From the IMG/VR virus record IMGVR_UViG_3300046011_004498, positions 1 through 64,000 of that record: a stretch of 64,000 nt of DNA; one strand, 5' to 3'. The stretch comes from a virus. The notes under the pieces were generated by a model, which saw only the letters and a list, made by a program, of their open reading frames with translations, did no database searches and was not told where the DNA came from. The position numbers and the translations under genes were made by a program. Positions 1-64,000 of this stretch are shown piece by piece. The number at the start of each line of letters is the position of its first letter. Positions within the stretch are counted from its first letter, which is position 1.

Positions 1-32
1 AGACCACCGTTAGGTGGCGAGGGCCTCGGGTA

Positions 33-476
33 TTAACCGATGAACGACTTCTTCTGGCGGTTAGCCGGAGGAGTAGCCACGACATCATCCTTCTTGCGAT
101 AGATGGTGACGTAGAGCGGCAGGACACGGGTTTCACCCGGCTCCATCTTGGACAGAGCCTCCAGCTTCAAGTCCTCCAGGAACTCGTTCGATTCGGCCTG
201 CTTGTTGGCGAACTCGACAGTGCCGGCCTTACGGGTGTCCGGGTTCATGTTGTCCAGACCCGTCATCTGGGGCAGATTGACGAGGTCAGTGGCCGGGTTG
301 AAGTCTTCCGACTGCGGATCAACACCGTCACGCAGGGTGCCGATGTTCAGGTAGATGGTGGCACGATCACGAATCGGAACCACATTGTTGGCGCCATTGG
401 CTCCAACGTTAGCCAGAGCATTCATCGAAGCAGCGATGACAGCGGGATCGAAGGTCGAACGCGGGGTAGAGGACAT
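33..476 (-). CDS. hypothetical early protein (147 aa)
   Basis: Function is not recognised. The protein starts MSSTPRSTFDP at an ATG preceded by a GGAG ribosome-binding site (CTTTGGAGACTACC). An in-frame extension upstream to 554 would run through the hairpin promoter at 512-530, so the short start is preferred. It is a soluble protein rich in Asn, Asp and Lys with no membrane segment or cysteine motif, and it ends in a basic tail (NRQKKSFIG). It is the first gene after the hairpin promoter and would be read leftward towards the window edge. A CCACC-gtta-GGTGG hairpin (4-17) follows the stop codon. The gene is well supported; its function is unknown. Confidence 0.75.
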   Translation of the reverse strand: MSSTPRSTFDPAVIAASMNALANVGANGANNVVPIRDRATIYLNIGTLRDGVDPQSEDFNPATDLVNLPQMTGLDNMNPDTRKAGTVEFANKQAESNEFLEDLKLEALSKMEPGETRVLPLYVTIYRKKDDVVATPPANRQKKSFIG

Positions 477-511
477 GGTAGTCTCCAAAGTAAGATAAGG
501 GCAAAATCGCC

Positions 512-530
512 CAGACGACACGAAGTGTCG
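512..530 (-). promoter_or_regulatory. predicted vRNAP hairpin promoter 1
   Basis: The perfect inverted repeat CGACAC-GAA-GTGTCG (516-530) gives a 6-bp stem with a 3-nt loop and a central purine (A523) on the template (plus) strand. N4 vRNAP promoters are known to be hairpins with 5-7 bp stems and 3-nt loops centred at -11. Counting 11 nt from A523 puts +1 at 512, a template C (RNA starts GGG). The predicted transcript opens with a hairpin, GGGC-gatttt-GCCC (512-499), followed by the ribosome-binding site of the 33-476 gene. The geometry is seen directly; promoter function is inferred from the vRNAP encoded here. Confidence 0.7.
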
Positions 531-535
531 CCTTT

Positions 536-580
536 GAACAGAGAGTAGGGTCACTGTTCAGCCGAACAGAGTGCGTGACC
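536..580. other. alternative-hairpin region upstream of promoter 1
   Basis: CTGTTC at 554-559 can pair either with GAACAG at 536-541 (12-nt loop) or with GAACAG at 564-569 (4-nt loop). The second fold is lengthened by GGTCA 549-553 with TGACC 576-580. The two structures exclude each other, as in attenuators or terminator/antiterminator pairs. The region lies between the 38-codon reading frame at 696-812 and the next hairpin promoter, so a role in ending the upstream transcript is possible. Neither strand has a U-run after the stem. Confidence 0.4.
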
Positions 581-695
581 TCATGATATTTGCGAATTTT
601 CCCACACCTCTGTGGACACAAACAGCGCATTAGTCATTCCTCACGGGTATGAGGCTGTCGCTTACAATGGTGAAGTATTCCCGCTTCACTAAGGC
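581..695. other. non-coding stretch with small hairpins
   Basis: No convincing gene. It holds short perfect stems: CCACA-cctc-TGTGG around 602-615, CCTCA/TGAGG around 637-652 and GTGAAG/CTTCAC around 671-690. Together with 536-580 and 717-739 this makes an unusually hairpin-dense leader or trailer of the early minus-strand region. Confidence 0.35.
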
Positions 696-812
696 TTATC
701 GACTCTTTGGTATACACACTCTGCTCGGCTGAGCAGTGAAGGAAGCCTTGATGGACCGAAGCCCATCAAGGGTATCCTGCCTCGAACAGGATAAGATGCT
801 ACGTGCTGCCAT
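696..812 (-). CDS. possible 38-aa protein after a two-codon minigene
   Basis: This reading frame (MAARSILSCSRQDTLDG...) is the first of any length after hairpin promoter 2. The only strong Shine-Dalgarno (AGGAGG at 835-840) serves a two-codon frame, ATG-AAC-TAG (829-821). This frame starts 8 nt after that stop, so it could be translated by reinitiation. No domain is recognised. The hairpin at 721-736 lies inside the frame, which argues that the region may instead be regulatory RNA. Confidence 0.25.
   Translation of the reverse strand: MAARSILSCSRQDTLDGLRSIKASFTAQPSRVCIPKSR
717..739. repeat. hairpin repeat, CTGCTC-GGCT-GAGCAG
   Basis: A 6-bp perfect stem with a GGCT loop (721-736), flanked by CACT and TGA. 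The same element occurs in opposite orientation at 554-569 as CTGTTC-GGCT-GAACAG, read on the minus strand. The two differ by one T-A to C-G exchange on both arms, which preserves pairing. Confidence 0.5.
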
Positions 813-820
813 TACAGCAG

Positions 821-829
821 CTAGTTCAT
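821..829 (-). other. two-codon minigene (Met-Asn-stop) with strong RBS
   Basis: ATG AAC TAG follows AGGAGG with a 5-nt spacer, directly downstream of the predicted +1 of promoter 2. Minigenes of this size, such as the lambda bar minigenes, are known to be translated and to sequester peptidyl-tRNA. Whether this one is used is unknown. Confidence 0.35.
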
Positions 830-851
830 AACAACCTCCTGAGATATCACT

Positions 852-870
852 CAATCGGCACGAAGTGCCG
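852..870 (-). promoter_or_regulatory. predicted vRNAP hairpin promoter 2
   Basis: CGGCAC-GAA-GTGCCG (856-870) is a 6-bp perfect stem with the same GAA template loop as promoter 1. The stem differs by G-C for A-T exchanges on both arms. With the loop centre at 863, +1 falls at 852, a template C (RNA G). The transcript begins GAGTGATATCTC, a weak 5' hairpin (GAG/CTC), and runs at once into an AGGAGG ribosome-binding site. It sits directly after the stop codon of the 874-1080 gene. Confidence 0.65.
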
Positions 871-873
871 TAA

Positions 874-1080
874 TTAACGGTAAGTTCTGTGGTTCTTCCT
901 GATGTGTTGGAGCACAGCAGTACGAACACGAGCAGGAGAACCGTCCAGTTGAGCAATGAGACGCTCAACTTGAACTCGTTCAAAAGGCATCAGATCAGCC
1001 TTACGGTCGAGAACGAGAGGTTCAGCAACAGATGTTGCTCTCACCCCATAAGGTGAGTGGATGGTTTGAGCATGTGTCAT
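874..1080 (-). CDS. hypothetical early protein (68 aa)
   Basis: A small soluble protein (MTHAQTIHSPYGVRATSVAEPL...) whose C-terminal half is basic and probably helical (FERVQVERLIAQLDGSPARVRTAVLQHIRKNHRTYR). The start is supported by the leader AGAAGGACTGAATCA before the ATG, a form shared with neighbouring starts at 1397 and 1714. Its stop codon lies four bases from hairpin promoter 2. The C-terminal region could contact nucleic acid, but no family is recognised. Confidence 0.65.
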   Translation of the reverse strand: MTHAQTIHSPYGVRATSVAEPLVLDRKADLMPFERVQVERLIAQLDGSPARVRTAVLQHIRKNHRTYR

Positions 1081-1126
1081 TGATTCAGTCCTTCTGGTTC
1101 AGGATTGATGGTTGGGTGGTGCTTCA

Positions 1127-1171
1127 GGGGAGACCAGTTCATCATAGCGCGTGCTAGAACTGTATCTCCCC
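1127..1171. other. long three-part hairpin between early genes
   Basis: GGGGAGA (1127-1133) pairs with TCTCCCC (1165-1171), CAGTTC (1135-1140) with GAACTG (1157-1162), and TAGC (1145-1148) with GCTA (1153-1156), forming a nearly continuous 17-bp arm. It lies between the stop of the 1188-1397 gene and the start of the 874-1080 gene. No U-run follows on either strand, so it may be a factor-assisted terminator, an RNA-processing site or a stabilising element. Confidence 0.45.
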
Positions 1172-1187
1172 CTTGGCATCGAGGCTG

Positions 1188-1397
1188 TTACCAGCCAGCG
1201 ATGAAGAAGGCTACGATCAGGATGATCAAGCCAATGATGCACTCACAGGCAGCGCCATAGCACTGTTCAGCGGTAGGTTGTCTCGATCTAACCCAATGGT
1301 AGAAGGGACGAATGACGAGAAACAGACCGATGGGCATCAGTATGAGGCCAATAATGAGCTTGGCCCATTCGATGATGGAGATGATGGTGACGAGCAT
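1188..1397 (-). CDS. small two-helix membrane protein (69 aa)
   Basis: The protein has two hydrophobic segments, about residues 2-29 (LVTIISIIEWAKLIIGLILM...) and 50-68 (ECIIGLIILIVAFFIAGW), joined by a basic loop (RPFYHWVRSRQ). This predicts two membrane spans. The start follows AAGGACTGAACACC. The gene belongs to a run of small membrane proteins at 1188-2315, all in the early-type minus-strand region. Such clusters in phages often modify the host envelope or exclude other phages, but nothing in the sequence assigns a role here. Confidence 0.6.
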   Translation of the reverse strand: MLVTIISIIEWAKLIIGLILMPIGLFLVIRPFYHWVRSRQPTAEQCYGAACECIIGLIILIVAFFIAGW

Positions 1398-1402
1398 GGT
1401 GT

Positions 1403-1618
1403 TCAGTCCTTGCTGTGAAGCTCTTCTATGAGTTCACGAATGAGGGGTTTGAGATCGTCCACAGTCTCAGCCTCTTCGAGGCGTTGAAGTCTGATGGACA
1501 GTTGGTCTTGAGCTTGCTCTTGGGCCTGATGGTCACGCCAGTGGTCACCGCATAGGTGAAGAGTGCCACTGGCTACACAGGCGTGTTGAGAGCAGCGTTT
1601 GCACTTGATGAACCGCAT
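1403..1618 (-). CDS. small zinc-finger-like protein (71 aa)
   Basis: The N-terminus carries CKRC (residues 6-9), then H12, C14, H21, C23 and H26, a plausible Cys/His zinc-binding cluster. The rest is a charged probable coiled coil (LSIRLQRLEEAETVDDLKPLIRELIEELHSKD). The ATG follows the 1622-1714 gene closely and no strong ribosome-binding site is seen, so translation may be coupled. The stop is five bases from the next start. The fold suggests a small adaptor or nucleic-acid-binding protein; this is inference. Confidence 0.6.
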   Translation of the reverse strand: MRFIKCKRCSQHACVASGTLHLCGDHWRDHQAQEQAQDQLSIRLQRLEEAETVDDLKPLIRELIEELHSKD

Positions 1619-1621
1619 GGC

Positions 1622-1714
1622 TCAGCCAGTGATGATGTGGTGCCAGCCGATGAGCTGGAGACCGATGAAGGCGATCAGCAGAGCTGCTGTGTCGTACTTG
1701 TTCCAAGTCTTCAT
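1622..1714 (-). CDS. single-span membrane peptide (30 aa)
   Basis: MKTWNKYDTAALLIAFIGLQ... is a 30-residue peptide with one hydrophobic span (about residues 9-23) and a short positive N-terminus. Its leader AAGGTCTGAACCACC closely resembles the leaders of the 1188-1397 and 874-1080 genes, which is the main reason to accept so short a gene. It fits exactly between its neighbours. No function is recognised. Confidence 0.45.
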   Translation of the reverse strand: MKTWNKYDTAALLIAFIGLQLIGWHHIITG

Positions 1715-1720
1715 GGTGGT

Positions 1721-2164
1721 TCAGACCTTGATGTTGAGGTGATTAATGGAGGCAGAGATGCAAGCTTCAAGCTCGGCATAGTCAGCTTGATAGATACTTT
1801 GACGCTTGAGATCGTCAGGATGAATCAGGTGAGGATCAGGAGTGTTGCACGCATCAATCATGCCCCAGAGTTCAGGCGTCATCCAAGGGATTGACGCTCT
1901 GTTCTCTTTACTTGGAACAGGAGTATCGAGGTCATCCTGAAAGGGATCGATGTCAGCAATGCTCTCATCTTGATGAATAAGTACATCGGCAACGTGTTCA
2001 AACGTGCTGATCACGATGACAGTGAGTACGACGAAGCCCATGAAGATCATGGCTGTACCAGAGATCGTGGGTGCCATGTTGGAGGTGGAAGATGCTCCGA
2101 TGAAGGCTACGCCTAGAGCAATGATGCAGATGCATACGATGATGCCGAGGGCACGAGAGAGCAT
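1721..2164 (-). CDS. membrane protein with acidic cytoplasmic tail (147 aa)
   Basis: Two hydrophobic segments near the N-terminus (about residues 4-25 and 34-54) precede an acidic soluble domain (HQDESIADIDPFQDDLDTP...). The start is marked by AGAAGGAAATAGACCC, whose AGAAGG overlaps the last codons of the upstream 48-aa gene. This is the largest of the early membrane-protein cluster. No family is recognised. Confidence 0.65.
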   Translation of the reverse strand: MLSRALGIIVCICIIALGVAFIGASSTSNMAPTISGTAMIFMGFVVLTVIVISTFEHVADVLIHQDESIADIDPFQDDLDTPVPSKENRASIPWMTPELWGMIDACNTPDPHLIHPDDLKRQSIYQADYAELEACISASINHLNIKV

Positions 2165-2168
2165 GGGT

Positions 2169-2315
2169 CTATTTCCTTCTGAAGAGGGCAGAACGGCAGA
2201 ATGCCTGAACTGCGATGAAAATGTAGCCTACACAGGCAAGAGTGATGCCTGTTGCGAGGAATAGAGCGAATGGATTGTGGTGTGCTTCAGTGAAGCAAGC
2301 GATGATCAAGTCCAT
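2169..2315 (-). CDS. small membrane protein (48 aa)
   Basis: MDLIIACFTEAHHNPFALF... has one clear span (about residues 15-38) and a basic end (RSALFRRK). A TTGGAGCC ribosome-binding site precedes the ATG. The last codons hold the ribosome-binding site of the next gene (1721-2164), consistent with coupling in one transcript. It is short and its function is unknown. Confidence 0.5.
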   Translation of the reverse strand: MDLIIACFTEAHHNPFALFLATGITLACVGYIFIAVQAFCRSALFRRK

Positions 2316-2362
2316 AGTAGGCTCCAATGAACACGGATTGATGTTTTAAGGACAGATTAAGG

Positions 2363-2380
2363 GTGAGAGTAGGGTCTCAC
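2363..2380. other. hairpin with GACCCTACTCTC loop, possible early terminator
   Basis: GTGAGA (2363-2368) pairs with TCTCAC (2375-2380). Read on the minus strand the element includes GACCCTACTCTC, the same 12-mer displayed by the hairpin at 536-559, whose stem sequence is different. It lies after the 2433-2708 gene, where the transcript from promoter 3 could end. Confidence 0.4.
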
Positions 2381-2401
2381 ACTCTATCGGTTGTAGTCCT
2401 T

Positions 2402-2427
2402 GGCCCCCAGCCCGGAGGCTGAGGGCT
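2402..2427. other. GC-rich hairpin after the 2433-2708 gene
   Basis: GCCCcCAGCC pairs with GGCTGaGGGC around a short loop, with one mismatch. It directly follows the stop of the 2433-2708 gene on the minus strand and has no U-run. It could stabilise the mRNA end. Confidence 0.35.
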
Positions 2428-2432
2428 TGAGG

Positions 2433-2708
2433 TCAGGTTGCGGTGGAATCCTCAGCGATGATGGCTTCGAGGAACTCCTTGTTGGAGTTGTAGAGCTGTA
2501 CTTGAGCAGGTGAGAGGCCTGCGTGCCACATGGAGTGGGCAGTTTGGGCATTGGTGAGCTTCTCGTTGTGCTCTTGCACACGGAGTTTGGAGGCAACGCC
2601 CAGTTGGAGCTTGATGTCAGCGAGCTTTGCTTTGTGTTTGAGCTCAGCGATGGCGACATTGTTGGTGATGCCAGTGGAGATGGCACGAGAGATGGTCATG
2701 AGAGCCAT
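2433..2708 (-). CDS. hypothetical early protein (91 aa), first gene after promoter 3
   Basis: The protein (MALMTISRAISTGITNNVAIAELKHKAKLADIKLQLG...) is helical throughout, with regular Leu, Ala and Lys spacing in residues 18-60 that suggests a coiled coil. It ends EAIIAEDSTAT. A ribosome-binding site (AAGGACACACACC) precedes the ATG, and the predicted +1 of hairpin promoter 3 lies 31 nt upstream. Being first on that transcript suggests an early takeover role, but the sequence gives no direct clue. An overlapping frame on the same strand (2384-2686) is low-complexity Ser/Pro/Thr and was rejected. Confidence 0.65.
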   Translation of the reverse strand: MALMTISRAISTGITNNVAIAELKHKAKLADIKLQLGVASKLRVQEHNEKLTNAQTAHSMWHAGLSPAQVQLYNSNKEFLEAIIAEDSTAT

Positions 2709-2738
2709 GGTGTGTGTCCTTGATCAAGGGATTAGTCC

Positions 2739-2756
2739 CAGTAGACACGAAGTGTC
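2739..2756 (-). promoter_or_regulatory. predicted vRNAP hairpin promoter 3
   Basis: GACAC-GAA-GTGTC (2744-2756) is a 5-bp stem with the same template-strand GAA loop as the other two promoters. With the loop centre at 2750, +1 falls at 2739, a template C (RNA GGGA). The RNA opens with a hairpin GGGA-ctaa-TCCC (2739-2728), followed by the ribosome-binding site of the 2433-2708 gene. The layout is the same as promoter 1. Confidence 0.7.
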
Positions 2757-2778
2757 GTGGTAAATAGGTGGGGTGGTG

Positions 2779-2832
2779 TGTGTTATAGGTGTTATCATGT
2801 ATGGGGGGGTACATTTGTGTTATGGGTGTTAT
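2779..2832. repeat. two 17-bp direct repeats upstream of promoter 3
   Basis: TGTGTTATAGGTGTTAT (2779-2795) and TGTGTTATGGGTGTTAT (2816-2832) differ at one base and are 37 bp apart. They lie in an AT-rich gene-free stretch (2757-2937) that also holds GTACAT/ATGTAC arms around 2810-2835. Binding sites for a regulator are possible; nothing else is recognised in this gap. Confidence 0.5.
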
Positions 2833-2937
2833 GTACCCATACCCCTAAACCAGAACATAACTATCAACTTTACCCTAATGTTTTCATATAATATGAAACT
2901 CTTTCCCCTTTCACCCCTATCTAAAATATAAAATATA

Positions 2938-3273
2938 TTAATCCCATCTACCACTTTGACCGAACACTGTTCGCTGTACATACGCTGGGTTCTCAGTATC
3001 GAATTGCTCTACTCTACTGAAGTCTAAGACTTGGATGGTATTATCATCGTGTCTCTTCCATACTAATGCCCAAGATTCATCATCATTGGTTCCAGCTACA
3101 TCTACGCTGATGTTGTAGGGTGTAATGAAGTTAGTAGATACTAACTGTGAACCAGCACCATCACATTCATTGCATGTGATCTTGGATAAAAAGAGCATAT
3201 GGGTTTCTCCTCCCTCAGGAGTAATCATCCCTTTACCCTCACAGTTACTGCAAGTTACGGATACTATGCTCAT
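2938..3273 (-). CDS. DnaJ-type zinc-finger protein (111 aa)
   Basis: Two CxxCxGxG-like units are visible: CSNCEGKG (residues 9-16) and CNECDGAG (34-41). This is the signature of the DnaJ/HSP40 cysteine-rich zinc domain. The C-terminal half (ITPYNISVDVAGTNDDESWALVWKRHDD...) looks like a small beta domain of unknown type. Phages often encode such short DnaJ-like zinc proteins without a J domain; their roles are mostly unknown. It starts one base after the stop of the 3275-3604 gene, so the two are co-transcribed. Confidence 0.65.
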   Translation of the reverse strand: MSIVSVTCSNCEGKGMITPEGGETHMLFLSKITCNECDGAGSQLVSTNFITPYNISVDVAGTNDDESWALVWKRHDDNTIQVLDFSRVEQFDTENPAYVQRTVFGQSGRWD

Positions 3274-3274
3274 A

Positions 3275-3604
3275 TTAGCTCTCTTTATTAAGAGTGTTAT
3301 CGAGTGCTACTTCAACATCTTCGATAGACTGAAGAGTATCTCCAGCCCAGATTCCAATGCACTTGTAGAGGACAGTGGGTCTTGTCCTGCTAGTTGATGC
3401 AGGATCACGTATAGTAATGATTTCAAGATCATAATCCCTTAATTGTCTAATTATTCCCTTACGGTTTGTCTCCTTTAAACCAGGGAAGTTAATGGCTTCG
3501 CCTTGAACCAAGCGGTCATAATATCCCCTAAGTTTGCTACCTTCTCTAGGTTTGGACTGCTTAAGTTGATGGTTCCCTTTGATACTTCCTGCACTCAGAC
3601 GCAT
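3275..3604 (-). CDS. hypothetical protein, possible DNA-binding (109 aa)
   Basis: The basic N-terminus (GSIKGNHQLKQSKPREGSKLRGYYDRL) is followed by a helical region (ETNRKGIIRQLRDYDLEIITIRD) that could be a helix-turn-helix, and an acidic C-terminus. The ATG overlaps the end of the 3595-3792 gene by 10 nt. No known family is recognised; nucleic-acid binding is a guess from charge. Confidence 0.55.
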   Translation of the reverse strand: MRLSAGSIKGNHQLKQSKPREGSKLRGYYDRLVQGEAINFPGLKETNRKGIIRQLRDYDLEIITIRDPASTSRTRPTVLYKCIGIWAGDTLQSIEDVEVALDNTLNKES

Positions 3605-3792
3605 GGGGAGTCTTCATCAAAGTAGCTATCGAATGGTCCGCCTACGGCTTCTTCCCACTCATCATGTTCGTCTAAGTCTTTCATACGCTTGGTAAGCGCA
3701 GCCTTAAACATCTCAGGAGTTACATCCTCTCCTTTGGGATTATTGCTAAGTACGGAGAAAGCTACTGTGAATGCGTGGTTATATTGGCCCAT
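3595..3792 (-). CDS. hypothetical acidic protein (65 aa), RBS inside a stem
   Basis: A small acidic protein (MGQYNHAFTVAFSVLSNNPKGEDVTPEMFKAALTKRMKDLDEHDEWEEAVGG...), probably helical, with no recognised domain. Its ribosome-binding site GAGG, six bases before the ATG, is fully contained in a 12-bp stem with a partner 36 nt upstream. Translation may therefore be conditional. It is the first gene of a three-gene group (3792-2938). Confidence 0.6.
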   Translation of the reverse strand: MGQYNHAFTVAFSVLSNNPKGEDVTPEMFKAALTKRMKDLDEHDEWEEAVGGPFDSYFDEDSPCV

Positions 3793-3793
3793 A

Positions 3794-3853
3794 AGTTGCC
3801 TCGTCCCTTACTTAGTTGGTTGGGGGTTTATGTAATGTCCTGACGAGGCAACT
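3794..3853 (-). promoter_or_regulatory. 5'UTR stem that masks the RBS of the 3595-3792 gene
   Basis: AGTTGCCTCGTC and its exact complement GACGAGGCAACT occupy 3794-3805 and 3842-3853, separated by 36 nt. On the minus strand the 3' arm contains the GAGG ribosome-binding site and ends one base before the ATG. A closed stem should block initiation, as in RNA thermometers or translational riboswitches. No known aptamer is recognised in the loop. Confidence 0.5.
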
Positions 3854-3878
3854 GGGCTCTCGGTCACAGACCATAAAA

Positions 3879-3926
3879 AGAGACCCCCTGCTTCAGTCCT
3901 TGTCGGGCTGAGCCTTGGGGGTCTCT
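3879..3926 (-). terminator. strong terminator (minus strand)
   Basis: AGAGACCCCC (3879-3888) pairs perfectly with GGGGGTCTCT (3917-3926). On the minus strand the stem is followed by TTTTT (3878-3874), a standard intrinsic terminator. It separates the structured region at 3927-4150 from the 3792-2938 genes. Confidence 0.75.
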
Positions 3927-4150
3927 CGTCCAGCCGCTAAGCTGGTTTGGACTGCTGCGGTTGACAGCTGGCTCGGCCTCGTCTCAGGCCAGAGCACCGT
4001 ATCATCCCCGGTGCCAAGGGCGCAGACCTTTTCGATGTCGCATGTCGTTGGGCTCTGTTTCAGTGCTTCACCCACTTGGCACACTAGACGTTCTCGTCTG
4101 TCAGTTAGACGGGGCCTTTATCAGGAACCACCTGATAATCTTCCAAACAA
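3927..4150 (-). ncRNA. candidate structured RNA between two terminators
   Basis: No convincing gene lies here. The segment is bounded by minus-strand terminators at 4151-4207 and 3879-3926, so it would form a discrete RNA of about 220-270 nt. It contains several stems: CCAGC/GCTGG near 3938-3955, AGACG-ttct-CGTCT at 4087-4100, and TATCAGG/CCTGATA near 4119-4140. A 63-codon GTG frame spans part of it but has no ribosome-binding site. No known RNA family is recognised. Confidence 0.35.
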
Positions 4151-4207
4151 AAAGACCCCGACATAAACAGGGTAACACGTACTCCTGCTCCCTATGTCGG
4201 GGTCTTT
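4151..4207 (-). terminator. very strong terminator with 15-bp stem
   Basis: AAAGACCCCGACATA (4151-4165) pairs perfectly with 4193-4207. On the minus strand a U-rich tract (TTTTTGTTTGG) follows. The 27-nt loop has a further CAGG/CCTG pairing. The length suggests either a terminator or a stable RNA 3' end. Confidence 0.7.
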
Positions 4208-4300
4208 GCTCAATTGTAGGATACCAGTGAACGACTCACTTGGAACACTGTCTCCCCTACTTTCAATTGATGTCGGGCCAGTGAGGGCCACATCCAATAA
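4208..4300 (-). ncRNA. candidate short structured RNA between terminators
   Basis: A gene-free segment between the terminators at 4301-4330 and 4151-4207. Stems include GTAGG/CCTAC with flanking CAATTG copies, and CCA-GTGA/TCAC-TTGG. A product of about 90 nt could be released by processing of the tRNA transcript. Not matched to a known RNA. Confidence 0.3.
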
Positions 4301-4330
4301 AAGAAACCCCAGTTTTCACTGGGGTTTCTT
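4301..4330 (-). terminator. terminator of the tRNA transcript
   Basis: AAGAAACCCCAGT-tttc-ACTGGGGTTTCTT is a 13-bp perfect stem, followed on the minus strand by TTTATTGG. It lies downstream of the tRNA genes (5131 to 4458, minus strand). Confidence 0.7.
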
Positions 4331-4457
4331 CATAGAAGAGTATTGTTTTCGACAGATGGAGCTCAGATCGCATTGCTGAAGCCAGCCTTAGGCCAGTAGT
4401 CTTCGTATGCCGCTGTCATATATCCATAAGCTACTTAATAACTCTCTCTATTCAATA

Positions 4458-4533
4458 TGGTAGAAGAGATAGGACTTGAACCTATAACCTCCACGTTATG
4501 AGCGTGGGGCTCTAACCATTGAGCTACTCTTCT
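4458..4533 (-). tRNA. tRNA with CAU anticodon (elongator Met or Ile2)
   Basis: On the minus strand the 7-bp acceptor stem (AGAAGAG/CTCTTCT), D-arm (GCTC...GAGC), anticodon stem (CCACG/CGTGG), loop CTCATAA, T-arm with TTCAAGT, discriminator A and encoded CCA are all present. The A1-U72 pair and absence of the three G-C anticodon-stem pairs argue against initiator tRNA. CAU could be Met or lysidine-modified Ile; the sequence alone does not decide. Confidence 0.9.
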
Positions 4534-4723
4534 ATAAAGAACTACAAAAGACGCCCCTTCCCGGAGTGCGTTTGAATGAAAACTCTTGTAGCTCTTCACT
4601 AAAGAGGCCCCAGACCTAAGCAGTTCTCAGCTAATGATCTAGGGCCTCTCGAAGGTTGGAGGGTCTTATTCTCCCGGCACCTTCCTGCCGATCCGAACTC
4701 CATGCAAGCATGGTGTCGAATAG
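4534..4723 (-). ncRNA. structured spacer between tRNA-Met and tRNA-Thr
   Basis: No gene. A 190-nt spacer with GAGGCCC/GGGCCTC arms (around 4602-4650), CGGCA/TGCCG (around 4676-4691), a CATGC/GCATG palindrome near 4701-4712, and CTACAA/TTGTAG near 4543-4591. It lacks a T-loop consensus, so it is not a fifth tRNA. It may be an independent structured RNA or processing spacer. Confidence 0.3.
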
Positions 4724-4799
4724 TGGTGCTGTCTGTAGGGATCGAACCCACGACACCCAGTTTACAAAACTGGCGCTCTACCAACTGAGCTAAGACAGC
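4724..4799 (-). tRNA. tRNA-Thr (UGU)
   Basis: On the minus strand: acceptor GCTGTCT/AGACAGC, TA at positions 8-9, D-arm GCTCAGTTGGTAGAGC, anticodon arm CCAGT-TTTGTAA-ACTGG (anticodon TGT), T-loop GGTTCGATCC, discriminator A and encoded CCA. All arms pair. Confidence 0.93.
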
Positions 4800-4804
4800 A
4801 ATAA

Positions 4805-4881
4805 TGGCGATCACATCAGGACTCGAACCTGAGACCCTCTGCTTAGAAGGCAGATGCTCTATCCAGCTGAGCTATGTGACC
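4805..4881 (-). tRNA. tRNA-Arg (UCU)
   Basis: On the minus strand: acceptor GGTCACA/TGTGATC with one G-U pair, D-arm GCTCAGCTGGATAGAGC, anticodon arm TCTGC-CTTCTAA-GCAGA (anticodon TCT), T-loop GGTTCGAGTCC, discriminator G and encoded CCA. It reads AGA codons, which are frequent in the late genes of this phage. Confidence 0.93.
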
Positions 4882-4892
4882 AAATACAGAAG

Positions 4893-5011
4893 TGTTGGTT
4901 TAATGTTACTTGACGTTTCCCGCGTACACCCATCGGAAGAGCACAACGATTTGATCTAACTATCACAAGTTAGACAATAACATTACTTTGATTTCCTGCG
5001 TTAAACCAACA
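4893..5011 (-). ncRNA. candidate structured RNA between tRNA-Arg and tRNA-Leu
   Basis: A nested fold is visible on the minus strand. An outer 9-bp stem joins 5003-5011 to 4893-4901, an inner 8-bp stem joins 4978-4985 to 4901-4908, and an apical hairpin CTAACT/AGTTAG spans 4956-4973. The 3' arm TAATGTTA plus TGTTGGTTT is contiguous, while the 5' partners are split by a 17-nt bulge (4986-5002). It lacks a T-loop and a canonical anticodon arm, so it is not a tRNA. No known family is recognised. Confidence 0.4.
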
Positions 5012-5045
5012 AATTGACAGGAGGAGGACTGGCTCTCCGATCTTT

Positions 5046-5131
5046 TGGTGCGAGCTAAGGGACTCGAACCCTTACACCATTACGATAACAGATTTTAAGT
5101 CTGGTGCGTCTACCAGTTCCGCCAAGCTCGC
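5046..5131 (-). tRNA. tRNA-Leu (UAA)
   Basis: On the minus strand: acceptor GCGAGCT/AGCTCGC, class II D-arm (GGCGGAACTGGTAGACGC), anticodon loop CTTAAAA (anticodon TAA), a long variable arm, T-loop GGTTCGAGTCC, discriminator A and encoded CCA. The first anticodon-stem pair is a C-U mismatch. The 86-nt length fits leucine tRNA. Confidence 0.9.
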
Positions 5132-5154
5132 AATAGACTTTAATTCTTTGGAGG

Positions 5155-5234
5155 AGGGAACAGTCGCTCATTGCCCTACAACAGCGCCTGTTCCCTCAAC
5201 TCCTTATCCCCCCGCACACCCTCATAGAGTGCGA
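5155..5234 (-). ncRNA. paired hairpins upstream of tRNA-Leu
   Basis: AGGGAACAG (5155-5163) pairs perfectly with CTGTTCCCT (5188-5196), with an inner CGC/GCG. A second stem, CGCAC/GTGCG, lies around 5214-5234. Neither is followed by a U-run. They stand between the 5267-5566 gene and the tRNAs and may be a processing leader. Confidence 0.35.
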
Positions 5235-5266
5235 GGCGATTCTTCTGACCTATCTTTTTAGATTGG

Positions 5267-5566
5267 TCAATTAACTTTCGATCTCAAAGGCTTTCGATCT
5301 TCATCAGAATCTTCACCTTCTTCCTCCTCTTCAGGCTGAGACGGAACGACCGGGTCCAAGTCGGAGGGCGAAGCCCGTAGACGCTGGACCAAAGGGAGTT
5401 TCGGCCAGCCGGGATAACCATTGAACCAAAGTACGTTCTTCTTCCTGAACCAATGACGGTGTGTTGCTTGGGTCTGACCTGAATTCACGGTGGCTGGAAC
5501 CAACCGGGAAAAAGGAATCAACGATAAAGTCAACGCTGTTACGAAAACACCGACATCTTTGAGCAT
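5267..5566 (-). CDS. membrane-anchored acidic protein (99 aa)
   Basis: The N-terminus (MLKDVGVFVTALTLSLIPFSRLVPATV) is a hydrophobic anchor or uncleaved signal sequence. The middle is Trp/Pro rich (WFRKKNVLWFNGYPGWPKLP) and residues 75-90 form a strongly acidic run (QPEEEEEGEDSDEDRK). GGAGAG precedes the ATG. It is the first gene of the leftward early/tRNA region and is divergent from the Acb2-like gene at 5790. No family is recognised. Confidence 0.6.
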   Translation of the reverse strand: MLKDVGVFVTALTLSLIPFSRLVPATVNSGQTQATHRHWFRKKNVLWFNGYPGWPKLPLVQRLRASPSDLDPVVPSQPEEEEEGEDSDEDRKPLRSKVN

Positions 5567-5789
5567 GAGCTCTCTCCGTTATTGGAGACTGATTGTTGAT
5601 ACAGCTTGTCTTTCTTGTCTAGCACAAACTTCAATCATAGTTATATATAGTATAGACACACAAGACACACTTCCCCCGTTTCTCTTCTCTAGTAAATTAG
5701 AGAGAGTGGCCCTCGTCACATCCTGTGGACACGCGCCTTAAACAGACCTAGAGACCAAAGGGCAAGCCAAAAAAAGGAGCACCTTGCAA
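5567..5789. promoter_or_regulatory. divergent intergenic region, probable promoters
   Basis: This gap separates the leftward early genes from the rightward late genes. It contains an AT-rich core (TATATATAGTATAG near 5640-5656) that could supply -10 elements in both directions, and a CTCTA/TAGAG hairpin near 5687-5704. No vRNAP-type 3-nt-loop hairpin is found here. Assignment to host-type promoters is tentative. Confidence 0.35.
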
Positions 5790-6056
5790 ATGTCTGATGA
5801 AGAACACGCTGGCCTTCCCGTCGCAGGATATCGCCCTCAGGGTGATGTCTACATTCGCACCGTTAACGCCAATAAAATTACCGAGGAAAAAATCCTCAGA
5901 ACAATCGACGATCTGCGAAATGAGAAAGCCCCTGATGGTGGTCTGATCCGCGTTGACCAGAGATGGCTGTCGATTGCCACGACCCAACTGGAACAGGGCT
6001 TCATGGCTCTGAACCGGGCAATCTTCCAACCGACAAGGCTTGAGGGAGAGCTCTAA
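5790..6056 (+). CDS. Acb2/Tad1-type hairpin protein, putative anti-CBASS/anti-Thoeris sponge (88 aa)
   Basis: The C-terminal half (DQRWLSIATTQLEQGFMALNRAIFQP) matches the conserved pattern of phage proteins in the Acb2/Tad1 hairpin family (D-x-RWL-x-I-x-x-T-x-LQQGFMAL-x-RA-x-x-PT). The N-terminal part has GYRPQGDVYIRTVNANKITEEKILRTIDDLR, predicted as the first helix of the hairpin. Known members bind cyclic oligonucleotides or gcADPR and so block CBASS or Thoeris defence. The ATG follows AAAGGAGC; an upstream TTG is too close to it. It is the first gene of the late strand, before terminase. Family membership is by recognition of the motif; ligand binding is inferred. Confidence 0.7.
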   Translation: MSDEEHAGLPVAGYRPQGDVYIRTVNANKITEEKILRTIDDLRNEKAPDGGLIRVDQRWLSIATTQLEQGFMALNRAIFQPTRLEGEL

Positions 6057-6064
6057 AAACAAAG

Positions 6065-6108
6065 GAGGCGGGGAGTAACAGGGATGACCAGTCCCTTCTC
6101 CCCGCCTC
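6065..6108. other. GC-rich hairpin between the Acb2-like gene and terminase
   Basis: GAGGCGGGGAG (6065-6075) pairs perfectly with CTCCCCGCCTC (6098-6108), and GGGA/TCCC pair inside the loop. There is no U-run. It may be a factor-dependent terminator, an RNase site or, since it lies next to terminase, part of a packaging region. The gap 6057-6232 holds no gene. Confidence 0.4.
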
Positions 6109-6232
6109 AGCGTGTTCTCGTCCGGGAACCCAAGACCAGACGAACAGCGGCCCAACCATCTCACAGGCAGACAAGTCTTGTATGGCGGTCACTACTCTTA
6201 GATTCAAATACAAATAGAAGAGGTTGCCTCCA

Positions 6233-6922
6233 GTGGCTCTCACACACACAGAAGTCGTTAGTGCATTACCTGCTCACTTAAAGACAGCAGTTACTCCAGC
6301 ATTCGTAGATAAGTTAAACAACATTGTTGCTGACCAACATGTTGCTGAAGAGTTTGAAAGAAACTTCATTACTTATTCTAAAGTTCTTACTGGAGGTAAG
6401 TATAAGACAGGTGATTACTTAAACGCTGTCGCTTACGTAACTTATAAACTCTTGGGACATTCTAACCAAGATGCCTATAAGTATGCCTTTCCTGACAGAT
6501 ATCGTGACATGGTTGCGGCAGGTAAGGATGCAAAGCAGATTAGCTCCTTTGTAGCTGCATACCATAAAGGTCAGCTTGTTACCGCTATTCTGGAACAATC
6601 TATTGTTCCTGCGTGGGTACTACATCAAGGTAAGTTTCACGAAGCTATTGGTGTTCTGGCTGAAGTAGCTTTAGACCCTACAGCTCTAAACAAAGATCGT
6701 GTGGCTGCTGCTGATAGCCTTGCAAAACATCTGACAGCTCCTGTTGCTAAAGAAGTTAATCTGAACATAGGTGTTCAAGAATCTTCTGGCATGATTGAGA
6801 TGAAGCAAATGATGGCAGAGATGGCGCGTCAGCAGAAAGAAATGATTCAGAATGGTGCTGATGTTAAGACTATTGCCGAACAAGGTCTTATCATTGACGC
6901 AACTGCGACTGAGAAACCCTAA
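6233..6922 (+). CDS. terS: putative terminase small subunit (229 aa)
   Basis: The call rests mainly on position: the gene ends in a TAATG overlap with the large terminase gene, as N4 gp69 does with gp68. The protein is helical; residues 1-60 (ALTHTEVVSALPAHLKTAVTPAFVDKLNNI...) could hold a helix-turn-helix. The C-terminus (MIEMKQMMAEMARQQKEMIQ) is a probable coiled coil. The GTG at 6233 is chosen because AGAAGAGG lies nine bases before it; a TTG at 6224 is too close. Small terminases recognise pac/cos DNA and load it into the motor. Confidence 0.6.
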   Translation: MALTHTEVVSALPAHLKTAVTPAFVDKLNNIVADQHVAEEFERNFITYSKVLTGGKYKTGDYLNAVAYVTYKLLGHSNQDAYKYAFPDRYRDMVAAGKDAKQISSFVAAYHKGQLVTAILEQSIVPAWVLHQGKFHEAIGVLAEVALDPTALNKDRVAAADSLAKHLTAPVAKEVNLNIGVQESSGMIEMKQMMAEMARQQKEMIQNGADVKTIAEQGLIIDATATEKP

Positions 6923-8547
6923 TGACCAATCCCATTGTTGACCAGATTAAACAGGAACTTCAGAAGAAGACACTCGATGAGTGGCTTGATGAAGTAGATT
7001 ATAGTGACTTTGACAACTACGTACCGTCAGAGTTTGCATTAATGTATCTACAGTTTATCAAACTGGTTAACGGGAAAGAGGGCGAGCAAAATAAAACCCC
7101 GGTCATCCATCTTAAGATGCTCGACAAATTGGTCTCGGGAAATAGACGCATCGCAAATCTGTGCTTCCGGGGTGCAGCTAAGACCACCCTATTCTTCGAG
7201 TATCTCACCTTATTCATCGCAGTAATGGGTGGTATCCCCGGCTTCGGTGATATTACAGGCATGATCTATGTGTCTGACTCAATGGATAACGGTGTTAAGT
7301 CGGCACGTAAGAACATTGAGTACCGATACTGGAACAGTGAGTTCTTACAGCATTGGCTCCCTTCTGAGGGTGTTAAGTTCACAGATGCGTACATTGAGTT
7401 CCTCTCTAAAGGAGGACATAGACTCGGTGTTAAGATGTTTGGTGCAAAGACGGGTATTCGTGGTACAAAGATTTTCGGAAAGCGTCCGACACTTGCTGTA
7501 CTTGATGACTTAGTGTCAGATGACGATGCTAAGTCTAAGGCTTCCATGAATGCAATTAAGGATACCGTCTACAAAGGTATCGACTATGCCCTTGATCCAC
7601 GTAAACGTATGATCGTGTTCAATGGAACACCCTTCAACTTAGAAGACATTCTTATTGAAGCGGTTCAGTCTGGTGCATGGGACGTAAACGTTTGGCCTGT
7701 ATGCGAACGATTCCCTTGTGAACGTCATGAGTTTGTAGGAGCGTGGGAAGATCGCTTCAGTTTTGACTTCGTTAAAGATCAATACGAGATGTCTGTTCTC
7801 ACTGGAAAGGTAGAAGCCTTCCAACAAGAACTCATGCTTCGTATTTCATCTGAAGAAAACAGATTAGTTCAGGATCATGAACTGCTTTGGTATTCTAGAA
7901 ATGAACTGTTAGCTCGTAAAGCTAACTATAACTTCTACATAACTACCGACTTCGCTACCTCTGATAAGCAATCAGCGGATGACAGTGTCATTTCCGTATG
8001 GGCTTATAACGCTACAGGTAACTGGTTCTGGGTAGACGGAATTGCAGCAAGACAAACAATGGATAAAACCATTGATGCTTTGTTCCGCTTTGTCCGTATT
8101 TATAAGCCACAGTCTGTAGGTATTGAGGTTACAGGTCAGCAAGGCGGGTTCATCCAATGGATTCAAGCTGAAATGTTGAGACAGGATACCTTCTTCAACC
8201 TTGCTTCTTCAGAGAAGAGTGGAGCTCCGGGTATTCGACCAATGCAAAACAAGCTCACCAGATTCAATATGGTGGTGCCTTGGTTCAAGACTCAGAGGAT
8301 GTGGTTCCCTCAAGAGCTTAAGACGGGTCATGTTATGGTTGGTAAAATGATGACCCAGATCAGACTTGCTACATCTAATGGTCTGAAGGGTAAGGATGAC
8401 ATCATTGATACCATCTCAATGTTGGCTTTCCTGAAGCCCTATGCACCATCAGCAGATTACAGTAAGAACCACAACGAAAGTGGAGGCGGTATCTTCCATC
8501 CAGAAGAGGAAGAGATCGAGTATCTTCCTATTAGCCGATACGTCTAA
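6922..8547 (+). CDS. terL: terminase large subunit (541 aa)
   Basis: This is the DNA-packaging ATPase and nuclease. Residues 82-90 (FRGAAKTTL) form a Walker A variant with K87, and LAVLDDLVSDDD near 190-200 is Walker B with the following acidic residues. The nuclease domain begins near 340 (YITTDFATSDKQSADDSVISVWAY), with a further acidic motif near 500 (GKDDIIDTISM). The length is normal for the family. The ATG overlaps the stop of the small subunit gene. The P-loop is of the R-G-x-x-K-T type found in N4-like and related terminases. Confidence 0.93.
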   Translation: MTNPIVDQIKQELQKKTLDEWLDEVDYSDFDNYVPSEFALMYLQFIKLVNGKEGEQNKTPVIHLKMLDKLVSGNRRIANLCFRGAAKTTLFFEYLTLFIAVMGGIPGFGDITGMIYVSDSMDNGVKSARKNIEYRYWNSEFLQHWLPSEGVKFTDAYIEFLSKGGHRLGVKMFGAKTGIRGTKIFGKRPTLAVLDDLVSDDDAKSKASMNAIKDTVYKGIDYALDPRKRMIVFNGTPFNLEDILIEAVQSGAWDVNVWPVCERFPCERHEFVGAWEDRFSFDFVKDQYEMSVLTGKVEAFQQELMLRISSEENRLVQDHELLWYSRNELLARKANYNFYITTDFATSDKQSADDSVISVWAYNATGNWFWVDGIAARQTMDKTIDALFRFVRIYKPQSVGIEVTGQQGGFIQWIQAEMLRQDTFFNLASSEKSGAPGIRPMQNKLTRFNMVVPWFKTQRMWFPQELKTGHVMVGKMMTQIRLATSNGLKGKDDIIDTISMLAFLKPYAPSADYSKNHNESGGGIFHPEEEEIEYLPISRYV

Positions 8548-8556
8548 GGTCCGATC

Positions 8557-9240
8557 ATGCAAATTAGCTTAGATACTCTCCTGAAGTCTCTGTCTTATGA
8601 GACACTGTCCTTCATGGCTGAAAGCAATCATGCCAACGGTACAATTGCACCTGATCAAGTTCCGAAGGTAGTTGGTCGGATTAACGCTGTACTTCGTCGT
8701 ATGGCTGTTAAATTTGTTCTCAAAGAGAAAACTATTAAGGTGAATGTCACGAATGACATTCGATACTATCCCTTAACAGTTGGCGCTGCATGGATCATGT
8801 CTGATCCTGATGAGCCATTTACAGGTGATGTTGGTCGTATTCTTGGGATAGAAACCCCAACAGGTCGTATGCATGATCTAGGCGACAAAGCTTCTCTTAA
8901 GAGTATCCTCTTACGAGATGATGGTAAGTCATTTGCCATAGACAGTACGTTACCTGCTGGTGTCTATTCGGTTATCTATAAAGCAGCTACGCCTCAGTTT
9001 ATCCCAGATGTTAGCAAACTTGATCAGCAATTAGAAATTCCTGAATCTTTATTAAATGCTTTATATCTTGGTGTCGCTGCAATTACCTATGAAGGTATTG
9101 GAGGTGCTGAGAATCTAGCTATGGCTAGAGATAAGTGGAACCAATATGAAAAAGAATGCATCGAAGCTAAAATCAACTCTGGTGTTGAAGTTGAGGAAAG
9201 CGACGACGGAAACAAGTTTGTTGACCGTGGCTTCTTCTAA
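8557..9240 (+). CDS. putative head-tail connector/adaptor (227 aa)
   Basis: The protein follows the large terminase gene by 9 nt with an AAGGTCC ribosome-binding site, the position of N4 gp67. Features include a helical N-terminus (SLDTLLKSLSYETLSFMAES), a beta-rich middle (VNVTNDIRYYPLTVGAAWIMSDPDEPF) and a helical C-terminus (YLGVAAITYEGIGGAENLAMARDKWNQYEKECIEAKINSG). This resembles podovirus adaptor proteins that dock on the portal. No motif proves the assignment. The 80-nt gap after it holds no terminator. Confidence 0.5.
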   Translation: MQISLDTLLKSLSYETLSFMAESNHANGTIAPDQVPKVVGRINAVLRRMAVKFVLKEKTIKVNVTNDIRYYPLTVGAAWIMSDPDEPFTGDVGRILGIETPTGRMHDLGDKASLKSILLRDDGKSFAIDSTLPAGVYSVIYKAATPQFIPDVSKLDQQLEIPESLLNALYLGVAAITYEGIGGAENLAMARDKWNQYEKECIEAKINSGVEVEESDDGNKFVDRGFF

Positions 9241-9321
9241 TTAAAGTAGATTGGTCAAACGTAATTCCCTAAGAGTTTAGTTCTCTTCTTTCTGCCGTTA
9301 AATTCTTATTCGAGTGACACT

Positions 9322-9555
9322 ATGACGGATTCAGCAGCCCAAGCAGCGATTGCTTCTGCTCTTGCGCGAATCGAAGCAGAGCTTCTTCATCTGAAGACTT
9401 TGGTCGGAGAAAAACCAAATGAGGGATTACGCGGAGATGTAGCCCTTCTAATTGGTATTAAGAATAAAGGCTGGGGATTCGTTCTTGGTCTATTCATCTT
9501 TGCAGGTGCTGTAGGTGCTTCAATCAAATCAGCATTTGTGGACATAATTAAATGA
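9322..9555 (+). CDS. small membrane protein of lysis cassette (77 aa), possible holin component
   Basis: An N-terminal amphipathic coiled region (AAQAAIASALARIEAELLHLKTLVGE) precedes one membrane span (WGFVLGLFIFAGAVGASIKSA, about residues 50-70). This layout is like small holin-associated or hemolysin XhlA-type proteins. The stop overlaps the next start (ATGA), and the gene heads a lysis cassette of membrane protein, holin, muramidase and spanins. Role is by context. Confidence 0.55.
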   Translation: MTDSAAQAAIASALARIEAELLHLKTLVGEKPNEGLRGDVALLIGIKNKGWGFVLGLFIFAGAVGASIKSAFVDIIK

Positions 9556-9800
9556 CCGTTCCTGATCCAGATAATCCTTTACCCGAACCTTCGTTCCACT
9601 GGCGACGTTGGGTAACCATTGGATATGTGGTTGCTACCACAGCACTTTTAGTTGGTATTATCTGGAAATTAACAGATAGTGGTCCGCTAAGAGATGTTGC
9701 TTTAGCTTTAATTGGATCACAAGCTTTTTTCGCCTTTATGTATATGGGCGGGGCTTCTGCATCTGATCTTGCTAGAATTATTGCGAGCTGGAAAAAATAA
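9552..9800 (+). CDS. putative holin (82 aa)
   Basis: Two membrane spans are visible: residues about 17-38 (VTIGYVVATTALLVGIIWKL) and 45-65 (LRDVALALIGSQAFFAFMYMGG). The N-terminus is hydrophilic and the tail short and basic (ARIIASWKK). The gene overlaps its neighbours by 4 nt upstream and 1 nt downstream and directly precedes the muramidase gene. Holins form lesions in the inner membrane to time lysis. Assignment rests on topology and position. Confidence 0.65.
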   Translation: MTVPDPDNPLPEPSFHWRRWVTIGYVVATTALLVGIIWKLTDSGPLRDVALALIGSQAFFAFMYMGGASASDLARIIASWKK

Positions 9801-10336
9801 TGACCGACACACCCGATCAACGTTTTCAACGTTCTCTCAAAGCTGTCCTCAAGCATGAGGGTGGGTATGTAGACCATCCCCGTGATCCGGGTGGTGCTAC
9901 CAATCTCGGTATTACTCTGGGTACAGCTAAAGCCTACCGTCTGGACATCGACGGTGATGGTGATGTCGATAAGAATGACGTGCGCCTGCTGACGCCCGAG
10001 ACAGCTGCTCCTGTCTACAAGGACGGCTACTGGCTGAAGTGTCAGTGCGATAAGCTGCCTGCTGGTATTGACTACATGGTCTTTGACCTAGCTGTGAACA
10101 GCGGAACCAACAGAGCAATGCGTTATCTTCAGCGTGCAGTAGGTGCAGTTGAAGATGGTAAGATTGGTCCGAAGACTCTCTCGCTTGTTAATAAACTTAA
10201 CGAAGCAGATATTATTCGTACTATGTCTGACATTAGAGAAGAGTTTTACCGTTCTCTTGATACATTCAGTACCTTTGGTAAGGGGTGGATTCGTCGTCTT
10301 AATGACGTGGAGAGAGTTGCCTTAGACTGGGCTTAA
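9800..10336 (+). CDS. GH108-type muramidase (endolysin, 178 aa)
   Basis: The catalytic signature EGGYVDHPRDPGGATNLGIT (residues 15-34) identifies a GH108 N-acetylmuramidase. The family's C-terminal peptidoglycan-binding part (YLQRAVGAVEDGKIGPKTLSLV) follows. N4 gp61 is an endolysin of this family. Between them is DIDGDGDVDKND, an EF-hand or dockerin-like calcium loop. There is no obvious signal-anchor at the N-terminus, so release probably depends on the holin. The first half of the gene is clearly more GC-rich than the second, suggesting mosaic ancestry. Confidence 0.88.
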   Translation: MTDTPDQRFQRSLKAVLKHEGGYVDHPRDPGGATNLGITLGTAKAYRLDIDGDGDVDKNDVRLLTPETAAPVYKDGYWLKCQCDKLPAGIDYMVFDLAVNSGTNRAMRYLQRAVGAVEDGKIGPKTLSLVNKLNEADIIRTMSDIREEFYRSLDTFSTFGKGWIRRLNDVERVALDWA

Positions 10337-10347
10337 GGAGATTGACC

Positions 10348-10881
10348 ATGCCTATTCCATATTCGTTTTTACTTAAGTACATTGGCCTACCCTTAATTGG
10401 GGTTCTGCTACTCTATTTGCTTTACAGCACTGGCTATAATAGCGGAGTTAGTGCAGTAGAGGCTAAGCGTGCTTCTGACCGGGCCGCTCAAGAGTTAGTA
10501 GTTGCACAGCTTAATGGTCAGTTAATGGAGAAAGAACGTCTCCATAAAGCTGAAACGAATGAGATTAGGAATCAACTTCATGTTCAAGAAGCAACATATC
10601 ATAACGCTGTGCAGCTTATTTATGCTGAGCTCGATGACGGCTTGCGCGACAGTGAACGAAGAGCCGCCCATTATCGTGCCCTTGCCGAAACCGGCACCGA
10701 TCAGTGCAGAAGTCTCGCGAGCCATACAGCCCAACTCGACGCAAGCCTTGTCGAGGGCAGATCAGTGGTTGAAGAGCTCCGATCAACTCTTGAACTCCGA
10801 GACTCCCAACTAAGGTTAGTTGGTTCACAACTTATCTCTGACAGACAGCTGTACGAAAACTATGGAACAAGTATCGACTAA
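10348..10881 (+). CDS. Rz: i-spanin (Rz-like, 177 aa)
   Basis: An N-terminal membrane anchor (FLLKYIGLPLIGVLLLYLLYSTGY, about residues 6-29) precedes a long periplasmic coiled coil with heptad-like Leu, Glu and Arg spacing. This is the layout of inner-membrane spanins, which link to an outer-membrane lipoprotein to fuse the envelopes at lysis. AAGGAG lies 7 nt before the ATG. The o-spanin gene is nested in the +1 frame. It overlaps the portal gene by 20 nt if the portal begins at 10862. Confidence 0.8.
   Translation: MPIPYSFLLKYIGLPLIGVLLLYLLYSTGYNSGVSAVEAKRASDRAAQELVVAQLNGQLMEKERLHKAETNEIRNQLHVQEATYHNAVQLIYAELDDGLRDSERRAAHYRALAETGTDQCRSLASHTAQLDASLVEGRSVVEELRSTLELRDSQLRLVGSQLISDRQLYENYGTSID
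10580..10813 (+). CDS. Rz1: o-spanin lipoprotein (Rz1-like, 77 aa), nested in the i-spanin gene
   Basis: The signal peptide MFKKQHIITLCSLFMLSSMTAC ends in a clear lipobox with Cys22 as the lipidated residue. The mature part is short and Pro-rich (EEPPIIVPLPKPAPIS), as in Rz1 proteins. The gene lies wholly inside the i-spanin gene in another frame. An earlier ATG at 10559 is possible; 10580 is preferred because AGGAA lies eight bases upstream and it gives a normal signal peptide. Confidence 0.8.
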   Translation: MFKKQHIITLCSLFMLSSMTACATVNEEPPIIVPLPKPAPISAEVSRAIQPNSTQALSRADQWLKSSDQLLNSETPN

Positions 10882-13192
10882 GCCGTTGTCTGAACGAGAC
10901 AACAAACTCACAAAGTGGGCTGCTGAGCCTGAGCTCAAAAACCTGAAGGATGAGTTCTTGGCTTGCGAGAGCACTCATGGTGCTCTCGTTGCTAACATCA
11001 ACCAATGGGCCTCTCTGCATAAGGGAGAGCTTCCTGTTGGAATGAAGGCCGATAAGACTCGTTCTCAGGCCCAGCCGAAACTTGTCCGTAGACAGGCTGA
11101 GTGGAAATACTCTGCTCTCTCTGAGCCTATGCTTAGTTCCAACAGACTCTTCACTATTAAACCTACAACAGGTGAAGATCAGGAAGCTGCTGTTCAGAAT
11201 GAACTTCTGTTGAACCATCAGTTCAATAGAACGATGAATCGTGTAGCATTTGTGGATGATTTTGTTCGTTCAGCTGTAGATGAAGGTACGGTTATTGTTC
11301 GTACTGGCTGGAACAGAGAAACACGTAAAGTCAAAAAGAAGGTTGATACCTTTGACTATTACAGCCCTAACAGTGAAGAAGAGAAACAACTTATTGAGCA
11401 AGCTCTTCAAGCTAGAGAAGCTGATCCCACTACGTTTGAACTTCGTGCTGCTTCCTCACTTAAAGCTGCTGTTGCATACTTCGATCAGTTTGAAGAAATT
11501 GTCATTGCTATAGCAACAGGCGAAAAGAACGAAATTGAAGAAGAACAAATTATAAAGAACTGCCCTACAGCAGAGGTTATTGATCCACGTAACCTGCGTA
11601 TTGATCCTACTTGCGGTGGTGATATCACCAAAGCAATGTTTATGATCTACTCTTATGAAACTAATAGAGCGCAGTTACTCGCTGATCGTAAGGCTTTAGG
11701 TTACAAGAACTTAGATAAGGTTGACTGGCAAGCAGTTGGACCTCTGCAAACTGAGTATCATCACGCACAGTCTGCTGATACGTCTTTCCAGTTTAATGAT
11801 AAGTCCCGTAAAAAGGTTGTTGTCCACGAATATTGGGGGATGTACGACATCCACAAGACAGGGCAACTGGTTCCTATTGTTGCTTGTTGGCTCGGTGACA
11901 TCCTCATTCGTATGGCTGAGAACCCGTTCCCTGATGGTCTGCCTCCGTTCGTTATTGTTCCGTACATGCCGCAGAAACGCTCTGTGTATGGGGAAAGCGA
12001 TGCTGCCTTACTAGGTGACCAACAACAGAACATCGGTGCTCTGCTCCGAGGTATGATTGATATTCTCGGTAGATCGGCTGCTGGGCAGACAGGTGTTGCT
12101 GCTGGCACCTTAGATGCTGTCAACAAGAAGCGATTCGAGAACGGACAGAATTATCAGTTCAATCCCAACATGCCTGCACAAAATGCTATTGTGCATCATA
12201 CTTATCCAGAACTTTCGTCTTCAGCTGTAAATCTGATGACGATTCTGAATAATGATGCAGAAAGTATTACAGGTACTAAAGCATTCTCTGGTGGTATGTC
12301 TGGAGATGGTTACGGTAAAGTTGCTGCTGGTATCAGAGGAATGCTGGACTCCGCTGCAAAGCGTGAGATGGGTATTCTTCGTCGTCTAGTTATGGGTCTT
12401 ATTGAGATTGCTCGTAAGTTCATTGCTATGAACCAAGTCTTCTTGAGTGACAAAGAAGTCATTCGAGTTACCAATACTAAACGTATTGGTATTGAAAGAC
12501 CTGAAGATCAGACAGATGAAGAGTTTGTCACTATTAATCGTGCAGAACTTAAAGGCTTTTTTGATATTGAGATTGATATTGCCACCGCTGAAGTGGATGA
12601 AGCTCAGTCTCAAGACCTTGGTTTCATGCTTCAAACCCTTGGACCCAAGGGTGATTGGAATATGGTCAAGATTATCCTGATGGAAATTGCACGCCTTAAG
12701 CGTCTTCCTCATTTGGAAAAAGCCATCAAGGAATACGAGCCTAAGCCTGATCCAGTGGCTGCTAAGAAGGCAGAGCTAGAAGTTGCTCTGTTAGAGGTCG
12801 AGATTGCTGAAGCTCAAGCTAAGTCAGAGCTTATGAAAGCTCAGGCTAAGAAAGCCTTGGCTGAAGCAGGAGAGACTGATCTTGATACAGCAGAAACTGA
12901 GCAGGGTGTTAAACACGAAAGAGCTCTGCAACTGGCTCAAGCTCAAGGTGAAGCAAATCAGACTTATGAAGTTACTAAAGCTCTGGTTAAACCTCAGAAA
13001 GAGGGAGAAAAGCCGGGTGATGTTGAAGCAGCTATTGGTTTCAATGAACTAACTAAAGATGCCAATAAGCCTGCTCCCAGACTTCCTCCGATTGAACCAG
13101 AACCTATGATGCAACAACCTGTTGACATGGCTCCCCCGATGCAAGATCAGGGATTTGCCGGACCAATAGAACCTGTTGAACCATATGTCTGA
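10862..13192 (+). CDS. portal protein (776 aa), N4 gp59-like
   Basis: Size, position and the central region (PFVIVPYMPQKRSVYGESDAALLGDQQQNIGALLRGMIDI) fit the large portal of N4-type phages. The portal is the dodecameric ring through which DNA enters and leaves. The C-terminal 150 residues are Ala/Glu/Gln-rich coiled coil (AEVALLEVEIAEAQAKSELMKAQAKKAL) ending in a Pro/Met-rich tail. ATG 10862 overlaps the spanin gene. A TTG at 10820 would add 14 residues and has TAAGG only 4 nt upstream, so ATG is preferred. Confidence 0.85.
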   Translation: MEQVSTKPLSERDNKLTKWAAEPELKNLKDEFLACESTHGALVANINQWASLHKGELPVGMKADKTRSQAQPKLVRRQAEWKYSALSEPMLSSNRLFTIKPTTGEDQEAAVQNELLLNHQFNRTMNRVAFVDDFVRSAVDEGTVIVRTGWNRETRKVKKKVDTFDYYSPNSEEEKQLIEQALQAREADPTTFELRAASSLKAAVAYFDQFEEIVIAIATGEKNEIEEEQIIKNCPTAEVIDPRNLRIDPTCGGDITKAMFMIYSYETNRAQLLADRKALGYKNLDKVDWQAVGPLQTEYHHAQSADTSFQFNDKSRKKVVVHEYWGMYDIHKTGQLVPIVACWLGDILIRMAENPFPDGLPPFVIVPYMPQKRSVYGESDAALLGDQQQNIGALLRGMIDILGRSAAGQTGVAAGTLDAVNKKRFENGQNYQFNPNMPAQNAIVHHTYPELSSSAVNLMTILNNDAESITGTKAFSGGMSGDGYGKVAAGIRGMLDSAAKREMGILRRLVMGLIEIARKFIAMNQVFLSDKEVIRVTNTKRIGIERPEDQTDEEFVTINRAELKGFFDIEIDIATAEVDEAQSQDLGFMLQTLGPKGDWNMVKIILMEIARLKRLPHLEKAIKEYEPKPDPVAAKKAELEVALLEVEIAEAQAKSELMKAQAKKALAEAGETDLDTAETEQGVKHERALQLAQAQGEANQTYEVTKALVKPQKEGEKPGDVEAAIGFNELTKDANKPAPRLPPIEPEPMMQQPVDMAPPMQDQGFAGPIEPVEPYV

Positions 13193-13505
13193 ACTAGAAA
13201 ATGAGCGTAGGGAGTTCCGCCGAAAGGTAGAACTCCTTATTGCTTTAGACCAACTCAAGCATAATGTTTCTTTTCAGAAGCTTATTCTGAATGGATTTAT
13301 GAAAGATGAAGTAATACATCTTACTCGTATTGCTAATAAAGCAATGACGGCTGAAGAAAAGTTAGCTAGAAGCAACCAAGCACAAGCAGCTTTTGTTCTA
13401 GAAGATTACTTTAGTCGTGTACGTAATGAAGGTGAGGATGCTAGGGAAAAGATTCCTGAGCTAGACCGACTCATCGAAATTAAAGAAGAAGAACCTGAAT
13501 CATGA
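13185..13505 (+). CDS. hypothetical virion-module protein (106 aa), N4 gp58 position
   Basis: A small, highly charged helical protein (MSELENERREFRRKVELLIALDQLKHNVSF...) with no membrane span. Its ATG overlaps the portal stop (ATGTCTGA) and its stop overlaps the scaffold start (ATGA), so the three genes are translationally coupled. It stands in the slot of N4 gp58. A role in assembly is likely from context only. Confidence 0.6.
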   Translation: MSELENERREFRRKVELLIALDQLKHNVSFQKLILNGFMKDEVIHLTRIANKAMTAEEKLARSNQAQAAFVLEDYFSRVRNEGEDAREKIPELDRLIEIKEEEPES

Positions 13506-14716
13506 AGATTACTGATTTTCAAAACATGAGTGATGAAGACATTGCTGGTCTTACTGACTCTTCCTTTGATACTTCTGATATTGTTCCTGAAGAACAACAA
13601 GAAGAGCAAACTGAAACTACTCCTCCTGTTGATGAAGAAGTCGAGGACAAGGCTGAAGCCGACGAAGTTGGAGCCGCAGGCGACAACGAGGAAGGCGAGA
13701 AGCCGAAGGACGAAGACGTTTCTGATTCAGACTTCGACAAGCAAACACCGCCTACTGAGCAGGTCGCTGTAGAGAAAACAGTAGAAGAAAAGAAAAAACC
13801 TCCTGTGGCTGAAGAGCCTAAAGAAGGTAATGTTCCTGCTGAAGAAGCTCCTTCAATTAATTATGAAGAAGCTTATAAGAAGTTAATTGGGCAACCAATT
13901 AAAGCAAACGGTACTGAGATCACTCTAAGAGATGCTGATGAAGCACTTAGACTGATCCAGAAAGGTGCTGGCTACGAGAAGAAGATGGAGGCTTTGAAGC
14001 CTGCTCGTAAGTCTGCTGCAATGCTAGAGGCTGCTGGTCTTCTTGGAGACGACACAGCGTTGTCTCATATGATTGATCTGTACAATGGTAACCCTCAAGC
14101 TATTGCAAGATTAGTAAAAGATCTAAAAATTGATATCTTTGCTCTAGACTTAGACGCAGGTGATCAATATAGAGCTGTAAGTCATCTTCAAACAGATGAA
14201 GCGGTTACCTTTACTGAGACGCTTAAAGAGGTTCGCACCCTTGAAGGCGGTAAGGAAGCACTGGCGCTCATCGATTCCTGGGACCAACCGTCCAAGGACG
14301 CAATTTGGGGAAATGCTGAGGCAGTCCGTCAGATTTTTGAGTACAAGCAATCTGGTGTCTATGACACTGTTGCCACTGAAGTCGAACGTCGTCGTACCCT
14401 TGGTCAAATCCCCGCTGGCACTCCCTTCATCCATGCCTTCAAACAGGTTGGTGACGAGATGGCTAGAGCAGCTGAGGCTCAAAATCCAAGCCCTGCGGTA
14501 GAACGTACTGTGAATACTCCTGCTAACGTGCCTGCGAAGCCCGTTGCTAGAACTCCGGTACATTCTGGTCCCGCACCTCGGAAGGTTGAAACCCCAGATG
14601 TCCGCGCCGCTGCTGCTGCTTCCCCTCGGGTTGGCTCCGGCGTAGCGAAACAAGTTCCTGATATTTATTCGCTGAGTGACAAAGACATAGAAAATATGTC
14701 TTCGCCTCCGGCATAG
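13502..14716 (+). CDS. putative capsid scaffolding protein (404 aa), N4 gp57 position
   Basis: The N-terminal 120 residues are extremely acidic and low in complexity ([28 protein letters not shown]...). A helical middle region and an Ala/Pro-rich tail follow, ending in a short repeat-like [13 protein letters not shown] that echoes the N-terminal [11 protein letters not shown]. It directly precedes the major capsid gene. This composition and position are typical of scaffolds that guide capsid assembly and are then removed. Confidence 0.7.
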
Positions 14717-14733
14717 GGCTGAAAGGGCTCAAC

Positions 14734-15936
14734 ATGTTGCAGTATAAAGCCCCTATCGATGGGCAAGATTCCACGATTAACGGCACTGGCACTGACCAGT
14801 TCCAGACCTTCTTCTGGCTGCGTAAGGCACTGGTGACTGCTCGTAAGAAGCAGTACTTCACTCAGCTGTCTACTACCCGCTCGATGCCCAAGAACATGGG
14901 TAAGACGATGGTCATGTACGAGTATGTCCCGCTTCTGTCGGACAAGAACACGTACAACCAAGGTATCGATGCCGCTGGTGTCGCTACTGTCAACGGCAAC
15001 CTGTACGGTTCGTCCAAAGACATTGGCACCATTACGGATCGTCTGCCTACTCTGACGGAAAATGGCGGTCGCGTTAACCGCGTCGGCTTCACCCGTCTGG
15101 AGCGTAGAGGTACTCTGCAAAAGCTCGGCTTCTTCACCGAGTTTACCGCAGAATCCCTGAGCTTCGACTCGGATGCCGACCTGATGCAGCACCTTTCGAG
15201 GGAACTGCTGAGCGGTGCGGTTGAACTGTCGGAGTCCATGCTTCAAATCGACCTGCTCACCAATGCTGGTGTCGTTGCTTTCCCGGGCGCTGCCACGGAT
15301 GACGACGAAGTTACGGCTGAAGGTGCAGGCGCTACGAAGGTGGCCTACTCCACGCTGACGCGGATGGATCGTATCCTCACGGATAACCTGACGCCGAAGC
15401 ACACCACGATCATCTCGGGTTCGCGTTATGTGGATACGAGAACGATCCAAGCGGCTCGCATCATCTACGGTTCCCCGGAAGCGGTGGCCGAACTGATGGA
15501 CCTTGTGGATCAGTTTGATAAGCCTGCCTTTGTCCCCCTGCATCAGTACGCTGATGCCGGTACGGCCATGGAAGGTGAAGTTGGTGCAATTGGTCCCTTC
15601 CGTGTGATTGAAGTGCCGAACATGCTCCACTGGGCTGGTGCTGGTGCTGAGGTTGTTACTAACCCCGGCTATCGCTCCACTCTGGTTGCTGGCGATGATC
15701 GTTACGACATCTTCCCGCTGCTGGTGGTTGGTGACGAATCGTTCGTTACCATCGGCTTCCAGACGGACGGCAAGTCCATGAAGTTCGACATCACTACTAA
15801 GATGCCGGGCAAGGAAACTGCTGATAAGTCGGACCCCTATGGGGAAACTGGCTTCAGTTCGATCAAGTGGTACTACGGTATCCTCGTGATGCGCCCTGAG
15901 CGTATCGGCTTGATTAAGCTGGTTGTCCGCGAGTAA
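14734..15936 (+). CDS. major capsid protein, N4-gp56 family (400 aa)
   Basis: The sequence matches the N4-gp56 family of HK97-fold capsid proteins. Recognisable blocks are the N-terminal [17 protein letters not shown], the [19 protein letters not shown] segment, [19 protein letters not shown], and the C-terminal [18 protein letters not shown]. The length (400 aa) is normal. It is followed by a strong terminator, consistent with very high expression. Codons are distinctly more GC-rich than in neighbouring genes, as expected for the most abundant protein. Confidence 0.93.
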
Positions 15937-15961
15937 TCTTCGCTATAAAGCGAAGTACAGA

Positions 15962-15989
15962 GGGGGAGGGTCCTGCCCTCCCCCTTTTT
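15962..15989 (+). terminator. terminator after the major capsid gene
   Basis: GGGGGAGGG-tcctg-CCCTCCCCC is a 9-bp all-GC-type stem followed by TTTTT. It should limit read-through into the minor virion genes downstream. Confidence 0.9.
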
Positions 15990-16017
15990 GTTAGACCAAC
16001 CCTGAAAGATTGAACCA

Positions 16018-16668
16018 ATGGCTGACGAAAATAAAAAAGTTGAAGGCGAAGACCTTATCAAAGCGGTGGAAGCTGCGAATAAGGAAGCCAACAACAAACA
16101 ACTTGCTCAAGAGCAGATTGAGTTTGAAAAAGAACTTAAAGAAAAGCTCCGTGAAAACGGTAAGCTTTTAGGTGTTACCTTCAGTCCGAATGAAGGTGTT
16201 CCCTCTATGGTCAACAAACTTAAAGAAGCTCGTGAACAGCTTCTTCAAGACCCGTTGATTGCTGATGTTACTCTGCCTGCTGATAAGCAGATTGATGAAC
16301 TTACAGCCCGTAAGAATCTTCGTCTGGATATGACTCGTCTGGTTCGAGTGCAAATTGCTTGCCTCAATCCTGCTAAAGCTGAACTTCCGGGAGAAATCTT
16401 TACAGTTCACAACGATGTTGTGGGTACAGTTAAGAAGTTTGTTCCTTATAATGAAGCCGGGGAAGCTTATCATATCCCGTTCTTCCTTTATAAGTTCCTG
16501 ACTCGTAAGAAGTATCTGCAAATCAAAGACCCTCCGAAGGGTTCTAGAGCAGCACCAACTACGAAGATGGTGCCTGAGTTCTCCATCAGAATTCTTGATC
16601 CGCTTACCCCGACTGAGCTTAAAGAGTTAGCTCGTGCTCAGGGTGCAGCTGAAGCCGCTGCGGACTAA
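16018..16668 (+). CDS. virion protein (216 aa), N4 gp55 position
   Basis: The protein has a charged N-terminal coiled coil (EAANKEANNKQLAQEQIEFEKELKEKLRENGK), a compact middle domain (TRLVRVQIACLNPAKAELPGEIFTVHNDVVGTVKKFVPY) and a C-terminal segment ending in ARAQGAAEAAAD. It is immediately downstream of the capsid terminator, in the slot of N4 gp55. No enzymatic motif is seen. Likely a minor structural protein. Confidence 0.6.
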   Translation: MADENKKVEGEDLIKAVEAANKEANNKQLAQEQIEFEKELKEKLRENGKLLGVTFSPNEGVPSMVNKLKEAREQLLQDPLIADVTLPADKQIDELTARKNLRLDMTRLVRVQIACLNPAKAELPGEIFTVHNDVVGTVKKFVPYNEAGEAYHIPFFLYKFLTRKKYLQIKDPPKGSRAAPTTKMVPEFSIRILDPLTPTELKELARAQGAAEAAAD

Positions 16669-16695
16669 GATTCACACTAGAAGAAGCCTGAGCCA

Positions 16696-17718
16696 ATGAC
16701 TTGCAATCCAGCCCCAATCGCTGATGAGATGTTTGATGCTCTGAAGGAGGGCGTTGACCTCCCGGACTTGTCCGGTGTGGTTATGCCTGAATTCCCAGCC
16801 TTAGACCTCTCTGTCTTTATGGATACTCCATCCATCAAGATGGAAGATTTGACTGAAGGGCAGACCGGAGGCTCAGGCGTCTTCGATAAGTTAATGACTT
16901 CTGTGACTGCTCACCTTGATAGGGAGAGAACAGCAGGACGAATTACCAATAATGATTTTGCTAAGTCCTATGTAGATTTCTCTACTGGGGCTTTAGCAGC
17001 TGCTATTCAGTTCCTGCTCCAGAAGGATCAGGCTTACTGGCAGGCTCTGAGTGCTCAGACAGCATCTAAGCTGGCTCTTGTTCAGTTAGCTACAGCCCAC
17101 GTTGCCTTGGAGGAATCCAAGTACCGTATGCGCTTGATGGCTCATCAATCGGCTGCTGCTGAAGCTCAAACAGCTTTGGTTAAGATGCAATTAGCCACTG
17201 CTCGTATTGAGTTTTGTACAGCTGAATATCGTTTATCTGATATTCTTCCTAAGGAAGCAGATATTCTTGTTGAACAAAAAGGTCAGATTGAAGCTCAAAC
17301 AGCTAATATCGTAGCTACTACGACTGATCTGTTACCTGAACAAGTTCGTACTGCTGCTGCACAAGCTAATACTACTGAGTATCAGTTGGCTAATCATATG
17401 CCTAAGCAGACTCTTCTGATGACTGAGCAAATTAATGTAACCAAAGAGCAGCATGAAGCTGCTCGTGCTCAGACACTTGATACCAGATCAGATAATACTA
17501 CTCCGGTAACTGGTACGCTTGGTAAACAAAAAGATCTGCATACACAGCAGATTCAGTCCTATAAACAGGATGCTCAACTGAAAGCAGCACGTCCCTTCAT
17601 TGATGCGTGGATTACAATGAAGACGATTGACGAGGGTACATTACCCCCGGATAATTTTAACAACGCCAATCTCAATGCCATTCTTGGTATTATCAGAACA
17701 GATAACGATCTAGTGTAA
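16696..17718 (+). CDS. coiled-coil virion protein (340 aa), N4 gp54 position
   Basis: The protein is almost entirely helical with many Ala, Gln, Thr and Glu repeats (ALVKMQLATARIEFCTAEYRL; QTANIVATTTDLLPEQVRTAAAQ), suggesting an extended coiled coil. The N-terminus is Pro/Asp/Leu-rich. Order matches N4 gp54, a virion protein. There is no membrane span or catalytic motif. Possibly an internal head or ejection-related protein. Confidence 0.6.
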   Translation: MTCNPAPIADEMFDALKEGVDLPDLSGVVMPEFPALDLSVFMDTPSIKMEDLTEGQTGGSGVFDKLMTSVTAHLDRERTAGRITNNDFAKSYVDFSTGALAAAIQFLLQKDQAYWQALSAQTASKLALVQLATAHVALEESKYRMRLMAHQSAAAEAQTALVKMQLATARIEFCTAEYRLSDILPKEADILVEQKGQIEAQTANIVATTTDLLPEQVRTAAAQANTTEYQLANHMPKQTLLMTEQINVTKEQHEAARAQTLDTRSDNTTPVTGTLGKQKDLHTQQIQSYKQDAQLKAARPFIDAWITMKTIDEGTLPPDNFNNANLNAILGIIRTDNDLV

Positions 17719-17727
17719 GGCTTTAAG

Positions 17728-19956
17728 ATGGGATTGTTTAGTTCTCGAAAAAAGACTTACGTCTCATCGGTAGTGTACAATCTGGCCGGTCCTGTAGAGG
17801 ATCGGCCAGACTATCTCAAAAGCATTATGCTCGGGAGTCTTCTGACTCAGAAACAGTTTAACCCCGGTGAAGCGATTCGTGAGGGTTATAAAACTGGTGT
17901 TGGGTTACGTCTGCGTAGTTACCATCGCTGGGCTAGAACCAACTATAAACAGGTCGGTATCTCCACAGACAGGTTCTATGGGAAGCCTGAGTTTGATCCT
18001 GCTTCAGTAGCAGCAGCAATGCTGGCTGACTTCGAGATTGATGCTGAGATTGATTGGATCGATAGTGGTTCAGCTGAAATTGAAATGTGGGGTCGTCAGT
18101 GGATGAGGGAAAATCTCCCTCTGAAAGAACCAACTGACACTTGGAGAGTAGATTACGTTGAAGCTACTGGAGACGGTCTCATCGTTTTTGACGATGGCAC
18201 TCCTAATGTTCTGTTCACACCAACAGGTTACAGAGGCACAGGAGATTATCTCTATGTCGCTTATAGCCGTATCCTGACAATAAACAGAAGAACCAGTCCT
18301 CAACTGTTTATCTACCGTAGAGGTTCTGGCTCCTTAGCTTTAGATGCCCTGTTTTTGCTTGGAGCAACAACAGGTGAGTATCTTCCTCAGATTCCTCTTA
18401 GACATGAGAATCGGTTTCTGTCGGAAAGCTACAAACCTGAGGTCTATGCTGAAGCAAAGAAAGCATACAAAAAAGCTTCAGGACAGAAGTATGATGAACT
18501 GATCAGCAAGATTGAGGAAAACCCTGATCTTGAAGACATCGACTTTGCCTACATATTCTTTGGTGTATCATTAAACACCGTGGATATGTCTTCACGTCGG
18601 TACATGTTTAGATACTTCAAGCATTTACTCGATAATCAGACAGTAAGCTCAAGTGCTTATGATGCTTGGCTCGCAAATCAAACAGATTTGAATGCTGATA
18701 TAAACTCATGGACTGATTGGTATGGTGACCAACTGGTCTTTGATCCGGGATTACCTACTGTGGGTACTCAGCCCGTACGACCTGTTGTGGCTGCTGCTCC
18801 AGAAAACTATGTAATCATTGAGGATAAAGGACCGGGTAAAACTAATCTCAAGATCGAGATTAGCTGGAAAAGTATGACTCTTTCTACTGGGTCTGGTCTT
18901 GGCCGTCCTGAAGCCGTCAGAGGGGATGTTTGGTTCACCTTTGTCGGTAATGAAACAATTGTAGCTAGTGCATACACAACTGATGAAGTTGAGAATCTTA
19001 CTATAGATACAATTGAAGCTTGGCACCAAGTATCAGATACTTCTTATGAGAAGATTGTCATTAAGGGTATGGTTCATAAGAATCACATTTACAATGGTAA
19101 GTCAGTTACCATTACAGCAGCACAAGCTTTGCTGGATGAAAGTGATTCTGAATTCCTTATTCCAATTCGATATGACACCTTCAGAGAGATGTCATTAGTA
19201 GACTCAACACAAATGAGCACACAGTGTGTGAACATTGTGTTTAATTGCTATCAAATTGTAAAGAAGCCTTGGTATGCGAGAGGATGGTTTAAGGTATTTG
19301 TGTTTGTTGCTGTAGTGGTTCTTACCATTTTATATCCTCCTGCTGGTGCAGCCGCAGGTGCTGCAACAACAGTAGGTACTGCTGCGGTTACTATTATCAC
19401 ACTTAATGTGATTATTAACGCAATCATCAGCGTAGTGGTCAATATGATCCTCAGTATGCTGCTGATGAAGATATTTACACACCTTGCTGTACAGGCTTTT
19501 GGTGAGAAAGTTGGTCAGATTGTTGCTGCTCTTGCTATGTTCATTACAATGAACGTTGGTAACGCAATGGCATCTGGACAATCTTTAGCATCATCATTCT
19601 CAAATCTGATGTCTGCTTCAAACCTGTTAGCAATGACCAATGCTGTGGGTAATGCTTATGCTTCTATGGTGAATGTTGACACCATGGAGATGTTTAAGAA
19701 GACACAAGAACTCATTGATAAATACCGCCAAGAGTCCTTGGAATTACAGGAACGGTATGCAGATCAATTTGGATATGGTACGGCACTGTTTAATCCAATG
19801 GCGCTGACTGAGGCTGCACAAAGCTTTTTCACAGAACCATCAGAGACATTCTTGTCTCGTACTTTATTGACAGGATCGGAGATTGCAGAGATGAGCAATA
19901 ATCTGATTACAAACTTCGCGGAGCTTACGCTTCGCAATCCGTATAGCGAGGATTAA
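17728..19956 (+). CDS. large virion protein with hydrophobic core (742 aa), N4 gp53 position
   Basis: The start MGLFSSRKKTYVSSVVYNLAGPVEDRPDYLK resembles a virion protein found in many unrelated phages, whose function is unknown to me. Residues about 505-600 are very hydrophobic (VFVFVAVVVLTILYPPAGAAAGAATTVGTAAVTIITLNVIINAIISVVVNMILSMLLMK), with several potential membrane spans. The C-terminus is amphipathic. Such a layout suggests an internal protein that enters the host membrane during DNA ejection; this is inference. Confidence 0.65.
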   Translation: MGLFSSRKKTYVSSVVYNLAGPVEDRPDYLKSIMLGSLLTQKQFNPGEAIREGYKTGVGLRLRSYHRWARTNYKQVGISTDRFYGKPEFDPASVAAAMLADFEIDAEIDWIDSGSAEIEMWGRQWMRENLPLKEPTDTWRVDYVEATGDGLIVFDDGTPNVLFTPTGYRGTGDYLYVAYSRILTINRRTSPQLFIYRRGSGSLALDALFLLGATTGEYLPQIPLRHENRFLSESYKPEVYAEAKKAYKKASGQKYDELISKIEENPDLEDIDFAYIFFGVSLNTVDMSSRRYMFRYFKHLLDNQTVSSSAYDAWLANQTDLNADINSWTDWYGDQLVFDPGLPTVGTQPVRPVVAAAPENYVIIEDKGPGKTNLKIEISWKSMTLSTGSGLGRPEAVRGDVWFTFVGNETIVASAYTTDEVENLTIDTIEAWHQVSDTSYEKIVIKGMVHKNHIYNGKSVTITAAQALLDESDSEFLIPIRYDTFREMSLVDSTQMSTQCVNIVFNCYQIVKKPWYARGWFKVFVFVAVVVLTILYPPAGAAAGAATTVGTAAVTIITLNVIINAIISVVVNMILSMLLMKIFTHLAVQAFGEKVGQIVAALAMFITMNVGNAMASGQSLASSFSNLMSASNLLAMTNAVGNAYASMVNVDTMEMFKKTQELIDKYRQESLELQERYADQFGYGTALFNPMALTEAAQSFFTEPSETFLSRTLLTGSEIAEMSNNLITNFAELTLRNPYSED

Positions 19957-19958
19957 CA

Positions 19959-20507
19959 ATGAACGGCTGGCAAGGTTTATTCTCCGTACCCAGTGCTCCT
20001 CCTATTGGCTCACTCGGTAACATCAATACAGGTCCGGGTGGTTGGCCGGGAGCTTACGCTGGAAATATTCCAGGACTTAGAAGTGCTCAGCCTTTTAGTA
20101 ATTATGGGCCTGTACCAGCTGATCTGAACACCGGACTTGGTTTTGGTCCTCCTCCGTCTGCATCCGATATGTCAGCAAATGCTGCATTTGGTAATGGTAA
20201 CGGAATGAATAGAGGTTGGTTTGGAGTTGATGGATTAGGAAAGAATCTTGGTACTCTCCAACTTGGTATTGGGACTCTTGCTGCTGGTGCTAATATTTGG
20301 AATAGTCTCCAACAAAATAAACTAGCTAAAGCTAGTTTTAATCATCAAAAAGGTCTGCTTGATACCAATCTTGCAAACCAAATTAAAGCATTTAACCTTC
20401 AGCTTGATGATAAGCTTCGCTCTCGTCAGGTAGTTGAGGGCACCTCTGATGCTTCTAGAGAAGAAGCACGTAAGAGGTGGGAAGCTCGTGACGAACGTAG
20501 AGGATAA
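19959..20507 (+). CDS. Gly/Pro-rich virion protein (182 aa), N4 gp52 position
   Basis: The N-terminal two thirds are Gly, Pro and Asn rich and probably disordered (PSAPPIGSLGNINTGPGGWPGAYAGN). The C-terminal third is basic and helical (NHQKGLLDTNLANQIKAFNLQLDDKLRSRQVVEG). It starts two bases after the previous stop and ends six bases before the next start. It has no recognised domain and is probably structural or an ejection partner of its neighbours. Confidence 0.6.
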   Translation: MNGWQGLFSVPSAPPIGSLGNINTGPGGWPGAYAGNIPGLRSAQPFSNYGPVPADLNTGLGFGPPPSASDMSANAAFGNGNGMNRGWFGVDGLGKNLGTLQLGIGTLAAGANIWNSLQQNKLAKASFNHQKGLLDTNLANQIKAFNLQLDDKLRSRQVVEGTSDASREEARKRWEARDERRG

Positions 20508-20513
20508 AGCCTG

Positions 20514-22733
20514 ATGGCTCGTATTGAATGGCAACCTCTGGCGATCCCTGACATTGGGGAATCAGCCCTTAGAGCTCAGTCTGCTGCTGGCGCTTCTGTA
20601 CGTAGCGCGTTCCAAGACCTGTCTGGTGTGGTTGATCAATGGAAAGGTCAACGTAGAGAAGAAAACCTTACTGAGCTTTATCGTCGTCAAAATAGATTTG
20701 CCTTAGGCGCTGTCGGTCCTGACGGTAAACCTACAGGTATGCCTGACGTTGCAGGATACGTCGGTGATCTTGCTGACGGTGATCTGATGGGTGATCTCAG
20801 CTACTTAACAGCTGCTGATATAGCAAATGCTCGGGACTACTTAGGAACACTGCGTAGTGGTAGAGCAGCTGAGACGGCTTATGCTGACGGTAGGGTAGAT
20901 CGTACATTTACTCTTGATGAAAGAACTCGTGAAGCAGCAGATCGTGAGGCTGGTATTGCCGTTCAGCGTGGTCTTTATGATTTAGCAACTCAATTAGAAA
21001 CGGGTCAGATTACACGAGAAGTGTATGATGAAAGAGCTGCGCCCTTACTAAGACAAGCCAGAACAGCTGCTCAAATTGAAAATATTAGTGGTACAAGAAG
21101 CAGATCAATAGCAGCTGCACAGGCACAGTATACTTGGGATAGAAGTGTTCTTGAGGATACTCAGAATGACCGAGTTCAAGCTATTCTGAACCAAATTACG
21201 ACGAATAATGTTGATCAGTTTGGTGCTCTTACTCAGTTAAACAGAGACTTTAGCAATGAAGATGCTAAAGTTATTAATGCTGTAAGAAGTGCTATTCCGG
21301 GTGCATTTGATGTTCTTAACTCTGCTTTAGATGAACAAACTCTTCCGGGTACACCGGGAGCACCTAGTGCTCCTGGTTCCTTTGCTGGAACTCCTAGTGG
21401 AGGTGTTTATGATACTGTTCTTGGTAATGGACAGTTTGGGCAACCTCCAAAACCAATCAGTGAAATGACAGTTGCTGAGGCAATTTCCTTTGGTCGAAAT
21501 GTGTTAATTCCTAACACAAGAGGAAATCGTCAACTTGGTTTACCGCCTACACTTGGTTCATCCGCTGTTGGTGCATATCAGTTTACTCAAGAAACTTTAG
21601 CCGATTTTGCACCTCGTGTTCTTGGTCCTAATTGGGCCAGTGAAGTTATGTCTGGAGAGAACCAAGAGAAGTTAGCTCAAGCTATTTTCCAGAGCACTAG
21701 AGGTCAGCCTTCTGCATTAAGAGCACGTTGGCAGGGTCTTCAGAATATGTCTGATAGTGACCTTCGTGCTCTTGGTTCTATGCCGTGGGAACAAGCAAGA
21801 AATGAAATTGTAAAAGTTGAAACTGGCGGTCAACTTCCCGGTCCCACCAATCCTTCACTTGTAAGAACAACTCAAGGAAACTTACAAAGAGGTGTAAATG
21901 TTGGTACAGATACTGGTGCTGGTGGTCGTAATACTACTTTAGCTGCTGGTTATCTTGCTGCTACAAGACTTCCAACAGACACTGATGCACAGGCTGTGGC
22001 TTTAGAGCTTGTTGGTGAAGGAAGTCCTTTTGCAGGACAACAAACACATCGTTTAAGAGAAGATGTTCAGAATTTAATGAACCAAGCAAATGTCACAGCA
22101 CCTGTTGCGGCATGGGCTTTACGTTCAACTGCAAGAAATCGTGGATTAGGGGAAAGATTCTGGTCATTTGCAGAAGGCAATAGAGGTGCATCTGCTCCTA
22201 ATCGTGAAGCAGCTCTTGTTCTCATTCGTCGTGTTCAAAACGGTGATATGCAGGGTCAAGTTGAAGTAGTTAGCAGAAGTCAGGAACTTCAAACCAACTT
22301 AGCTGCGGCTCAAGCAGAAGAAGCACGAGCAAGAGCAGTTTATACAAGAATGACTCAAGCCCAAGCAGCAGGTAATGGTAGAGCAGATATTTCGAGATAT
22401 GCTCAAGCTGTTGAAGTAGCTGCTGCAAGAGTAGCTGCCATAAGAGCACAAGCTAATGATCCTACAATTAGTAGGACTAATGGTCAGGCTGGTTCCTACT
22501 TAAATGATTGGAGTACAGTTGGTGCTAGAGATGGAAGTCTTGTTAATAGGTTTTTAGGCGGTAACGTAGTAAGTGATCTGGTTAGACAACCTACTAGAAG
22601 TCAAGTTGTTCAAAGAGGAAGTGCTCCAAGGTTTGTAGGAGGTCAGTTAGTGAGGGGGGCACAACCTGCCCCAGCACCTACTAGAACCAGAACACCTCCT
22701 AGATTTACCCAGCGTCCTAGAGAGCCGAGATAA
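20514..22733 (+). CDS. virion protein with lysozyme-like domain (739 aa), N4 gp51 position
   Basis: A segment around residues 320-430 (VAEAISFGRNVLIPNTRGNRQLG...SSAVGAYQFTQETLADFAPRVLGPNW) has the GAYQF signature of lysozyme or lytic-transglycosylase-like domains carried in phage virions, which open peptidoglycan during DNA entry. The N-terminal 280 residues are helical; the C-terminal part is Ala/Arg-rich coiled coil followed by a basic Pro/Arg tail. It directly precedes the vRNAP gene, and both may be ejected into the cell. Confidence 0.65.
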   Translation: MARIEWQPLAIPDIGESALRAQSAAGASVRSAFQDLSGVVDQWKGQRREENLTELYRRQNRFALGAVGPDGKPTGMPDVAGYVGDLADGDLMGDLSYLTAADIANARDYLGTLRSGRAAETAYADGRVDRTFTLDERTREAADREAGIAVQRGLYDLATQLETGQITREVYDERAAPLLRQARTAAQIENISGTRSRSIAAAQAQYTWDRSVLEDTQNDRVQAILNQITTNNVDQFGALTQLNRDFSNEDAKVINAVRSAIPGAFDVLNSALDEQTLPGTPGAPSAPGSFAGTPSGGVYDTVLGNGQFGQPPKPISEMTVAEAISFGRNVLIPNTRGNRQLGLPPTLGSSAVGAYQFTQETLADFAPRVLGPNWASEVMSGENQEKLAQAIFQSTRGQPSALRARWQGLQNMSDSDLRALGSMPWEQARNEIVKVETGGQLPGPTNPSLVRTTQGNLQRGVNVGTDTGAGGRNTTLAAGYLAATRLPTDTDAQAVALELVGEGSPFAGQQTHRLREDVQNLMNQANVTAPVAAWALRSTARNRGLGERFWSFAEGNRGASAPNREAALVLIRRVQNGDMQGQVEVVSRSQELQTNLAAAQAEEARARAVYTRMTQAQAAGNGRADISRYAQAVEVAAARVAAIRAQANDPTISRTNGQAGSYLNDWSTVGARDGSLVNRFLGGNVVSDLVRQPTRSQVVQRGSAPRFVGGQLVRGAQPAPAPTRTRTPPRFTQRPREPR

Positions 22734-22748
22734 TCTAAGAAAAAAGAA

Positions 22749-22780
22749 AGCTCCTCACATATTGTGGGGAGCTTTTTTTC
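22749..22780 (+). terminator. terminator between the lysozyme-like gene and vRNAP
   Basis: AGCTCCTCACA-tat-TGTGGGGAGCT has one mismatch and is followed by a 6-7 T run. An in-frame GTG at 22764 lies in this hairpin and is not a plausible start for the vRNAP gene. Confidence 0.85.
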
Positions 22781-22826
22781 TGATACAGAAGACGGGTTAT
22801 CCTGCATTTGCACGGGCCGTTATATT

Positions 22827-25800
22827 ATGTCGAACGAACGTTTCCTTTCAGCAGTTCCTCAAGAAGCTGTAGAACCTGACTATTATAATGTAGGTGCTGC
22901 AAGATACCGAGGTAATGGATCGTTAGTTCCGAACGAACGCTTCCAAGATGCCCGCACAATGAATGCGGATGAGTTGGTAGCAAAATACGGCGAAGAGCAG
23001 GGCTTACAAATTCTTCGAGCTCGTGCAGGTGGGGATGCCTCTTTTCACGGAGATTTAGCATCTACTCGTTCAGGTCTTGCCCCTATAACAGATACAGCAG
23101 GTAGTGCTGCTACTGCTCTGTTTGGTGGATTAGGTGGTATTGCTGCTCTCGGTACTGGTCTTGTTAATCAAGATGCAGGTGTTGGTTTAGCAGACATCGT
23201 AAATGAAAATAGTGCTTGGGCCAGAGAGAACCAATCCTATGCTTTGAATGCACGACGTAGAGCGTCAGCTGCACAAGCAAATGTTAGTTCTGCTGATAAC
23301 CAAGCACGTTATGAACAAGAGCGAGAAGATGGTGAGGGTTTAGCCACTATCAGACGTATTGGTCGTAACTTTGTTGATCAATCTGCCATTACTGTCAGCG
23401 ATGGAATGCTGGTAACAGACAGTGTTGCTCAGGGCGTTGGTTCACTTGCTGGTGGTGGTGTAGTTTCCGGTGGCTTGAAAGCAATTGGTAGACAAGCTCT
23501 TACACGTTTTGGAGCTGGTCGTTCTGCTGCTGTAGCTATTGCTCAGCCTCGTGTTTACGATGCAGCTGTCGCTACTGGTCGAGTTCTCGACCGTAGTCGT
23601 ATGTCTTTAGCTATTGGTGCGCTTGAGGGTGGTGGTGCTTACACAGGCACAATCGATCAAGTGATGGCAATGTCTCATGATGAGCTTCTTGAAAGCTCTC
23701 AGATGTACAGAGAGCTTATTGATGCTGGTATCAATCCAGCCAGAGCAAAAGCTAGAGTTGCTAATAGAGCCGGTCAGATAGCTGCTGCAATCCAAGCACC
23801 TATCGGTGTAGCAACTGGTGCTTTAGTATCTAAGTTTGAAGCCAATCCTTTACGTGCTGGCTCATTCTTAACTGGTGCTTCTAACGTTCTTAAAGAGACA
23901 GTTGAAGAAGGTATTCAATCTGGTTCAGGCCAGTTTGCCCAAAACGTTGGTATTAGGTCTGCGGCAGATAATGAATATAACTTAAGCCAAGGTGTCGGTG
24001 AAGCTTCTGCTGAAGGAGCTATCGCTGGTGCTGGTACAGCAGGTGTGTTTGCTGGTCCTTCGGCAGTTATGGGTACAACAAGAGATTTAGCCCAAGGTGC
24101 TGCTGATTTAACTAGAAGACAGATTGATTCTCTTATTAATAAAGGAAGAGAAGAAAACAATCGTAATAGTGTTGATGCTCAAGCAGAGATTTCAAACGTT
24201 GTTAGAGCTGCTGTAGCTCCTAAAGTTTATGTTCCTACACAAACTGAAGGCATTGATCCTATCGATGATGAAGCTGAATTTACTACATACCAGAATGACT
24301 TAGCTGCTTTGGGTCAGCAGTTTGGGTTTGATCCTCAAACTTATGAACCAAAGACAGAAGCTGAAGCACGTCTGTTAGGTAGTATTCCTGCCGAGGAAGC
24401 TTCCAACATTATTGATGTGATGCAAGCAGCTGCCAATAGAATGGCAGAGCAAGATGCTACACCTGAAGAACGTCTTGAACTGGCTCTGTTTATTCATGAA
24501 CAACAGAACAGAATTACACCTGAGAATCTTGAAGCTGTCAGAGCATTACAGGCTAAAGTAACACCCGGTGGTGCTATTGCTAATGATCTGAAAACAATCA
24601 TTACTGCTCAAGCAGCTATTACAGACAACATCCTTTTCAAGGATAGTCTTGAAGCTGCGCTGAAATCTGTACCTCCGATAAAGGTTGAAGATGTTGAAGA
24701 TATTTCGACGCCGGAAGGTCAAAGGGCTGCAAGGACGGGTGCCCTTCAAACTATGCTCTTCCCGGAGACCGTACCCCAAGAAGTTCTCGACAGACTGTTC
24801 AAACACTCTGAGAATGACGATGCAGGCGAAATCTTTACGCCGCAGCAAAAGGTCGCTCTTCGTACCGAAGCTATGCTCTCAAAGACGCTCCAAGCGTCCA
24901 CAGCTGCCGCTGAAGTCTTGGGTGTTAAGCCTCCCGAAGCATCTCGTGTAGCCTTTGAAATCCAGTCTGCTGATGCTCAGGAAGCTGGCTCAGCAGGGCC
25001 ATCTGTTCGTGCTCACACAGAAGGTGTGAACAGACTGAAGGCCATGGGTGACACTGCTGGTGCAGCTGAAATGCTGGCTGAGTTTGGTAACTTTGCTCAG
25101 CACATGGCTAACAAATTAGCTGCTGTGAATGAGTCGTTCGTTGGTCGTACTGAAAAGAACTATAATCCTGAAGTTTTTTATCAAGCCTACAATAGAAAAA
25201 CTAAGGAATGGTACACACCCAAAAAGGGTTGGACTGTTGCTCGTTTTGGTAAGAATCTGAAGTCAATTGTGGATTCTCAGCAGATTGGTATCGATGCTGA
25301 GTACACTATTGATTCGTATAACCAGTTAGTTGCAGAAAATCCTGAACTTGGTCTTAAGCCTGTTGAAGCTATCCGTATGGATTCTGGGCTTAAAAAGATT
25401 GCTGATCAGGTGTTCAAAGATGCTAAGAAAGCAGACTTTGATGAAAAGAATCCTGATATTGTAGCTAAACGTAGTGAATCTACTACAATTGAAACAAAAC
25501 AACAAAATAATACAACAGATACTAAATCAACTGAAAAGAAAGTTGAACCTGTTGTAGAGCCAGATATCAAACCTTCTGTTGTTGTTGATGATCTTAAGAA
25601 TGAATCTATTCCTACTCTCGTTGCACTTCTGAAAGAAGTACAAGAACTTAAGGATGAAGTTAAGTTTGAACGAGTTGCATCTGAACTTCGTGTTCGTAAA
25701 CTTGAAGCTGAAGCAGCAAAAAATGCTGCTCAAGTTCAAGCAGCTGAAGTAGTCGCAGAACCGAAGGCGGAGCCGGAGGTTCAAGCGACGGAAGAAGCTG

Positions 25801-28800
25801 CGCCTGTTGAAAAGAAAACTACTTCTATCAAAGAAGAGTTTCCTGATCTGATCCAATCTACATCTGGAGAGAACCTGCTTCTTGATGGCTTCTCCCTAGA
25901 TGGGGAAAGTCAGACTCGTTTGGTTGGTGAAGGTGCTATTGCATTAGAAGATGTCATAGCAGCGGTAACCAATTCAGATGCTTTTGCAGAGATTACTGAA
26001 GAGCCTGAAGCAAAGCTTTCTGGTGATGTCACTCGTGCGTACAGCAAAGTTATGGGTGCTATTCGCCTCCCAATTTACACCCGGTTAATGGCTAGGTTTG
26101 CTGGAAGACGACTGAAAAAGAACGAGAAAATCTTTACGCCTGTTATGGATGGCAGAACGCCTTTGGATAAGAGTGATCCTCTTGGGATTGCCAACACCGA
26201 AGCACGCCTGCTCAGCTTGATGGAACGTAAAGAAGACGGTTCTCTGAACTATAACGACAAGATTCTGACAGCAGGCTTACTGGCCTTAGCCGATTGGTTG
26301 GCTCAGAACAGTGTAACTTCGCCTCATAGAGATGCCGACAGTGTTGCAAGATCACTTAATCTTACTCGTCAACCTATGTTGGTTGATGAGGAACTGGTGA
26401 ATGCATTTAATAAAGGTACTAATATTACGATAGCACAACGTTCATTAGCTAATAAGATTGAAAGATATCTTGGTCTTAAAGCAAATGCAGACGTTCCTAT
26501 TGGTCTTTCTCATGGTGTGACCTTAGGCTTTGCTGCTGAACTTCTTCGTGCAGCTGTTGAAGCAAAGTTTGTTCAGACTGAATCTGTTTATAAGTCTGAT
26601 GAGTTTAACTTTGTGTTTGTTAACGTGAACACAGATGAATTAGGTCTTGCTAAGTATGGGCAAGAAGGACCTAACTTTAAGGGTCAAACCAGACTCATTG
26701 AACGTATCGTCACAAATGATGAGAGAGCGGTTGGGTTTGCTCTGAAGCCTTCCGGTTTTGCTAAGAAAAAACAGAAGGGTGGTAATGCTGTTACGACGCC
26801 CGAGCAGATGGATACAGAGGTTCGTGAAAACGCTGTAGGTCACGGACTGAACATGCCTGTGTACGAGCGTTACGCACGCCTTGGTCCTGATGGTATGCTG
26901 CGCCTGTTTGGTAATGGTGTGCTGCCGCCTACCATGAACAAGAACACAAGGCTGTCCAAAGAGAGCCAGAATACTTCTGTGAAGGGAGCCTTCCAGACGA
27001 TCTTAGGTCTGATTGATCAGATGCAGACGGCTGTTAGTACAGCTACTTCTGCCGCTGAACTTAAAGATATTCGTGTGTATTATGAGTACATCTTTACCTC
27101 TGTAAATCGTATGCAGCAGCAAGCTGCTTACGGGAACCAATCATCTAAGATGGTTCGAGAGGTTCTGACTCCTAACGGTAACGTTGTAGACTTATCTTCT
27201 ACAGACACTGCTGATTATCAAATGTGGCGTAGAGGTCTGGCTCAGGCTTTAGGTATTAAAGTTGAACTCCAGTTTGATAGTGTCTGGGATGCTAACTTAG
27301 AGAAAATCTTGCAAAGCGAAGAAACACAGAAAGCTGTTTCTATGCTTCAAAACTATACCAATGTTGAGCCAAATGCTCTCATTGATGCTGTGAAGGATGT
27401 ATTCCGCAATAAGAATAACCCTCTAATTGATCCTGAAGTTCCTGAAGTAGGGTTCCATGCTTTAGTATCTTACGCCGATTATCTGACAGCTAAAGCGAAC
27501 GGAACAGCATCTGCCTTTACCACTCACATCTATGTGGAAGCAGACGGTAAAGTGGACGGTGCCACTAACTCGCTGTTCTATATGAGACTGGGTGGTTTTG
27601 ATCTTGAGATGATTGAAGCCCTGACAAGAGGTGGTTTCGACTTCAGCAAGACACCTATCTCATTGGCTCAAACCTATGAGCCTAATGCAGAGGGTGTTGT
27701 TCCCGGAGATGCATATCAAGTCAGTGGTGTTCGCACTGGTGTCTATATGCAGGAGACAATCCAGAATGTGATTTCCAAGGCTAATGATTCTGCTCAAAAG
27801 TCTAAGCTTATCAATCAAGTTGAGGCAATGAACATCGTCATGACAACGCTGCTTGGCTCTAAGGAGTTCAGGTATAAGCGAGATGGTGAGCAGTGGAATT
27901 TCGAGATCGGTCGTGGGCAGCTGAAAAACCCCATGACAATTACTGTCTATGGTTCAGGTGTTAAGGGCATTGCTGACAAAGTAGCCAAAGAGCTGGCTGG
28001 TAAATTGTATGAAGAAATTTCCAGAGCCAATGCATTAGCTGTTCAGAATAAACAGCCCGATAACTGGGCTACTTTCATGTTCTATGATGGTGGTAAATTT
28101 ACAGAAAGTGCCACTAAATCTGTGACATTCTGGAAAGCTCTTGATGTTCTGACTTCTGCAAGTGTTCGTAGTTTCACCGACGATGGTGGTCAGCAGAAAT
28201 ATTATACCAAGAAAATGGATGAAGCCCGTGCTCCGGGAACTTCAACATCTGCTGTTCAGTACACACTGAAAGCTCAAACTTTAGAACTGTTGTCTGATAC
28301 AATTAGACAGTTCTACGTAAGGCCAATGGTTGATGCTATCAACAAGGAGATGGGTTCATCTATTGATGGTTCTAAGTTGATTCAAGAATCAACAAACTTA
28401 CTGTCCTCGTTAGCTAGAGCAGCATTTGATCGACTCATCGCAGTTGAGATGCAGAAGATCAAAAACAAGAGCGATGGTCTGTCTCCTAACCAGATCAAAA
28501 CCATCATGTCTAAGGTAGCTTTCCTGCTTCCTTACATTGAAGGTGATGAGATCAATATCAACGTTAAGGGACTGGAGATGTCCCCAATTAACGTAATTGA
28601 TCCTAAGACAGGTAAACCAAGCAGAATTCCATACGCATCGACCATGAATGGTCCTATTTTCACGCAGTTGGAAATTCCTACACCGCAGATCGCAGGTGTG
28701 GCTGGTGGTTCATATCTGAACATTGCTTATGGTGATGGTCGTATGATCATCAAGGCTTCCCCCGGTCTGATCGGTGGTCGTCTTATGATCTTCGACGGTA

Positions 28801-31800
28801 TCAATCTGTCGATTAAAGATGCGATTGCAAATGGTGTAGCTATTAACAAAACTACGCTTGATGCCATTCAGTCTGGGACACCGTTCTCTGACTTGATGAA
28901 AACGTTCAAAGAACTTACTGAATCATTCAACTTAAGTGTCTTTACTGAAGAAGAATTGAACAGTGTTGTTGAAAATAACACTGCTGATGAATACAATTTA
29001 CCTGATGAACTGACACCTTCTGATTTTGTTGAAGGTCTTATCTTTAGTCTGACAAACAGACTTGATCTTGCATCTAAGCAAGAGCGAGCTCGTCAGGCTA
29101 CGTTGAAGCGTGTTCACCTGTCTTCAGACCACATGGCAGCAATCAATGCTCCTGCGTCTACGGCTGCTGACAATAGCCGTGAAGACCTTGGTGCTTTGAC
29201 TCCTGAAGAGAAGGCAAAACGTCTGAATGAAATCTACGAGGAAGAGCTCGCTAAGATTGAGAATGCACCTGTAGTCAAAGACAACACTTCTGAGAACATC
29301 AGTAGTGCTTTCGACAACTTGCCTAAGCATGAGACTGGAGTTCGTATTACGAACACAGCTCAGCTTACTGAACAATTGAGCAGCCTTAATCTTCCTAGAG
29401 AGCAAGCTACACTCATCAATCGTGCTTTGATCGCTCTGAAGAATGATAACTGGACGGTCGTTATTGGTTCCAAGAGAGCAGCTACAGATTACCTTACAAC
29501 AAGAGGTATCCGTCACACCTTCAAGAAGGGTGACAATGGTATTGCTGCTCCGGGTCAGAAACTGATTGTGGTGGCTAATGGTTCGTCTGAGACTTTGGCT
29601 CACGAGCTTATCCATGCTGCGACCTTTGATAAGGTAGATGCATTCTTCAGTAACCCTGAAGTGCTGGAACCAGCTGTAAGAGCTGCTTTAGAACGTCTGG
29701 TTATTCTACAAAATGAATGGCTTAGTGCCACTTACTTACGCAAAGTGAACGGACCTGACGACACTGTGCTTCATGCAAGAGCAGCTATTGAAGGCTTCTT
29801 GAGAAAGGGAGATCAGTCGTCTGCTTTGAATGAATTCATGGCATGGAACTTGGCTAACCAAGGTCTGATGAATCTGAACTCTAAGATCAAAGTTGAAAGC
29901 AAGCTGGCTCGTATCACCAGAGAGATGGTTTCTCTGCTTAAGCGTATGTTCTCTCTGCCTGACAATAATGATCGTATGGATTGGAACATTCGTTTCAACT
30001 CCTTGATTGTTATTGGCAGCAAGCCACTTACACCCACCCTTCAAGCAGCTAATCGAATTCTTCAGCACTCTACTGGGACTCGTCCTGATCTGGATGACAT
30101 CGCTCAGAAGATGGCTAAACTTGTTGGTCGTGCTGATATCAATCCTGAGCTTATGAAAAAGCTCAAGATTAAACCTAGTGAAATGGCCTTAGCTTATGGT
30201 GAAAATGCAGCCATTATTGCTAAAGCTAATGGCTTTGACATGAGTAACGAAGAACAACGTGCTTTCGTTATGATGGTTGCTGCTTATCATGCGAACCAAA
30301 TTGCTGATCCCACCTTCAACGTTAAAATGAATAACTACTACAGCGAAGTGCTGGAGCAGTTAGACCAAAACGTTATGATGATGGACAGGGATTCTAAAGA
30401 CCCAGCAGAAGCTGCACGCGCTGATATGCGTTACGATATCCTGCGTGGTAAGTTCGATATGGGAGTCGATATGCTTGCTGTGTTTGTGGCCTTAGGCGCT
30501 ACAAACGAGATTGCTCAAACGCTCTTCAGTCGTATTCGCGTCAGAGACAAAAAGCTGTCCTTACAAGGTAACACTGTTGACAGTGTGCTGCGTAAGGATG
30601 GCGCAGCCCTGATCGATAAGCTGATGGATAACTCCTACAGCCTTCGTCCAAATCAGAAGATTGGTGATGAAGTTCTTAAGCTGGCTGTAGCTATGGTTGA
30701 GAAATCTGATCGTGAGCAAGGACTTCTGAACAAAGCTTTCGGTGAAACTGGTAACTTTGTTCGCAAGGCTAACGACAAGCTGGCGGACACCATTTCCTAC
30801 GGCTTAGGGAAGACTGCTGACGCGATCCAACAAGGAATCGATGCCTCGAAGGGTACATCCTTAGAGGGCGTTGTAGGACCCCTTGGAGACGTTCTGAAGC
30901 TGGGTGTCGAAGTCATGGATAAAGCTAGAACGCAGGATGCTGTGTCTAAGCTGACTTCCATGCTTAACAGCAATGATATTCATCCTGAAATCAGAAGCAT
31001 CATTGTAGAACTTATGGGTTCTAATGAAGATAACCAGACTATCTTTGAGCTGATCAAAAAGGGTCGAATGGTTATCGATAAAGTTCGTCAGGCATTCTTG
31101 AAGGGTATGCCTAAGCAAATCAAAGATAAGTTTACCAGAACTCTGACTAAAGAAGAGTGGGCTGCTCAGCACTTTGCTTATGGTCAATCTGACATCTCTG
31201 TTCTGTTGGATCAGAAGATGTCTATTGAAGGTATCATTGATCTGTTTGCTACACCGTCTTCTATTCCTCAGCTTCTGTCTCAGAAGGAAGCTGAAGTTAA
31301 GAGACTGTTTGGTAATCAAGCTAACACTATCCTGAAGGAATCGTATGATCTTGCACAAATGATGGATCGTGGTCGTCCTTCAAATGGATTGGTTAAGCGT
31401 AATGCTCTGGCAATTGCTAACCGCGCAGGTGAAGCGACAGTTGGTACATTTGACATTCTGAGCCCAGAAACCAAGGCAATCGACGGATATGTGTCCTTGT
31501 TGGTTCTGTCTCGTATGCAACCAGATATGATGAACACACTCAGCACTTTAGCTAAGACTGAGCGTGTTGGTATGGAGTATGCATTAGCTCTGGTGGCTCA
31601 AGCTCGCGCACATGAGATGAAGCGTGTTCCTGAGCGTCATAAGTACAATATCAACAAGGGCTATATGCCCACTGAAAAGCTTGGTTCGTTTAAGGCTGTG
31701 CCTTACGATAAAGTTAATGAGTATACCAAGGTTGGGTATAAGATTGTTGGTAGTAGAACTATTGGTGCTGTCGAAGGTCTGTATGATAATGGAAAACAAC

Positions 31801-33401
31801 GTGTTTATGTTGCTACTGATTTAACAGCTCCTGCTGTTAAACAAGGTATCATGCGTACCATTCGTCCTACTGTGTTTGGTTTAGATATTTCTAGCGGTGC
31901 TTCGTATGACAACCCGTCTGCTGGATTGATTACTGACATTACTGCTGTGAGACAAATCACTAAAGCTCTTCAAAAGAAGAGTGATAATGATAAGCTTCTT
32001 TCTCCTCTTTATAATAAAGATGGTGAAATCTATGCTTATGAGAGATTAGTTGATATAGCTGATGTCGAACACAATCTTGAAACTCAACAGAATGTAGCTG
32101 TGTCTGTCGGTATGTGGATGGGTCGTCAACATGAAGAAATTCAAGCACGCATCATTAATGATGTGCTGATTGAGCGTATGGCTAAAATGTATGAGACAGC
32201 GGGTCGTCGTGCACAGACTGACGAGTTTGTTGATCTGAAAGAATTAGCTGCAACTGATCCTGTAATTGCTGATGCTATGTCCTTGATCAATGATCAGGAT
32301 ATGAGGGAAATCTACGCCCGTATGGGCGGTAAGTTCATGGTCAGAAAAGACCTGTACAATAACATTATTGGTTTCCGAACCATGAGCATTGGTGATCTCT
32401 GGACGGGTAACACCACTCTTGAGAAGAATAATAGAGAAGCAGCAGCTAACTTCCTTACAGGTATCTTAGGTCCTGAAGCTTACCGTCGTTTAACTGTCGG
32501 TGAACAAGCTTGGGAAAACCTGATGGGAGATGCACGTACTGCTATCGTTATCAAATCTATGTTGGTTCCAGCATTGAATGCTGCGGCTAACTTCTTTCAG
32601 CTTATGGCTAACGGCATTGGTCCTATTCAGATCGCCATGAAGACGACTGAAATGCTCAGAGAGACTCATTTCTATGCACAAAAGCAGTTAGAGCTTCAGA
32701 GCTTAGAAGTGGATTTGGCTAGAGCACGAGGAGCCAAGCGTCCAGATGAGGTTCGTATTCTGGAAACCAAGATGCGTGTCATTGAAGATATCATCAAGCG
32801 TCTGGCTATCTATCCTCTGATCCAAGCAGGTGAGTTTAACCAGATTACCGAGGGTCTTACTCAAGATGATCTGGAAATGACTAAAGGACGTATGTGGGAT
32901 CGTGTTAGTAAATGGGCTGACAAACTTCCGCCTGCTGTGAAAACTGCTGGACGTTATGCTGTAGTGGCTAAAGATACTGCTCTGTTTGATGGTCTTACAA
33001 GAACTGTTGCCTATACAGACTTTGTTGCTAAGGCAGTTCTCTATGATCATCTGACAAGAGTTGTTAAAAAGACCAAAGCAGAAGCCTTGCTGGCTATTAC
33101 CAACGAGTTTGTAAACTATGACTTACTTGCAGGTAGAGGTCGCACAAAAGCTGAAGCTCTTGGTTTAGTTTGGTTCCCTTCCTTCAAGATTCGTTCGATT
33201 AAAGTTGCTGCTAGTTTGATTAGAAACAACCCGCTTCATACGTTCTTGAGTTCACTGGTTCCGGGTTCTTACGAAGCTGGTACAGTCATGGATGATAATG
33301 GGGTCAATCTCATTCTCGATGGTCGTGCAGATAATGCATTTGGTATCTGGAATGCATGGAGAGGTGCTGCACTTCTTCCTGTTGCTCAGGTAATTAACTA
33401 A
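22827..33401 (+). CDS. giant virion RNA polymerase, N4 gp50-like, with zincin-like domain (3524 aa)
   Basis: All four single-subunit RNA polymerase motifs are present in order. T/DxxGR appears as TSVNR (residues 1424-1428) and motif A as VDGATNS (D1577). Motif B is R1696-x3-K1700-x7-Y1708-G, nearly the T7 pattern, and motif C is IFDGIN (D1990). Length and motif placement agree with the 3500-aa N4 vRNAP, which is packaged and injected to transcribe early genes. The N-terminal 1000 residues are Ala-rich and helical. HELIH at 2259-2263 suggests a zinc metallopeptidase fold after the polymerase. The C-terminal 1000 residues are helical and unassigned. ATG 22827 is chosen because upstream in-frame starts lie in a terminator. 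Confidence 0.9.
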   Translation: MSNERFLSAVPQEAVEPDYYNVGAARYRGNGSLVPNERFQDARTMNADELVAKYGEEQGLQILRARAGGDASFHGDLASTRSGLAPITDTAGSAATALFGGLGGIAALGTGLVNQDAGVGLADIVNENSAWARENQSYALNARRRASAAQANVSSADNQARYEQEREDGEGLATIRRIGRNFVDQSAITVSDGMLVTDSVAQGVGSLAGGGVVSGGLKAIGRQALTRFGAGRSAAVAIAQPRVYDAAVATGRVLDRSRMSLAIGALEGGGAYTGTIDQVMAMSHDELLESSQMYRELIDAGINPARAKARVANRAGQIAAAIQAPIGVATGALVSKFEANPLRAGSFLTGASNVLKETVEEGIQSGSGQFAQNVGIRSAADNEYNLSQGVGEASAEGAIAGAGTAGVFAGPSAVMGTTRDLAQGAADLTRRQIDSLINKGREENNRNSVDAQAEISNVVRAAVAPKVYVPTQTEGIDPIDDEAEFTTYQNDLAALGQQFGFDPQTYEPKTEAEARLLGSIPAEEASNIIDVMQAAANRMAEQDATPEERLELALFIHEQQNRITPENLEAVRALQAKVTPGGAIANDLKTIITAQAAITDNILFKDSLEAALKSVPPIKVEDVEDISTPEGQRAARTGALQTMLFPETVPQEVLDRLFKHSENDDAGEIFTPQQKVALRTEAMLSKTLQASTAAAEVLGVKPPEASRVAFEIQSADAQEAGSAGPSVRAHTEGVNRLKAMGDTAGAAEMLAEFGNFAQHMANKLAAVNESFVGRTEKNYNPEVFYQAYNRKTKEWYTPKKGWTVARFGKNLKSIVDSQQIGIDAEYTIDSYNQLVAENPELGLKPVEAIRMDSGLKKIADQVFKDAKKADFDEKNPDIVAKRSESTTIETKQQNNTTDTKSTEKKVEPVVEPDIKPSVVVDDLKNESIPTLVALLKEVQELKDEVKFERVASELRVRKLEAEAAKNAAQVQAAEVVAEPKAEPEVQATEEAAPVEKKTTSIKEEFPDLIQSTSGENLLLDGFSLDGESQTRLVGEGAIALEDVIAAVTNSDAFAEITEEPEAKLSGDVTRAYSKVMGAIRLPIYTRLMARFAGRRLKKNEKIFTPVMDGRTPLDKSDPLGIANTEARLLSLMERKEDGSLNYNDKILTAGLLALADWLAQNSVTSPHRDADSVARSLNLTRQPMLVDEELVNAFNKGTNITIAQRSLANKIERYLGLKANADVPIGLSHGVTLGFAAELLRAAVEAKFVQTESVYKSDEFNFVFVNVNTDELGLAKYGQEGPNFKGQTRLIERIVTNDERAVGFALKPSGFAKKKQKGGNAVTTPEQMDTEVRENAVGHGLNMPVYERYARLGPDGMLRLFGNGVLPPTMNKNTRLSKESQNTSVKGAFQTILGLIDQMQTAVSTATSAAELKDIRVYYEYIFTSVNRMQQQAAYGNQSSKMVREVLTPNGNVVDLSSTDTADYQMWRRGLAQALGIKVELQFDSVWDANLEKILQSEETQKAVSMLQNYTNVEPNALIDAVKDVFRNKNNPLIDPEVPEVGFHALVSYADYLTAKANGTASAFTTHIYVEADGKVDGATNSLFYMRLGGFDLEMIEALTRGGFDFSKTPISLAQTYEPNAEGVVPGDAYQVSGVRTGVYMQETIQNVISKANDSAQKSKLINQVEAMNIVMTTLLGSKEFRYKRDGEQWNFEIGRGQLKNPMTITVYGSGVKGIADKVAKELAGKLYEEISRANALAVQNKQPDNWATFMFYDGGKFTESATKSVTFWKALDVLTSASVRSFTDDGGQQKYYTKKMDEARAPGTSTSAVQYTLKAQTLELLSDTIRQFYVRPMVDAINKEMGSSIDGSKLIQESTNLLSSLARAAFDRLIAVEMQKIKNKSDGLSPNQIKTIMSKVAFLLPYIEGDEININVKGLEMSPINVIDPKTGKPSRIPYASTMNGPIFTQLEIPTPQIAGVAGGSYLNIAYGDGRMIIKASPGLIGGRLMIFDGINLSIKDAIANGVAINKTTLDAIQSGTPFSDLMKTFKELTESFNLSVFTEEELNSVVENNTADEYNLPDELTPSDFVEGLIFSLTNRLDLASKQERARQATLKRVHLSSDHMAAINAPASTAADNSREDLGALTPEEKAKRLNEIYEEELAKIENAPVVKDNTSENISSAFDNLPKHETGVRITNTAQLTEQLSSLNLPREQATLINRALIALKNDNWTVVIGSKRAATDYLTTRGIRHTFKKGDNGIAAPGQKLIVVANGSSETLAHELIHAATFDKVDAFFSNPEVLEPAVRAALERLVILQNEWLSATYLRKVNGPDDTVLHARAAIEGFLRKGDQSSALNEFMAWNLANQGLMNLNSKIKVESKLARITREMVSLLKRMFSLPDNNDRMDWNIRFNSLIVIGSKPLTPTLQAANRILQHSTGTRPDLDDIAQKMAKLVGRADINPELMKKLKIKPSEMALAYGENAAIIAKANGFDMSNEEQRAFVMMVAAYHANQIADPTFNVKMNNYYSEVLEQLDQNVMMMDRDSKDPAEAARADMRYDILRGKFDMGVDMLAVFVALGATNEIAQTLFSRIRVRDKKLSLQGNTVDSVLRKDGAALIDKLMDNSYSLRPNQKIGDEVLKLAVAMVEKSDREQGLLNKAFGETGNFVRKANDKLADTISYGLGKTADAIQQGIDASKGTSLEGVVGPLGDVLKLGVEVMDKARTQDAVSKLTSMLNSNDIHPEIRSIIVELMGSNEDNQTIFELIKKGRMVIDKVRQAFLKGMPKQIKDKFTRTLTKEEWAAQHFAYGQSDISVLLDQKMSIEGIIDLFATPSSIPQLLSQKEAEVKRLFGNQANTILKESYDLAQMMDRGRPSNGLVKRNALAIANRAGEATVGTFDILSPETKAIDGYVSLLVLSRMQPDMMNTLSTLAKTERVGMEYALALVAQARAHEMKRVPERHKYNINKGYMPTEKLGSFKAVPYDKVNEYTKVGYKIVGSRTIGAVEGLYDNGKQRVYVATDLTAPAVKQGIMRTIRPTVFGLDISSGASYDNPSAGLITDITAVRQITKALQKKSDNDKLLSPLYNKDGEIYAYERLVDIADVEHNLETQQNVAVSVGMWMGRQHEEIQARIINDVLIERMAKMYETAGRRAQTDEFVDLKELAATDPVIADAMSLINDQDMREIYARMGGKFMVRKDLYNNIIGFRTMSIGDLWTGNTTLEKNNREAAANFLTGILGPEAYRRLTVGEQAWENLMGDARTAIVIKSMLVPALNAAANFFQLMANGIGPIQIAMKTTEMLRETHFYAQKQLELQSLEVDLARARGAKRPDEVRILETKMRVIEDIIKRLAIYPLIQAGEFNQITEGLTQDDLEMTKGRMWDRVSKWADKLPPAVKTAGRYAVVAKDTALFDGLTRTVAYTDFVAKAVLYDHLTRVVKKTKAEALLAITNEFVNYDLLAGRGRTKAEALGLVWFPSFKIRSIKVAASLIRNNPLHTFLSSLVPGSYEAGTVMDDNGVNLILDGRADNAFGIWNAWRGAALLPVAQVIN

Positions 33402-33411
33402 TTAAAAAACT

Positions 33412-33440
33412 AAAGGCCCCTCATTAAGAGGGGCCTTTTT
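33412..33440. terminator. bidirectional terminator after vRNAP
   Basis: AAAGGCCCCTC-attaa-GAGGGGCCTTT with A and T runs on either side works in both directions. It ends the vRNAP transcript and also the converging minus-strand gene at 33439-33897. Confidence 0.9.
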
Positions 33441-33897
33441 AATCTATGTAATAGGTTACCAATTTTTTGTTTTTCTTTGTTTTAATTGGATGTCCTAACT
33501 TCTTAAGTTCGGAAACAATGATGTAAAGTCTTCGTTGAGTTGTGGTTACTTTTTGAAAATCTGTAGCTTTTAATCCACCATTACGCATAGCTGTAAGCAC
33601 TTTATCCTTAACAGGATTAGCCCTAGTAGGGGGAGGTCGATCTCCGGGCTTAGTGGGTGGCAGCTTAAGAAGACGGTCAATGCCTTGTTGAGTAATAGTA
33701 AAGACTGCTTCTTTCTTGTTTTCTTGGGTTAATGTAGCTAAGCCCATGGCTATATTTAAAGAGTTAGCAACACGAACAGAGGTCGGTTTGTTGTTTAGCA
33801 AAGCAGCTAATTCTTCATTGGTTCTAGGACCAACGGCGTACAGCATCATTAAAATACGATTATGCAGAAGATATAGGTTGGTCGTTGGATGCTTCAT
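33439..33897 (-). CDS. putative winged-helix DNA-binding regulator (152 aa)
   Basis: The region LYLLHNRILMMLYAVGPRTNEELAALLNNKPTSVRVANSLNIAMGLATLTQENKKEAVFTITQQGIDRLL has the order helix, helix-turn-helix, beta wing seen in MarR-like winged helices. The C-terminal half (VKDKVLTAMRNGGLKATDFQKVTTTQRRLYIIVSELKKLGHPIKTKKNKKLV) may be a second such domain. It is the only minus-strand gene between vRNAP and the fibre genes and is divergent from 33989. ATG at 33897 is chosen; longer frames overlap the divergent gene. Possible late-gene regulator, by inference. Confidence 0.6.
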   Translation of the reverse strand: MKHPTTNLYLLHNRILMMLYAVGPRTNEELAALLNNKPTSVRVANSLNIAMGLATLTQENKKEAVFTITQQGIDRLLKLPPTKPGDRPPPTRANPVKDKVLTAMRNGGLKATDFQKVTTTQRRLYIIVSELKKLGHPIKTKKNKKLVTYYID

Positions 33898-33988
33898 TAC
33901 GTTGACTTTCAGTCGAATATGCTTTGTATACGTGAACACTTTGAGCGTCACATTGGAGGGGTCTGTGCCCACACCATATCTTAAGGAA

Positions 33989-34333
33989 ATGGCACTCATT
34001 TCTCGTAACAATGAAGCTATTTCCAAAGTAATTTTGCTTACAAAGCTGGTAGATGGTGTTCGTGTTCCTGTTGATTTGAACGGTAGAACCTTCTTCTCAC
34101 AAGCAAGATACGGTAAAAACACCCTGAGTGATCTGATCTGCAACATTAACGTTGCTATCTATGGTGATCCTCTTGATGGAAAGATTCTCCTTTCAGTAGA
34201 TGAAAACGTAATGTTGAATCTTAGTCCGCTGAAAGGACATTACGATATCGTTACTCGGACTGGTTCTGGTCCTAGAGACAACATTTTTGTAGCCCCCTTC
34301 ATTGTTGAAGGTGGGGTCAGCAATTGGGATTAA
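33989..34333 (+). CDS. small structural protein upstream of fibre (114 aa)
   Basis: A beta-rich small protein (MALISRNNEAISKVILLTKLVDGVRVPVDLNGRTFFSQ...PRDNIFVAPFIVEGG) preceded by TAAGGAA. It stands directly before a coiled-coil fibre gene, as the 46634-46972 protein does before the second fibre. Proteins of this type are usually fibre adaptors or baseplate-like beta domains. A longer frame starting at 33716 runs through the opposite-strand regulator and was not used. Confidence 0.55.
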   Translation: MALISRNNEAISKVILLTKLVDGVRVPVDLNGRTFFSQARYGKNTLSDLICNINVAIYGDPLDGKILLSVDENVMLNLSPLKGHYDIVTRTGSGPRDNIFVAPFIVEGGVSNWD

Positions 34334-34339
34334 GTTGAT

Positions 34340-36295
34340 ATGGCTGAAGAGATTGAAGTTGTCTTTCTGAATGAAGGACTTCCCGGCCCTCAAGGCTACG
34401 CAGCTGAAGATGTACTTGAAGCTGGCGCTGAACAGGTTGCTGCTATCAACGCACTGGCTGCCAGCAAGACAGCTTTGCTGAACAGCACAGCTACTAACGC
34501 TATTGTAGATTTTAACAGTCAAGCTGACATTAAGATCGAAGACCTCAATGCAATGTCGTTGGCTCTTGAAACAGCCATCAATGATGCAAATGATACTATT
34601 GCAGCTGCACAGAGTGTTGTTGATGATGCAGCAGCTCAAGTTGTCTTGGCCGAAGCTCAGGTAGCTTTAGCTGAAGATCAGGTTGCCTTAGCAGCTGCAC
34701 AAGTTGTTCTAGCTGAAGCTCAAAATGCGTTGGCAACTGCCAGCAGAATTCTTGCAGAAACAGCCAGAGATGCGGCTATCTCAGCTTATAACTCTGCTCA
34801 ATTAGCCAGCTTAACTTCAGGATATTATCCTGATAGCCGTTCCTTGCTTCCTCGTGGTGTAGCTTTTGGTGCTGTAACGGGAGGTTCTGGTTATACTAAC
34901 GGCGGTCCTTATGATCTCCAGTGGTCTGGCGGTAACATGGAAGCTACGCCTACAGGAACCTTTATGGTTTCTGGTGGAGCTATCAGTTCTGTTACGATGA
35001 CCTCACCGGGTCGTAAGATTGGTACAGCTGCACATACTCTGCCTACTGCTTCGTTCGCAGCTGCTGGCGGTGGTACTGGTGGTGCATTGGCTCTGACCAG
35101 TGTTTCGTTGATTGCTTCAGGTCAATACTACTGGACAGATCACGCAACTGATTCCAGCTTAATGATTCTCTACAGCAATGTTCCTGTCTCTGGTGTGCCT
35201 ACAGCAACATCACAGCTGACAACACTTTCCAAGACAGGCTCTGCCAGTCTGATTGCTCTGACCACCCCAACAGGTACTGCAAATGCTTTAGTAAGCAGTG
35301 CATCAGTAGGTACTCCTGTTGTCTCTGGTGGTGACAATCAGCTTATCCTTCTGCCTATTGTTACGACAAATACGGGTGCTGTAACTCTTACAGTTCCGGG
35401 TATTGGTGGGGGTATCGCTCGTCCTATTAGAGCTACTTCTGGTATGTCTCTTCTGGCAAACTCCCTTATTGGTGGGCAGTTTGCTCTGTTAAAATATGTC
35501 ACTGCAGCTGGTGTGTATTTCCTGATCTATCCGAATAACTTGAGCCAAAATGGTAGGTTTGCTCATGTATTTAGAACAGTTGCTACAACTACTAATGCTA
35601 TTGTTACACAAACCCAGTATCAAAACCTTTTAGCGTACAACATCAATGATTTGTACATGTGTCCTATGGCTGAGGCTAACACCTCAGGTACAGTGACAAT
35701 GGCTATTGATGGTGTTGGTTCTATACCTTTGATGAGTGCTACAGCCGATCTCTTGCCTGTTCCGGCTTGGGGTGCAAATAGCACTATCTTCTTCCGTTAT
35801 AGACCAGACATTAATAAGTTTATTCTGGCTTTTACTAACTATACAGTTAGCCCTAGTGATCCAATCTTACCTGCGAAAACGCCGTCTTATCATGTAGTAG
35901 GAACTACAGTTGATGGTGATGGTTCTGACAATAAACTGCTTGTTACTCCGTTAACGCCTCTGCCAAACAATACGTTTGCAGATACTCAACTTCATGTTCG
36001 TTTCCCATCTGATCGACCTGCTGAAGGCGGAATGTTGATCAAGATTGTTGGGTTCAATGATGCTGAGTATTATCAACTGAGAGACAGTAATGCGGTTGAT
36101 CAAGTAGCTGCTAATCGTTGGAAAGCAGGAGACACTGGAGTAATCGCTCGTGATCCTGTTACTACGTACATGTATTTGGTTCGGGTTGATCTTAGAACAC
36201 CGGCTGAAGTGGTAGAAACAGTATCTACAAGCATCACTGAATTCTACACTTCTATGAATAGCCGCATTTATATGCTTTCGAGCTTTGGTAAGTAA
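34340..36295 (+). CDS. tail fibre/appendage protein with coiled coil (651 aa)
   Basis: Residues about 40-160 hold a heptad-like Ala/Glu/Val repeat (QVVLAEAQVALAEDQVALAAAQVVLAEAQ), a trimeric coiled-coil shaft. The remaining 480 residues are Gly/Thr/Ser-rich and beta-predicted (TPTGTFMVSGGAISSVTMTSPG), as in receptor-binding fibres. It is six bases after the small adaptor-like gene and ten before the next gene. Likely host-recognition protein. Confidence 0.7.
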   Translation: MAEEIEVVFLNEGLPGPQGYAAEDVLEAGAEQVAAINALAASKTALLNSTATNAIVDFNSQADIKIEDLNAMSLALETAINDANDTIAAAQSVVDDAAAQVVLAEAQVALAEDQVALAAAQVVLAEAQNALATASRILAETARDAAISAYNSAQLASLTSGYYPDSRSLLPRGVAFGAVTGGSGYTNGGPYDLQWSGGNMEATPTGTFMVSGGAISSVTMTSPGRKIGTAAHTLPTASFAAAGGGTGGALALTSVSLIASGQYYWTDHATDSSLMILYSNVPVSGVPTATSQLTTLSKTGSASLIALTTPTGTANALVSSASVGTPVVSGGDNQLILLPIVTTNTGAVTLTVPGIGGGIARPIRATSGMSLLANSLIGGQFALLKYVTAAGVYFLIYPNNLSQNGRFAHVFRTVATTTNAIVTQTQYQNLLAYNINDLYMCPMAEANTSGTVTMAIDGVGSIPLMSATADLLPVPAWGANSTIFFRYRPDINKFILAFTNYTVSPSDPILPAKTPSYHVVGTTVDGDGSDNKLLVTPLTPLPNNTFADTQLHVRFPSDRPAEGGMLIKIVGFNDAEYYQLRDSNAVDQVAANRWKAGDTGVIARDPVTTYMYLVRVDLRTPAEVVETVSTSITEFYTSMNSRIYMLSSFGK

Positions 36296-36304
36296 GGAAA
36301 AGAC

Positions 36305-37369
36305 ATGGCTCTTGTTGAACATTGGCGTACAGATTTTAATACTGACGCAAAAGTACAGAAGTTTTTCTACTCTCCGTATCCGGGTGGGTTATCAGCTATT
36401 GTCCATCCTCGCAGAGTTGTGACTGCTGATGATGCTGTGTCTTGTATTGAGATCAATATCGGTAACGAAGTTCCTGATAAAGAATACTTCAGCACACCTT
36501 GGGTGGGTGGTCTTGGGCAAGATGCCTATGACAAGATGGTAGCTGACATTGGTACTCGTACAGCAGGACAAGTCCTGTACTGCTACAGCAATGACAACAC
36601 TAAGCATGGTCGCTATGTGGTTCAAGCAGGTCCGAGCTTAGGTGCTCGTACCGGCAGTGTTTCTCCGAAAATGGTTGATGATGAGAACCATAGACGGATC
36701 ACACAGATCAGACTGCTGCTTCAATCGTACTCTGCTCATGGGGATGCATTTGCTCCCCCTGCTCTGGGGTATCCTGACTTCTCGGCGCTGAATGCCAGCA
36801 TCGGTAGACCGGCCACGGATGACCTGTCGGGTTGGGTCATGCGTTGGCGTATGAGAGCCCAGAACATGTCGATGGGTCGTAAGACCAAGATCGCTCAACA
36901 CTTCCAAACTCGTATTCCTGGTGCTCCTCGCATCGGTACTTACGACTGGGGTGCTGATCCTCTTGGTGATGGTTCTGTGGCTTTCGTGAACGCATTCAAC
37001 CAAGCTACCTGCATCAGTGATGAACTGGGTTTTGGTGGCGGTGGTCTGTATGCTGCAAATACGACTGAGTATGTGGCAGACAGTGGTTGGGTGGATATTG
37101 ATATTCCCCTCGAACCACTGTGGTCTCATTGGCTCATGATGGGTGGTGGCACCAATAAAGACGGTCATGAAGGTGCAGCTTATACGCATCCTCTCCGTTA
37201 TGTTGTCAGCAATCCAGCTGTATGGGTCAAAAACTGGACAGGTAATGCTTACCTTTGTGAAGCACAGTTTAACCCTGATTCAAGTGTTGATCTTCCTGTA
37301 ATTCCTAACGAAGAGAGTGTTAAAGGTCGCTTGTTAGTGTCTGCTCTTTCATTCTTACGCGCTGCTTAA
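36305..37369 (+). CDS. putative appendage/receptor-binding protein (354 aa)
   Basis: The protein is rich in Trp, Gly, Tyr and Asp (FFYSPYPGGLSAIVHPRR; WVDIDIPLEPLWSHWLMMGGGTNKDGHEGAAYTHP) with a lectin-like beta-sandwich look. It is co-transcribed with the fibre gene and followed by a terminator. I do not recognise a family. A receptor- or carbohydrate-binding appendage is the best guess from context. Confidence 0.5.
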   Translation: MALVEHWRTDFNTDAKVQKFFYSPYPGGLSAIVHPRRVVTADDAVSCIEINIGNEVPDKEYFSTPWVGGLGQDAYDKMVADIGTRTAGQVLYCYSNDNTKHGRYVVQAGPSLGARTGSVSPKMVDDENHRRITQIRLLLQSYSAHGDAFAPPALGYPDFSALNASIGRPATDDLSGWVMRWRMRAQNMSMGRKTKIAQHFQTRIPGAPRIGTYDWGADPLGDGSVAFVNAFNQATCISDELGFGGGGLYAANTTEYVADSGWVDIDIPLEPLWSHWLMMGGGTNKDGHEGAAYTHPLRYVVSNPAVWVKNWTGNAYLCEAQFNPDSSVDLPVIPNEESVKGRLLVSALSFLRAA

Positions 37370-37398
37370 CCTCTGTAAGAATCTAATACAGATAAAGA

Positions 37399-37428
37399 GA
37401 AGGCCCTCTGATAGCTCAGAGGGCCTTC
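37399..37428. terminator. bidirectional terminator between converging genes
   Basis: GAAGGCCCTCTGA-tagc-TCAGAGGGCCTTC is a 13-bp perfect stem between the plus-strand appendage genes and the minus-strand replication module. Confidence 0.85.
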
Positions 37429-37430
37429 TT

Positions 37431-37625
37431 CTATTTATGTTCAGGCATTAGCCACGGAGTTTTGATATGTTCTTGAACATCTACAAGATGTCTTGTGTGT
37501 ATATGTCCCATAGCTTTATCAAGTAGATCGCTTAAAAGCTGTTCAGCTTTACGGGCTCGAAGCAAATATCGAGTATTAGCTTCAAGAAGTTCTTCTACCC
37601 TAGCCGAGGTATTTGGCGAGGTCAT
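37431..37625 (-). CDS. hypothetical small helical protein (64 aa)
   Basis: MTSPNTSARVEELLEANTRYLLRARKAEQLLSDLLDKAMG... has a probable coiled coil in residues 8-40. The ATG lies inside the end of the glutaredoxin gene (26-nt overlap), and the stop abuts the converging terminator. It is the last gene of the leftward module. Function unknown. Confidence 0.55.
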   Translation of the reverse strand: MTSPNTSARVEELLEANTRYLLRARKAEQLLSDLLDKAMGHIHTRHLVDVQEHIKTPWLMPEHK

Positions 37626-37917
37626 CGTATCCTCCTATATGTTTAGGTCCTAAGAAGATTTGTGGAACAGTCTTCCAAGAACCAATACGACCAATCAATT
37701 GATCAAAACGTTCTTCACTGTCGTCTATGTTGTAATAACGGAAAGGTATCTTTCTTTCATTACAAAGTAAAATAGCCTTGGCACAGTAAGTACAACCATT
37801 ACCACCAAATATCTCAATATGTGTTGGTAATTCAGGTTCTTCTTCATTGATATAACGATCAGACCAGCTATCATCAGCTGCTTGAGCAGCTGCATCAGTG
37901 TTATCACGGCGCAACAA
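37600..37917 (-). CDS. glutaredoxin (105 aa)
   Basis: The thioredoxin-fold signature is clear: HIEIFGGNGCTYCAKAILLCNERKIPFRYYNID has the CxxC active site CTYC, and TVPQIFLGPKHIGGYDDLAKYL has the cis-Pro and GG motifs of glutaredoxins. Phage glutaredoxins supply electrons to ribonucleotide reductase. No reductase gene is in the window, so a host or out-of-window enzyme is implied. No ATG is available; the TTG at 37917 has AGGAG seven bases upstream. An alternative TTG at 37938 is possible. Confidence 0.8.
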   Translation of the reverse strand: MLRRDNTDAAAQAADDSWSDRYINEEEPELPTHIEIFGGNGCTYCAKAILLCNERKIPFRYYNIDDSEERFDQLIGRIGSWKTVPQIFLGPKHIGGYDDLAKYLG

Positions 37918-38473
37918 GTAACATCTCCTGCTTCTCAAGCTTAGCTTGTTTCAAAGCTTCGGTTAATTGTTGGTCATCAATGATCCAATCAGGTTTTTGC
38001 CTGACCATCCAACGATGTAGATGTCTCTTTTCCCGATTGTAATAAGCACGATAAGCCATAACTACATTACTCCATGATGTATTTTTAAATGGCTTTAAAT
38101 CTTCTGATACAACAGCAGGAGGAATAGAAGCATATACGCTTTTATTAGGTATACCTACAGGTCTTTTTTTAAGTAAATCAAGGTATTTTTCTCTCCAATT
38201 AGGATTACCCCACCTTAGTTTGTACTCAATAAGTAATTGTACAAGGTGTTCGTAGAGCCAAACATAGTTGGCTCTGCTAGTCATAACCCATTTAGTACAA
38301 GGATGGTTTCTGTGAGTAGGTGGGGGCAATCCATCTAGGTCATCATCATCGCCACGCATGTAATGAGCAGTGGCTAACATACTGATAGATTCTTTGATTT
38401 GTGATCTAACATGGGCATTAGATAACATAGAAGCTGCTAAAGCTGGGTTTGAATCCACAAAAAAGATATTCAT
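37904..38473 (-). CDS. conserved phage protein of unknown function, MNIF..NHP family (189 aa)
   Basis: The start MNIFFVDSNPALAASMLSNAHVRSQIKESISMLATAH, the THRNHPCTKWVMTSRANYVWLYEHLVQLLIEY block and the final MAYRAYYNREKRHLHRW resemble a hypothetical protein common in large lytic phages. Its function is not established. It overlaps the glutaredoxin start by 14 nt. GAAGGAG precedes the ATG. Confidence 0.65.
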   Translation of the reverse strand: MNIFFVDSNPALAASMLSNAHVRSQIKESISMLATAHYMRGDDDDLDGLPPPTHRNHPCTKWVMTSRANYVWLYEHLVQLLIEYKLRWGNPNWREKYLDLLKKRPVGIPNKSVYASIPPAVVSEDLKPFKNTSWSNVVMAYRAYYNREKRHLHRWMVRQKPDWIIDDQQLTEALKQAKLEKQEMLLVAP

Positions 38474-38495
38474 GAGGTAACTCCTTCAAAAGAAA

Positions 38496-38519
38496 AGGCC
38501 CTAGGTAAACCTAGAGCCT
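38496..38519 (-). terminator. terminator upstream of the MNIF-type gene
   Basis: AGGCCCTAGGT pairs with ACCTAGAGCCT with one mismatch. On the minus strand it is followed by TTTTCTTTTG. It would separate the 39174-38501 genes from the 38473-37431 genes. Confidence 0.65.
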
Positions 38520-38641
38520 CTCTTTATGAAGCTATTCCACATCAATGCGATGGGAATTGCCAGCAATACAAGAATCAAAGCTAATACTGCGAGAGCTCCC
38601 GCTAAAGCTATGATCCTTTGAACGAGCCTGAACCGGCTCAT
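38501..38641 (-). CDS. possible single-span membrane peptide (46 aa)
   Basis: MSRFRLVQRIIALAGALAVL... has a basic N-terminus and one long hydrophobic span (about residues 10-34), then a basic end (SFIKRGSRFT). It lies just after the 38650-39174 gene and its last codons overlap the terminator. No clear ribosome-binding site is seen, so the call depends on the membrane-peptide pattern. Confidence 0.4.
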   Translation of the reverse strand: MSRFRLVQRIIALAGALAVLALILVLLAIPIALMWNSFIKRGSRFT

Positions 38642-38649
38642 TGCTGGGG

Positions 38650-39174
38650 TTACTCAGCCGAGGCCGAGTTATTCGGACGGGTCAGACCCGCGAACAGCTT
38701 CGAGCGAGCAGGAGCAGAGGCTCCAGCATCGGCAGCTTCTTCTTCCGAGGAAGCTTCAGCAACCACTTCTTCGACTTGCTCTGCTTGGACCGGAGCAACT
38801 TCAGCCGGAGCTTCAGTTTCTTCAGCAGCAGGAACAGCCGACTCCAGAACAACTTCAGCCTTGGGAGCTTCGCTTTGTTCAATAGGAGCACTCGACGCAG
38901 TGACCGAGGTGATGATTCCATCTTCACCACGAGTCGCCCGGAAGGAGATTGCGAAGTGATTGAAGGAAGCATTCACGGTCTTACGAGCGTGAGCAATGAC
39001 AGCCTGACGGATCATGGATTCCGAAACAGTGACCTCAGCAGTCAGACCCTTGGGGGCACGACCCGATGTATATTCAAAATTCAGTTCCCGCAGGAGTCGG
39101 GGCAGTTCAGCAGCAATAGCTGCATTCAACGCTGCTTGGTTCAGCGTGAACGACATAGAGTTCTTGTCGGACAT
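38650..39174 (-). CDS. hypothetical protein with acidic Ala/Glu tail (174 aa)
   Basis: The N-terminal 95 residues form a compact domain (FTLNQAALNAAIAAELPRLLRELNFEYTSGRAPKGLTAEVTVSESMIRQAV...). The rest is a low-complexity Ala/Glu/Val region ending in ARSKLFAGLTRPNNSASAE. The SKLFAGL end is similar to the SSLFAKN end of the nearby SSB-like protein, possibly a shared short interaction motif. Function unknown. Confidence 0.6.
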   Translation of the reverse strand: MSDKNSMSFTLNQAALNAAIAAELPRLLRELNFEYTSGRAPKGLTAEVTVSESMIRQAVIAHARKTVNASFNHFAISFRATRGEDGIITSVTASSAPIEQSEAPKAEVVLESAVPAAEETEAPAEVAPVQAEQVEEVVAEASSEEEAADAGASAPARSKLFAGLTRPNNSASAE

Positions 39175-39184
39175 TTTGGTCTTT

Positions 39185-39592
39185 CTATTGGAAATTTAGT
39201 GCCATTGGTTCGGTCACAGGCACGATGGTTACGCTTACTCGTGGATTGGTTCGGTCCACGCCGCCAAACGCAGCGGAGGTTGAGACAATAATCCCTGTGT
39301 GATCATCGTCAATAGCTTTTGAGTGAGAAAGTGCATCGGAGAAATATTTATCTACGATGGCAATTACATTCATGAGGTCGCATCTGTGACCTGATCCGAC
39401 AAAAAGCTCATAATGTAGATGCACTTTTTCCTGTCGAGGAATCCCCTTCAGTAAAGGTCTAACGATCTCCTCAAACATCACCTTAGTCTTGCTTTGATCT
39501 CGGTGATGCCAGTTCCGGTATCCATTCATGTTTAACGCTAATCTCTTACGAGGCGTTACTTGAATGTAAGTTGGTAAATCTAAAGTCCACAT
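39185..39592 (-). CDS. RusA-like Holliday-junction endonuclease (135 aa)
   Basis: The RusA pattern is visible: a basic N-terminal part (NMNGYRNWHHRDQSKTKVMFEEIVRPLL), then RCDLMNVIAIVDKYFSDALSHSKAIDDDHTGIIVSTSAAF with Asp residues at the D-x-x-N, D-x-x-x-D-L and I-DDD positions that bind metal. Such enzymes resolve branched replication intermediates before packaging. It lies next to SSB and Sak4-like genes, consistent with a recombination module. The sequence is divergent, so confidence is moderate. Confidence 0.65.
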   Translation of the reverse strand: MWTLDLPTYIQVTPRKRLALNMNGYRNWHHRDQSKTKVMFEEIVRPLLKGIPRQEKVHLHYELFVGSGHRCDLMNVIAIVDKYFSDALSHSKAIDDDHTGIIVSTSAAFGGVDRTNPRVSVTIVPVTEPMALNFQ

Positions 39593-39598
39593 ACAGGA

Positions 39599-39626
39599 AG
39601 GCCCCTGACTGGTTGGTCAGGGGCCT
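39599..39626. terminator. hairpin terminator after the SSB gene
   Basis: AGGCCCCTGAC-tggttg-GTCAGGGGCCT is an 11-bp perfect stem between the SSB-like and RusA-like genes. The U-run is poor, so it may be only partly effective. Confidence 0.6.
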
Positions 39627-39633
39627 CTGTAGT

Positions 39634-40395
39634 TTAGTTTTTCGCAAAGAGCGAGGACTTAGGTTTTTCAGCTGCACCAGAAGCCTTCGGAGCACCGTCC
39701 GTCGCCTTGGACGAGCCAGCACCCTTACGCTTGTTGTAAACCGTCCCACGGTGCTTCTCAGCCCATTCCTCGATGAACTTGGGCTCGACAGCCTTGTCAT
39801 CCTTCGTGGCACGTCTGATTTCGCCCACAGTGGCACGAGTTTCCGGGTGGAAGGATTTGACAATCTCGTTGATGGTACGATCTTCGTCAGTGTCTTCGTA
39901 GACCGGCTTACCGTCCTTGACCCTGTCGGTCTTCTTCGTCTTGGGCTCAGTAGCTTTACGCAGAGCGATAGAAGCCTTGGCACCTGTCAGGTCCGTCAGA
40001 ACGTCACGAGCTTGACGAATCTTCTTCTTGTCTTCGTAGCTCCAGACTTCGATCTGGCGTTCTTCAGTTTCCTGATCTTCCAGTTCACTGCCGGTAGCAG
40101 TCAGGCAGAGTTCGTTAATGGTAACGAAGCCCGGCATTTGCTGCTTCTTGCCATCACGTTCAAAGAAGTTTTCACCCTTCGAGTTCGTAATGTAGATGGT
40201 TTCCTCATACTCTTCACCATCAATCATAGCGATGATGGTGATGTATTGAGCACCAGAGTCAGACTTGCCAGCAAAGGCAAGCTTGATATCGATGTTTTCA
40301 TAGACATCAGTATCAAAGAACTTACGACCACCACCGAGACGGTCTTCGGCTTCTTCCAGACCTTTAGTGGTCAGGTTTGAAAACAGTTTACCCAT
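39634..40395 (-). CDS. putative single-stranded DNA-binding protein (253 aa), N4 gp45 position
   Basis: The N-terminal 110 residues are beta-rich (YENIDIKLAFAGKSDSGAQYITIIAMIDGEEYEETIYITNSKGENFF), compatible with an OB-fold. The C-terminal half is charged and low in complexity with a short SSLFAKN end. Size and neighbours (Sak4-like ATPase, primase-helicase) fit N4 gp45, the phage SSB that also activates late transcription by host RNA polymerase. Codons are GC-rich relative to neighbours, suggesting high expression. No diagnostic catalytic motif exists, so the call is by position and fold. Confidence 0.6.
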   Translation of the reverse strand: MGKLFSNLTTKGLEEAEDRLGGGRKFFDTDVYENIDIKLAFAGKSDSGAQYITIIAMIDGEEYEETIYITNSKGENFFERDGKKQQMPGFVTINELCLTATGSELEDQETEERQIEVWSYEDKKKIRQARDVLTDLTGAKASIALRKATEPKTKKTDRVKDGKPVYEDTDEDRTINEIVKSFHPETRATVGEIRRATKDDKAVEPKFIEEWAEKHRGTVYNKRKGAGSSKATDGAPKASGAAEKPKSSLFAKN

Positions 40396-40406
40396 GAGGG
40401 TTTCCT

Positions 40407-41150
40407 TTACTTCTTATAGTAGCTGGTGACGTGATTCATCAGCAGCTGTACGTCATTATCCATGAAGGTTTGGTTCAAGTTGAACATCTTCATGGGTGCG
40501 CGAATGCGCTCACCGAGGGTCTTCGGAGTAAGTCTCGTTTGGAACACATACTTAAATCCGTTGGCCCGATCCTCATCGGTGATATGGAGAAGGTTCTGAT
40601 CGTAATCAGGATTCACCACGAGGTCTTTGATGGACATTCTCTTGGTAGAGACCACCAATGAGAAGTAAGCTTCGATGCCTTGGTTCTTGAGAGAACCTTT
40701 AACAGGCACCGATGTCGTCACCACGCCTGCATCATCGATACTGCTGAGGGTGTGGGCTAGGAAGACGACTGGGATATGCAGCAGAGCAACTTTCTCCTGC
40801 ATAATCTTCTTGAAATACTGAGCGAACTCAGCCCAAGCCTGTTGTCCATTAGAAGCACCAAACACATCATGGCTTTCTTTCATATCAAGAAGGAAAGTTA
40901 GTGTGTCCAAGATGACGCCCTTAGGACCATCAGGATCGTTTTGATGCTCGATAGCATAATCAAGCATCTCGAAGATGTGGTTAGGCTCCGTGATGTGTAA
41001 TTCACGGAAGCTACTGGGGAACGGAAGTTCCTTGTTCTCTGCGTTTCCGTAGAGCCAGCGATCCTGATCAACGATCTCTGCAAGAGAAGCAGACTTCCCT
41101 GTAGAAGATGCACCTGAGATCAGGACACCGAACCTATTACCATTAGCCAT
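40407..41150 (-). CDS. Sak4-like RecA-fold ATPase (247 aa)
   Basis: A P-loop GASSTGKS (residues 13-20) and Walker B GVILDTLTFLL (about 77-87) define a RecA-type NTPase. The pattern FQTRLTPKTLGERIRAP near the end suits the Sak4/AAA_24 single-strand annealing group. These proteins act with a phage SSB in recombination, and the SSB-like gene lies directly downstream. An alternative is a general replication ATPase as in N4 gp44. Confidence 0.75.
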   Translation of the reverse strand: MANGNRFGVLISGASSTGKSASLAEIVDQDRWLYGNAENKELPFPSSFRELHITEPNHIFEMLDYAIEHQNDPDGPKGVILDTLTFLLDMKESHDVFGASNGQQAWAEFAQYFKKIMQEKVALLHIPVVFLAHTLSSIDDAGVVTTSVPVKGSLKNQGIEAYFSLVVSTKRMSIKDLVVNPDYDQNLLHITDEDRANGFKYVFQTRLTPKTLGERIRAPMKMFNLNQTFMDNDVQLLMNHVTSYYKK

Positions 41151-41194
41151 TATGGCTCCTGTTATGAGAGAGGTTCAATAAAGAAGCTCTATTG

Positions 41195-43372
41195 TTACGC
41201 CTGTTCATCATATCGTTTGGCAACAGATACCAAAACAGTACGACGAAGTTCGTCTTCATCAAGAGGATCAGTGAGCTTCTTGTTAAAGTCTAGAGTTCTA
41301 GCTTCTACTTCGTTATAAGTGATCCCGTTATCTACGAGAGCCATAGCAAAGCGCAGCATCATGTTGTTTCGATTACCGTCAGAGATTTTGACAGCAAACC
41401 AACCTTCCAGCTTATCCATGCTGGTTAGTTTTTGACGCATTCGTTTATGGTCTTCGTTCCTAGAAGTTTGAGGAATGAAGTCGAGTGCATCAATGATCTG
41501 CGTATCAGGCCCATCATTGTAATGATAAGCGCCATCAAAGGTTTCCCATTTACGGGCTCTTTGATTGGCTCCACGATCACTCTCAAATGGAAGCCAGTCC
41601 ATGAAAGCATTCATGAACTTCTTGTAGTCTTCTTGGTCTAACTCAAGATGATAGTTGATAGGGAAGATCATACGGAAACGATGTTCACCTTCATGATCAT
41701 GGCTCTTTGTTGTGTAGAGCATGAACTTATAGTTCTCAAGCAGCATAGCCGCAGAGTCAACGCTGATACCCCCATCAATATCAATAACAATCATGTTAAA
41801 GCCGGGGATAATATTCTTATCTTGGCGATGACCTTCCTGTTTATCACCTGCAACTAACTGGTGATTGAGGAAATGCAGGTTAGGTGCTTGGGTCATACGA
41901 TGAAGATCAGCAAAAGCAGCTGTCTCATTCATATAACGATAGGCATAATCATCAGACCAAGAGAGAATGAGCTCGTTGAGATCAGTCTCCTTGAGTTTCT
42001 TACCAGAGAAGAACTCAACACCATCTGCGTAGGTCTTCTTAATAACCATGTGGTTCTTGTAACCCCATGCAATAGCAAGATTCATCATCTCATTGCGTTG
42101 GCTACCAGACCTTCCATAGAAGGGATTGTTCTCCATAATATCGACATGGGTTACTTCGCCTTCGACACTGGCAACATATTTTGCCAGACGAGCATAAGGC
42201 TTTTCCCTGTTCAGGATTTTCTGAAAGCTTTCACCACTTTCCTGCACCAGCAGGATAGCTGGGAGGAGGTGTTCATCGATATCGACCTCAGATGCCTCAT
42301 CAACGAAAGCATAGGCTCCAGCGAGCTTGAGAGCCCTGAAATAGCGGTGGCTAATCTCAGCCTTCTTGATCTCGTCATGGTCAGGGAGAGTGCGTGCTTC
42401 GGCTTCACAAGCAAGCTTGTATTCCATCAGCTTAACGCCAACCATGTAGGGTACTTCGATCTTCCAACCATAGAGACCGGAGTCAGCAAGGCTTTCAAAC
42501 TTGGAAGCCCACTGTCGAATGACAGAGCTGTTAGTGGGATTGATCAGACGTTTAAATACTTCTTCGGCATCTTGATCTTCCGGGTTGTCGGCAATGCCCA
42601 TTGCGAACAAGCATCTACGACCGTATCCGGTTTCAAGAAAACTATAGAAGTCAGCTTCTGTTGTCCCACCATCAAAAAGCTTAGACGGTGTGCCAAACAT
42701 GAGAAGATTGGTTGGTGTACGTCCCTCAAGCTCCTCTCCGCGCACGTTCTCAGCAGTGTTCTTCGTGAGTTTGGGTTTAACCATTCCCTGATCGTAAAGT
42801 TCCAGGAATAGATTGAGGAGTTCAGCGTTTCCAAGAAGGTTTGAACCAATCTCATCGATTTGGAGGTTGATCGAGCCTCCTTTGCCAATGAGTAGCTTCT
42901 GTCTAAGCTGCTTAACAGCTGGTACTGTACCGCTATCGAAGGTGAAGGGATAAACACCAAGGGATTTATATTCCTTTTTGATCTTCTCGAACTCTTCGTC
43001 CTCGTCAGTGGAAAGACGAATGGCTCTTTCACGAGCCAAGTCCCACATACTTCTGTCAGCAATGACAGGAAGTGTTTCCTCGACAAAAGCTTTCTTGAAA
43101 GGTCCGAGAATAGATTGCTCCATAATAAAGATGGAGTGGCCCTTACCATAACCAGATGAAGCTAAGAGAAGCCCATACAGATTAACCGGGATTTCACCCC
43201 GGTCTTGAGTAAGCAAAGCAGCACCCATGCAGGATGCAACTTTGGAAACAAAGTAAGCTACTTCAGTGTGAAAGAAGGGCCGGTCTTGGTTTTGGGTCTG
43301 ATTACAGAGTAGGTCAGTCAACTCTGTAATTACGGGGTGATGGACTACCCCTGTTAGATCATACTTGTTCAT
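41195..43372 (-). CDS. helicase-primase: N-terminal P-loop ATPase, C-terminal AEP-type primase (725 aa)
   Basis: The N-terminal half has Walker A ASSGYGKGH (about residues 74-82), an INLQIDEIGS Walker B-like motif and an arginine-rich segment (FLETGYGRRCLFAMG). This is similar to DUF3987-type phage helicases. The C-terminal part has archaeo-eukaryotic primase motifs: VIDIDGG (about 526-532), TTKSHDHEGEHRFRMIFPI, and ARKWETFDGAYHY. It lies in the slot of N4 gp43. ATG 43372 follows AAGGACC; a longer frame to 43417 lacks a good site. The usual primase-before-helicase order is reversed. Confidence 0.75.
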   Translation of the reverse strand: MNKYDLTGVVHHPVITELTDLLCNQTQNQDRPFFHTEVAYFVSKVASCMGAALLTQDRGEIPVNLYGLLLASSGYGKGHSIFIMEQSILGPFKKAFVEETLPVIADRSMWDLARERAIRLSTDEDEEFEKIKKEYKSLGVYPFTFDSGTVPAVKQLRQKLLIGKGGSINLQIDEIGSNLLGNAELLNLFLELYDQGMVKPKLTKNTAENVRGEELEGRTPTNLLMFGTPSKLFDGGTTEADFYSFLETGYGRRCLFAMGIADNPEDQDAEEVFKRLINPTNSSVIRQWASKFESLADSGLYGWKIEVPYMVGVKLMEYKLACEAEARTLPDHDEIKKAEISHRYFRALKLAGAYAFVDEASEVDIDEHLLPAILLVQESGESFQKILNREKPYARLAKYVASVEGEVTHVDIMENNPFYGRSGSQRNEMMNLAIAWGYKNHMVIKKTYADGVEFFSGKKLKETDLNELILSWSDDYAYRYMNETAAFADLHRMTQAPNLHFLNHQLVAGDKQEGHRQDKNIIPGFNMIVIDIDGGISVDSAAMLLENYKFMLYTTKSHDHEGEHRFRMIFPINYHLELDQEDYKKFMNAFMDWLPFESDRGANQRARKWETFDGAYHYNDGPDTQIIDALDFIPQTSRNEDHKRMRQKLTSMDKLEGWFAVKISDGNRNNMMLRFAMALVDNGITYNEVEARTLDFNKKLTDPLDEDELRRTVLVSVAKRYDEQA

Positions 43373-44339
43373 AACGGTCCTTCTGTTTGCAAATATCGAA
43401 GGCGTCACAATAGCCACAGGCTTTTGGTGCTCCCTCGACGGTGATTACGACACCTTTGCCTTTCTCCATAAGCATCTTGTTGGCTTCAACAGGATCAGAG
43501 AAGTTTTTAGTGGCACGTCCACCTGATGTTACTTTGGTGGAGTCGGAGTAGTATTTGTATATTGGCGGGTCCATCCACAGGTCTTCTCTTGAGCACTCAG
43601 GAATGTCTTCTTCTGGGGCATCCATGAATGTGACAAGATCAGTTAGACGTTTTCTGATTAGAGCCTCAACCTGCTCATCGTTAAGTAGTTGAAACTCTTT
43701 GGAATCGAAACGCTTCTCAGGATAGTTAGGGTCTTGGTTTGCCCTAAAGCCTTGCCAATCAGTGAAGACAAAGTTGATCTGACCAATAGGGTCAGTAACT
43801 TTATCTGGGTTGAGCCACTTATAGATAGAAAGTTGCTCAATGTAGTCTTTGTCCTTGGTTCCTTTCATATATGAAAAGACACCTGTGGACTTGGTATCTT
43901 GAGCTCGACCATCGGCAACTTGGTCAAACTTACCTGTGATGTTCCAACCCTCGAACTCACGACGAGCTCGTTGCTCGAAGTACAGGTAGATGCCGTCAGG
44001 ATTGGCAGCACACTCCTCAGGAGTGGGATTAATCATCATCTGCTTCTGGATATGCTCGGGGATACCAAGCTTGGTCAGAGCGGCGTTACGACGGGTTTCA
44101 TCGAGCCAAACAGCTTCAATAGCATCATGGATGGCTCCACCAAGAGCAGAAGCCATTAGATCAGCTACATCTATAGACTTCATATCTTTGTTCACTCTCT
44201 TACCGAGAATGTACTTTTTCAATGGTTTGATCAGTGAAGAAGCAGAGATAGTCTTAGGTGTGTTGTCGTAGTCATAGTTGTCGTTCAACAACCAAACAGC
44301 GATTAACAATGGAACATTGTAGTTGTTGGTTACGTTCAT
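43359..44339 (-). CDS. Cas4/RecB-like PD-(D/E)XK exonuclease (326 aa)
   Basis: The nuclease signature reads ITGKFDQVADGRAQDTKST (the G-x-x-D and D-x-K elements) followed by YIEQLSIYKWL (the Q-x-x-x-Y motif). The C-terminus has CGYCDAFDICKQ, which with another Cys could hold an iron-sulfur cluster as in Cas4. Such nucleases resect DNA ends for recombination. The ATG overlaps the previous stop, and the stop overlaps the primase start by 14 nt. Confidence 0.75.
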   Translation of the reverse strand: MNVTNNYNVPLLIAVWLLNDNYDYDNTPKTISASSLIKPLKKYILGKRVNKDMKSIDVADLMASALGGAIHDAIEAVWLDETRRNAALTKLGIPEHIQKQMMINPTPEECAANPDGIYLYFEQRARREFEGWNITGKFDQVADGRAQDTKSTGVFSYMKGTKDKDYIEQLSIYKWLNPDKVTDPIGQINFVFTDWQGFRANQDPNYPEKRFDSKEFQLLNDEQVEALIRKRLTDLVTFMDAPEEDIPECSREDLWMDPPIYKYYSDSTKVTSGGRATKNFSDPVEANKMLMEKGKGVVITVEGAPKACGYCDAFDICKQKDRYEQV

Positions 44340-44665
44340 TATGGAAACATCATTTCAAGAGTTGCAGGGTCCATACCATGTGTGTCTGGACTTTCCTGAA
44401 TAGCACGACATTCACCTGCAAGAGCTACATAAGCAGCTCCATCAATGTAATCGTCTTCACGAAATGAACCCCCTTCTGCCCTAGCTAATTTAAGGAAGAA
44501 CATGAACATCCATCCCTGATATTCAGTGATAGCGTTCTGTGGGAATGCTGCATTGAAGATGGCTACGGTCTTAGCCATAGCCCTTTCTTTATCTGTGTCA
44601 CGTTCAGAAGAACGCTCACGCATAGTGGCAGCGGCCTTCTCAAGAAGGTCTGGAGCTTCAAGCAT
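44339..44665 (-). CDS. DUF6378-like protein (108 aa)
   Basis: The block WMFMFFLKLARAEGGSFREDDYIDGAAYVALAGECRAI matches the pattern of DUF6378, a common small phage protein of unknown function often near nucleotide-metabolism or replication genes. The N-terminus is a charged helix. It overlaps the nuclease gene by 1 nt, so the two are coupled. Confidence 0.7.
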   Translation of the reverse strand: MLEAPDLLEKAAATMRERSSERDTDKERAMAKTVAIFNAAFPQNAITEYQGWMFMFFLKLARAEGGSFREDDYIDGAAYVALAGECRAIQESPDTHGMDPATLEMMFP

Positions 44666-44685
44666 GGTAGATTTCTCACATAGAA

Positions 44686-44713
44686 AAGGGGTCAGGAAAT
44701 GCCCTGACCCCTT
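44686..44713 (-). terminator. terminator before the DUF6378-like gene
   Basis: AAGGGGTCAGG pairs perfectly with CCTGACCCCTT across a six-base loop. The minus strand continues TTCTATG. It closes the fibre cassette transcript upstream of DUF6378. Confidence 0.75.
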
Positions 44714-44771
44714 GGTCGGTTGACCTTTATGGCTGAGTTTTGGTGTGCTGAAAAGCCACTAGGGTTAGGGT

Positions 44772-44793
44772 CTAGAGGGGCATTACCCCCTAG
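44772..44793. other. small hairpin after the second fibre gene
   Basis: CTAGaGGGG-cattac-CCCCTAG follows the stop of the 44808-46634 gene on the minus strand. The U-run lies on the plus side (ATTTT). Together with 44686-44713 it isolates the fibre cassette. Confidence 0.45.
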
Positions 44794-44807
44794 ATTTTGG
44801 TCAAGAT

Positions 44808-46634
44808 TTAACTGGTTTGATACCAGCCACTTAAACGAACGGAACGACCAGTTGCGATGATGGTGGTACGGTCCATTTTTGTAATACGAAGTAAGTTGGA
44901 CCCACCAGAAATTTTACCCATCACTTCAAAGCCAACAGCGTATTCTTCACCAAAGCCCATACCAAAGGTAGCTGCGGTGAATGGAAGTGTTGCGTTGAGT
45001 GATCCTGTACCTGTTCCAGCATCTGTAATGCTGATCACAATGGACCACATGACTAGCTTTCCAATTCTAAAATAGGAAAGACTGGATGTGTAAGAAGTAA
45101 GAGCTCCTGAAGTAGAAACTACAACAGGAACATGGGTAGTTACTGGTGTAACAACAACAAAGTCAGTGACGGCAGCTGTTCCCGAACCAGTGAAGTACGG
45201 AACTTTGTTTGCTGCTGAAGTTAGGCCAGCAATGGCAGCTAAATCTGCGTCATAAGCTTGGACGTTGGTTCCAATAGTAAGACCTAACGTAGTACGTGCT
45301 GCCGCAGCATCTGCGTCATCAAGCAGTGATCTACCAAAGGAAGTAAATGTTGCTAGAGCAGCTGTTCCTGAGCCAGTGAAATAAGGTAAACGATCGGCAG
45401 CAGAAGTTAATCCAGCAATAGCAGTAAGCTCTAAGTCATAAGCTTGGATGTGTGTTCCAATTACTAGACTATCAAGTTCAGATTCAGCAGTAGTGAGTCT
45501 GGAGTTAATGCCTGTGTAGAGAACACCCATGTCATCTGCATAAGCGGCACAAGCAGCCTCTGAAGCGGCAGAGTTAGTTTCTGAAATACCTGCGTTAGTC
45601 TCAGAAGTGGCAGCATTGGTTTCCGAGGTAGCTGCATTGCTTTCAGAGATTAATGCACCAGCTTGAGCGGCTTCTGCTGCGAGTTTATCCAGATTAGTCT
45701 GGATAGCATCAGCAGCTGTGGCAAGCTTATCAAGATTGGTCTGAATAGCATCTAGAGCCGTCTGAGCAGCTGCTGCTTCAGTAGCAATTCTATCCAGTTC
45801 AACCTGTGCAGCAGAAACAAGAGTAGTATCTCTTGCTGCTTGAGCTACTGTTTTAGCACTTAAAGCATCATTACGATGATCTTCTGTGTCTCCAGCAACA
45901 GCTAAAACCTCAGAAGATAAAATTGTAAGATCAGCTTGAAGAGCAACAACTTCATCTCTAGCTGCAACTGCATCAACAGCAGCTGCGGTAGCTGTTACAG
46001 TTGCTGCCTCCACACCTACTAGATGACTAGCTGCTGTAGCGGCACTAGCAGCTGCGTTGGTTCTAGCAGTTTCAGCAAGAACACGTTGTTGGGTAGCAGT
46101 GATTACAGCTGCTTGAATAAGTGCATATTGAGTATCTGCTTCTTCCTTAATGAGGATTACAGATGCAGCAATTAAATCTGTGGCATCACGAGCAGCAACA
46201 GCTTCTAGTGCATTTAATGCAGCAGCGTCAGCGTACCCACTAGCTGTGTTAGAGTAGTTGAATGCTTGGGTGCGAAAGCCAGCAGCCGCTAGAGCCTCGC
46301 TAGAGGCGGCAGCGGCAGCGGCTTGAGCTTCGGCAACACCATCCTGTCCCTCAGGAGAGAGATCGCCTGCATCTCCTTTAAGAGATTCAAGCCATTGAGA
46401 GAGAGTTCCTACAAAGCCATCTTGCACAGCGAGTTCGTATGCACTCAAGCCATGGTAAGGGAACCCGAGTAAATCAAGGTCCAGATAACCGAACTGAATA
46501 GGTTCAGCATCTACACCAAAGACTAATGGTCCTTGCAGACCAATAGTGGACCTTTCGTCGAGTACGACGCTAAGTTCACCAATTTCTGCAACTTCGAGAC
46601 TAAGGTCTAGCTCGGTAAGCTGAATATTGATCAT
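44808..46634 (-). CDS. second tail fibre protein (608 aa)
   Basis: Residues about 90-360 are Ala/Glu/Thr/Ser coiled coil, including near-identical [10 protein letters not shown] units and repeated [18 protein letters not shown]. Two copies of a fibre repeat follow ([33 protein letters not shown] and [33 protein letters not shown]). The last 110 residues ([31 protein letters not shown]...) look like a receptor-binding tip of the type seen in prophage fibres. It is unusual for a fibre gene to lie within the replication module. Confidence 0.8.
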
Positions 46635-46972
46635 TAGTCTTGTGTCGGTCCAGCTTTGATAAGAACACGAAGAGTCTTAGTTCTAATTCTACGTCCTTGA
46701 TTAGAAGAGAATAGAACATCGAACTCAGCGATACCTAAAGGCCATTCGTCTGTATCGTTGCTGGATAGAATGAACTCTCTTGGCCCAAGCCAAGCTAAAG
46801 TCAGATCATCAATCAGGCCTTCTGACGTAAGATTTCCTTCTCTACGAATCTGAGAGAGAGGCTGCCAAGAACTGAAGTAGTTTTCTGCAACACTTTGAGG
46901 CAGAGTCATAACTGCTTCAAATGTGGAACCCCGAGCAAACTCAGGGATATTGTCTTGGATTGGAGCGGACAT
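46634..46972 (-). CDS. fibre-associated adaptor-like protein (112 aa)
   Basis: [38 protein letters not shown]...[32 protein letters not shown] resembles small beta-sandwich proteins placed before fibre genes in prophages. The stop overlaps the fibre start by 1 nt. Two in-frame starts lie upstream (ATG 46999, GTG 47005). 46972 is preferred because the domain begins just after it, although its ribosome-binding site is weak. Confidence 0.6.
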
Positions 46973-47026
46973 GGTATTAATCCCGATCAGGAAAGCCATA
47001 TTCACTTAATCTATCAGAAGAAAGAA

Positions 47027-47056
47027 AAACAGCCCCCTCAAGAGAGGAGGCTGTTT
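47027..47056 (-). terminator. terminator between 47081-47473 and the fibre cassette
   Basis: AAACAGCC pairs with GGCTGTTT, with an inner CCTC/GAGG pairing. On the minus strand it continues TTCTTTCTTC. It insulates the fibre cassette from the polymerase transcript. Confidence 0.7.
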
Positions 47057-47080
47057 CCTTTAGTCATTCTGACCTGATGT

Positions 47081-47473
47081 TTATTCCTGAGGAGCAACAT
47101 CAGCAGTAGCGACATCATCAACCGGAATGGTTTCAACAGTTTCGCTGTTTAGTTCAGACAGGTCCGATTCCGCACTAATAGTTTCGGTAGTGGGTTCAAC
47201 AAGCTGTTCAGCGAGTTGAGTGCCACGAACGAACTCTTCTTCCGTACAGCCATTAGGCGTCAGGCAGAAGACGTTCTCGACAACAAGATCAGTGAAATCA
47301 ACTTCTTGGGCGTTGACCATAGAAGCTGCTCCTTGTTGGATCATATCCAGCACAGCAGCAGTGATGTTCAGATTGTTGAGCGACGAGATGGTGTTGAATC
47401 GCGTAACCAGTCGGCCTTGATCAATGACCGAGATGGAGGCCATGAAGAAGAATTTGGTAGTTTGATCAGTCAT
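47081..47473 (-). CDS. hypothetical protein with acidic tail (130 aa)
   Basis: The N-terminal 85 residues (FFFMASISVIDQGRLVTRFNTISSLNNLNITAAVLDMIQQG...FTDLVVENVFCLTPNGCTEEEF) form a compact alpha/beta domain. The tail is Thr/Glu/Asp-rich. It overlaps the DNA polymerase gene by 4 nt (ATGA), implying coupling and perhaps a replication role. No family is recognised. Confidence 0.6.
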   Translation of the reverse strand: MTDQTTKFFFMASISVIDQGRLVTRFNTISSLNNLNITAAVLDMIQQGAASMVNAQEVDFTDLVVENVFCLTPNGCTEEEFVRGTQLAEQLVEPTTETISAESDLSELNSETVETIPVDDVATADVAPQE

Positions 47474-50100
47474 TTTTTCCGTTTTTCAATGCTGTCCATG
47501 ACATAGTCATAGATGTCTTGGCCTTGATGGCCGTTGGGAATGCTAATCTCTTCCTTCCAACTAGGGTAGAAGATAGAGAGTTCGCCACCGAGTTTTACTT
47601 CTTCGTGGAAGATTGTCTCATCTTCTTGCCATTGAACTGCTTTTACAAGATGTTCATTGGTATAAGACAAGACTGCTAGATCATCTTTAATAAGATAATA
47701 CTGAGCATCGTGGATATGAGCACAAGGTCTAATGTCTAGTCGATGAGAACTATTACGTACTTGGCTCATAAATTCAGAACAAGCTCTGTTATTTAGAAGA
47801 CACCAAGACTGGCCTAAAGCATTACCCGCAGAACGCCCCTCAGCAGCAGCTGAAGAAGGTGTACGTTTGTTACCAAACACAACCTGTTTAAGCTTAGGTG
47901 TACGTAGACGAAGGCCAAAGGCCAAAGTTACATACCCATCTTTAGATGCTTGGATTAACTTATCGTTAACCCAGTCTATAGAGACTTTGTAAAGAGTCTG
48001 GAAAGAAGCTTCTAAAGATCTAGCCAACGGTTCATCAAAACCACAGTTGTTCATCAAGGTTGCATAAGTGCCTTGATAGGTAAGTGCAAAGGTTGGAGCT
48101 TTAGATTTACCTCTCCATGCAGGATACAAATCTTGAATTGAGTTGATACTTGCAACTGATGTTGGATCAATACCGATCATATGCTCAGTAAAATAAGCAT
48201 AAGTTCTGAGTGAGTGACCATCATAACCATCTGTGTAGACCTTAATTTTATTAGGGTCTTTGGTGGTTAATGCAGAGATACGATCTTCTAGAGAAGCAAA
48301 GTCGAGTCCACAAAAAATCCAACCCGGAGGGGCTTGGAAAATGGACTTAATGATCTTCCCATACTTAGAGCCAGCAGGAAGATTCTGCATATTTGGATCA
48401 GAGCTAGATAAGCGACCAGAAATGGTGCCACCTAGCTTGAAGCTACCACAGAGATAATGCCAACCATCTGGGCCAACCTCAGAGTCGAGGATGGCAGGCA
48501 TGAAAGAGCTAATTACCTTAGAGAGTAGCTTAAACTCCCTGACCTCATTGATAAGAGCAATGATGGTCTGATCACTGGTATGATTTACCAGTTTAGCTAG
48601 TGTCTTGGCTCCTGTAGCAGGGCCACCAGATTCAGTGGTGTCTAGAACAGGGAAGTTCAAGAACGAATAGAATAGCTCAGCTAGTTGATCATCTGAGTTA
48701 GGATTAAACTTGGCTCTATCTTTAACGTCAGCAAGTGTCCGTTGTTGTTTTTTGAGCCGTGAATTCCATGAAATCAGATAACCATTATCGAGATATTCTT
48801 GGAAATCTTTGATAACTGGTGAATCAAAGATATTCTGTTGATGGAGATTAAGAGCATCTCTAAGCTCTTTATCTACTTCTAGAGCACGCACCATATTCAC
48901 CGGCATTCCGGTGAGTTGCATCTGGATGATGTCTATCTGTGATGGCTTGAAGATTTTCTCATAGAAATCTTCTTGCTTGTCAGCCAACATTATTGGCTTG
49001 TTCTTATTCAGAACATACCAAGTAGAGAAAGTATCTACGAGGTTATAAGTAAGAAGCTTATCGAGAGGGATACGAGTGATATCCTTAATCTCTTCAATAG
49101 CATAGTTGCCACTATACTCTTGAGAGTTAGGCTTCAAGCCAAGCTTGTTTCCTGCTGTGGAATTGGTTGCCAGATAGGTGATCAACTGGGTGCAATCCCA
49201 GTGGGTCAATATGACATCCAGACCATCGAGTAGACCTGCTGTGTCTAGGATGTCATCCATGAACAGAGCAGAAATTAGTACAGACACATCATAAGATATG
49301 TTGTGCCAGATAAGCTTACGCCCTTGTTTCTTCATAGCAATGAAGAGAGACTTCAGGGCTGCCCTAACAGCATGGTTTGTTTTTCTACGACCAAACCTAA
49401 TACCGTTATCTACATCAATCTGCTCGGTACATTCTTCATAGTCTACAGGAAAGGCTACACCTTTGCCTTGCTCCCAAGCAAAAGCTATGGTTCCGATACC
49501 TGCACGGTGAACTTTGAGACTGAAAGTCTCAGTGTCAGCCGTTAGATCACAGGTCATCTCATCTCTGAGTTTCCTGATCCATTCGATAATTTCACCACCC
49601 TTAGGGTAATGAGCTTCAAGGAAAATGGTGTCACCCGGAGGCACATAAGCACCCTCTGAGTGAGCCTTAACAGCTGCAACAGCCTGTTTGATCTTCCTCT
49701 CAACCTGCTCAGGGTCGTAATATTTCATGGCGTAGTTGGGGATAGAGACCACCATGAAGTCGCCATAGGTAGAAGGGAGGACATAGCCCTCCCAACCTTC
49801 AGCTTTAGCTTTGCCTGTCAGTTCTTTGAATGTAGCTGTATCGGCTACCAACACATATTGTGTCTGTTGACCAACAAGAACAGGTACAACCTCATCAATG
49901 AGATACTGACGCATCTCACTGACAGGTACTTTCTTGTTTTTACCCGGAGCTCTTAAGACTGAAAGACCCATTGTATGCTGGGCGGGTAAACCACCTTCAT
50001 CACAATAGACTTTGACCATATCTGTCTTGCGAACATCAGGAACCATCACAACGATGGGGGCAGAGCCCGGTTGTTGGCTCGCAAGATAGCTATGTTTCAT
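47470..50100 (-). CDS. polA: family A DNA polymerase with 3'-5' exonuclease (876 aa)
   Basis: Exonuclease motifs are DLTADTETFSL (near residue 190) and KLIWHNISYDVSVL (near 270). Polymerase motif A is CGLDFASLEDRI (near 600), motif B is RGKSKAPTFALTYQGTYATL (near 660) and motif C is AHIHDAQYYLI (near 794). Motif C has HDA where most family members have HDE; the metal-binding Asp is kept. No 5'-3' exonuclease domain is present. The protein replicates the phage genome, as N4 gp39 does. It overlaps its neighbours by 4 nt on both sides. Confidence 0.93.
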   Translation of the reverse strand: MKHSYLASQQPGSAPIVVMVPDVRKTDMVKVYCDEGGLPAQHTMGLSVLRAPGKNKKVPVSEMRQYLIDEVVPVLVGQQTQYVLVADTATFKELTGKAKAEGWEGYVLPSTYGDFMVVSIPNYAMKYYDPEQVERKIKQAVAAVKAHSEGAYVPPGDTIFLEAHYPKGGEIIEWIRKLRDEMTCDLTADTETFSLKVHRAGIGTIAFAWEQGKGVAFPVDYEECTEQIDVDNGIRFGRRKTNHAVRAALKSLFIAMKKQGRKLIWHNISYDVSVLISALFMDDILDTAGLLDGLDVILTHWDCTQLITYLATNSTAGNKLGLKPNSQEYSGNYAIEEIKDITRIPLDKLLTYNLVDTFSTWYVLNKNKPIMLADKQEDFYEKIFKPSQIDIIQMQLTGMPVNMVRALEVDKELRDALNLHQQNIFDSPVIKDFQEYLDNGYLISWNSRLKKQQRTLADVKDRAKFNPNSDDQLAELFYSFLNFPVLDTTESGGPATGAKTLAKLVNHTSDQTIIALINEVREFKLLSKVISSFMPAILDSEVGPDGWHYLCGSFKLGGTISGRLSSSDPNMQNLPAGSKYGKIIKSIFQAPPGWIFCGLDFASLEDRISALTTKDPNKIKVYTDGYDGHSLRTYAYFTEHMIGIDPTSVASINSIQDLYPAWRGKSKAPTFALTYQGTYATLMNNCGFDEPLARSLEASFQTLYKVSIDWVNDKLIQASKDGYVTLAFGLRLRTPKLKQVVFGNKRTPSSAAAEGRSAGNALGQSWCLLNNRACSEFMSQVRNSSHRLDIRPCAHIHDAQYYLIKDDLAVLSYTNEHLVKAVQWQEDETIFHEEVKLGGELSIFYPSWKEEISIPNGHQGQDIYDYVMDSIEKRKK

Positions 50101-50627
50101 GACATAAACAGCCTAGCATCAAAGTAACCTTGAATCATTTCCAAATCCTTAAGGATACTGGCATGAACTCTAGGTTCCATAGTGGTGTATCTAAAAGCAG
50201 GTTCACGAATCCGCGTGAGATGACCCAAGCCTAGCTTGTTAGCCAGACAGTCTGGTAGGCTGTCACGGATGTCTTGGTCTGTATGCATACCCCTGACAAG
50301 CTGCGTCAAGGTCTTTACTGCACGACCACTGTCACGCTGAAGCGTGGTGTAGTCAGAGTAAAGATTTGCAGCTCTTGTTTCATGTTCAGGAAGAACGTTG
50401 ACTACGTTTAAGGCAACCATACCCCTAACTTGCTTAGGTCGATTTGGGTGAGCCCATGTGGTGTCTCGATAACGAACACCAACATTCATGATGTCATGAA
50501 TTGGACCACCAGCAAGAGGTTGTAAGTGTAGTGCTAATAGAGAAATAGTAGCTTCTCTTAGGGCTTTTTTATCAGCCTCGAAGATAAAGCCCATTGCTTT
50601 ATTAACAATGTCATTATCACTACTCAT
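50097..50627 (-). CDS. hypothetical protein in replication operon (176 aa)
   Basis: A mixed helical protein (ALREATISLLALHLQPLAGGPIHDIMNVGVRYRDTTWAHPNRPKQVRG...) lying between the helicase and the DNA polymerase and overlapping the latter by 4 nt. The slot corresponds to N4 gp38, whose function is not known to me. No motif is recognised. Confidence 0.6.
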   Translation of the reverse strand: MSSDNDIVNKAMGFIFEADKKALREATISLLALHLQPLAGGPIHDIMNVGVRYRDTTWAHPNRPKQVRGMVALNVVNVLPEHETRAANLYSDYTTLQRDSGRAVKTLTQLVRGMHTDQDIRDSLPDCLANKLGLGHLTRIREPAFRYTTMEPRVHASILKDLEMIQGYFDARLFMS

Positions 50628-50637
50628 AATTATACCT

Positions 50638-51975
50638 TTAGAGTATTACACCTCCATACTTTGAAGGTAAATTTCCATAGAGAATGATGCGATGACGAGC
50701 ACGAGAGATAGCTACATAGAGCATTCTTGCTGTCATTACGGTGAAGTTACAGGAACCAATGTTGTTAAGATCAACTAAGACAAGGTCTTTGGTTGATCCC
50801 TGAGACTTGTGCACAGTGCAGGCGTCACGAGGACGGAAGTCTGCAAAGTGATCCTTCAAGTCATAATAAGGTTTCCAGTCTTGAAGCTTAGCTTTGGCTC
50901 TATCAGCACAATGTTTCAAAGCTTGCTTATGAAATTCCCGATCAATGATGACAGGAACACTGAAGTCTGGGTGTCCAACAATCCTGACGTACTGGGTAGG
51001 AACATCCAGATCAGCAATTTTGAGCCATGAAATGAATGGATCAACATCCAGAATTTCAATCATTTGTTCATTGCGGATACGAAACTTACCCCGCTCAAAC
51101 AAATCATTAGAAATCATAACTTCTCCTGCCTCGAACAAGTGTCCTTGTCCTCGATAAGAGCGTAAGAAGTTATTGTAATAGTTTACTCTCTGATTAGAGA
51201 AAGCAACAATTAGATTGTTTCCATTGGCTTTGCCAAAAATACTCTTTAAAACAGACTCAAGATCACTATCTTCAATATGATCTACCTCACCGGGAGTGAG
51301 AGGAATCATAGGCCAGATGTGTTCACTAATGAGACCATCAGCTTCTTGAACTGCACCAGCTACGTTATCTCTGAGTAACTGACAGAGCCCCTGAAGAGCT
51401 TTAGAGCCTGAGTTACGAACAGGAATAGTGAGCTCAGAAGTACGTACCTTGAGCTCAGCAATAGGAGACTTGGAAGAGTCTACTGGGTCCAACTGTTTAT
51501 CGTCTCCGATGAAGACGATCTTACAGTGCTGGGTAGCCATACGAAGCTCATCCAAAAGTTTGGAATCCATCATGTAAGATTCGTCAATAAAGACGAGATA
51601 CTTTTCATGAATAGTCCAAGTAGCGGTTCTTCTTAGCTCTTGTTTACCTGTACTGTAGTTAGGTTTTACAGTAAGGGAGAGCCAAGAATGCAAAGTCATT
51701 ACATCAAGGCCAGTGGCATCTTGTAATGCTTGAGCTGCTTTATTGGTTAAGGCAGTGAGAGTGTAGTTGCAGTAATCAGGTTCAAGACCAAGAACTCTAC
51801 AGTTTTCTTGGTAAGTCTTAAGAGAAGATGTGATTAGACGTTGGACTAACCAAGACTTTCCAGTCCCGCCCGGTCCAATCAGTCTCATTTCCTTTTCGGT
51901 GGGATCAAGTAGGAAATCCACGAACTCTTCTTCAGCCTTGACCTGATCAGCATTAGGAGTGGCTGTTGGGTTCAT
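50638..51975 (-). CDS. Dda/RecD-like SF1 DNA helicase (445 aa)
   Basis: Superfamily 1 motifs are clear: Walker A LIGPGGTGKSWL (near residue 35), Walker B LVFIDESYMMDS (near 132), motif III IVFIGDDKQLDPVD (near 155), and motifs V-VI DACTVHKSQGSTKDLVLVDL and YVAISRARHRIILYG in the C-terminus. These match the Dda/RecD2 group of 5'-3' helicases. N4 gp37 is a helicase in the same position. It starts just downstream of the MazG-like gene. Confidence 0.9.
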   Translation of the reverse strand: MNPTATPNADQVKAEEEFVDFLLDPTEKEMRLIGPGGTGKSWLVQRLITSSLKTYQENCRVLGLEPDYCNYTLTALTNKAAQALQDATGLDVMTLHSWLSLTVKPNYSTGKQELRRTATWTIHEKYLVFIDESYMMDSKLLDELRMATQHCKIVFIGDDKQLDPVDSSKSPIAELKVRTSELTIPVRNSGSKALQGLCQLLRDNVAGAVQEADGLISEHIWPMIPLTPGEVDHIEDSDLESVLKSIFGKANGNNLIVAFSNQRVNYYNNFLRSYRGQGHLFEAGEVMISNDLFERGKFRIRNEQMIEILDVDPFISWLKIADLDVPTQYVRIVGHPDFSVPVIIDREFHKQALKHCADRAKAKLQDWKPYYDLKDHFADFRPRDACTVHKSQGSTKDLVLVDLNNIGSCNFTVMTARMLYVAISRARHRIILYGNLPSKYGGVIL

Positions 51976-51982
51976 TGGTTCC

Positions 51983-52591
51983 TCAGATAAAAGGAGTAAG
52001 GTCAGGTGGTGTATAGTCTGGTCCCTTAACCCACTTAGCAGTCACAGGAGCCTTCTCCATGACGCCATTAGTGAGTTTGGAGTAGTTGGATCGATTGACC
52101 TCATGGAGACCACCTACAGGGTCCATGCCGTGCAAGACAGCAGACAAGGTAGCAGTGACGAGTTGATCACAGATACTGTCGAGGAAGTTGAGACGGTCAG
52201 TGATAATCACTAGACCGGGTTCTTTAATTTTCAAATGATCAGCTAGGTCTTTCAAAGCATCTTCTGCATTGTTAAGTAGATACTGAGTGTCTGGGGTACA
52301 CCCTTTGAGCGTCTCAATCATCTCAGACACTTCTTCAAAATGAACACCCAGTTGAGTTTGCTGATTCTTGGGGCTGATACCATCAGCATAAGCAATTCTA
52401 CCAAAATCAGCAGTATCAGCTAGGACATTACGCTCTTCGGTTTGAGATAAAACAGCTTGAATACTACAAACGAGATTTTCGTTAACTTCAGCTTTTGCCC
52501 TTGCTTCAGGAGTATTCTTAGCTCGATGGTTCTGCGCGTACATAGCAAACTGATCCCGGCAGGTAATCAGCATATCTCGTTGTGTGGTCAT
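51983..52591 (-). CDS. MazG-like nucleotide pyrophosphohydrolase (202 aa)
   Basis: The all-alpha NTP-PPase pattern is visible: LGVHFEEVSEMIETLKG (E-x-x-E metal site) and NFLDSICDQLVTATLSAVLHGMDPVGGLHEVNRSNYSKL (D-x-x-D followed by the typical EVNRSN-SK ending). Such enzymes hydrolyse nucleoside triphosphates, for example to supply dNMPs or remove alarmones. An N-terminal helical extension of about 85 residues precedes the domain. ATG 52591 is chosen; it overlaps the upstream gene by 74 nt. Confidence 0.75.
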   Translation of the reverse strand: MTTQRDMLITCRDQFAMYAQNHRAKNTPEARAKAEVNENLVCSIQAVLSQTEERNVLADTADFGRIAYADGISPKNQQTQLGVHFEEVSEMIETLKGCTPDTQYLLNNAEDALKDLADHLKIKEPGLVIITDRLNFLDSICDQLVTATLSAVLHGMDPVGGLHEVNRSNYSKLTNGVMEKAPVTAKWVKGPDYTPPDLTPFI

Positions 52592-52913
52592 TAATTTCTT
52601 CTTTGTTGTGAAGTGCGATGATCGCATCCACAACTAGCTGTCTAATAGGATAGTCAACAGAAACTTGTGTACGGACCCACGCAAAGATTTCGGGGGATAA
52701 GCTCGACAAAACAAAGTCCATAAAGGCTCTTCGTGTATCGGCAGGTGGTATATCTAGCTGTCTTAATCGTTGAGCAATTGAGCTAGGTGCAACATCATAT
52801 TTGTATGCAATGGCACCTAGAGACATGCCCATAGCATTATCTAGTAAAACCTCCTTGGTGGGGGCCTTTCTACCGGGATGGTGCTTTGGTTCGTTGGTCA
52901 CTTGACGAGCCAT
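52518..52913 (-). CDS. small helix-turn-helix protein (131 aa)
   Basis: Residues about 15-55 (APTKEVLLDNAMGMSLGAIAYKYDVAPSSIAQRLRQLDIPP) form a good helix-turn-helix of the type found in resolvase-like or sigma-like domains. The N-terminus is basic (KHHPGRKAP). The C-terminal part runs for 74 nt into the MazG gene in another frame, an unusual overlap, and the real end may depend on this. Likely a DNA-binding regulator. Confidence 0.6.
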   Translation of the reverse strand: MARQVTNEPKHHPGRKAPTKEVLLDNAMGMSLGAIAYKYDVAPSSIAQRLRQLDIPPADTRRAFMDFVLSSLSPEIFAWVRTQVSVDYPIRQLVVDAIIALHNKEEINDHTTRYADYLPGSVCYVRAEPSS

Positions 52914-52923
52914 TCAAAAGAAA

Positions 52924-52953
52924 AGACCGACCACCCTTACGGATGATCGGTCT
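52924..52953 (-). terminator. terminator after the rIIB gene
   Basis: AGACCGA pairs with TCGGTCT, with a mismatched inner stem. The minus strand continues TTTCTTTTG. It separates rIIA-rIIB from the downstream HTH, MazG and helicase genes. Confidence 0.65.
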
Positions 52954-52969
52954 ATTTCTCAAGCTGTTG

Positions 52970-54775
52970 TTAGTCTAACAGCTTTTTGAGTTCGGCTTCG
53001 ACATTGTATTTACCAAGGCCGAGAGCTCCCCAGCTGACCTTTGCCTTGGACTTGAAAGTCCTCAGTTCTAGGGCAACTTGCTTACGATGGTTCCCAGTGA
53101 GCTTGCTGTCAGTCAGCTTATCCCACATGGCCCGAGCACGGTCCTGACGGGTTCCGCCAGTAGGCTGAGGAGCAGTCTTGGCCGGTTCGGGCTTCTTAGC
53201 TTGGGGCTTAGAAGGGACCGGGGCAGACTTCTTCGGTTCAACCACTGGTGCAGTGATGATCTCTTCGATCTCACTAGCAGTCTCACGAGGCAGTTGAAGA
53301 GCCTCATAAGGGATTTTGCACCGCTTCTTGTGAGCTTTAAGCTCAGTTGCAGCAGCACGACGATCAGCATCTGTATTCTTTTTGTCAGACATACGTCCAT
53401 AAAGTTGAACGGCTACCTGAACACGAACAGAAGCTTTTGGTTCAGCTGCTTTAGCCACAGCTGCGGTAGGCTGAACCTTGAAAGACTTGTCCCTAACTTT
53501 CTGCGGAGTTAGGCCAGCCTTATTACCCTGCGACTCATCATCGATAGTTCTGGTGGGTACAACAGGGTTTGTTGGTGCAATCGCCTTACCACCAGCAATT
53601 GCTTGAGCTTCTTCCAGAGAAATATCTGTTTTAAGGCTCTTACCATTGATGGTGTAAGTAAGTTTATCACCATTAGCACCACCAATGTTGACAACACCGA
53701 GTGGAGCAGGACGAGCTCCTGCAAGGATTTGAGAGACGATATCCATCGTTTCTTTACAATCATCCATTCGTTGTTGCTTGTTAACCAGTTCATGAGCCTT
53801 ATTAGAAAGGTCTGCAAGAATCAGGTAACTGCACACTCTGGCTTTGCTATCATTTGGGGGAACAGCAATAGCGTGTTCTGGTTGAACCAGAACCAACATA
53901 GTACCAGAGCCCTCTGCCGTAGCATGGAATCCGCCCATGTAGTGACGGCTACCAATATGGAGCCCTTGAGAACAAGCATATCGCTTGCTTGGGTCAACCA
54001 GCTTTTCATCCATCTGGACGACATCACCGATGCGTTGATGGACTTTACGGGTATGAGGGTCAACATAAACGCCTTTTCCTTGGTGGATAAGACGTTTGTA
54101 AGCCATGAATGAACCATCAGGCAAAATCGAAAGATCGATTTTCTTGATGAAATCCATCAACTCTTTAGCTGTATGACCGCGTTTTGCAGACATAGCAGCC
54201 AATCGTTTGATAAGATTGTCTGGTCCTTCGGCTGGAGCCTTACCTTCATCACCTGCCTTGTACTGATCAGACAGGTTTTCAACACCAGGAACAACGCCAT
54301 CAGAAGTAACAGCGATGATGGTCTCATGTTCCGTCATTGGTTCTTCAGAGTGAACCAACTTCACCGGAAGATCAGACGTAGGATCAATGCTGTTTTTTGC
54401 AGAACCAAAAAGCTTGGCTGCTACATCACGAACTTTCTTAGCTGCTGCTTCATGTGAAGCTTCAGTAAGAGCTTGCTCGTGTTCTTTGGTATCATGACCA
54501 AAGAGCTTCTCAACGTCAGACTTCAATGCCCGGAAGAATCGGATAAGAGGACTGCGTTTCTTATCTGTGAGATATGTGACGCTCATGTTCTCAGTGCCGA
54601 TTGTAAGATCGACAACATCTTTGCCTAGTTTTTTCTGAGCAAAGAACTGATCAGACATGGTTACCCCACGGGGATCACCTTGTGTGACAGTGAAAACAGA
54701 ACCGTCAATCTTGTAGAAGGTCAGGATGCCGTTATCGACAACCAGAGCAACTACTTGAATGACTTTATCGGTCAT
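52970..54775 (-). CDS. rIIB: rIIB-like protein (601 aa)
   Basis: The central region (ILPDGSFMAYKRLIHQGKGVYVDPHTRKVHQRIGDVVQMDEKLVDPSKRYACSQGLHIGSRHYMGGF...LVLVQPEHAIAVPPNDSKARVCSYLILADLS) matches the conserved rIIB core of T4-like phages. The protein is longer than T4 rIIB (312 aa), with an extra N-terminal domain of about 200 residues and a Lys/Ala/Pro-rich tail with two similar charged repeats near its end. It overlaps the rIIA-like gene by 4 nt. In T4, rIIA/rIIB protect against superinfecting or resident lambda exclusion. Confidence 0.8.
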   Translation of the reverse strand: MTDKVIQVVALVVDNGILTFYKIDGSVFTVTQGDPRGVTMSDQFFAQKKLGKDVVDLTIGTENMSVTYLTDKKRSPLIRFFRALKSDVEKLFGHDTKEHEQALTEASHEAAAKKVRDVAAKLFGSAKNSIDPTSDLPVKLVHSEEPMTEHETIIAVTSDGVVPGVENLSDQYKAGDEGKAPAEGPDNLIKRLAAMSAKRGHTAKELMDFIKKIDLSILPDGSFMAYKRLIHQGKGVYVDPHTRKVHQRIGDVVQMDEKLVDPSKRYACSQGLHIGSRHYMGGFHATAEGSGTMLVLVQPEHAIAVPPNDSKARVCSYLILADLSNKAHELVNKQQRMDDCKETMDIVSQILAGARPAPLGVVNIGGANGDKLTYTINGKSLKTDISLEEAQAIAGGKAIAPTNPVVPTRTIDDESQGNKAGLTPQKVRDKSFKVQPTAAVAKAAEPKASVRVQVAVQLYGRMSDKKNTDADRRAAATELKAHKKRCKIPYEALQLPRETASEIEEIITAPVVEPKKSAPVPSKPQAKKPEPAKTAPQPTGGTRQDRARAMWDKLTDSKLTGNHRKQVALELRTFKSKAKVSWGALGLGKYNVEAELKKLLD

Positions 54776-57324
54776 TTTGGTCCTTTCAGTATGGTCTTGA
54801 GGATAGAACGAGCTATGGCTCGTTGAGAGGAGGGTTTCCTCGAATAAGCTACATCCAATGCTCGATGAACATCACAGAAATGAGATTCAGAATAAGAACT
54901 GAACATTTCATAGTAATGTTGAGCAGGAGTGCAGCATGAAGAGAAGAAGTTTTTCCTCTCATTCATGTATTGGCGTAGTTTTGGGAATACAGTGGAAAAG
55001 TCAAAAAGACCTGTGTAAATGGTTTCTTCTTCTTTACTAAGTACAGGAGGAAGTCTGTTGAACAAGTACAAGGTAAGATACTTGTCTTGTTTGGCTCTTC
55101 TTAGAAAGAATGATTCTCTATAGAAAAGTTTCTCATAGATATCTTGTCTCCTGAAAAACCATTGAGCTACCTCAAGAATTGCTTCTTCAGCATTTCTTCT
55201 ACCTTCTTTGATAACTCTTTGAATTTCTGACTTAGTAGAAACACAAACAATATCTGTGCCAATAAACTTAGCTAATTTGAAGAAATCACGATGAGTTCTT
55301 AGATTATGCATAAGCTCTTTGGCTCTTGGTAGAATGATATACAGAGGTTCTCCTTTAAACTTAGGGTTTGCCAATATACCCTTAAGTTTTCTCTTAGAGA
55401 GTTTGATATCCTCAAAAGACCCTGTAGCTAACAAAAGCTCATTAAGTTTTGGAAGTTCAGCAGCACGAAGCAATGCACGTTCTGCTGCGACTCTTTCACG
55501 TTCCTCAAGCTGAGCTTTAGTTGGGTCCATGAGAACAAGAACATCATAACCCCAAGATTCATACTCAGCTTTTAGCTTTTGAATCTCATGAGGTTTAATT
55601 GTTGCTTTAACCCGCACACAACGAGCACCAACAATACGAGCATAAGAATGCATAAATATGTTTGTATTGTTAGTAGGATCATCAGAGAATTTTTCTGAAA
55701 ATCTTTCAATCATGTTTGCTAAAGTAGTGGAAATGATCACTGTTTTAGAGACAAATAAAGTTTCTCTAAGATAATTTATACTATCAAACAAATGTTCTTT
55801 TCTAGTAAAAAGATCTTTGAGCTCTTTAACTTCTAAGAAATACCTAGAAGTAGTAGAATTACTATTTATATATCTAAAATCTTCTGACTTAGTTATATAA
55901 ACATCTACAATATTGGGGTTAAAGTCAGCTTCTGCTCGCCAACGCATGACTTCTTCATAAGCATTTCTGCTTGATTCTTTAATGAAGTTTCTTGAATATG
56001 CCCAACGAGAAGAACGTCTTTCATACCAAAGTCGGAGTAATTTATCTTGATGAAGATAAGTATACTTCTTTAAGCTATCTATAAACTTAGTTTTGATAAC
56101 AGCTTCAATGTCTTCTCTGAAATCTTTACCGCTAATCTTAGCAGTTTCTAGATATGGTGTTTGTTTTTCAAACCATCTTTCCATATTAGTGCAGAGAAGA
56201 AAGTTATAACTAGGTGAAAGACCTGGAATTTTCAGATATTTATTGTGGAAAGATCTGAAATGTTTATGAAGTTCCAGTTCATGAGACCACATATCGTGGT
56301 TAAAGGAAGATAACTTAGCTACAAAATCTGGGTATTTCTCCGCAGTTAAGTCTGAATGAGTGTCTAAGTTTGTCTCAAGAACAGTGAGAACCTTCTTCAT
56401 CAGCTCCCGAATGCTTTTTGAAGTACGATCAGTATATTGAAGACTCTCACGAGACAGAGTTGGAATAATACTGTCGGGTTCAGCCAAGAAAAGAATGGGA
56501 GCTCCACCCATATTGGTGGTATTGGTGAGATAATTCAGCATCTCCCAAGCATCACTAAACTCTTCTTGTTCTTCAATAGGATAGATTACATCTCCTTGTC
56601 GAACATAGAATGGAGACTTCTGGATTACTGTTGCTGGGTGACCATCAGTAAGACGAACAAAACCAAATTGTTTAAGTTCGTTAATTTGAATGTAATTTAC
56701 TAATATAGGATTGCCGTTAACAATAAGAGGAATACCCAACTCTTCAGAAAAGAGTCTGATGTATCTTTTAATTTCATGACACATCTTTTCAGGAAAAGGC
56801 ACAGATACCTCTACACCTGAAGGCTCAGTTGAGGGGATCGTCATGATCGGAGTGCAAGTAGGTTTGCCTTCCTTCTTAGGATCAGACTTGACGATAGAAT
56901 AAGCTGTCATAGTGCCATCGATCCAGTTTCGAGCACTGAAGACATCACAGACAGCCCAAGGAACCTTGGTTCCTACGCCAAAGCCACCAGTAGCAGCCTT
57001 ATCTTGTCTCTTCGTAGACTTACCAAAGGTCATGTAAGTTTTAGCAAAGATAGCATTCGGAATACCCGTACCGTGATCTCGAACCACCAACAGGTTATCT
57101 GTGAGGGTGATATGGATAGGCTTATCAAGACAACCAGCTTTGGCATGACCGTCTCGGGCATTACAGAGAAGCTCACGGACCAAGGCTAGAGCCTTGTTCG
57201 AGTAGATGCCGTGAGCAATCATCATCATGAATTCGGCATCAGTAGAGACAGTAACTTCTTCGGCTTGTCCGTTGATACCAACAGCAGCGACTTGAGTTTC
57301 TTGGGAAGCGTGAGAAATTTCCAT
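54772..57324 (-). CDS. rIIA: rIIA-like protein with GHKL ATPase domain (850 aa)
   Basis: The N-terminal 200 residues carry GHKL ATPase motifs: ALVRELLCNARDGHAKAG (N-box), NLLVVRDHGTGIP (G1) and GGFGVGTKVPWA (G2). This, and the 4-nt overlap with rIIB, identifies a rIIA-like protein. The remaining 650 residues are helical and charged without recognised domains. ATG 57324 is preferred; a longer frame to 57378 overlaps the terminator. Its role in T4 is membrane-associated exclusion control; in N4-type phages it is not established. Confidence 0.8.
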   Translation of the reverse strand: MEISHASQETQVAAVGINGQAEEVTVSTDAEFMMMIAHGIYSNKALALVRELLCNARDGHAKAGCLDKPIHITLTDNLLVVRDHGTGIPNAIFAKTYMTFGKSTKRQDKAATGGFGVGTKVPWAVCDVFSARNWIDGTMTAYSIVKSDPKKEGKPTCTPIMTIPSTEPSGVEVSVPFPEKMCHEIKRYIRLFSEELGIPLIVNGNPILVNYIQINELKQFGFVRLTDGHPATVIQKSPFYVRQGDVIYPIEEQEEFSDAWEMLNYLTNTTNMGGAPILFLAEPDSIIPTLSRESLQYTDRTSKSIRELMKKVLTVLETNLDTHSDLTAEKYPDFVAKLSSFNHDMWSHELELHKHFRSFHNKYLKIPGLSPSYNFLLCTNMERWFEKQTPYLETAKISGKDFREDIEAVIKTKFIDSLKKYTYLHQDKLLRLWYERRSSRWAYSRNFIKESSRNAYEEVMRWRAEADFNPNIVDVYITKSEDFRYINSNSTTSRYFLEVKELKDLFTRKEHLFDSINYLRETLFVSKTVIISTTLANMIERFSEKFSDDPTNNTNIFMHSYARIVGARCVRVKATIKPHEIQKLKAEYESWGYDVLVLMDPTKAQLEERERVAAERALLRAAELPKLNELLLATGSFEDIKLSKRKLKGILANPKFKGEPLYIILPRAKELMHNLRTHRDFFKLAKFIGTDIVCVSTKSEIQRVIKEGRRNAEEAILEVAQWFFRRQDIYEKLFYRESFFLRRAKQDKYLTLYLFNRLPPVLSKEEETIYTGLFDFSTVFPKLRQYMNERKNFFSSCCTPAQHYYEMFSSYSESHFCDVHRALDVAYSRKPSSQRAIARSILKTILKGPK

Positions 57325-57365
57325 AAGGGTCTTTCCGAATGAGGGAGAATAGTTCGGAAAAACAA

Positions 57366-57393
57366 AACCCCTCTTCAATTAAGAAGAGGGGTT
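57366..57393 (-). terminator. terminator after ThyX
   Basis: AACCCCTCTTC pairs perfectly with GAAGAGGGGTT across aattaa. The minus strand continues TTGTTTTTCC. It ends the nucleotide-metabolism transcript before rIIA. Confidence 0.8.
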
Positions 57394-57399
57394 CTTTGA

Positions 57400-57426
57400 T
57401 TAATCGTCTTTGACAGGGGAACGCAT
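57400..57426 (-). other. 8-codon micro-ORF with strong RBS
   Basis: ATG CGT TCC CCT GTC AAA GAC GAT TAA (MRSPVKDD) follows GAAAGGAGGATATT, one of the best ribosome-binding sites in the window. It lies just before the terminator at 57366-57393, so an attenuation or ribosome-tethering role is conceivable. Confidence 0.3.
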
Positions 57427-57442
57427 AATATCCTCCTTTCAG

Positions 57443-58240
57443 TTAGTGACGAAGTTCAGTTCTGTAGTTAGACCAACCAGTGAAGTTAGCATAACGTCCT
57501 TGAACTGGTGTTGCTTGGTGTTCAAATGGACTCAGATGAAGCTGTTCCAAGAGAGTGTTAGCAAGAGCTAAATCCTTAGGGATATTGATAGCTACATCAC
57601 CAATAGGTGTATAGCTTAGCCTTGCTGATCTAGCTGCACTAAGCTTTTTAGCTGTTGGCAGATAGAAGTTCATGGCTTCTCTGGGTTTAACCCAAGGAAG
57701 ATGCCACTCACCAACATTCAATTTCTGGTAAGTAGCATTATCTAGAGCAACTTTAATCATATTGGCAATAAGTTGAAACTCAGGCTGAGCAGCTGCATCC
57801 ATACGAAGATGCAGCCAGTTCCAGTTAGTGCATGTGATTTGGACGTTAATGTAAGTCCAAGGTTCAATCATACGATTGATGATCTGCTTATGAGCATTTG
57901 AAAAGCTCATGAGCCAAGCACAAGTCAATACGATATGCCCTGTGGCGTACCACATGAATTTTGCCCACCAGAGAGCAAGTCCAGTGAGCTCTTCATGTGC
58001 CTGCATACCGGGTTGATTCTTACCCCAGAAAACTGGGGCAGCCATACCCTCACGAGTAAGTTTAAGCATCTTCCTGAAGGGGATGGCTCGGCTAGAGCTT
58101 GCATTCCGGCTTGGGTCTTTGTGAGTCATAACCTCGGAATGAATAAAGCGAGGATATCTGGCTACAATGGTAGCGATCTTATCGCCCCATGGATTTACGG
58201 ATGCGAGAATTACTCGCACGTCAAAAAGATGTGATGTCAT
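57443..58240 (-). CDS. thyX: flavin-dependent thymidylate synthase (265 aa)
   Basis: The ThyX signature appears as THKDPSRNASSSRA (residues 38-51), a variant of RHRxxSxNxxSxR with T-H-K at its start. The dimer core SNAHKQIINRMIEPWTYINVQITCTNWNWLHLRMDAAAQPEFQLIANMI matches the family. ThyX makes dTMP from dUMP using FAD and NADPH. It overlaps the upstream gene by 20 nt and follows dCTP deaminase, so the two form a dTTP supply line. Confidence 0.88.
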   Translation of the reverse strand: MTSHLFDVRVILASVNPWGDKIATIVARYPRFIHSEVMTHKDPSRNASSSRAIPFRKMLKLTREGMAAPVFWGKNQPGMQAHEELTGLALWWAKFMWYATGHIVLTCAWLMSFSNAHKQIINRMIEPWTYINVQITCTNWNWLHLRMDAAAQPEFQLIANMIKVALDNATYQKLNVGEWHLPWVKPREAMNFYLPTAKKLSAARSARLSYTPIGDVAINIPKDLALANTLLEQLHLSPFEHQATPVQGRYANFTGWSNYRTELRH

Positions 58241-58649
58241 AAGTACCGGGTTTTGCTGGGTTTCTAATACGGTTCAGATATTCAAGATTTTCATCATCTG
58301 CCGCAAATAACAGATACACTAATACCCCATTTGAGAAGATGGGAATTATCCAAATTTTAACGGCTATGACATCGCCTAAATCATCTAAGAGATAAATAGT
58401 TACTAGCTGTCTACTTCGATCAGTTGAGTCAACAGAAGCCATTTTATTATGTATTAGTTTGATTACACCTCTATCTACGACAACACATTCATCTAGTTTT
58501 TCCAAATAATCAATGTGATGTATTAAACGATTGAAGGGTACTTCAGCTAAACTATTAGGCTTAGGTGGTTTTAATGCTGGGTCTACCTCAGGATTTGACC
58601 ATACATTTTCAAAACCTGGTGGATTATTTCCTAGCTGGGATGGGAGCAT
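58221..58649 (-). CDS. hypothetical protein (142 aa)
   Basis: The protein (MLPSQLGNNPPGFENVWSNPEVDPALKPPKPN...) has a Pro-rich N-terminus and an alpha/beta domain (RQLVTIYLLDDLGDVIAVKIWIIPIFSNGVLVYLLFAADDENLEYL). The ATG at 58649 overlaps the dCTP deaminase gene by 26 nt; a second possible ATG is at 58676. No family is recognised. It may be linked to nucleotide supply by position. Confidence 0.55.
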   Translation of the reverse strand: MLPSQLGNNPPGFENVWSNPEVDPALKPPKPNSLAEVPFNRLIHHIDYLEKLDECVVVDRGVIKLIHNKMASVDSTDRSRQLVTIYLLDDLGDVIAVKIWIIPIFSNGVLVYLLFAADDENLEYLNRIRNPAKPGTYDITSF

Positions 58650-59115
58650 TTTCTTGGTCCTGATATTTCCCAACATAGGTTGACGTATGTTGAATCTCCT
58701 CAAAGAGGACTTGAACAATACCGGAACCAGCAGGAATATAGACACGTTCGTTGCCGTGAAAGACAACTTCAAGGGTAAGATAGCCTCTCCAGCCCGGCTC
58801 AATGACTGTACTGAAGGCAGCATCTACCCCATGTCTAGCCCATGTAGATTTGTTTGATACACGACCAACTAGGGTCTCAGGCATATCAAAACATTCCATA
58901 CTTGAAGCAAGTGTAAATCTACCGGGCCTCCATACACCGTCAATAGCGGTCCACGGACCCTCATCATTGGTCATGAAGTGAATAGATTGTTTGGTTCTAA
59001 TGTCATAACCAGCTTCAGTTAGACCGTAAGAACCTCCATTTGGAAAGGCAATCTTATGTTGTTCCATGTCCTTGATGGGGTTCATGGCATACAGAGATGG
59101 TCCATTGATGATCAT
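58624..59115 (-). CDS. dcd: dCTP deaminase / dUTPase-family enzyme (163 aa)
   Basis: The block LVGRVSNKSTWARHGVDAAFSTVIEPGWRGYLTLEVVF is the substrate-binding and catalytic region of the dCTP deaminase/dUTPase family (the S-x-x-AR-x-G and IEPGW-G-TLE elements). The glutamate in TLE is the deaminase catalytic residue. The trimeric enzyme would make dUTP or dUMP for ThyX. Deaminase is favoured over dUTPase from the TLE motif. Confidence 0.82.
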   Translation of the reverse strand: MIINGPSLYAMNPIKDMEQHKIAFPNGGSYGLTEAGYDIRTKQSIHFMTNDEGPWTAIDGVWRPGRFTLASSMECFDMPETLVGRVSNKSTWARHGVDAAFSTVIEPGWRGYLTLEVVFHGNERVYIPAGSGIVQVLFEEIQHTSTYVGKYQDQENAPIPARK

Positions 59116-59312
59116 TAAGAGTAGCCTCGGGCTGCGGCCAGAATAGCTTTGTAACGTCGCTTCTCTTTTTCAATAAGAAGTTCCGTTTGTTTAATCATAT
59201 CTGGTCCATTATCAGGATGGCGTAGATGAGTTTTGAATAATGCTGGCAAATCAATTGCCAATGATGCTCTAATCATTTCATCTGTTGGTTCAGTAGGCAC
59301 TTTGATAGTCAT
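59115..59312 (-). CDS. hypothetical small protein (65 aa)
   Basis: MTIKVPTEPTDEMIRASLAIDLPALFKTHLRHPDNG... begins with a pattern (VPTEPTDEMIRA) common in short phage proteins of unknown function. The ATG overlaps the VWA gene stop (TAATG) and the stop overlaps the dCTP deaminase start, so translation is coupled. A longer frame to 59384 runs into the VWA gene and is not needed. Confidence 0.6.
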   Translation of the reverse strand: MTIKVPTEPTDEMIRASLAIDLPALFKTHLRHPDNGPDMIKQTELLIEKEKRRYKAILAAARGYS

Positions 59313-60484
59313 TAGTGGGCTACCTGAATGTGGATCAACTTGCCTTGATTGACAGTTGCTCCGGGGTTGTTGATACAAAGCCATAGAATCGGGATACCTT
59401 CGACGTGGCTCATAATAGGGCAGTCTAGGTCAGTCATGACTACAGCCCCAGCAGGACGGCTTTTCTTGAGGTACTTAGCCACACATTCAAGACTGGTTCC
59501 TCCTCGACCAACAATCTCAATTTGTTCGAGAGATGCACCGGGAGTAAATGTCTGAACTTTCTGGATTCGAGTATCAAACTGAATGAGATTCAAAGCTTTT
59601 GGCTTAAGAACTCCGTGAATGAAGCTGATTTCAGCCAACATCTGCTCTTCCATCCCGGTAGTTACAGAACCAGAGACATCAAAGAAGAAGTCCATTTCCA
59701 TCAATCGACCACGTTTTCCACGAGCAGGAAGGATGACGTGATTATATCGACGATTGCGTTTGGAATAGTTAAGACCAGACTTAGCTTTATCTTGAGCAAA
59801 GTCTTTGAGCTCAGACTTCCAGTTTACTACTGGTTGGTTCCTTTTACGGATCATTTCAGAGATAGCTTCTACCTCTTTAGATGAATAACCAGTTCGTTGT
59901 TGAGCCATCGCAGCAGCATGTACAGCTTGCACGATTTCTTCGATTTTAGCGGGGTCATCAGGTTCGACAAGGTCTTGGTCGTCTGGATCATTAGACCAGC
60001 ACCCAGCCTGCTTTACGGGGCCTGTACCGGGTTTTCCTTGACCACCTGAACCACCACCAGAGGGAGGCGGATCAGGCAAGAGATCATAGACCTCTTCAGC
60101 TGTCATGTTTCTAAAGACAGAATCAAGGAGAGGAGATACCCCATCAAAGGAGTATCCCTCATCCTTTAGCTGTAGATTAATGACAAAATCAGCAGCCCAG
60201 TTGAACTTCTTATGATTAAGTCCTTGAGCTCGAAGAGGATGAAGATAACCAATATGACGCAGTTCATGCATCAAAATGGTGGGACGGGTTAGTTCAGGAA
60301 TAGAACTAAACCAGTCAGGGTTAATCTCCATGGTAAGACCATCTGTCTGAGCGGTCTTAATCTTAGTATTCCATGTAATATCCATGGAACACATCAATGA
60401 ACCAAGAAAGGCACCTTCTCCGGGATGGAGGAAGATTTCAAACTTGGCACTATCGAGCATAGTGTTCAGCTGTGGCGTGGTCAT
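59312..60484 (-). CDS. metallopeptidase-like plus VWA domain protein (390 aa), N4 gp25-like
   Basis: The N-terminal domain has ILMHELRHIGYLH (residues about 72-84), an HExxH-type zinc site of the DUF2201_N group. A Pro/Gly linker (PDPPPSGGGSGGQGKPG) follows. The C-terminal VWA domain has a MIDAS motif DVSGS (about 268) and a later TDLDCP. It is paired with the MoxR-type ATPase gene just upstream; N4 encodes a similar AAA/VWA pair (gp24/gp25). The pair may remodel a protein complex during replication or takeover. Confidence 0.8.
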   Translation of the reverse strand: MTTPQLNTMLDSAKFEIFLHPGEGAFLGSLMCSMDITWNTKIKTAQTDGLTMEINPDWFSSIPELTRPTILMHELRHIGYLHPLRAQGLNHKKFNWAADFVINLQLKDEGYSFDGVSPLLDSVFRNMTAEEVYDLLPDPPPSGGGSGGQGKPGTGPVKQAGCWSNDPDDQDLVEPDDPAKIEEIVQAVHAAAMAQQRTGYSSKEVEAISEMIRKRNQPVVNWKSELKDFAQDKAKSGLNYSKRNRRYNHVILPARGKRGRLMEMDFFFDVSGSVTTGMEEQMLAEISFIHGVLKPKALNLIQFDTRIQKVQTFTPGASLEQIEIVGRGGTSLECVAKYLKKSRPAGAVVMTDLDCPIMSHVEGIPILWLCINNPGATVNQGKLIHIQVAH

Positions 60485-60492
60485 GAAAATCC

Positions 60493-61566
60493 TTAAGGGT
60501 TACGCCTCCGCAGATTGCGTTGGGCGTCAATGATAACAGGATGAGAACGAGGGATTTGTTTGGTTGGATCGGCCAGAGCACCTCGCAAGAAGGTGACTCG
60601 GAATTCTGGGTCCAAGCGTTCGATGAATTGATAGATGTCCTGTAGATTAGAAACATCTACGTCTTTACGAAGCTGAACCACCAGAGCAAATTGAAGACCA
60701 CGGCTATTAGGCACAGCAATCACTGTAGGATCATTGATAATAGCTTTAGTTGTAGGAATCTGTCCGAATGTACGACAGAATGTAATGAACTCACGCCCAA
60801 TTTCTGTACCCAACAGACCTTCAGCAGACGCTCTGTTGTGTGTTGCCTCGTAGTTAAATCCTGTTTGAGGATCACCACGAGAGTCTGTCCATTGGAACAG
60901 TTCTTGGGTTTTCATACGTTGTTGTTGCATGTCCCATGTACGAGGACAGGCATAAGGGTCTTCAGCTTTGCTTGGATCAAACACATGACAGTGTTCTGGT
61001 TTCCATTCGAGATAAGCAGCTACCCGGTATTCCCAGCCAAATTTAGCCACCACATCTTCAAGGAAGATAGTGGGGTCAAATCGCATCTCGTAATTCACCA
61101 TACGTGATGTCATGGCGGAAGACTGAGTGTTAACAATAGCGTTGTCAGTCTTCAGATTACCAGCAGCGACAATGTAAACCATAGGGTGTAGCTTGGCTTG
61201 ACCTGCCTTTTTGTTGAGAACCAACGAATAAAGAGCAGCTTGTGTTTCAATTGATGCAGAATTGATTTCATCAATGAACAAGAGCCAACCAACATAACCA
61301 TCGGGGATCGGTGTATCTTCAGTTGGGAACATCTCAAAGGTTTTGAAGATAGCGTGTTTACCAGCAACATCAGGAAAACCATTCACATCTGTTGGTTCAA
61401 GCATTGAACCATGTACAATAATGGGGAATAGTCGTGCTTCTTGGGCAATACCACTAATCAAAGCAGTCTTACCAATGCCGGGATTTCCTTTAACAAAGGA
61501 AACAATACCTGATTCAAGATCAATCTTGATAGCTTCAGTAAGATCACGAGAGTTAAGAGGGGTCAT
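60493..61566 (-). CDS. MoxR-type AAA+ ATPase (357 aa), N4 gp24-like
   Basis: Walker A is VKGNPGIGKTALI (residues about 24-36) and Walker B is GWLLFIDEINSAS (about 91-103). A sensor 1 region (YIVAAGNLKTDNAIVN) and an arginine-finger region follow. This is typical of MoxR-group AAA+ chaperones, which act with VWA-domain partners, and such a partner is encoded nine bases downstream. Confidence 0.85.
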   Translation of the reverse strand: MTPLNSRDLTEAIKIDLESGIVSFVKGNPGIGKTALISGIAQEARLFPIIVHGSMLEPTDVNGFPDVAGKHAIFKTFEMFPTEDTPIPDGYVGWLLFIDEINSASIETQAALYSLVLNKKAGQAKLHPMVYIVAAGNLKTDNAIVNTQSSAMTSRMVNYEMRFDPTIFLEDVVAKFGWEYRVAAYLEWKPEHCHVFDPSKAEDPYACPRTWDMQQQRMKTQELFQWTDSRGDPQTGFNYEATHNRASAEGLLGTEIGREFITFCRTFGQIPTTKAIINDPTVIAVPNSRGLQFALVVQLRKDVDVSNLQDIYQFIERLDPEFRVTFLRGALADPTKQIPRSHPVIIDAQRNLRRRNP

Positions 61567-61608
61567 AAGGTCTATCCTTGATGAGAGAAAAACAGGAATT
61601 CTAAGAAA

Positions 61609-61636
61609 AAAGGCTCCTGATTTCTCAGGAGCCTTT
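61609..61636. terminator. terminator between the small-gene operon and MoxR
   Basis: AAAGGCTCCTGA-tttc-TCAGGAGCCTTT is a 12-bp perfect stem. The minus strand continues TTTTCTTAG. It ends the six-gene coupled operon. Confidence 0.8.
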
Positions 61637-61638
61637 CT

Positions 61639-61806
61639 TTATTTTCTACCAAATAAGGCACAAAGTGCGATTAAAGGCCAAAACAAGATAGTGGAGAATT
61701 GTAGTGTTAACCACCACATATCTCCCCATATTCGAGCACTTTCGACAACAATCATACCAATGATGATATAAACTATTACAGCTAAGATAATTGTAAATCC
61801 GATCAC
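61639..61806 (-). CDS. two-span membrane protein (55 aa)
   Basis: Starting at GTG (VIGFTIILAVIVYIIIGMIVV...), the protein has spans at about residues 2-22 and 34-52, separated by ESARIWGDMWW, and ends CALFGRK. The GTG overlaps the stop of the upstream gene (GTGA), and AGGAAAAGAC precedes it. It is AT-rich, unlike the four genes before it. A holin-like or envelope role is possible but unproven. Confidence 0.55.
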   Translation of the reverse strand: MIGFTIILAVIVYIIIGMIVVESARIWGDMWWLTLQFSTILFWPLIALCALFGRK

Positions 61807-62240
61807 TTGTCTTTTCCTGTTCGAGGGTCGCGCAAATAGGCGACGGACCCCTTGGGTGCGTTCGCGGGGAGTTCGTCCAGCGAGCCGACCGTGATCGCGT
61901 CTTCTCCTGTAAGGGCGGCTCGGACCCGCTCGCGCTCGTGCTTCACAATCTCGAAGTTGGTGTTGCCCATGATTTCTCTGGCATCACATTCAAAGGCTGT
62001 GACTTGCGCGAGGGCATGATCGGCAGACTTAAGCGCCCCCCGCAGCCTCTCTATCTCAGCGGCTTGGCGTTCAGAGGCTGCGTCAATAGCTGCGACAAGG
62101 GCACCCATCTGGTCATTTGCATCCACGTCTCGCAGGTGTCTGTTGCGAGCGCGGTCAGCGGCTTCGTAAATAGGGTTTTTCCAGACGCCATCCGGGACAC
62201 CTGCGTTATCGCGCAGACCGGCTATGTCAGTGGTGGTCAT
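61803..62240 (-). CDS. hypothetical GC-rich coiled-coil protein (145 aa)
   Basis: Starting MTTTDIAGLRDNAGVPDGVW, the protein has a coiled-coil centre (ALVAAIDAASERQAAEIERLRGALKSADHAL) and a C-terminal segment (DAITVGSLDELPANAPKGSVAYLRDP). The gene is clearly GC-rich. ATG 62240 overlaps the previous stop (ATGA) and follows AGGAAGC. Longer frames are shadows. It resembles small accessory proteins of proteobacterial phages, without known function. Confidence 0.6.
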   Translation of the reverse strand: MTTTDIAGLRDNAGVPDGVWKNPIYEAADRARNRHLRDVDANDQMGALVAAIDAASERQAAEIERLRGALKSADHALAQVTAFECDAREIMGNTNFEIVKHERERVRAALTGEDAITVGSLDELPANAPKGSVAYLRDPRTGKDK

Positions 62241-62380
62241 TTCGGTTGCTTCCTTTCTCGCGCTTCGCGGACGTAGCGAGCGCCGTTGAACAGGTGGTCC
62301 AGCAGAAGCAGCAGGAAGCTGGCCGCCACGCCGAACAGCCCGATGATGACCAGCCCGATGAACTGCAAGAGCAGGGTCAT
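62237..62380 (-). CDS. single-span membrane protein (47 aa)
   Basis: MTLLLQFIGLVIIGLFGVAA... has one long hydrophobic span (about residues 2-26), then a charged tail (DHLFNGARYVREARERKQPK). GGAGGGAGGC precedes the ATG. Start and stop both overlap neighbours by 4 nt (ATGA). GC-rich. Confidence 0.6.
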   Translation of the reverse strand: MTLLLQFIGLVIIGLFGVAASFLLLLLDHLFNGARYVREARERKQPK

Positions 62381-63201
62381 GCCTCCCTCCCTGTATCGGT
62401 AGGGGCGGTAGGCAAAGGCATCCAGTGCTCAGGATCACGAAAGATGCCTTCAGCGACGCACCAGCCGATCTTTGCGTCCCACCAGTGAACCTCTGGCTCA
62501 AAGCCGCTCATTACGGCAAGGAAGCGCGTCCCGTCCTTCGGAGCCGTCGCAATGTCCCGCCACCCTGTATCGGTGGCCTTCGTGCCAAGGGCTGCGAGGA
62601 TGGCGTCGGCGTCGTCCAACGTGTGACAGATGCCTTTCGTTGGGGCGTGGCGCTCGATAGCCGCCTCGACTATCTCCGCGACCCTCTGGCGCTGCTCCTC
62701 GGTTTCCCCTACCGGAACGACAGGGGATGCTCCGCAAACGGCGCACGGAACATTCGGGAACGTCGGGTGTCCTTCGCAGCCGCTGCAAGCCACCACCCCC
62801 TCTGGTGCAGGGGTGCGGGCAGCCAAGCGGCGTTCGCACTCGGCCCACGTCACGACTTCGCCGCCCTCAATACGCACAAGGGCATCCGGCGACAGGGTGA
62901 CGGTCGGCATAAACGGGGTCATTGGCTCTTTCCTTTCAGGGTGGCGCGGGCGCTGTCGGAAATCACCGACCGTTAGAGCGCGGCGGAAAACAGCCGCATG
63001 GCCGTCAGGCATTTCGGCGTCTGGCTCCCACTCGACAGAAACCAGCCGCTCCAACGCCCGTCCACGCTCCTGGTAGTCGAGCAGAAGGGCGCGGAGGTCG
63101 GATGCGGCTTGCGCGGATGAGAACGCCCACGGTTCGTGAGTAGAGCTATCCAGCCACGCAGCAAGCGCGAGGGTTCGCCTCTCCATATCGTCGGGGGTCA
63201 T
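62377..63201 (-). CDS. DUF551-containing protein, possibly fused (274 aa)
   Basis: The C-terminal 60 residues (GWRDIATAPKDGTRFLAVMSGFEPEVHWWDAKIGW...DPEHWMPLPTAP) match DUF551, a small phage domain of unknown function. The middle has a zinc-ribbon-like CSGCEGHPTFPNVPCAVCG. The N-terminal part (MTPDDMERRTLALAAWLDSST) is another accessory-type segment. An internal ATG with its own AGGAAAGAG site (MTPFMPTVTLSPDAL) suggests two genes joined in frame, or a second start. GC-rich; overlaps both neighbours by 4-5 nt. Confidence 0.6.
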   Translation of the reverse strand: MTPDDMERRTLALAAWLDSSTHEPWAFSSAQAASDLRALLLDYQERGRALERLVSVEWEPDAEMPDGHAAVFRRALTVGDFRQRPRHPERKEPMTPFMPTVTLSPDALVRIEGGEVVTWAECERRLAARTPAPEGVVACSGCEGHPTFPNVPCAVCGASPVVPVGETEEQRQRVAEIVEAAIERHAPTKGICHTLDDADAILAALGTKATDTGWRDIATAPKDGTRFLAVMSGFEPEVHWWDAKIGWCVAEGIFRDPEHWMPLPTAPTDTGREA

Positions 63202-63341
63202 GCTGCTCTCCAAAGGTTCGGCGGGCCATAAAGGCGAGCGCACAAGGCGTGGAACCGCAGCGACCACTTGATGAACTGGCGGCTTGTTTGCGCGGTGTCC
63301 TTCCGCCGTTTGTATTTGGCCAGACGACGACGTGCGGTCAT
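63198..63341 (-). CDS. small basic protein (47 aa)
   Basis: MTARRRLAKYKRRKDTAQTS... is strongly basic (about a quarter Arg/Lys), suggesting nucleic-acid binding. AAGGAGAAGCAGC precedes the ATG. It overlaps both neighbours as ATGA. GC-rich like the next three genes. Confidence 0.5.
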   Translation of the reverse strand: MTARRRLAKYKRRKDTAQTSRQFIKWSLRFHALCARLYGPPNLWRAA

Positions 63342-63535
63342 GCTGCTTCTCCTTTTGGTTTATGAACAAACAGCATATTATCAATATGACTTCTAAGTCT
63401 AATGAGTTTTTCAGCTGTCCAAGGGTCAGTAGAATCATATCTTATATGGTTATTACCATGAAGAAGATTTGAAATAGCTTGAAGTTCATCTACAGTAACT
63501 GTAAGAGGAACTATAGTATTATTAGGTTGTGTCAT
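63338..63535 (-). CDS. hypothetical small protein (65 aa), head of coupled operon
   Basis: MTQPNNTIVPLTVTVDELQAISNLLHGNNHIRYDSTDPWTAEKLIRLRSHIDNML... is a helical protein with a very good ribosome-binding site (TAGGAGGTACTAATT). It is the first gene of a six-gene group with 4-nt overlaps. AT-rich composition matches the rest of the phage, unlike the genes just after it. Function unknown. Confidence 0.65.
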   Translation of the reverse strand: MTQPNNTIVPLTVTVDELQAISNLLHGNNHIRYDSTDPWTAEKLIRLRSHIDNMLFVHKPKGEAA

Positions 63536-63573
63536 AATTAGTACCTCCTAGTTGAGTTTCAAATAAAAAATAA

Positions 63574-63597
63574 CCCGCTCCTCCGAAGAGAAGCGGG
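63574..63597 (-). terminator. terminator between the partial Ig-like gene and the coupled operon
   Basis: CCCGCT pairs with AGCGGG and CTC with GAG around a cgaa loop. The minus strand continues into TTATTTTTTATTT. It closes the transcript of the gene at the right edge. Confidence 0.8.
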
Positions 63598-63623
63598 CTA
63601 CTTTGTTTAAGTTATTGCCTATA

Positions 63624-64000
63624 TTAAGCAGTAACAGTCACGGTAATCATATCTATCAGACCACTGGATGTGTTCGTAACAGTGATAACGGTTGTACCAG
63701 CAGCAACACCAGTGACCAGACCACCTACCGAGACAGTAGCTTTTGCCGGAACGGACGAAGCATAAGTCACAGCTTGAGGCTCAGTGGTATTGGTAGGAAG
63801 AACCACAGGAGCCAGTTGTCTGGTAGCAGCAACGGCAAGAGAGAAGTCATTACCGGCGTTGACTCCAGTAATGGGAACAACATTGATGATGCGATAAGCT
63901 GCATAATCAAATCTACCAGCCTTAATCATCAGTTCTTGAATGTGATGATAAAGAACATGACTAACGTTGTTACCAACAGAGTCATCAGCATTGGCAGCGA
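63624..64000 (-). CDS. partial gene: C-terminal Ig-like (Big_2-type) domain protein
   Basis: The reading frame is open to the right edge of the window (AANADDSVGNNVSHVLYHHIQELMIKAG...), so the true start lies outside. The C-terminal 65 residues (PQAVTYASSVPAKATVSVGGLVTGVAAGTTVITVTNTSSGLIDMITVTVTA) are a bacterial Ig-like Big_2 domain, often found on phage surface or capsid-decorating proteins. An internal ATG at 63929 should not be taken as the start without seeing more sequence. Confidence 0.7.
   Translation of the reverse strand, partial: AANADDSVGNNVSHVLYHHIQELMIKAGRFDYAAYRIINVVPITGVNAGNDFSLAVAATRQLAPVVLPTNTTEPQAVTYASSVPAKATVSVGGLVTGVAAGTTVITVTNTSSGLIDMITVTVTA

Follow-up and report, generated by a model that had tools for sequence, protein, structure and literature searches.

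Do the short palindromes in the early region of this viral genome serve as promoters for the RNA polymerase that the virus itself encodes, and are they read in the manner known from coliphage N4? How an injected polymerase recognizes hairpin promoters is known in detail for a single phage. The virus described here is a deep relative whose complete set of promoters departs from the N4 rules in one respect only, and the protein contact matching that exception is changed as well. The window, i.e., the whole stretch of 64,000 nucleotides that was analysed, corresponds to bases 1-64000 of a 72,847-bp viral record (IMG/VR identifier IMGVR_UViG_3300046011_004498). The original prediction made from this stretch proposed three palindromes as early promoters of the encoded virion RNA polymerase (vRNAP) and suggested that they define a new specificity.

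The three palindromes can be read directly at the proposed sites on the plus strand, which would be the template strand, at 516-530 (CGACAC-GAA-GTGTCG, 6 bp), 856-870 (CGGCAC-GAA-GTGCCG, 6 bp) and 2744-2756 (GACAC-GAA-GTGTC, with a stem that ends at 5 bp, the next pair being A.G). Taking the loop centre as -11, the predicted start sites (+1) fall at 512, 852 and 2739, respectively, each a template C with RNA running leftward, in agreement with the prediction, and the first hairpin extends from -4 to -18. A fourth hairpin, CGCGAC-GAA-GTCGCG, is present outside the window at 67963-67977 of the record, also on the plus strand, with a predicted +1 at 67959, which brings the set to four where three, as in N4, had been counted. 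All four sites have a template C at +1 and an A at -1, consistent with the template C and -1 purine of N4-type promoters. They resemble N4 P1, P2 and P3 in forming a template-strand hairpin with a stem of 5-7 bp and a 3-nt loop centred at -11, in the +1 C and -1 A, and in a G(A/G)A triloop that is closed by a C-G pair and has a 5' G, a 3' A and a purine at -11. This loop region is C-GAA-G in every one of the four, and the GAA loop with its closing pair is identical to that of N4 P1. The C-G pair, the 5' G and 3' A of the loop and the -11 purine are required for extrusion and binding of N4-type promoters (PMC4496689). The proposal that base changes in the stems keep pairing is borne out, with -6 (A, G or C) and -7 (C or G) varying among the four stems together with their partners while -8, -9 and the loop are invariant. 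The CAC-GAA-GTG core, on the other hand, holds for the three window hairpins and not for the fourth, which lacks the CAC/GTG core and in which -7 varies with its partner. Once this hairpin was found, the motif was replaced by AC-GAA-GT, which is the core common to all four.

The sequence CACGAAGTG occurs three times in the window against 0.34 copies expected, a count that 0 of 100 shuffles reached, and the whole 72,847-bp record likewise holds three copies, none of them beyond the three palindromes. The three window hairpins also constitute the first direct-repeat family returned by a repeat search, with a 21-nt unit that extends from +3 to -18. Folding as single-stranded DNA gives -3.2 to -5.7 kcal/mol for all three, and -4.0 and -4.7 kcal/mol for N4 P1 and P2, respectively. 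We also scanned the whole record using rules derived from the N4 literature (PMC4496689) instead of the originally proposed motif, namely a C-GNA-G loop, a stem of at least 5 bp, a template C at a distance of eleven bases from the centre of the loop and an A at -1. Exactly four sites were obtained (512, 852, 2739 and 67959), all on the plus strand and all with -11A and -8A, and the expectation that such hairpins would be confined to early leaders held, as none lies elsewhere in the record. Among 500 dinucleotide shuffles there was at most one site of a class, two of one class being seen in 0/500, and 171 kb of non-early DNA (from the window phage, N4, JWDelta and phiAxp-3) yielded one N4-rule site. 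The same scan over the first 20 kb of N4 recovered P1, P2 and P3 and nothing else. The definition of a promoter used here is derived from N4 and misses enzymes that follow other rules. Under these rules no convincing hairpin is seen before gp2 or gp15 in V13, OLIVR1, Ea9-2, ZX86, RHEph22, X2_28B and others, and with several such divergent phages the scan rules evidently do not cover the whole family.

Bases 4-129 of the record are repeated at 72722-72847. The ends thus overlap by 126 bp, so that the assembly closes on itself, the right end of the record runs on into the region preceding base 1 and the early region is continuous; the overlap shows closure only. Judged by its gene content, the virus is a schitovirus and an uncultured relative of N4. 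It has a vRNAP of about 3500 aa and two further RNA polymerase genes (gp15 and gp16), the size of the record lies within the 59-80 kb genome range of Schitoviridae, and PHROG matches identify the core genes for terminase, portal, major head protein, DNA polymerase, primase and SSB. The distance from named phages is large, with an identity of at most 49% for gp16 and below 30% for the polymerase domain of the vRNAP (about 27% with N4), and a vRNAP tree puts the window phage on a long and weakly placed branch that lies apart from the N4-containing clade. Searches for close relatives using the vRNAP, gp16 and gp2 returned only near-identical fragments, and since the same sites are found only in those contigs, the lineage provides no evolutionary test based on compensatory changes.

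The vRNAP gene (22764-33401, plus strand; 3545 aa) could be aligned end to end with N4 gp50 (E 0, residues 34-3539). Its polymerase domain, equivalent to mini-vRNAP (25869-29252, plus strand), keeps K437, R440, E557, D559 and D951 (N4 numbering), and the best PDB match to an AlphaFold model of this domain (pLDDT 74) is the N4 mini-vRNAP-P1 complex (PDB identifier 3c2p) with a TM score of 0.81. The encoded vRNAP is a genuine N4-type enzyme.

The predicted 512 promoter is the equivalent of N4 P2. The first gene of its transcript (33-476, minus strand), which starts 36 nt from the predicted +1, is a homologue of N4 gp2, the ssDNA-binding cofactor of RNAPII (phrog_4099, E 1.2e-11), and N4 gp2 matches the same family with an E-value of 6.2e-50. 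Behind the 67959 site lies a homologue of the RNAPII subunit gp15 (record 67060-67923; phrog_2166), beginning after 36 nt if the start codon is TTG or after 72 nt if it is ATG, the latter being more likely, and a homologue of the RNAPII subunit gp16 is found at 65452-66645 of the record. P2 and P3 of N4 precede gp2 and gp15, respectively, and the 512 and 67959 sites stand before the same genes. For the promoters predicted at 2739 and 852, N4 offers no clear equivalent. A small early-type ORF of 91 aa (2433-2708, minus strand; no PHROG match) lies 31 nt downstream of the former. The region predicted to be transcribed from the latter (531-852, minus strand) has no homologue in phages or Rfam and little coding capacity, and its RNA is strongly structured (z = -6.2, with a background mean of -2.3 and standard deviation of 1.4 over sampled windows). 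In 20 other schitovirus early regions, located via gp2, comparable hairpins precede gp2 in about 15, and those before gp15 occur in the N4 subfamily. The loop, stem length, spacing, +1 C and template strand, together with the placement at gp2 and gp15 and the N4-type enzyme, lend good support to the proposal of early promoters for the encoded vRNAP. Based on the sites, the rules they follow, their positions, the gene identities and the homology of the enzyme, we consider it very probable that all four hairpins serve the phage's own vRNAP as early promoters.

Small, GC-rich, intergenic hairpins, one of them adjoined by a terminator-like site (499-512), might alternatively act in the early transcripts as intrinsic terminators or as signals for RNA processing. 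However, on neither strand is a hairpin followed by the T-run expected of an intrinsic terminator, the hairpins are not among the sites of a terminator scan, and start codons with Shine-Dalgarno sequences are found 23-72 nt past the predicted +1. Nor would C-GAA-G, +1 C or -1 A have any bearing on termination, and we regard this explanation as highly improbable. Perfect palindromes that are repeated upstream of genes are also typical of operators, and it could be argued that they bind a phage or host DNA-binding protein while the host RNA polymerase makes the early RNA from elsewhere. A scan for the sigma70 type, however, found no enrichment (3 sites vs 6.7 expected). Operators would not be expected to show one-sided conservation reaching to +3 with an invariant +1 C and -1 A across the four sites, or the same layout before gp2 and gp15 in vRNAP-bearing relatives, and the operator explanation has a slim chance of being correct.

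For early promoters of the vRNAP, we infer extrusion, binding, the actual start sites and a preference at -8 as follows. By analogy with N4, the vRNAP would enter the host with the DNA, host gyrase would supercoil this DNA such that the 5-6 bp hairpins extrude, and host SSB would open the other strand. The vRNAP would then bind the hairpin on the template strand through the GAA triloop, the C-G pair that closes it at the top, and the stem base -8, and RNA synthesis would begin at the template C lying eleven bases away from the centre of the loop. The four promoters (2739, 852, 512 and 67959) would thereby drive leftward early transcription, including that of gp2 and the RNAPII subunit gp15, whose products would subsequently take over middle transcription.

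The N4 enzyme reads -11 A/G, -10G, -8G and +1C according to a 2015 review, from which the N4 enzyme-promoter contacts are taken (PMC4496689); W129 stacks on the -11 base, and R904 of the specificity loop contacts -8G, which is specifically recognized. Of these contact bases -8 is the sole departure in the window phage, being A in four of four hairpins where N4 has G, and the position of R904 is taken by F1966 (codon at 28659-28661, plus strand), which was placed by aligning without gaps from the conserved AGVAG motif. No clear counterpart of W129 is seen in the window enzyme, in which the -11 element is poorly aligned (insertion). This lack and the A at -8 speak against the promoter explanation. 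The sites would work like N4 vRNAP promoters but fall outside the -8G specificity class of N4. As to the new specificity originally suggested, the C-G-closed GAA loop is that of N4 P1 and hence not new, but -8 does depart, from which we infer the specificity of the enzyme. The window enzyme probably reads A rather than G at -8, and a specificity switch is a plausible hypothesis.

The promoters could be the same and -8 unread here, with the GAA loop, the C-G closing pair and the +1 C alone conferring specificity, and with -8A a product of chance or drift. In line with this, Salmonella phage FSL SP-058 carries GAA-loop hairpins with A, A, T, T and C at -8, correctly spaced and in one case beside gp2, despite an aligned R904, and another relative (L061) has A904 yet keeps -8G, both of which break the pattern between 904 and -8. 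A tree-based test of R904 and -8G changing together was likewise not significant, its two independent pairs being far too few. Given these exceptions and the paucity of independent pairs, the strict rule that residue 904 dictates -8 was not accepted as proven. Against an unread -8 stand the A found there in all four hairpins while -6 and -7 vary, and the -8G of rule-perfect early sites among about 20 R904-bearing relatives whose promoters could be detected, two stray sites excepted (L051, 5031; L056, 6193), both of which are away from gp2 and gp15. We give an unread -8 a considerable probability, somewhat short of an even chance. Two other lineages have E at the 904 position and a single -8C hairpin each (L066, and L071 with a 4-bp stem), and one (L069) has K and three hairpins with -8C. 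It is possible, albeit rather unlikely, that a promoter code operates in which residue 904 sets -8 (R-G in N4, E-C in two other lineages and F-A here) and in which the loop centre depends on the -11 recognition element, the window enzyme being orthogonal and starting on -8A and not on -8G templates. The combination of -8A and F1966 is a defined pair for testing the evolution of hairpin-promoter recognition, and possibly offers an orthogonal polymerase-promoter system for single-stranded templates.

Hairpin promoters have previously been predicted by sequence inspection in the Pseudomonas phages LIT1, LUZ7 and PEV2 (PMC3715699) and the Pectobacterium phages CB1, CB3 and CB4 (PMC6027278), and those of CB1 are annotated in GenBank. 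Like the present set, these are sequence-derived hairpins before early genes of N4-like phages, but their stems and loops are different and the vRNAPs are distant; the LIT1 hairpins have -8C with GAA or GTA loops. SP-058 (Ithacavirus) shares the C-GAA-G hairpins, +1 C and -1 A, and two of its hairpins have -8A (CTCAC-GAA-GTGAG, and AGCGAC-GAA-GTCGCT located 38 nt before gp2), but its -8 is not fixed (A, T, C) and its vRNAP, with R at 904, is a long separate branch. The 2015 review compares the homologues of vRNAP, gp1, gp2 and RNAPII and not their promoters (PMC4496689). Judging from the predicted hairpins, the -8G and -11 purine that were generalized from N4 do not hold throughout the family. 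The window set is of the same kind as the published N4-like predictions, in a new lineage and with one defining contact base changed, and its novelty is limited because other schitoviruses carry hairpins with A, C or T at -8 (SP-058, LIT1, L066, L069).

The predicted 5' end of the gp2 mRNA (499-512, minus strand), which is terminator-like by pattern, could form a stem-loop (GGGCG-AUUU-UGCCC) whose first base is +1, and the predicted 5' end of the 2739 transcript (2728-2739, minus strand) could form another (GGGA-CUAA-UCCC), also beginning at +1. The stem-loop is weaker at 852 and absent at 67959. A 5'-terminal stem of at least 4 bp is present in 33 of 59 rule-based early-region sites, which are partly related by descent and hence not independent counts, against 9.3 expected (maximum 19) upon shuffling the RNA after base 2. 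This enrichment argues for the correctness of the predicted +1 positions. No statement on such a feature was found in the literature searched (open-licence papers), and N4 P1 and P2 also have a stem-loop at +1.

Many predicted schitovirus early RNAs appear to begin with a stem-loop. Among the 59 rule-based hairpin promoter sites in schitovirus early regions, which are partly related by descent, 33 are followed by an RNA with a stem-loop beginning exactly at +1, against 9.3 expected from RNA shuffled after base 2. The tendency is seen in the early regions L045-L064, in N4 (L005) and in the window, where the 5'-terminal stem-loops of the RNAs predicted from the 512 and 2739 promoters lie at 499-512 and 2728-2739 (minus strand), both starting exactly at +1.

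The predicted transcript between the 852 promoter and the next hairpin (531-852, minus strand; 322 nt) has low coding capacity, with a two-codon ORF past a Shine-Dalgarno sequence, followed by a 38-aa ORF. Its predicted folding energy of -131 kcal/mol over 322 nt (z -6.2) indicates strong structure: background z across the genome averages -2.3 (sd 1.4), and two of the 90 windows sampled at random fell below the region's value. Comparison with Rfam and phages gave no match to this region, which may represent a structured early RNA. A strong, terminator-like stem-loop, GGGCCATTGTC-TTTT-GACAGTGGCCC plus TTTCATTT, lies at record positions 67911-67939 (L009:3911-3939, outside the window), after the fourth promoter and ahead of the gp15 ATG; it is a possible attenuator or read-through block.

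In N4 vRNAP, W129 stacks on the -11 base (PMC4496689), the loop centre. Where C replaces the purine at -11 (promoters L057, L058, L060 and L062), W129 is absent from all the corresponding vRNAPs (L027, L029, L033 and L038); the converse does not hold, as absence of W129 does not imply a C at -11. A lineage represented by L069 (5195, 5868 and 6311) and L070 carries three CC-G(C/T)A-GG hairpins whose template C is displaced downstream by one base, as though the transcription start had moved by a single position.

N4 RNAPII (middle) promoters are AT-rich. The intergenic region at 2760-2945, upstream of the 2739 promoter, is likewise very AT-rich and is a candidate site of middle promoters. Downstream of the vRNAP gene, a 651-aa ORF (34340-36295, plus strand) has zero matches in PHROG. 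Four tRNA genes (Met, Thr, Arg and Leu; 4458-5131, minus strand) separate the early region from the terminase gene.

Follow-up and report, generated by a model that had tools for sequence, protein, structure and literature searches.

A short gene beside the terminase genes of a 72,847-base viral record raised the question of whether its product is a sponge for the nucleotide signals of antiviral defense and, if so, for which of them. The analysis covered a 64-kb stretch of that record (the window). A first-pass annotation had placed the gene between a divergent region and the terminase genes, and its position confirmed this (Table 1). The open reading frame is genuine: it has 88 codons, a good ribosome-binding site, many homologs, and a dN/dS ratio well below 1. 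The references for this ratio were contigs L009 (63% protein identity, dN 0.32, dS 2.04) and L010 (56%, dN 0.33, dS 1.30), the two nearest relatives with a differing acb2-like sequence, and the gene is under purifying selection relative to both. A contig from another record, L008, was identical to the window over 8,264 bases. The G+C content of the gene (52.7% over 5790-6053) was higher than that of the window (45.3%), which would fit gain from another phage.

Table 1. Coordinates of the acb2-like locus and of RyR genes in related contigs (window positions unless a contig is named)
Feature	Position	Strand	Remarks
Divergent intergenic region	5567..5772	.	Conserved in part among N4-like relatives; window, L009 and L010 aligned as DNA
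Ribosome-binding site	5773..5779	+	AAAGGAG, 10 nt 5' of the acb2-like ATG; from sequence
acb2-like gene	5790..6056	+	88 aa; 5790-6053 plus stop to 6056; ATG start
Stem-loop	6065..6108	+	11-bp perfect GC-rich, with an inner stem, no U-run; between acb2-like and terminase genes
Terminase small subunit	6233..6922	+	GTG start; synteny with Zuri gp92 and N4 gp69
Terminase large subunit, N4-like	6922..8547	+	65-71% identity to N4, Zuri and Rhizobium N4-like phages
RyR genes (PF02026)	L009:2597-3109; L010:1217-1741; L032:about 131-574; L011:4268-4645		Directly downstream of the acb2-like gene

The family of the protein was identified by profile. The check proposed earlier, an HMM search against Acb2/Tad1, gave PF24729 (the Acb2/Tad1 hairpin) as the sole Pfam match (3e-15, 56.6 bits), well above the curated cut-off of 27 bits, and the signature DQRWLSIATTQLEQGFMALNRAIFQP was present exactly as the first-pass annotation gave it. 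When a profile of 26 homologs was compared with the PDB, it reached the Acb2 of Pseudomonas phage (8h2j, 5.5e-17; 8ixz, 1.8e-16) and Vs.4 of T4 (7uq2, 1.7e-11). Two of the 26 rows were the Zuri and Meara proteins, which are seemingly nearer to Pseudomonas Acb2 and boost that score; the Pfam result is independent of them. The single-sequence search of the PDB was weak (0.018 for p26, 0.12 for Vs.4), and identity to the assayed Acb2 proteins was about 25-32%. The nearest phage homologs were from Brevundimonas, Rhodobacter, Rhizobium, and Caulobacter phages, which would make an alphaproteobacterial host plausible. With this protein, Acb2 is extended to a mostly unannotated clade that is best matched in phages of Alphaproteobacteria. 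The homolog in L010 (L010:822-1217) has an in-frame start from which its N-terminus would be about 40 residues longer.

The predicted fold agreed with this assignment. The AlphaFold2 model (21 rows, pLDDT 84.7) contained a short N-terminal segment with G13-Y14, a hairpin of two long antiparallel helices (residues 19-43 and 57-79), and a C-terminal tail, with no beta domain, as in the solved Acb2 structures. In this model the short N-terminal helix known from Acb2 did not come out as helical, and pLDDT was low in that region. The best nine Foldseek matches in the PDB were all Acb2 chains (probability 1.00). Their E-values were modest (4e-3 to 2.5e-2), and a helical hairpin is a common shape. 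In the VIA comparison, Acb2 chains scored Z 8.0, 7.9, and 7.8 over 70-74 residues at 28-32% identity, and the next rows were unrelated helical proteins with Z of 6.9 or less and lower identity. For a hairpin, a Z near 8 does not settle the matter by itself, and the case is carried by the identity together with the sequence profile.

Both Acb2 and Tad1 belong to this Pfam hairpin family and share the helical hairpin, C-terminal in Tad1, and a single Tad1 pocket is known to bind both cyclic dinucleotides and gcADPR (PMC12043709). The protein could accordingly be a Tad1-like sponge with the same fold and another ligand, gcADPR or some other signal. We consider this highly improbable. The 26-homolog profile reached Tad1 chains only at E 0.5, over 32 residues of the hairpin, which is chance level. 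The first helix begins at residue 19 and is preceded by no sheet, whereas Tad1 has an N-terminal sheet of four strands, and loops from its protomers help to make up the gcADPR pocket; gcADPR is an unlikely ligand because that beta domain is absent. In addition, relatives of this phage have another gene, one with a RyR domain, for that class of ligand. Of the proposed Acb2/Tad1 sponge, the Acb2 part was upheld by family, PDB matches, fold, and ligand residues, and the Tad1/gcADPR part was rejected.

Residues important for ligand binding in T4 Acb2 were among the most conserved positions of 76 distinct homologs. The Y8A and F82C substitutions in T4 Acb2 abolish the Panoptes effect, F82 stacks on the bound dinucleotide, and the F82C protein binds less (PMC12657218), while T68M lowers affinity (PMC12657230). 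With a one-residue offset in the alignment to the 7uq2 chain, Y8, T68, and F82 aligned to Y14, T65, and F79 of the acb2-like protein, a likeness that accompanies the fold Z of 8.0 to T4 Acb2. Y14 was found in 74 of the 76 homologs, F79 in 73, and K29 in all 76. K29 aligned to Lys26 of Pseudomonas Acb2, a cGAMP contact, and R58 aligned to R67, part of the trinucleotide site. Conservation of R58 and W59 is inflated, one homolog search pattern having contained RWL. T4 Acb2 has Asp-Gln in place of this R-W pair, so its trinucleotide binding may differ from that of the acb2-like protein. With Pseudomonas Acb2 (p26; 8h2j, 8h2x, 8ixz) the protein shares the hairpin fold, the GY...N..K and RWLAI..T motifs, and the RAI.QP C-terminal end; it differs in a shorter stretch between the helices and in having F79 instead of Ala, at about 24-30% identity. 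The N-terminal half had been called atypical, with the suggestion that ligand choice may differ as a result. Neither claim was supported: VNANKITEEKILRTIDDL is the clade consensus VNxNKxxEExxLRxxD, and this half retains Y, N, and K where the solved Acb2 proteins have them.

The gene very probably encodes an Acb2-type nucleotide sponge, a reading supported by the Pfam match, the PDB matches of the homolog profile, the predicted fold, and the conservation of ligand residues. The family, single-chain fold, conserved residues, and genomic slot and synteny were established by the analysis; we infer the hexamer, the ligand range, the timing, and the phenotype or benefit to the phage. The 88-residue chain is predicted to fold as a helical hairpin, and six chains probably assemble into the Acb2 hexamer. 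Tyr14, Lys29, Thr65, and Phe79 would line putative pockets for cyclic dinucleotides. The other interface has Arg58, which probably lets the protein bind cyclic trinucleotides (cA3), as Pseudomonas Acb2 does. During infection the sponge would bind CBASS signals without cutting them, and possibly sequester the cA3 signals of type III CRISPR systems as well, and suicide effectors would thereby stay off. In hosts with Panoptes, for which Acb2 is the trigger, an Acb2-type sponge would instead set off the defense, and sensitivity to Panoptes is therefore predicted.

The location of the gene next to the terminase genes also allows for a hairpin protein with a job other than that of a sponge, such as a head or packaging accessory. 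PHROG 717, a family of 289 positions and of unknown function, matched the protein through the family's C-terminal end, and homolog positions vary, one homolog lying in the structural cluster of the Rhodobacter phage RcapMu, which would also fit a different role. This reading is nevertheless highly improbable: other homologs occur among replication genes; the residues that matter for ligand in T4 Acb2 belong to the best-conserved positions; and N4, in which the small terminase is directly followed by the divergent strand, has no PF24729 gene and nothing in this slot, so the gene serves no general need of N4-type packaging. The RcapMu homolog (RcapMu44, L005:2992-3282) is flanked by the genes for the major head protein and the head-tail adaptor, and its record note already reads 'similar to cyclic-nucleotide binding domain'.

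The phage of the window is N4-like (Schitoviridae): its virion RNA polymerase of 3,545 aa has three N4-type domains, and its large terminase is close to those of N4-like phages (Table 1). The small terminase had no match in the Pfam search; its start is ATG in L009, and in the window a longer form with a TTG start at 6224 is possible. Among phages of the Zurivirus type, Zuri has an Acb2-family gene (71.6 bits) three genes upstream of its small terminase, and Meara has one (65.4 bits) upstream of its annotated terminase, which puts both in the slot near terminase that the gene occupies in the window. The sponge of N4 is Acb4, gp48 (PMC12657230), likewise from a Schitoviridae phage; it belongs to PF13876 rather than to the PF24729 of Acb2, with which it has no structural homology (PMC11722364). 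Acb4 was not detected in the record of the window by phmmer or PF13876, N4 being found as the positive control, nor by PF13876 in Zuri or Meara. In the four genomes sampled, Schitoviridae seem to use alternative sponges, Acb4 in N4 and Acb2 here and in Zuri, which suggests sponge swapping within the family.

The acb2-like gene itself adds an ordinary member to a family already known; the main novelty is the candidate paired Acb2-RyR cassette of its relatives. In three contigs with a large terminase 85-90% identical to that of the window (L009, L010, and L032), the Acb2-like gene was followed by a gene for a RyR-domain protein of up to about 175 aa (45.3-46.5 bits to PF02026, cut-off 27.4). In L009 and L010 the stop codon of the Acb2-like gene overlapped a start codon of the RyR gene (ATCTGATG). 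In a fourth contig, L011, the RyR gene behind the Acb2-like gene was more distant, and an N4-type terminase was not detected in the available stretch. The phage of the window and L008 are both without the RyR gene; no remnant was found in the window by tblastn or by PF02026, a search that was positive in the relatives. Phage RyR-domain proteins bind or hydrolyze 2'cADPR and 3'cADPR and defeat Thoeris (2026 preprint, PMC13232231); the text of that preprint does not mention Acb2, and no paper naming both Acb2 and RyR was found in a literature search. In these relatives, signals of the cADPR class would fall to the RyR protein. The slot in this N4-like clade may be a translationally coupled cassette of two sponges, Acb2 (CBASS/CRISPR cyclic oligonucleotides) and then RyR (Thoeris cADPR), bounded by a divergent promoter region, which is conserved, and by a hairpin at the end of the unit, with the phage of the window a natural RyR-less version, so that cassette content may track host defenses. 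We regard this proposal as evenly balanced; if true, two signal classes would be disarmed from one transcript. A general Acb2-RyR linkage was rejected, as only 4 distinct contigs among about 83 Acb2-like contigs had RyR. The RyR-carrying phages Vibrio SUMAE, Cellulophaga phi40:1, Arthrobacter Shiba, and Erythrobacter XM05 had no Acb2 within about 3 kb.

The downstream boundary of the slot is a stem-loop that occurs nowhere else in the window. In four N4-like contigs it lay between the small terminase and the gene before it, which is Acb2 in the window and RyR in the relatives. The outer stem was 100% paired in the four sequences, with one compensatory change from A-U to U-A. The shuffle control was weak with four sequences; the slide control and the folding energy (z -4.58) support the stem. 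An Rfam search returned nothing relevant, and the stem-loop is probably a terminator or processing hairpin at the end of the unit. At the upstream boundary, the divergent intergenic region probably holds promoters for the acb2 unit (+) and for the opposite strand (-), a function that we infer; the signal in a sigma-70 promoter scan was not above chance. The first gene of the opposite strand is a 99-aa open reading frame (5267-5566, -) with a hydrophobic N-terminus, a W-rich middle, an acidic tail, and no Pfam match, and similar open reading frames are present in L009 and L010. Four tRNA genes (Met, Thr, Arg, and Leu) are located near the start of that strand (4458-5131, -).

Follow-up and report, generated by a model that had tools for sequence, protein, structure and literature searches.

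A complete and divergent N4-type virion RNA polymerase in an uncultivated phage genome with candidate early promoter hairpins

The window analyzed here covers bases 1-64000 of a virus record that is 72,847 bases long and in which no exact terminal repeat was found; a second contig of 24 kb is near-identical to it, agreeing at 18,245 of the 18,249 bases compared. The plus strand carries, in the order of phage N4 and as recognized by tblastn, homologs of gp69, gp68, gp67, gp61, gp60, gp59 and gp57-gp50. Positions 10820-19956 (+) hold the gp59-gp53 homologs, namely the portal, gp58, gp57, the major head protein, gp55, gp54 and gp53, of which gp58 was recognized through a shared family (PHROG 2346). 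These are followed by two ejection protein genes, a gp52 homolog of 182 aa (19959-20507, +; tblastn 49% over 85 aa) and a gp51 homolog of 739 aa (20514-22733, +; tblastn E 2e-25), the latter assigned to PHROG 6126, which also contains N4 gp51. Neither protein has a cysteine. The structural block ends directly beyond them with the gene of interest, the virion RNA polymerase (vRNAP) gene and homolog of N4 gp50 (22827-33401, +; 3524 aa). A collinearity of ten genes with N4 gp59-gp50, proposed in a preliminary description of this DNA, therefore holds, nine of the genes being recovered by tblastn and gp58 through PHROG 2346.

The minus strand encodes, in order, homologs of gp45, gp44, gp33, gp25, gp24, gp16 and gp15 (tblastn). 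N4-type RNAPII genes lie apart from the structural block, with a T7-like RNAPII encoded at 65452-67923 of the record. A gp2 homolog occupies 33-477 (-) and matches PHROG 4099 (E 1.4e-11), the same family that N4 gp2 matches; in N4, gp2 is a cofactor of RNAPII. Four tRNA genes (Met, Thr, Arg and Leu) are located at 4458-5131 (-), in the interval that separates the early hairpins described below from the late block at its terminase-side end. A tblastn search with the N4 proteins did not find gp62-gp66, which include the tail sheath/receptor-binding protein and the appendage. Downstream of the vRNAP gene, at 33439-39291, are ORFs of 651, 354, 235 and 216 aa without a PHROG or Pfam match, which may be tail or adsorption genes of the phage; gp62-gp66 may have been replaced by unassigned ORFs at 34340-37369 and by a tail-fibre-like ORF at 44808-46634.

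The vRNAP reading frame is open through all 3524 codons, at the extent and length initially given for it. A mechanical ORF call begins upstream of ATG 22827, at GTG 22764. This codon falls inside an intrinsic-terminator-like hairpin followed by a T run (22750-22779, +), read from the sequence between the gp51 homolog and the vRNAP gene; GTG 22764 was therefore rejected, and ATG 22827 is the likelier and preferred start.

Sequence comparison identifies the product as an N4-type vRNAP over its entire length. Enzymes of this giant type travel in the particles of N4-like phages and are injected into the bacterium, where they initiate transcription. Searched with phmmer against the PDB, it matches full-length N4 gp50 with 1162 bits over vRNAP residues 14-3518, and the family PHROG 2206, "virion RNA polymerase", matches with 1739 bits over residues 22-3523. 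The central domain matches the N4 mini-vRNAP (2PO4) far above chance (E 7e-73), and three Pfam domains specific to N4 vRNAPs (vRNAP_dom_2, N4_RNAP_helical and vRNAP_dom) all score above their cut-offs. The protein is nevertheless divergent, with an overall identity of 28% to N4 gp50 (tblastn). All relatives in named phages are less than 60% identical to it, the best reaching about 28% over the polymerase domain, and a DNA-level search of phages for the vRNAP gene gave no match. Among cultivated schitoviruses, the vRNAPs of Achromobacter phage Axy12, Pseudomonas phage inbricus and Delftia phage RG-2014 belong to the same family, share its motifs and are 27-28% identical over the polymerase domain. 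Besides the near-identical copy, the nearest vRNAP in viral contigs is 38-39% identical and comes from an uncultivated partial contig of 30 kb (L037; IMGVR_UViG_3300036944_000099).

The catalytic residues are intact. In an alignment of 63 homologous sequences, in which motif conservation was counted, R1428, E1571, D1573, G1574, R1696, K1700, Y1708, D1990 and G1991 are invariant (63/63). The roles of these residues have been described for N4 (PMC2784036, PMC4496689). The T/DxxGR element, TSVNR (residues 1424-1428; 27096-27110, +), aligns with N4 T420RVGR424, so that R1428 corresponds to N4 R424. Motif A, YVEADG (residues 1569-1574; 27531-27548, +), is identical in N4, with E1571 and D1573 corresponding to E557 and D559. 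Motif B consists of R1696, K1700 and Y1708-G (27912-27953, +), equivalent to N4 R666, K670 and Y678, and motif C, IFDG (residues 1988-1991; 28788-28799, +), lies within IFDGIN, which aligns with N4 IFDGMN and pairs D1990 with D951.

The preliminary description had located TSVNR at 1424, VDGATNS at 1576 with D1577, R1696/K1700/Y1708-G, and D1990 in IFDGIN correctly, and had rightly placed the N4 residues within about 45 positions of these. When numbered along gp50, the N4 counterparts are R1421, D1556, K1667, Y1675 and D1948, that is, 7, 17, 33, 33 and 42 residues earlier. It had, however, taken D1577 as the motif A aspartate. This residue pairs with N4 Asn563, and of the 63 homologs 51 have Asn at the position and only 12 have Asp; both the N4 alignment and the homolog alignment exclude it in favor of D1573, which must be the catalytic aspartate because YVEADG at 1569-1574 matches the N4 YVEADG that contains D559. 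Two supposed departures also turn out to be normal. The Asn at the Gly position of T/DxxGR is shared by 13 of the 63 homologs and is a family trait; the L037 vRNAP, for example, has SSVNR. Similarly, FDG in place of HD-[SA] is N4's own motif C and occurs in 60 of the 63 homologs, the remaining 3 having YDG.

The central RNA polymerase domain (residues 991-2140; 25797-29246, +) is supported by AlphaFold2, Foldseek, VIA-align and Pfam. An AlphaFold2 model of these residues, computed with a 63-row alignment, has a pLDDT of 88.6 and a pTM of 0.88. In Foldseek, ranks 1-10 are all N4 mini-vRNAP and gp50 entries (TM 0.81-0.85, E down to 3e-57; TM 0.85 to 3C3L), and T7 RNAP follows them. Superposition with VIA-align on 2PO4, the crystal structure of the N4 mini-vRNAP, gives Z 38.5 over 1035 residues at 3.7 A, compared with Z of about 15-22 for T7 and mitochondrial RNAPs and, for T7 RNAP, about 21 over about 510 residues. 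The palm and fingers fold, on whose presence the initial identification had been made to depend, is thus found in the predicted model, which superposes on the N4 mini-vRNAP. The right-hand fold with T/DxxGR and motifs A, B and C places the protein in the T7-like single-subunit RNAP superfamily, and the full-length homology to gp50, the catalytic set and the mini-vRNAP fold place it among the vRNAPs of the Schitoviridae. T7 RNAP, mitochondrial RNAP and N4 RNAPII have the palm/fingers fold and motifs A, B and C in common with it. However, T7-like RNAPs are only about 11% identical, are not virion enzymes and use double-stranded promoters.

Other properties of the protein are likewise those of its family. 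Its length falls in the size range of vRNAPs (about 3,400-3,900 aa), and it contains no cysteine in 3524 residues. Cysteine is also absent from N4 gp50, gp51 and gp52. Complete frames were available for 60 homologs in viral contigs; 45 of them lack cysteine even when residues before the start codon are counted, and 5 have one or two that are clearly within the gene, against an expectation of about 33 at a background rate of 0.94%. The lack of cysteine has been reported for the family and attributed to passage through the tail and the oxidizing periplasm (PMC2784036, PMC3715699, PMC3915230); it is confirmed here and is not a new trait. Past the polymerase domain, a zincin-type HExxH motif, HELIH (residues 2259-2263; 29601-29615, +), marks the start of the C-terminal region. 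N4 has the same motif at 2228 and Axy12 has it at 2152, and a zincin-like domain has been described for N4 (PMC5512222, PMC12633501), so this domain is not new either. The C-terminal helical region (residues 2831-3478; 31317-33260, +) is the better conserved part of the vRNAP, with tblastn matches at 20-39% identity in 460 phage records under an E limit of 1e-3, against 217 records at up to 28% for the polymerase domain under a stricter limit of 1e-5. In some Vibrio phages, the proteins matching the C-terminal region are annotated only as "coil containing protein".

The hairpins at which N4 vRNAP begins transcription have a loop of three bases closed by a C-G pair, and the first base of the RNA is G (PMC4496689). 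A rule derived from these features requires a stem of at least 5, the loop T[CT]C and a G at the ninth base past the loop. In the first 16 kb of N4 it finds exactly three sites, at 90, 557 and 4546, while the opposite strand gives no site, in agreement with the number and placing of the three mapped early promoters of N4. Applied to the genome under study, the same rule returns four hairpins on the minus strand, which is the early strand, compared with 0.15 expected by shuffling and at most 2 hairpins in 100 shuffles. Candidate promoter P1 (CGGCAC-TTC-GTGCCG) is located at 856-870 (-), and P2 (CGACAC-TTC-GTGTCG) at 516-530 (-), directly upstream of the gp2 homolog. An additional candidate (GACAC-TTC-GTGTC; 2744-2756, -) goes with an ORF of 91 aa whose ATG is at 2708. 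The last, P3, lies outside the window upstream of the gp15 homolog (record 67977-67963, -). All four have a TTC loop with its C-G closing pair, G at +1 and coding-strand T at -8, and P2 and P3 occupy the same places as the second and third sites of N4. A fifth hairpin, with a TAAC loop and a stem of 13 bp ahead of a series of T's, was taken for a terminator and left out, and a scan of all hairpins with 3-, 4- or 5-base loops that dispensed with the N4 rule produced too many sites to interpret. Between P3 and the gp15 homolog is a terminator-like hairpin, AGGGCCATTGTC-TTTT-GACAGTGGCCCT followed by TTTC (record 67937-67910, -, outside the window), which is possibly an attenuator.

In other phages, the strict T[CT]C rule finds few sites, and widening the loop to T.C or T..C resolved most phages that were poor in them. 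Over the early regions of 47 schitoviruses, the widened rule yields 79 early-strand hairpins, compared with 4 on the other strand and 2.2 expected; it finds none in OLIVR1, RpoP-V13, C121 and seven contigs. Loop type tends to stay constant within a lineage, with TCC or TTC in N4 and its close kin, TGC in Ebordelon and others, and TAC or four-base loops elsewhere.

Taken together, sequence, predicted fold, gene order and N4-type hairpins bear out the original identification of a virion RNA polymerase with complete catalytic motifs, and the annotation is settled. This uncultivated phage encodes a complete, divergent and otherwise ordinary schitovirus vRNAP, whose apparent oddities are normal in the family. 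Like N4 gp50 (PDB 2PO4, 3C3L, 9PNQ, 9PNT, 9PNR), it is homologous from end to end, of similar size and built around a central single-subunit RNAP domain, and the two share all catalytic residues, the FDG motif C, the HExxH region, a large helical C-terminus and the lack of cysteine. Both genes are the last of the structural block, and both genomes have hairpin promoters, here candidate ones, before gp2 and gp15. The differences from N4 are the low identity, TSVNR where N4 has TRVGR, Phe as the counterpart of Arg904, the lack of an aromatic residue at the Trp129 position, and promoter loops that are all TTC with T at -8, whereas those of N4 are TCC or TTC with C at -8.

The gene almost certainly encodes an N4-type vRNAP of a Schitoviridae phage. 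Homology, fold, intact motifs and synteny are those of such an enzyme, and hairpins of the right form occur on the right strand and in the right place; we infer from N4 that the protein is packaged and ejected, is active as a polymerase and pairs with these hairpins. By this analogy, the 3524-residue protein would be packaged in the particle, ejected along with the gp51 and gp52 homologs and would then transcribe the early region. Its binding sites would be short hairpins, extruded at promoters from the template strand, in which it would read bases of both the loop and the stem, and the RNA would start with G nine bases after the end of the loop. The predicted active site comprises R1428, E1571, D1573, R1696, K1700, Y1708 and D1990, of which D1573 and D1990 are the two catalytic aspartates, and the candidate promoters are 870-856, 530-516 and 2756-2744 in the window and 67977-67963 outside it.

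The N4 residues that contact the promoter (W129, R119, K267/K268 and R904) are absent from this protein, although the alignment is poor at some of them; W129, R119 and R904 are also missing in many relatives, with an uncertain alignment around 119 and 129. Their loss, and the better conservation of the C-terminal part (460 records, up to 39%) than of the polymerase domain (217, up to 28%), could suggest a vRNAP descendant that has lost polymerase activity and is retained solely for a structural or channel role after ejection. This is very improbable, given the intact and invariant catalytic residues, an open frame, a complete predicted fold and promoter-type hairpins at the expected sites. The replacement of W129 and R904 is also compatible with an active vRNAP that reads another DNA signal, and hairpins of one shape could serve as other regulatory sites, so that the four early-strand hairpins would not be its promoters. 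We regard this as unlikely, since a rule taken from N4 gives four sites where 0.15 would be expected, each of them on the early strand with G at +1, the placement upstream of gp2 and gp15 matches N4, and hairpins across the family are concentrated on the early strand (79 versus 4). The multisubunit vRNAP of phiKZ-like jumbo phages and the T7-type early polymerase are phage RNA polymerases as well, but the chance that the gene encodes either is negligible. The best sequence and fold matches are to N4 gp50 only, with T7 RNAP next at 11% identity, and separate T7-like RNAPII subunits are encoded elsewhere in the genome.

Enzyme and candidate promoters can be read together, both in this deeply divergent genome and in the 47 schitovirus early regions. 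In N4, Arg904 contacts promoter base -8, a base of the hairpin stem (PMC4496689); alignments put Phe1945, in the specificity loop, at this position (28659-28661, +). The coding-strand base at -8 is C in all 19 phages with Arg or Lys at the 904 position and G in all 4 with Glu (L103, L066, L041 and MN988517), one more Glu phage, with a single hairpin and A at -8, having been left out of the count. Phages with other residues at this position (A, S, T, Q or H) have C or G, and in the present genome Phe1945 goes with T at -8 in all four hairpins. T is the prevailing base at -8 in none of the other schitoviruses scanned. Placed on a tree, in which the branch of this phage is long and its placement unsure, the association amounts to only two independent contrasts and lacks significance when kinship is taken into account, so as a specificity code it is suggestive only. 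A tentative reading, which we consider somewhat more doubtful than probable, is that vRNAP specificity may be switched by a residue-base code (Arg/Lys with C, Glu with G and Phe1945 with T, or G, C and A on the template), with the loop shifting in parallel among TCC/TTC, TGC, TAC and four-base T..C forms; every lineage would then have a private early-promoter key. This code is the sole part of the analysis that would be new, and it stands as a correlation. If it holds experimentally, early promoters could be predicted by rule from the sequence of the polymerase, and a set of orthogonal single-stranded-DNA-dependent RNA polymerases would become available. Additionally, four-base promoter loops (TTAC, TTCC and TTGC) appear to replace three-base loops in some schitoviruses, as seen in KX098391 (93 and 533), MN988517 (2795) and KM879221 (132).
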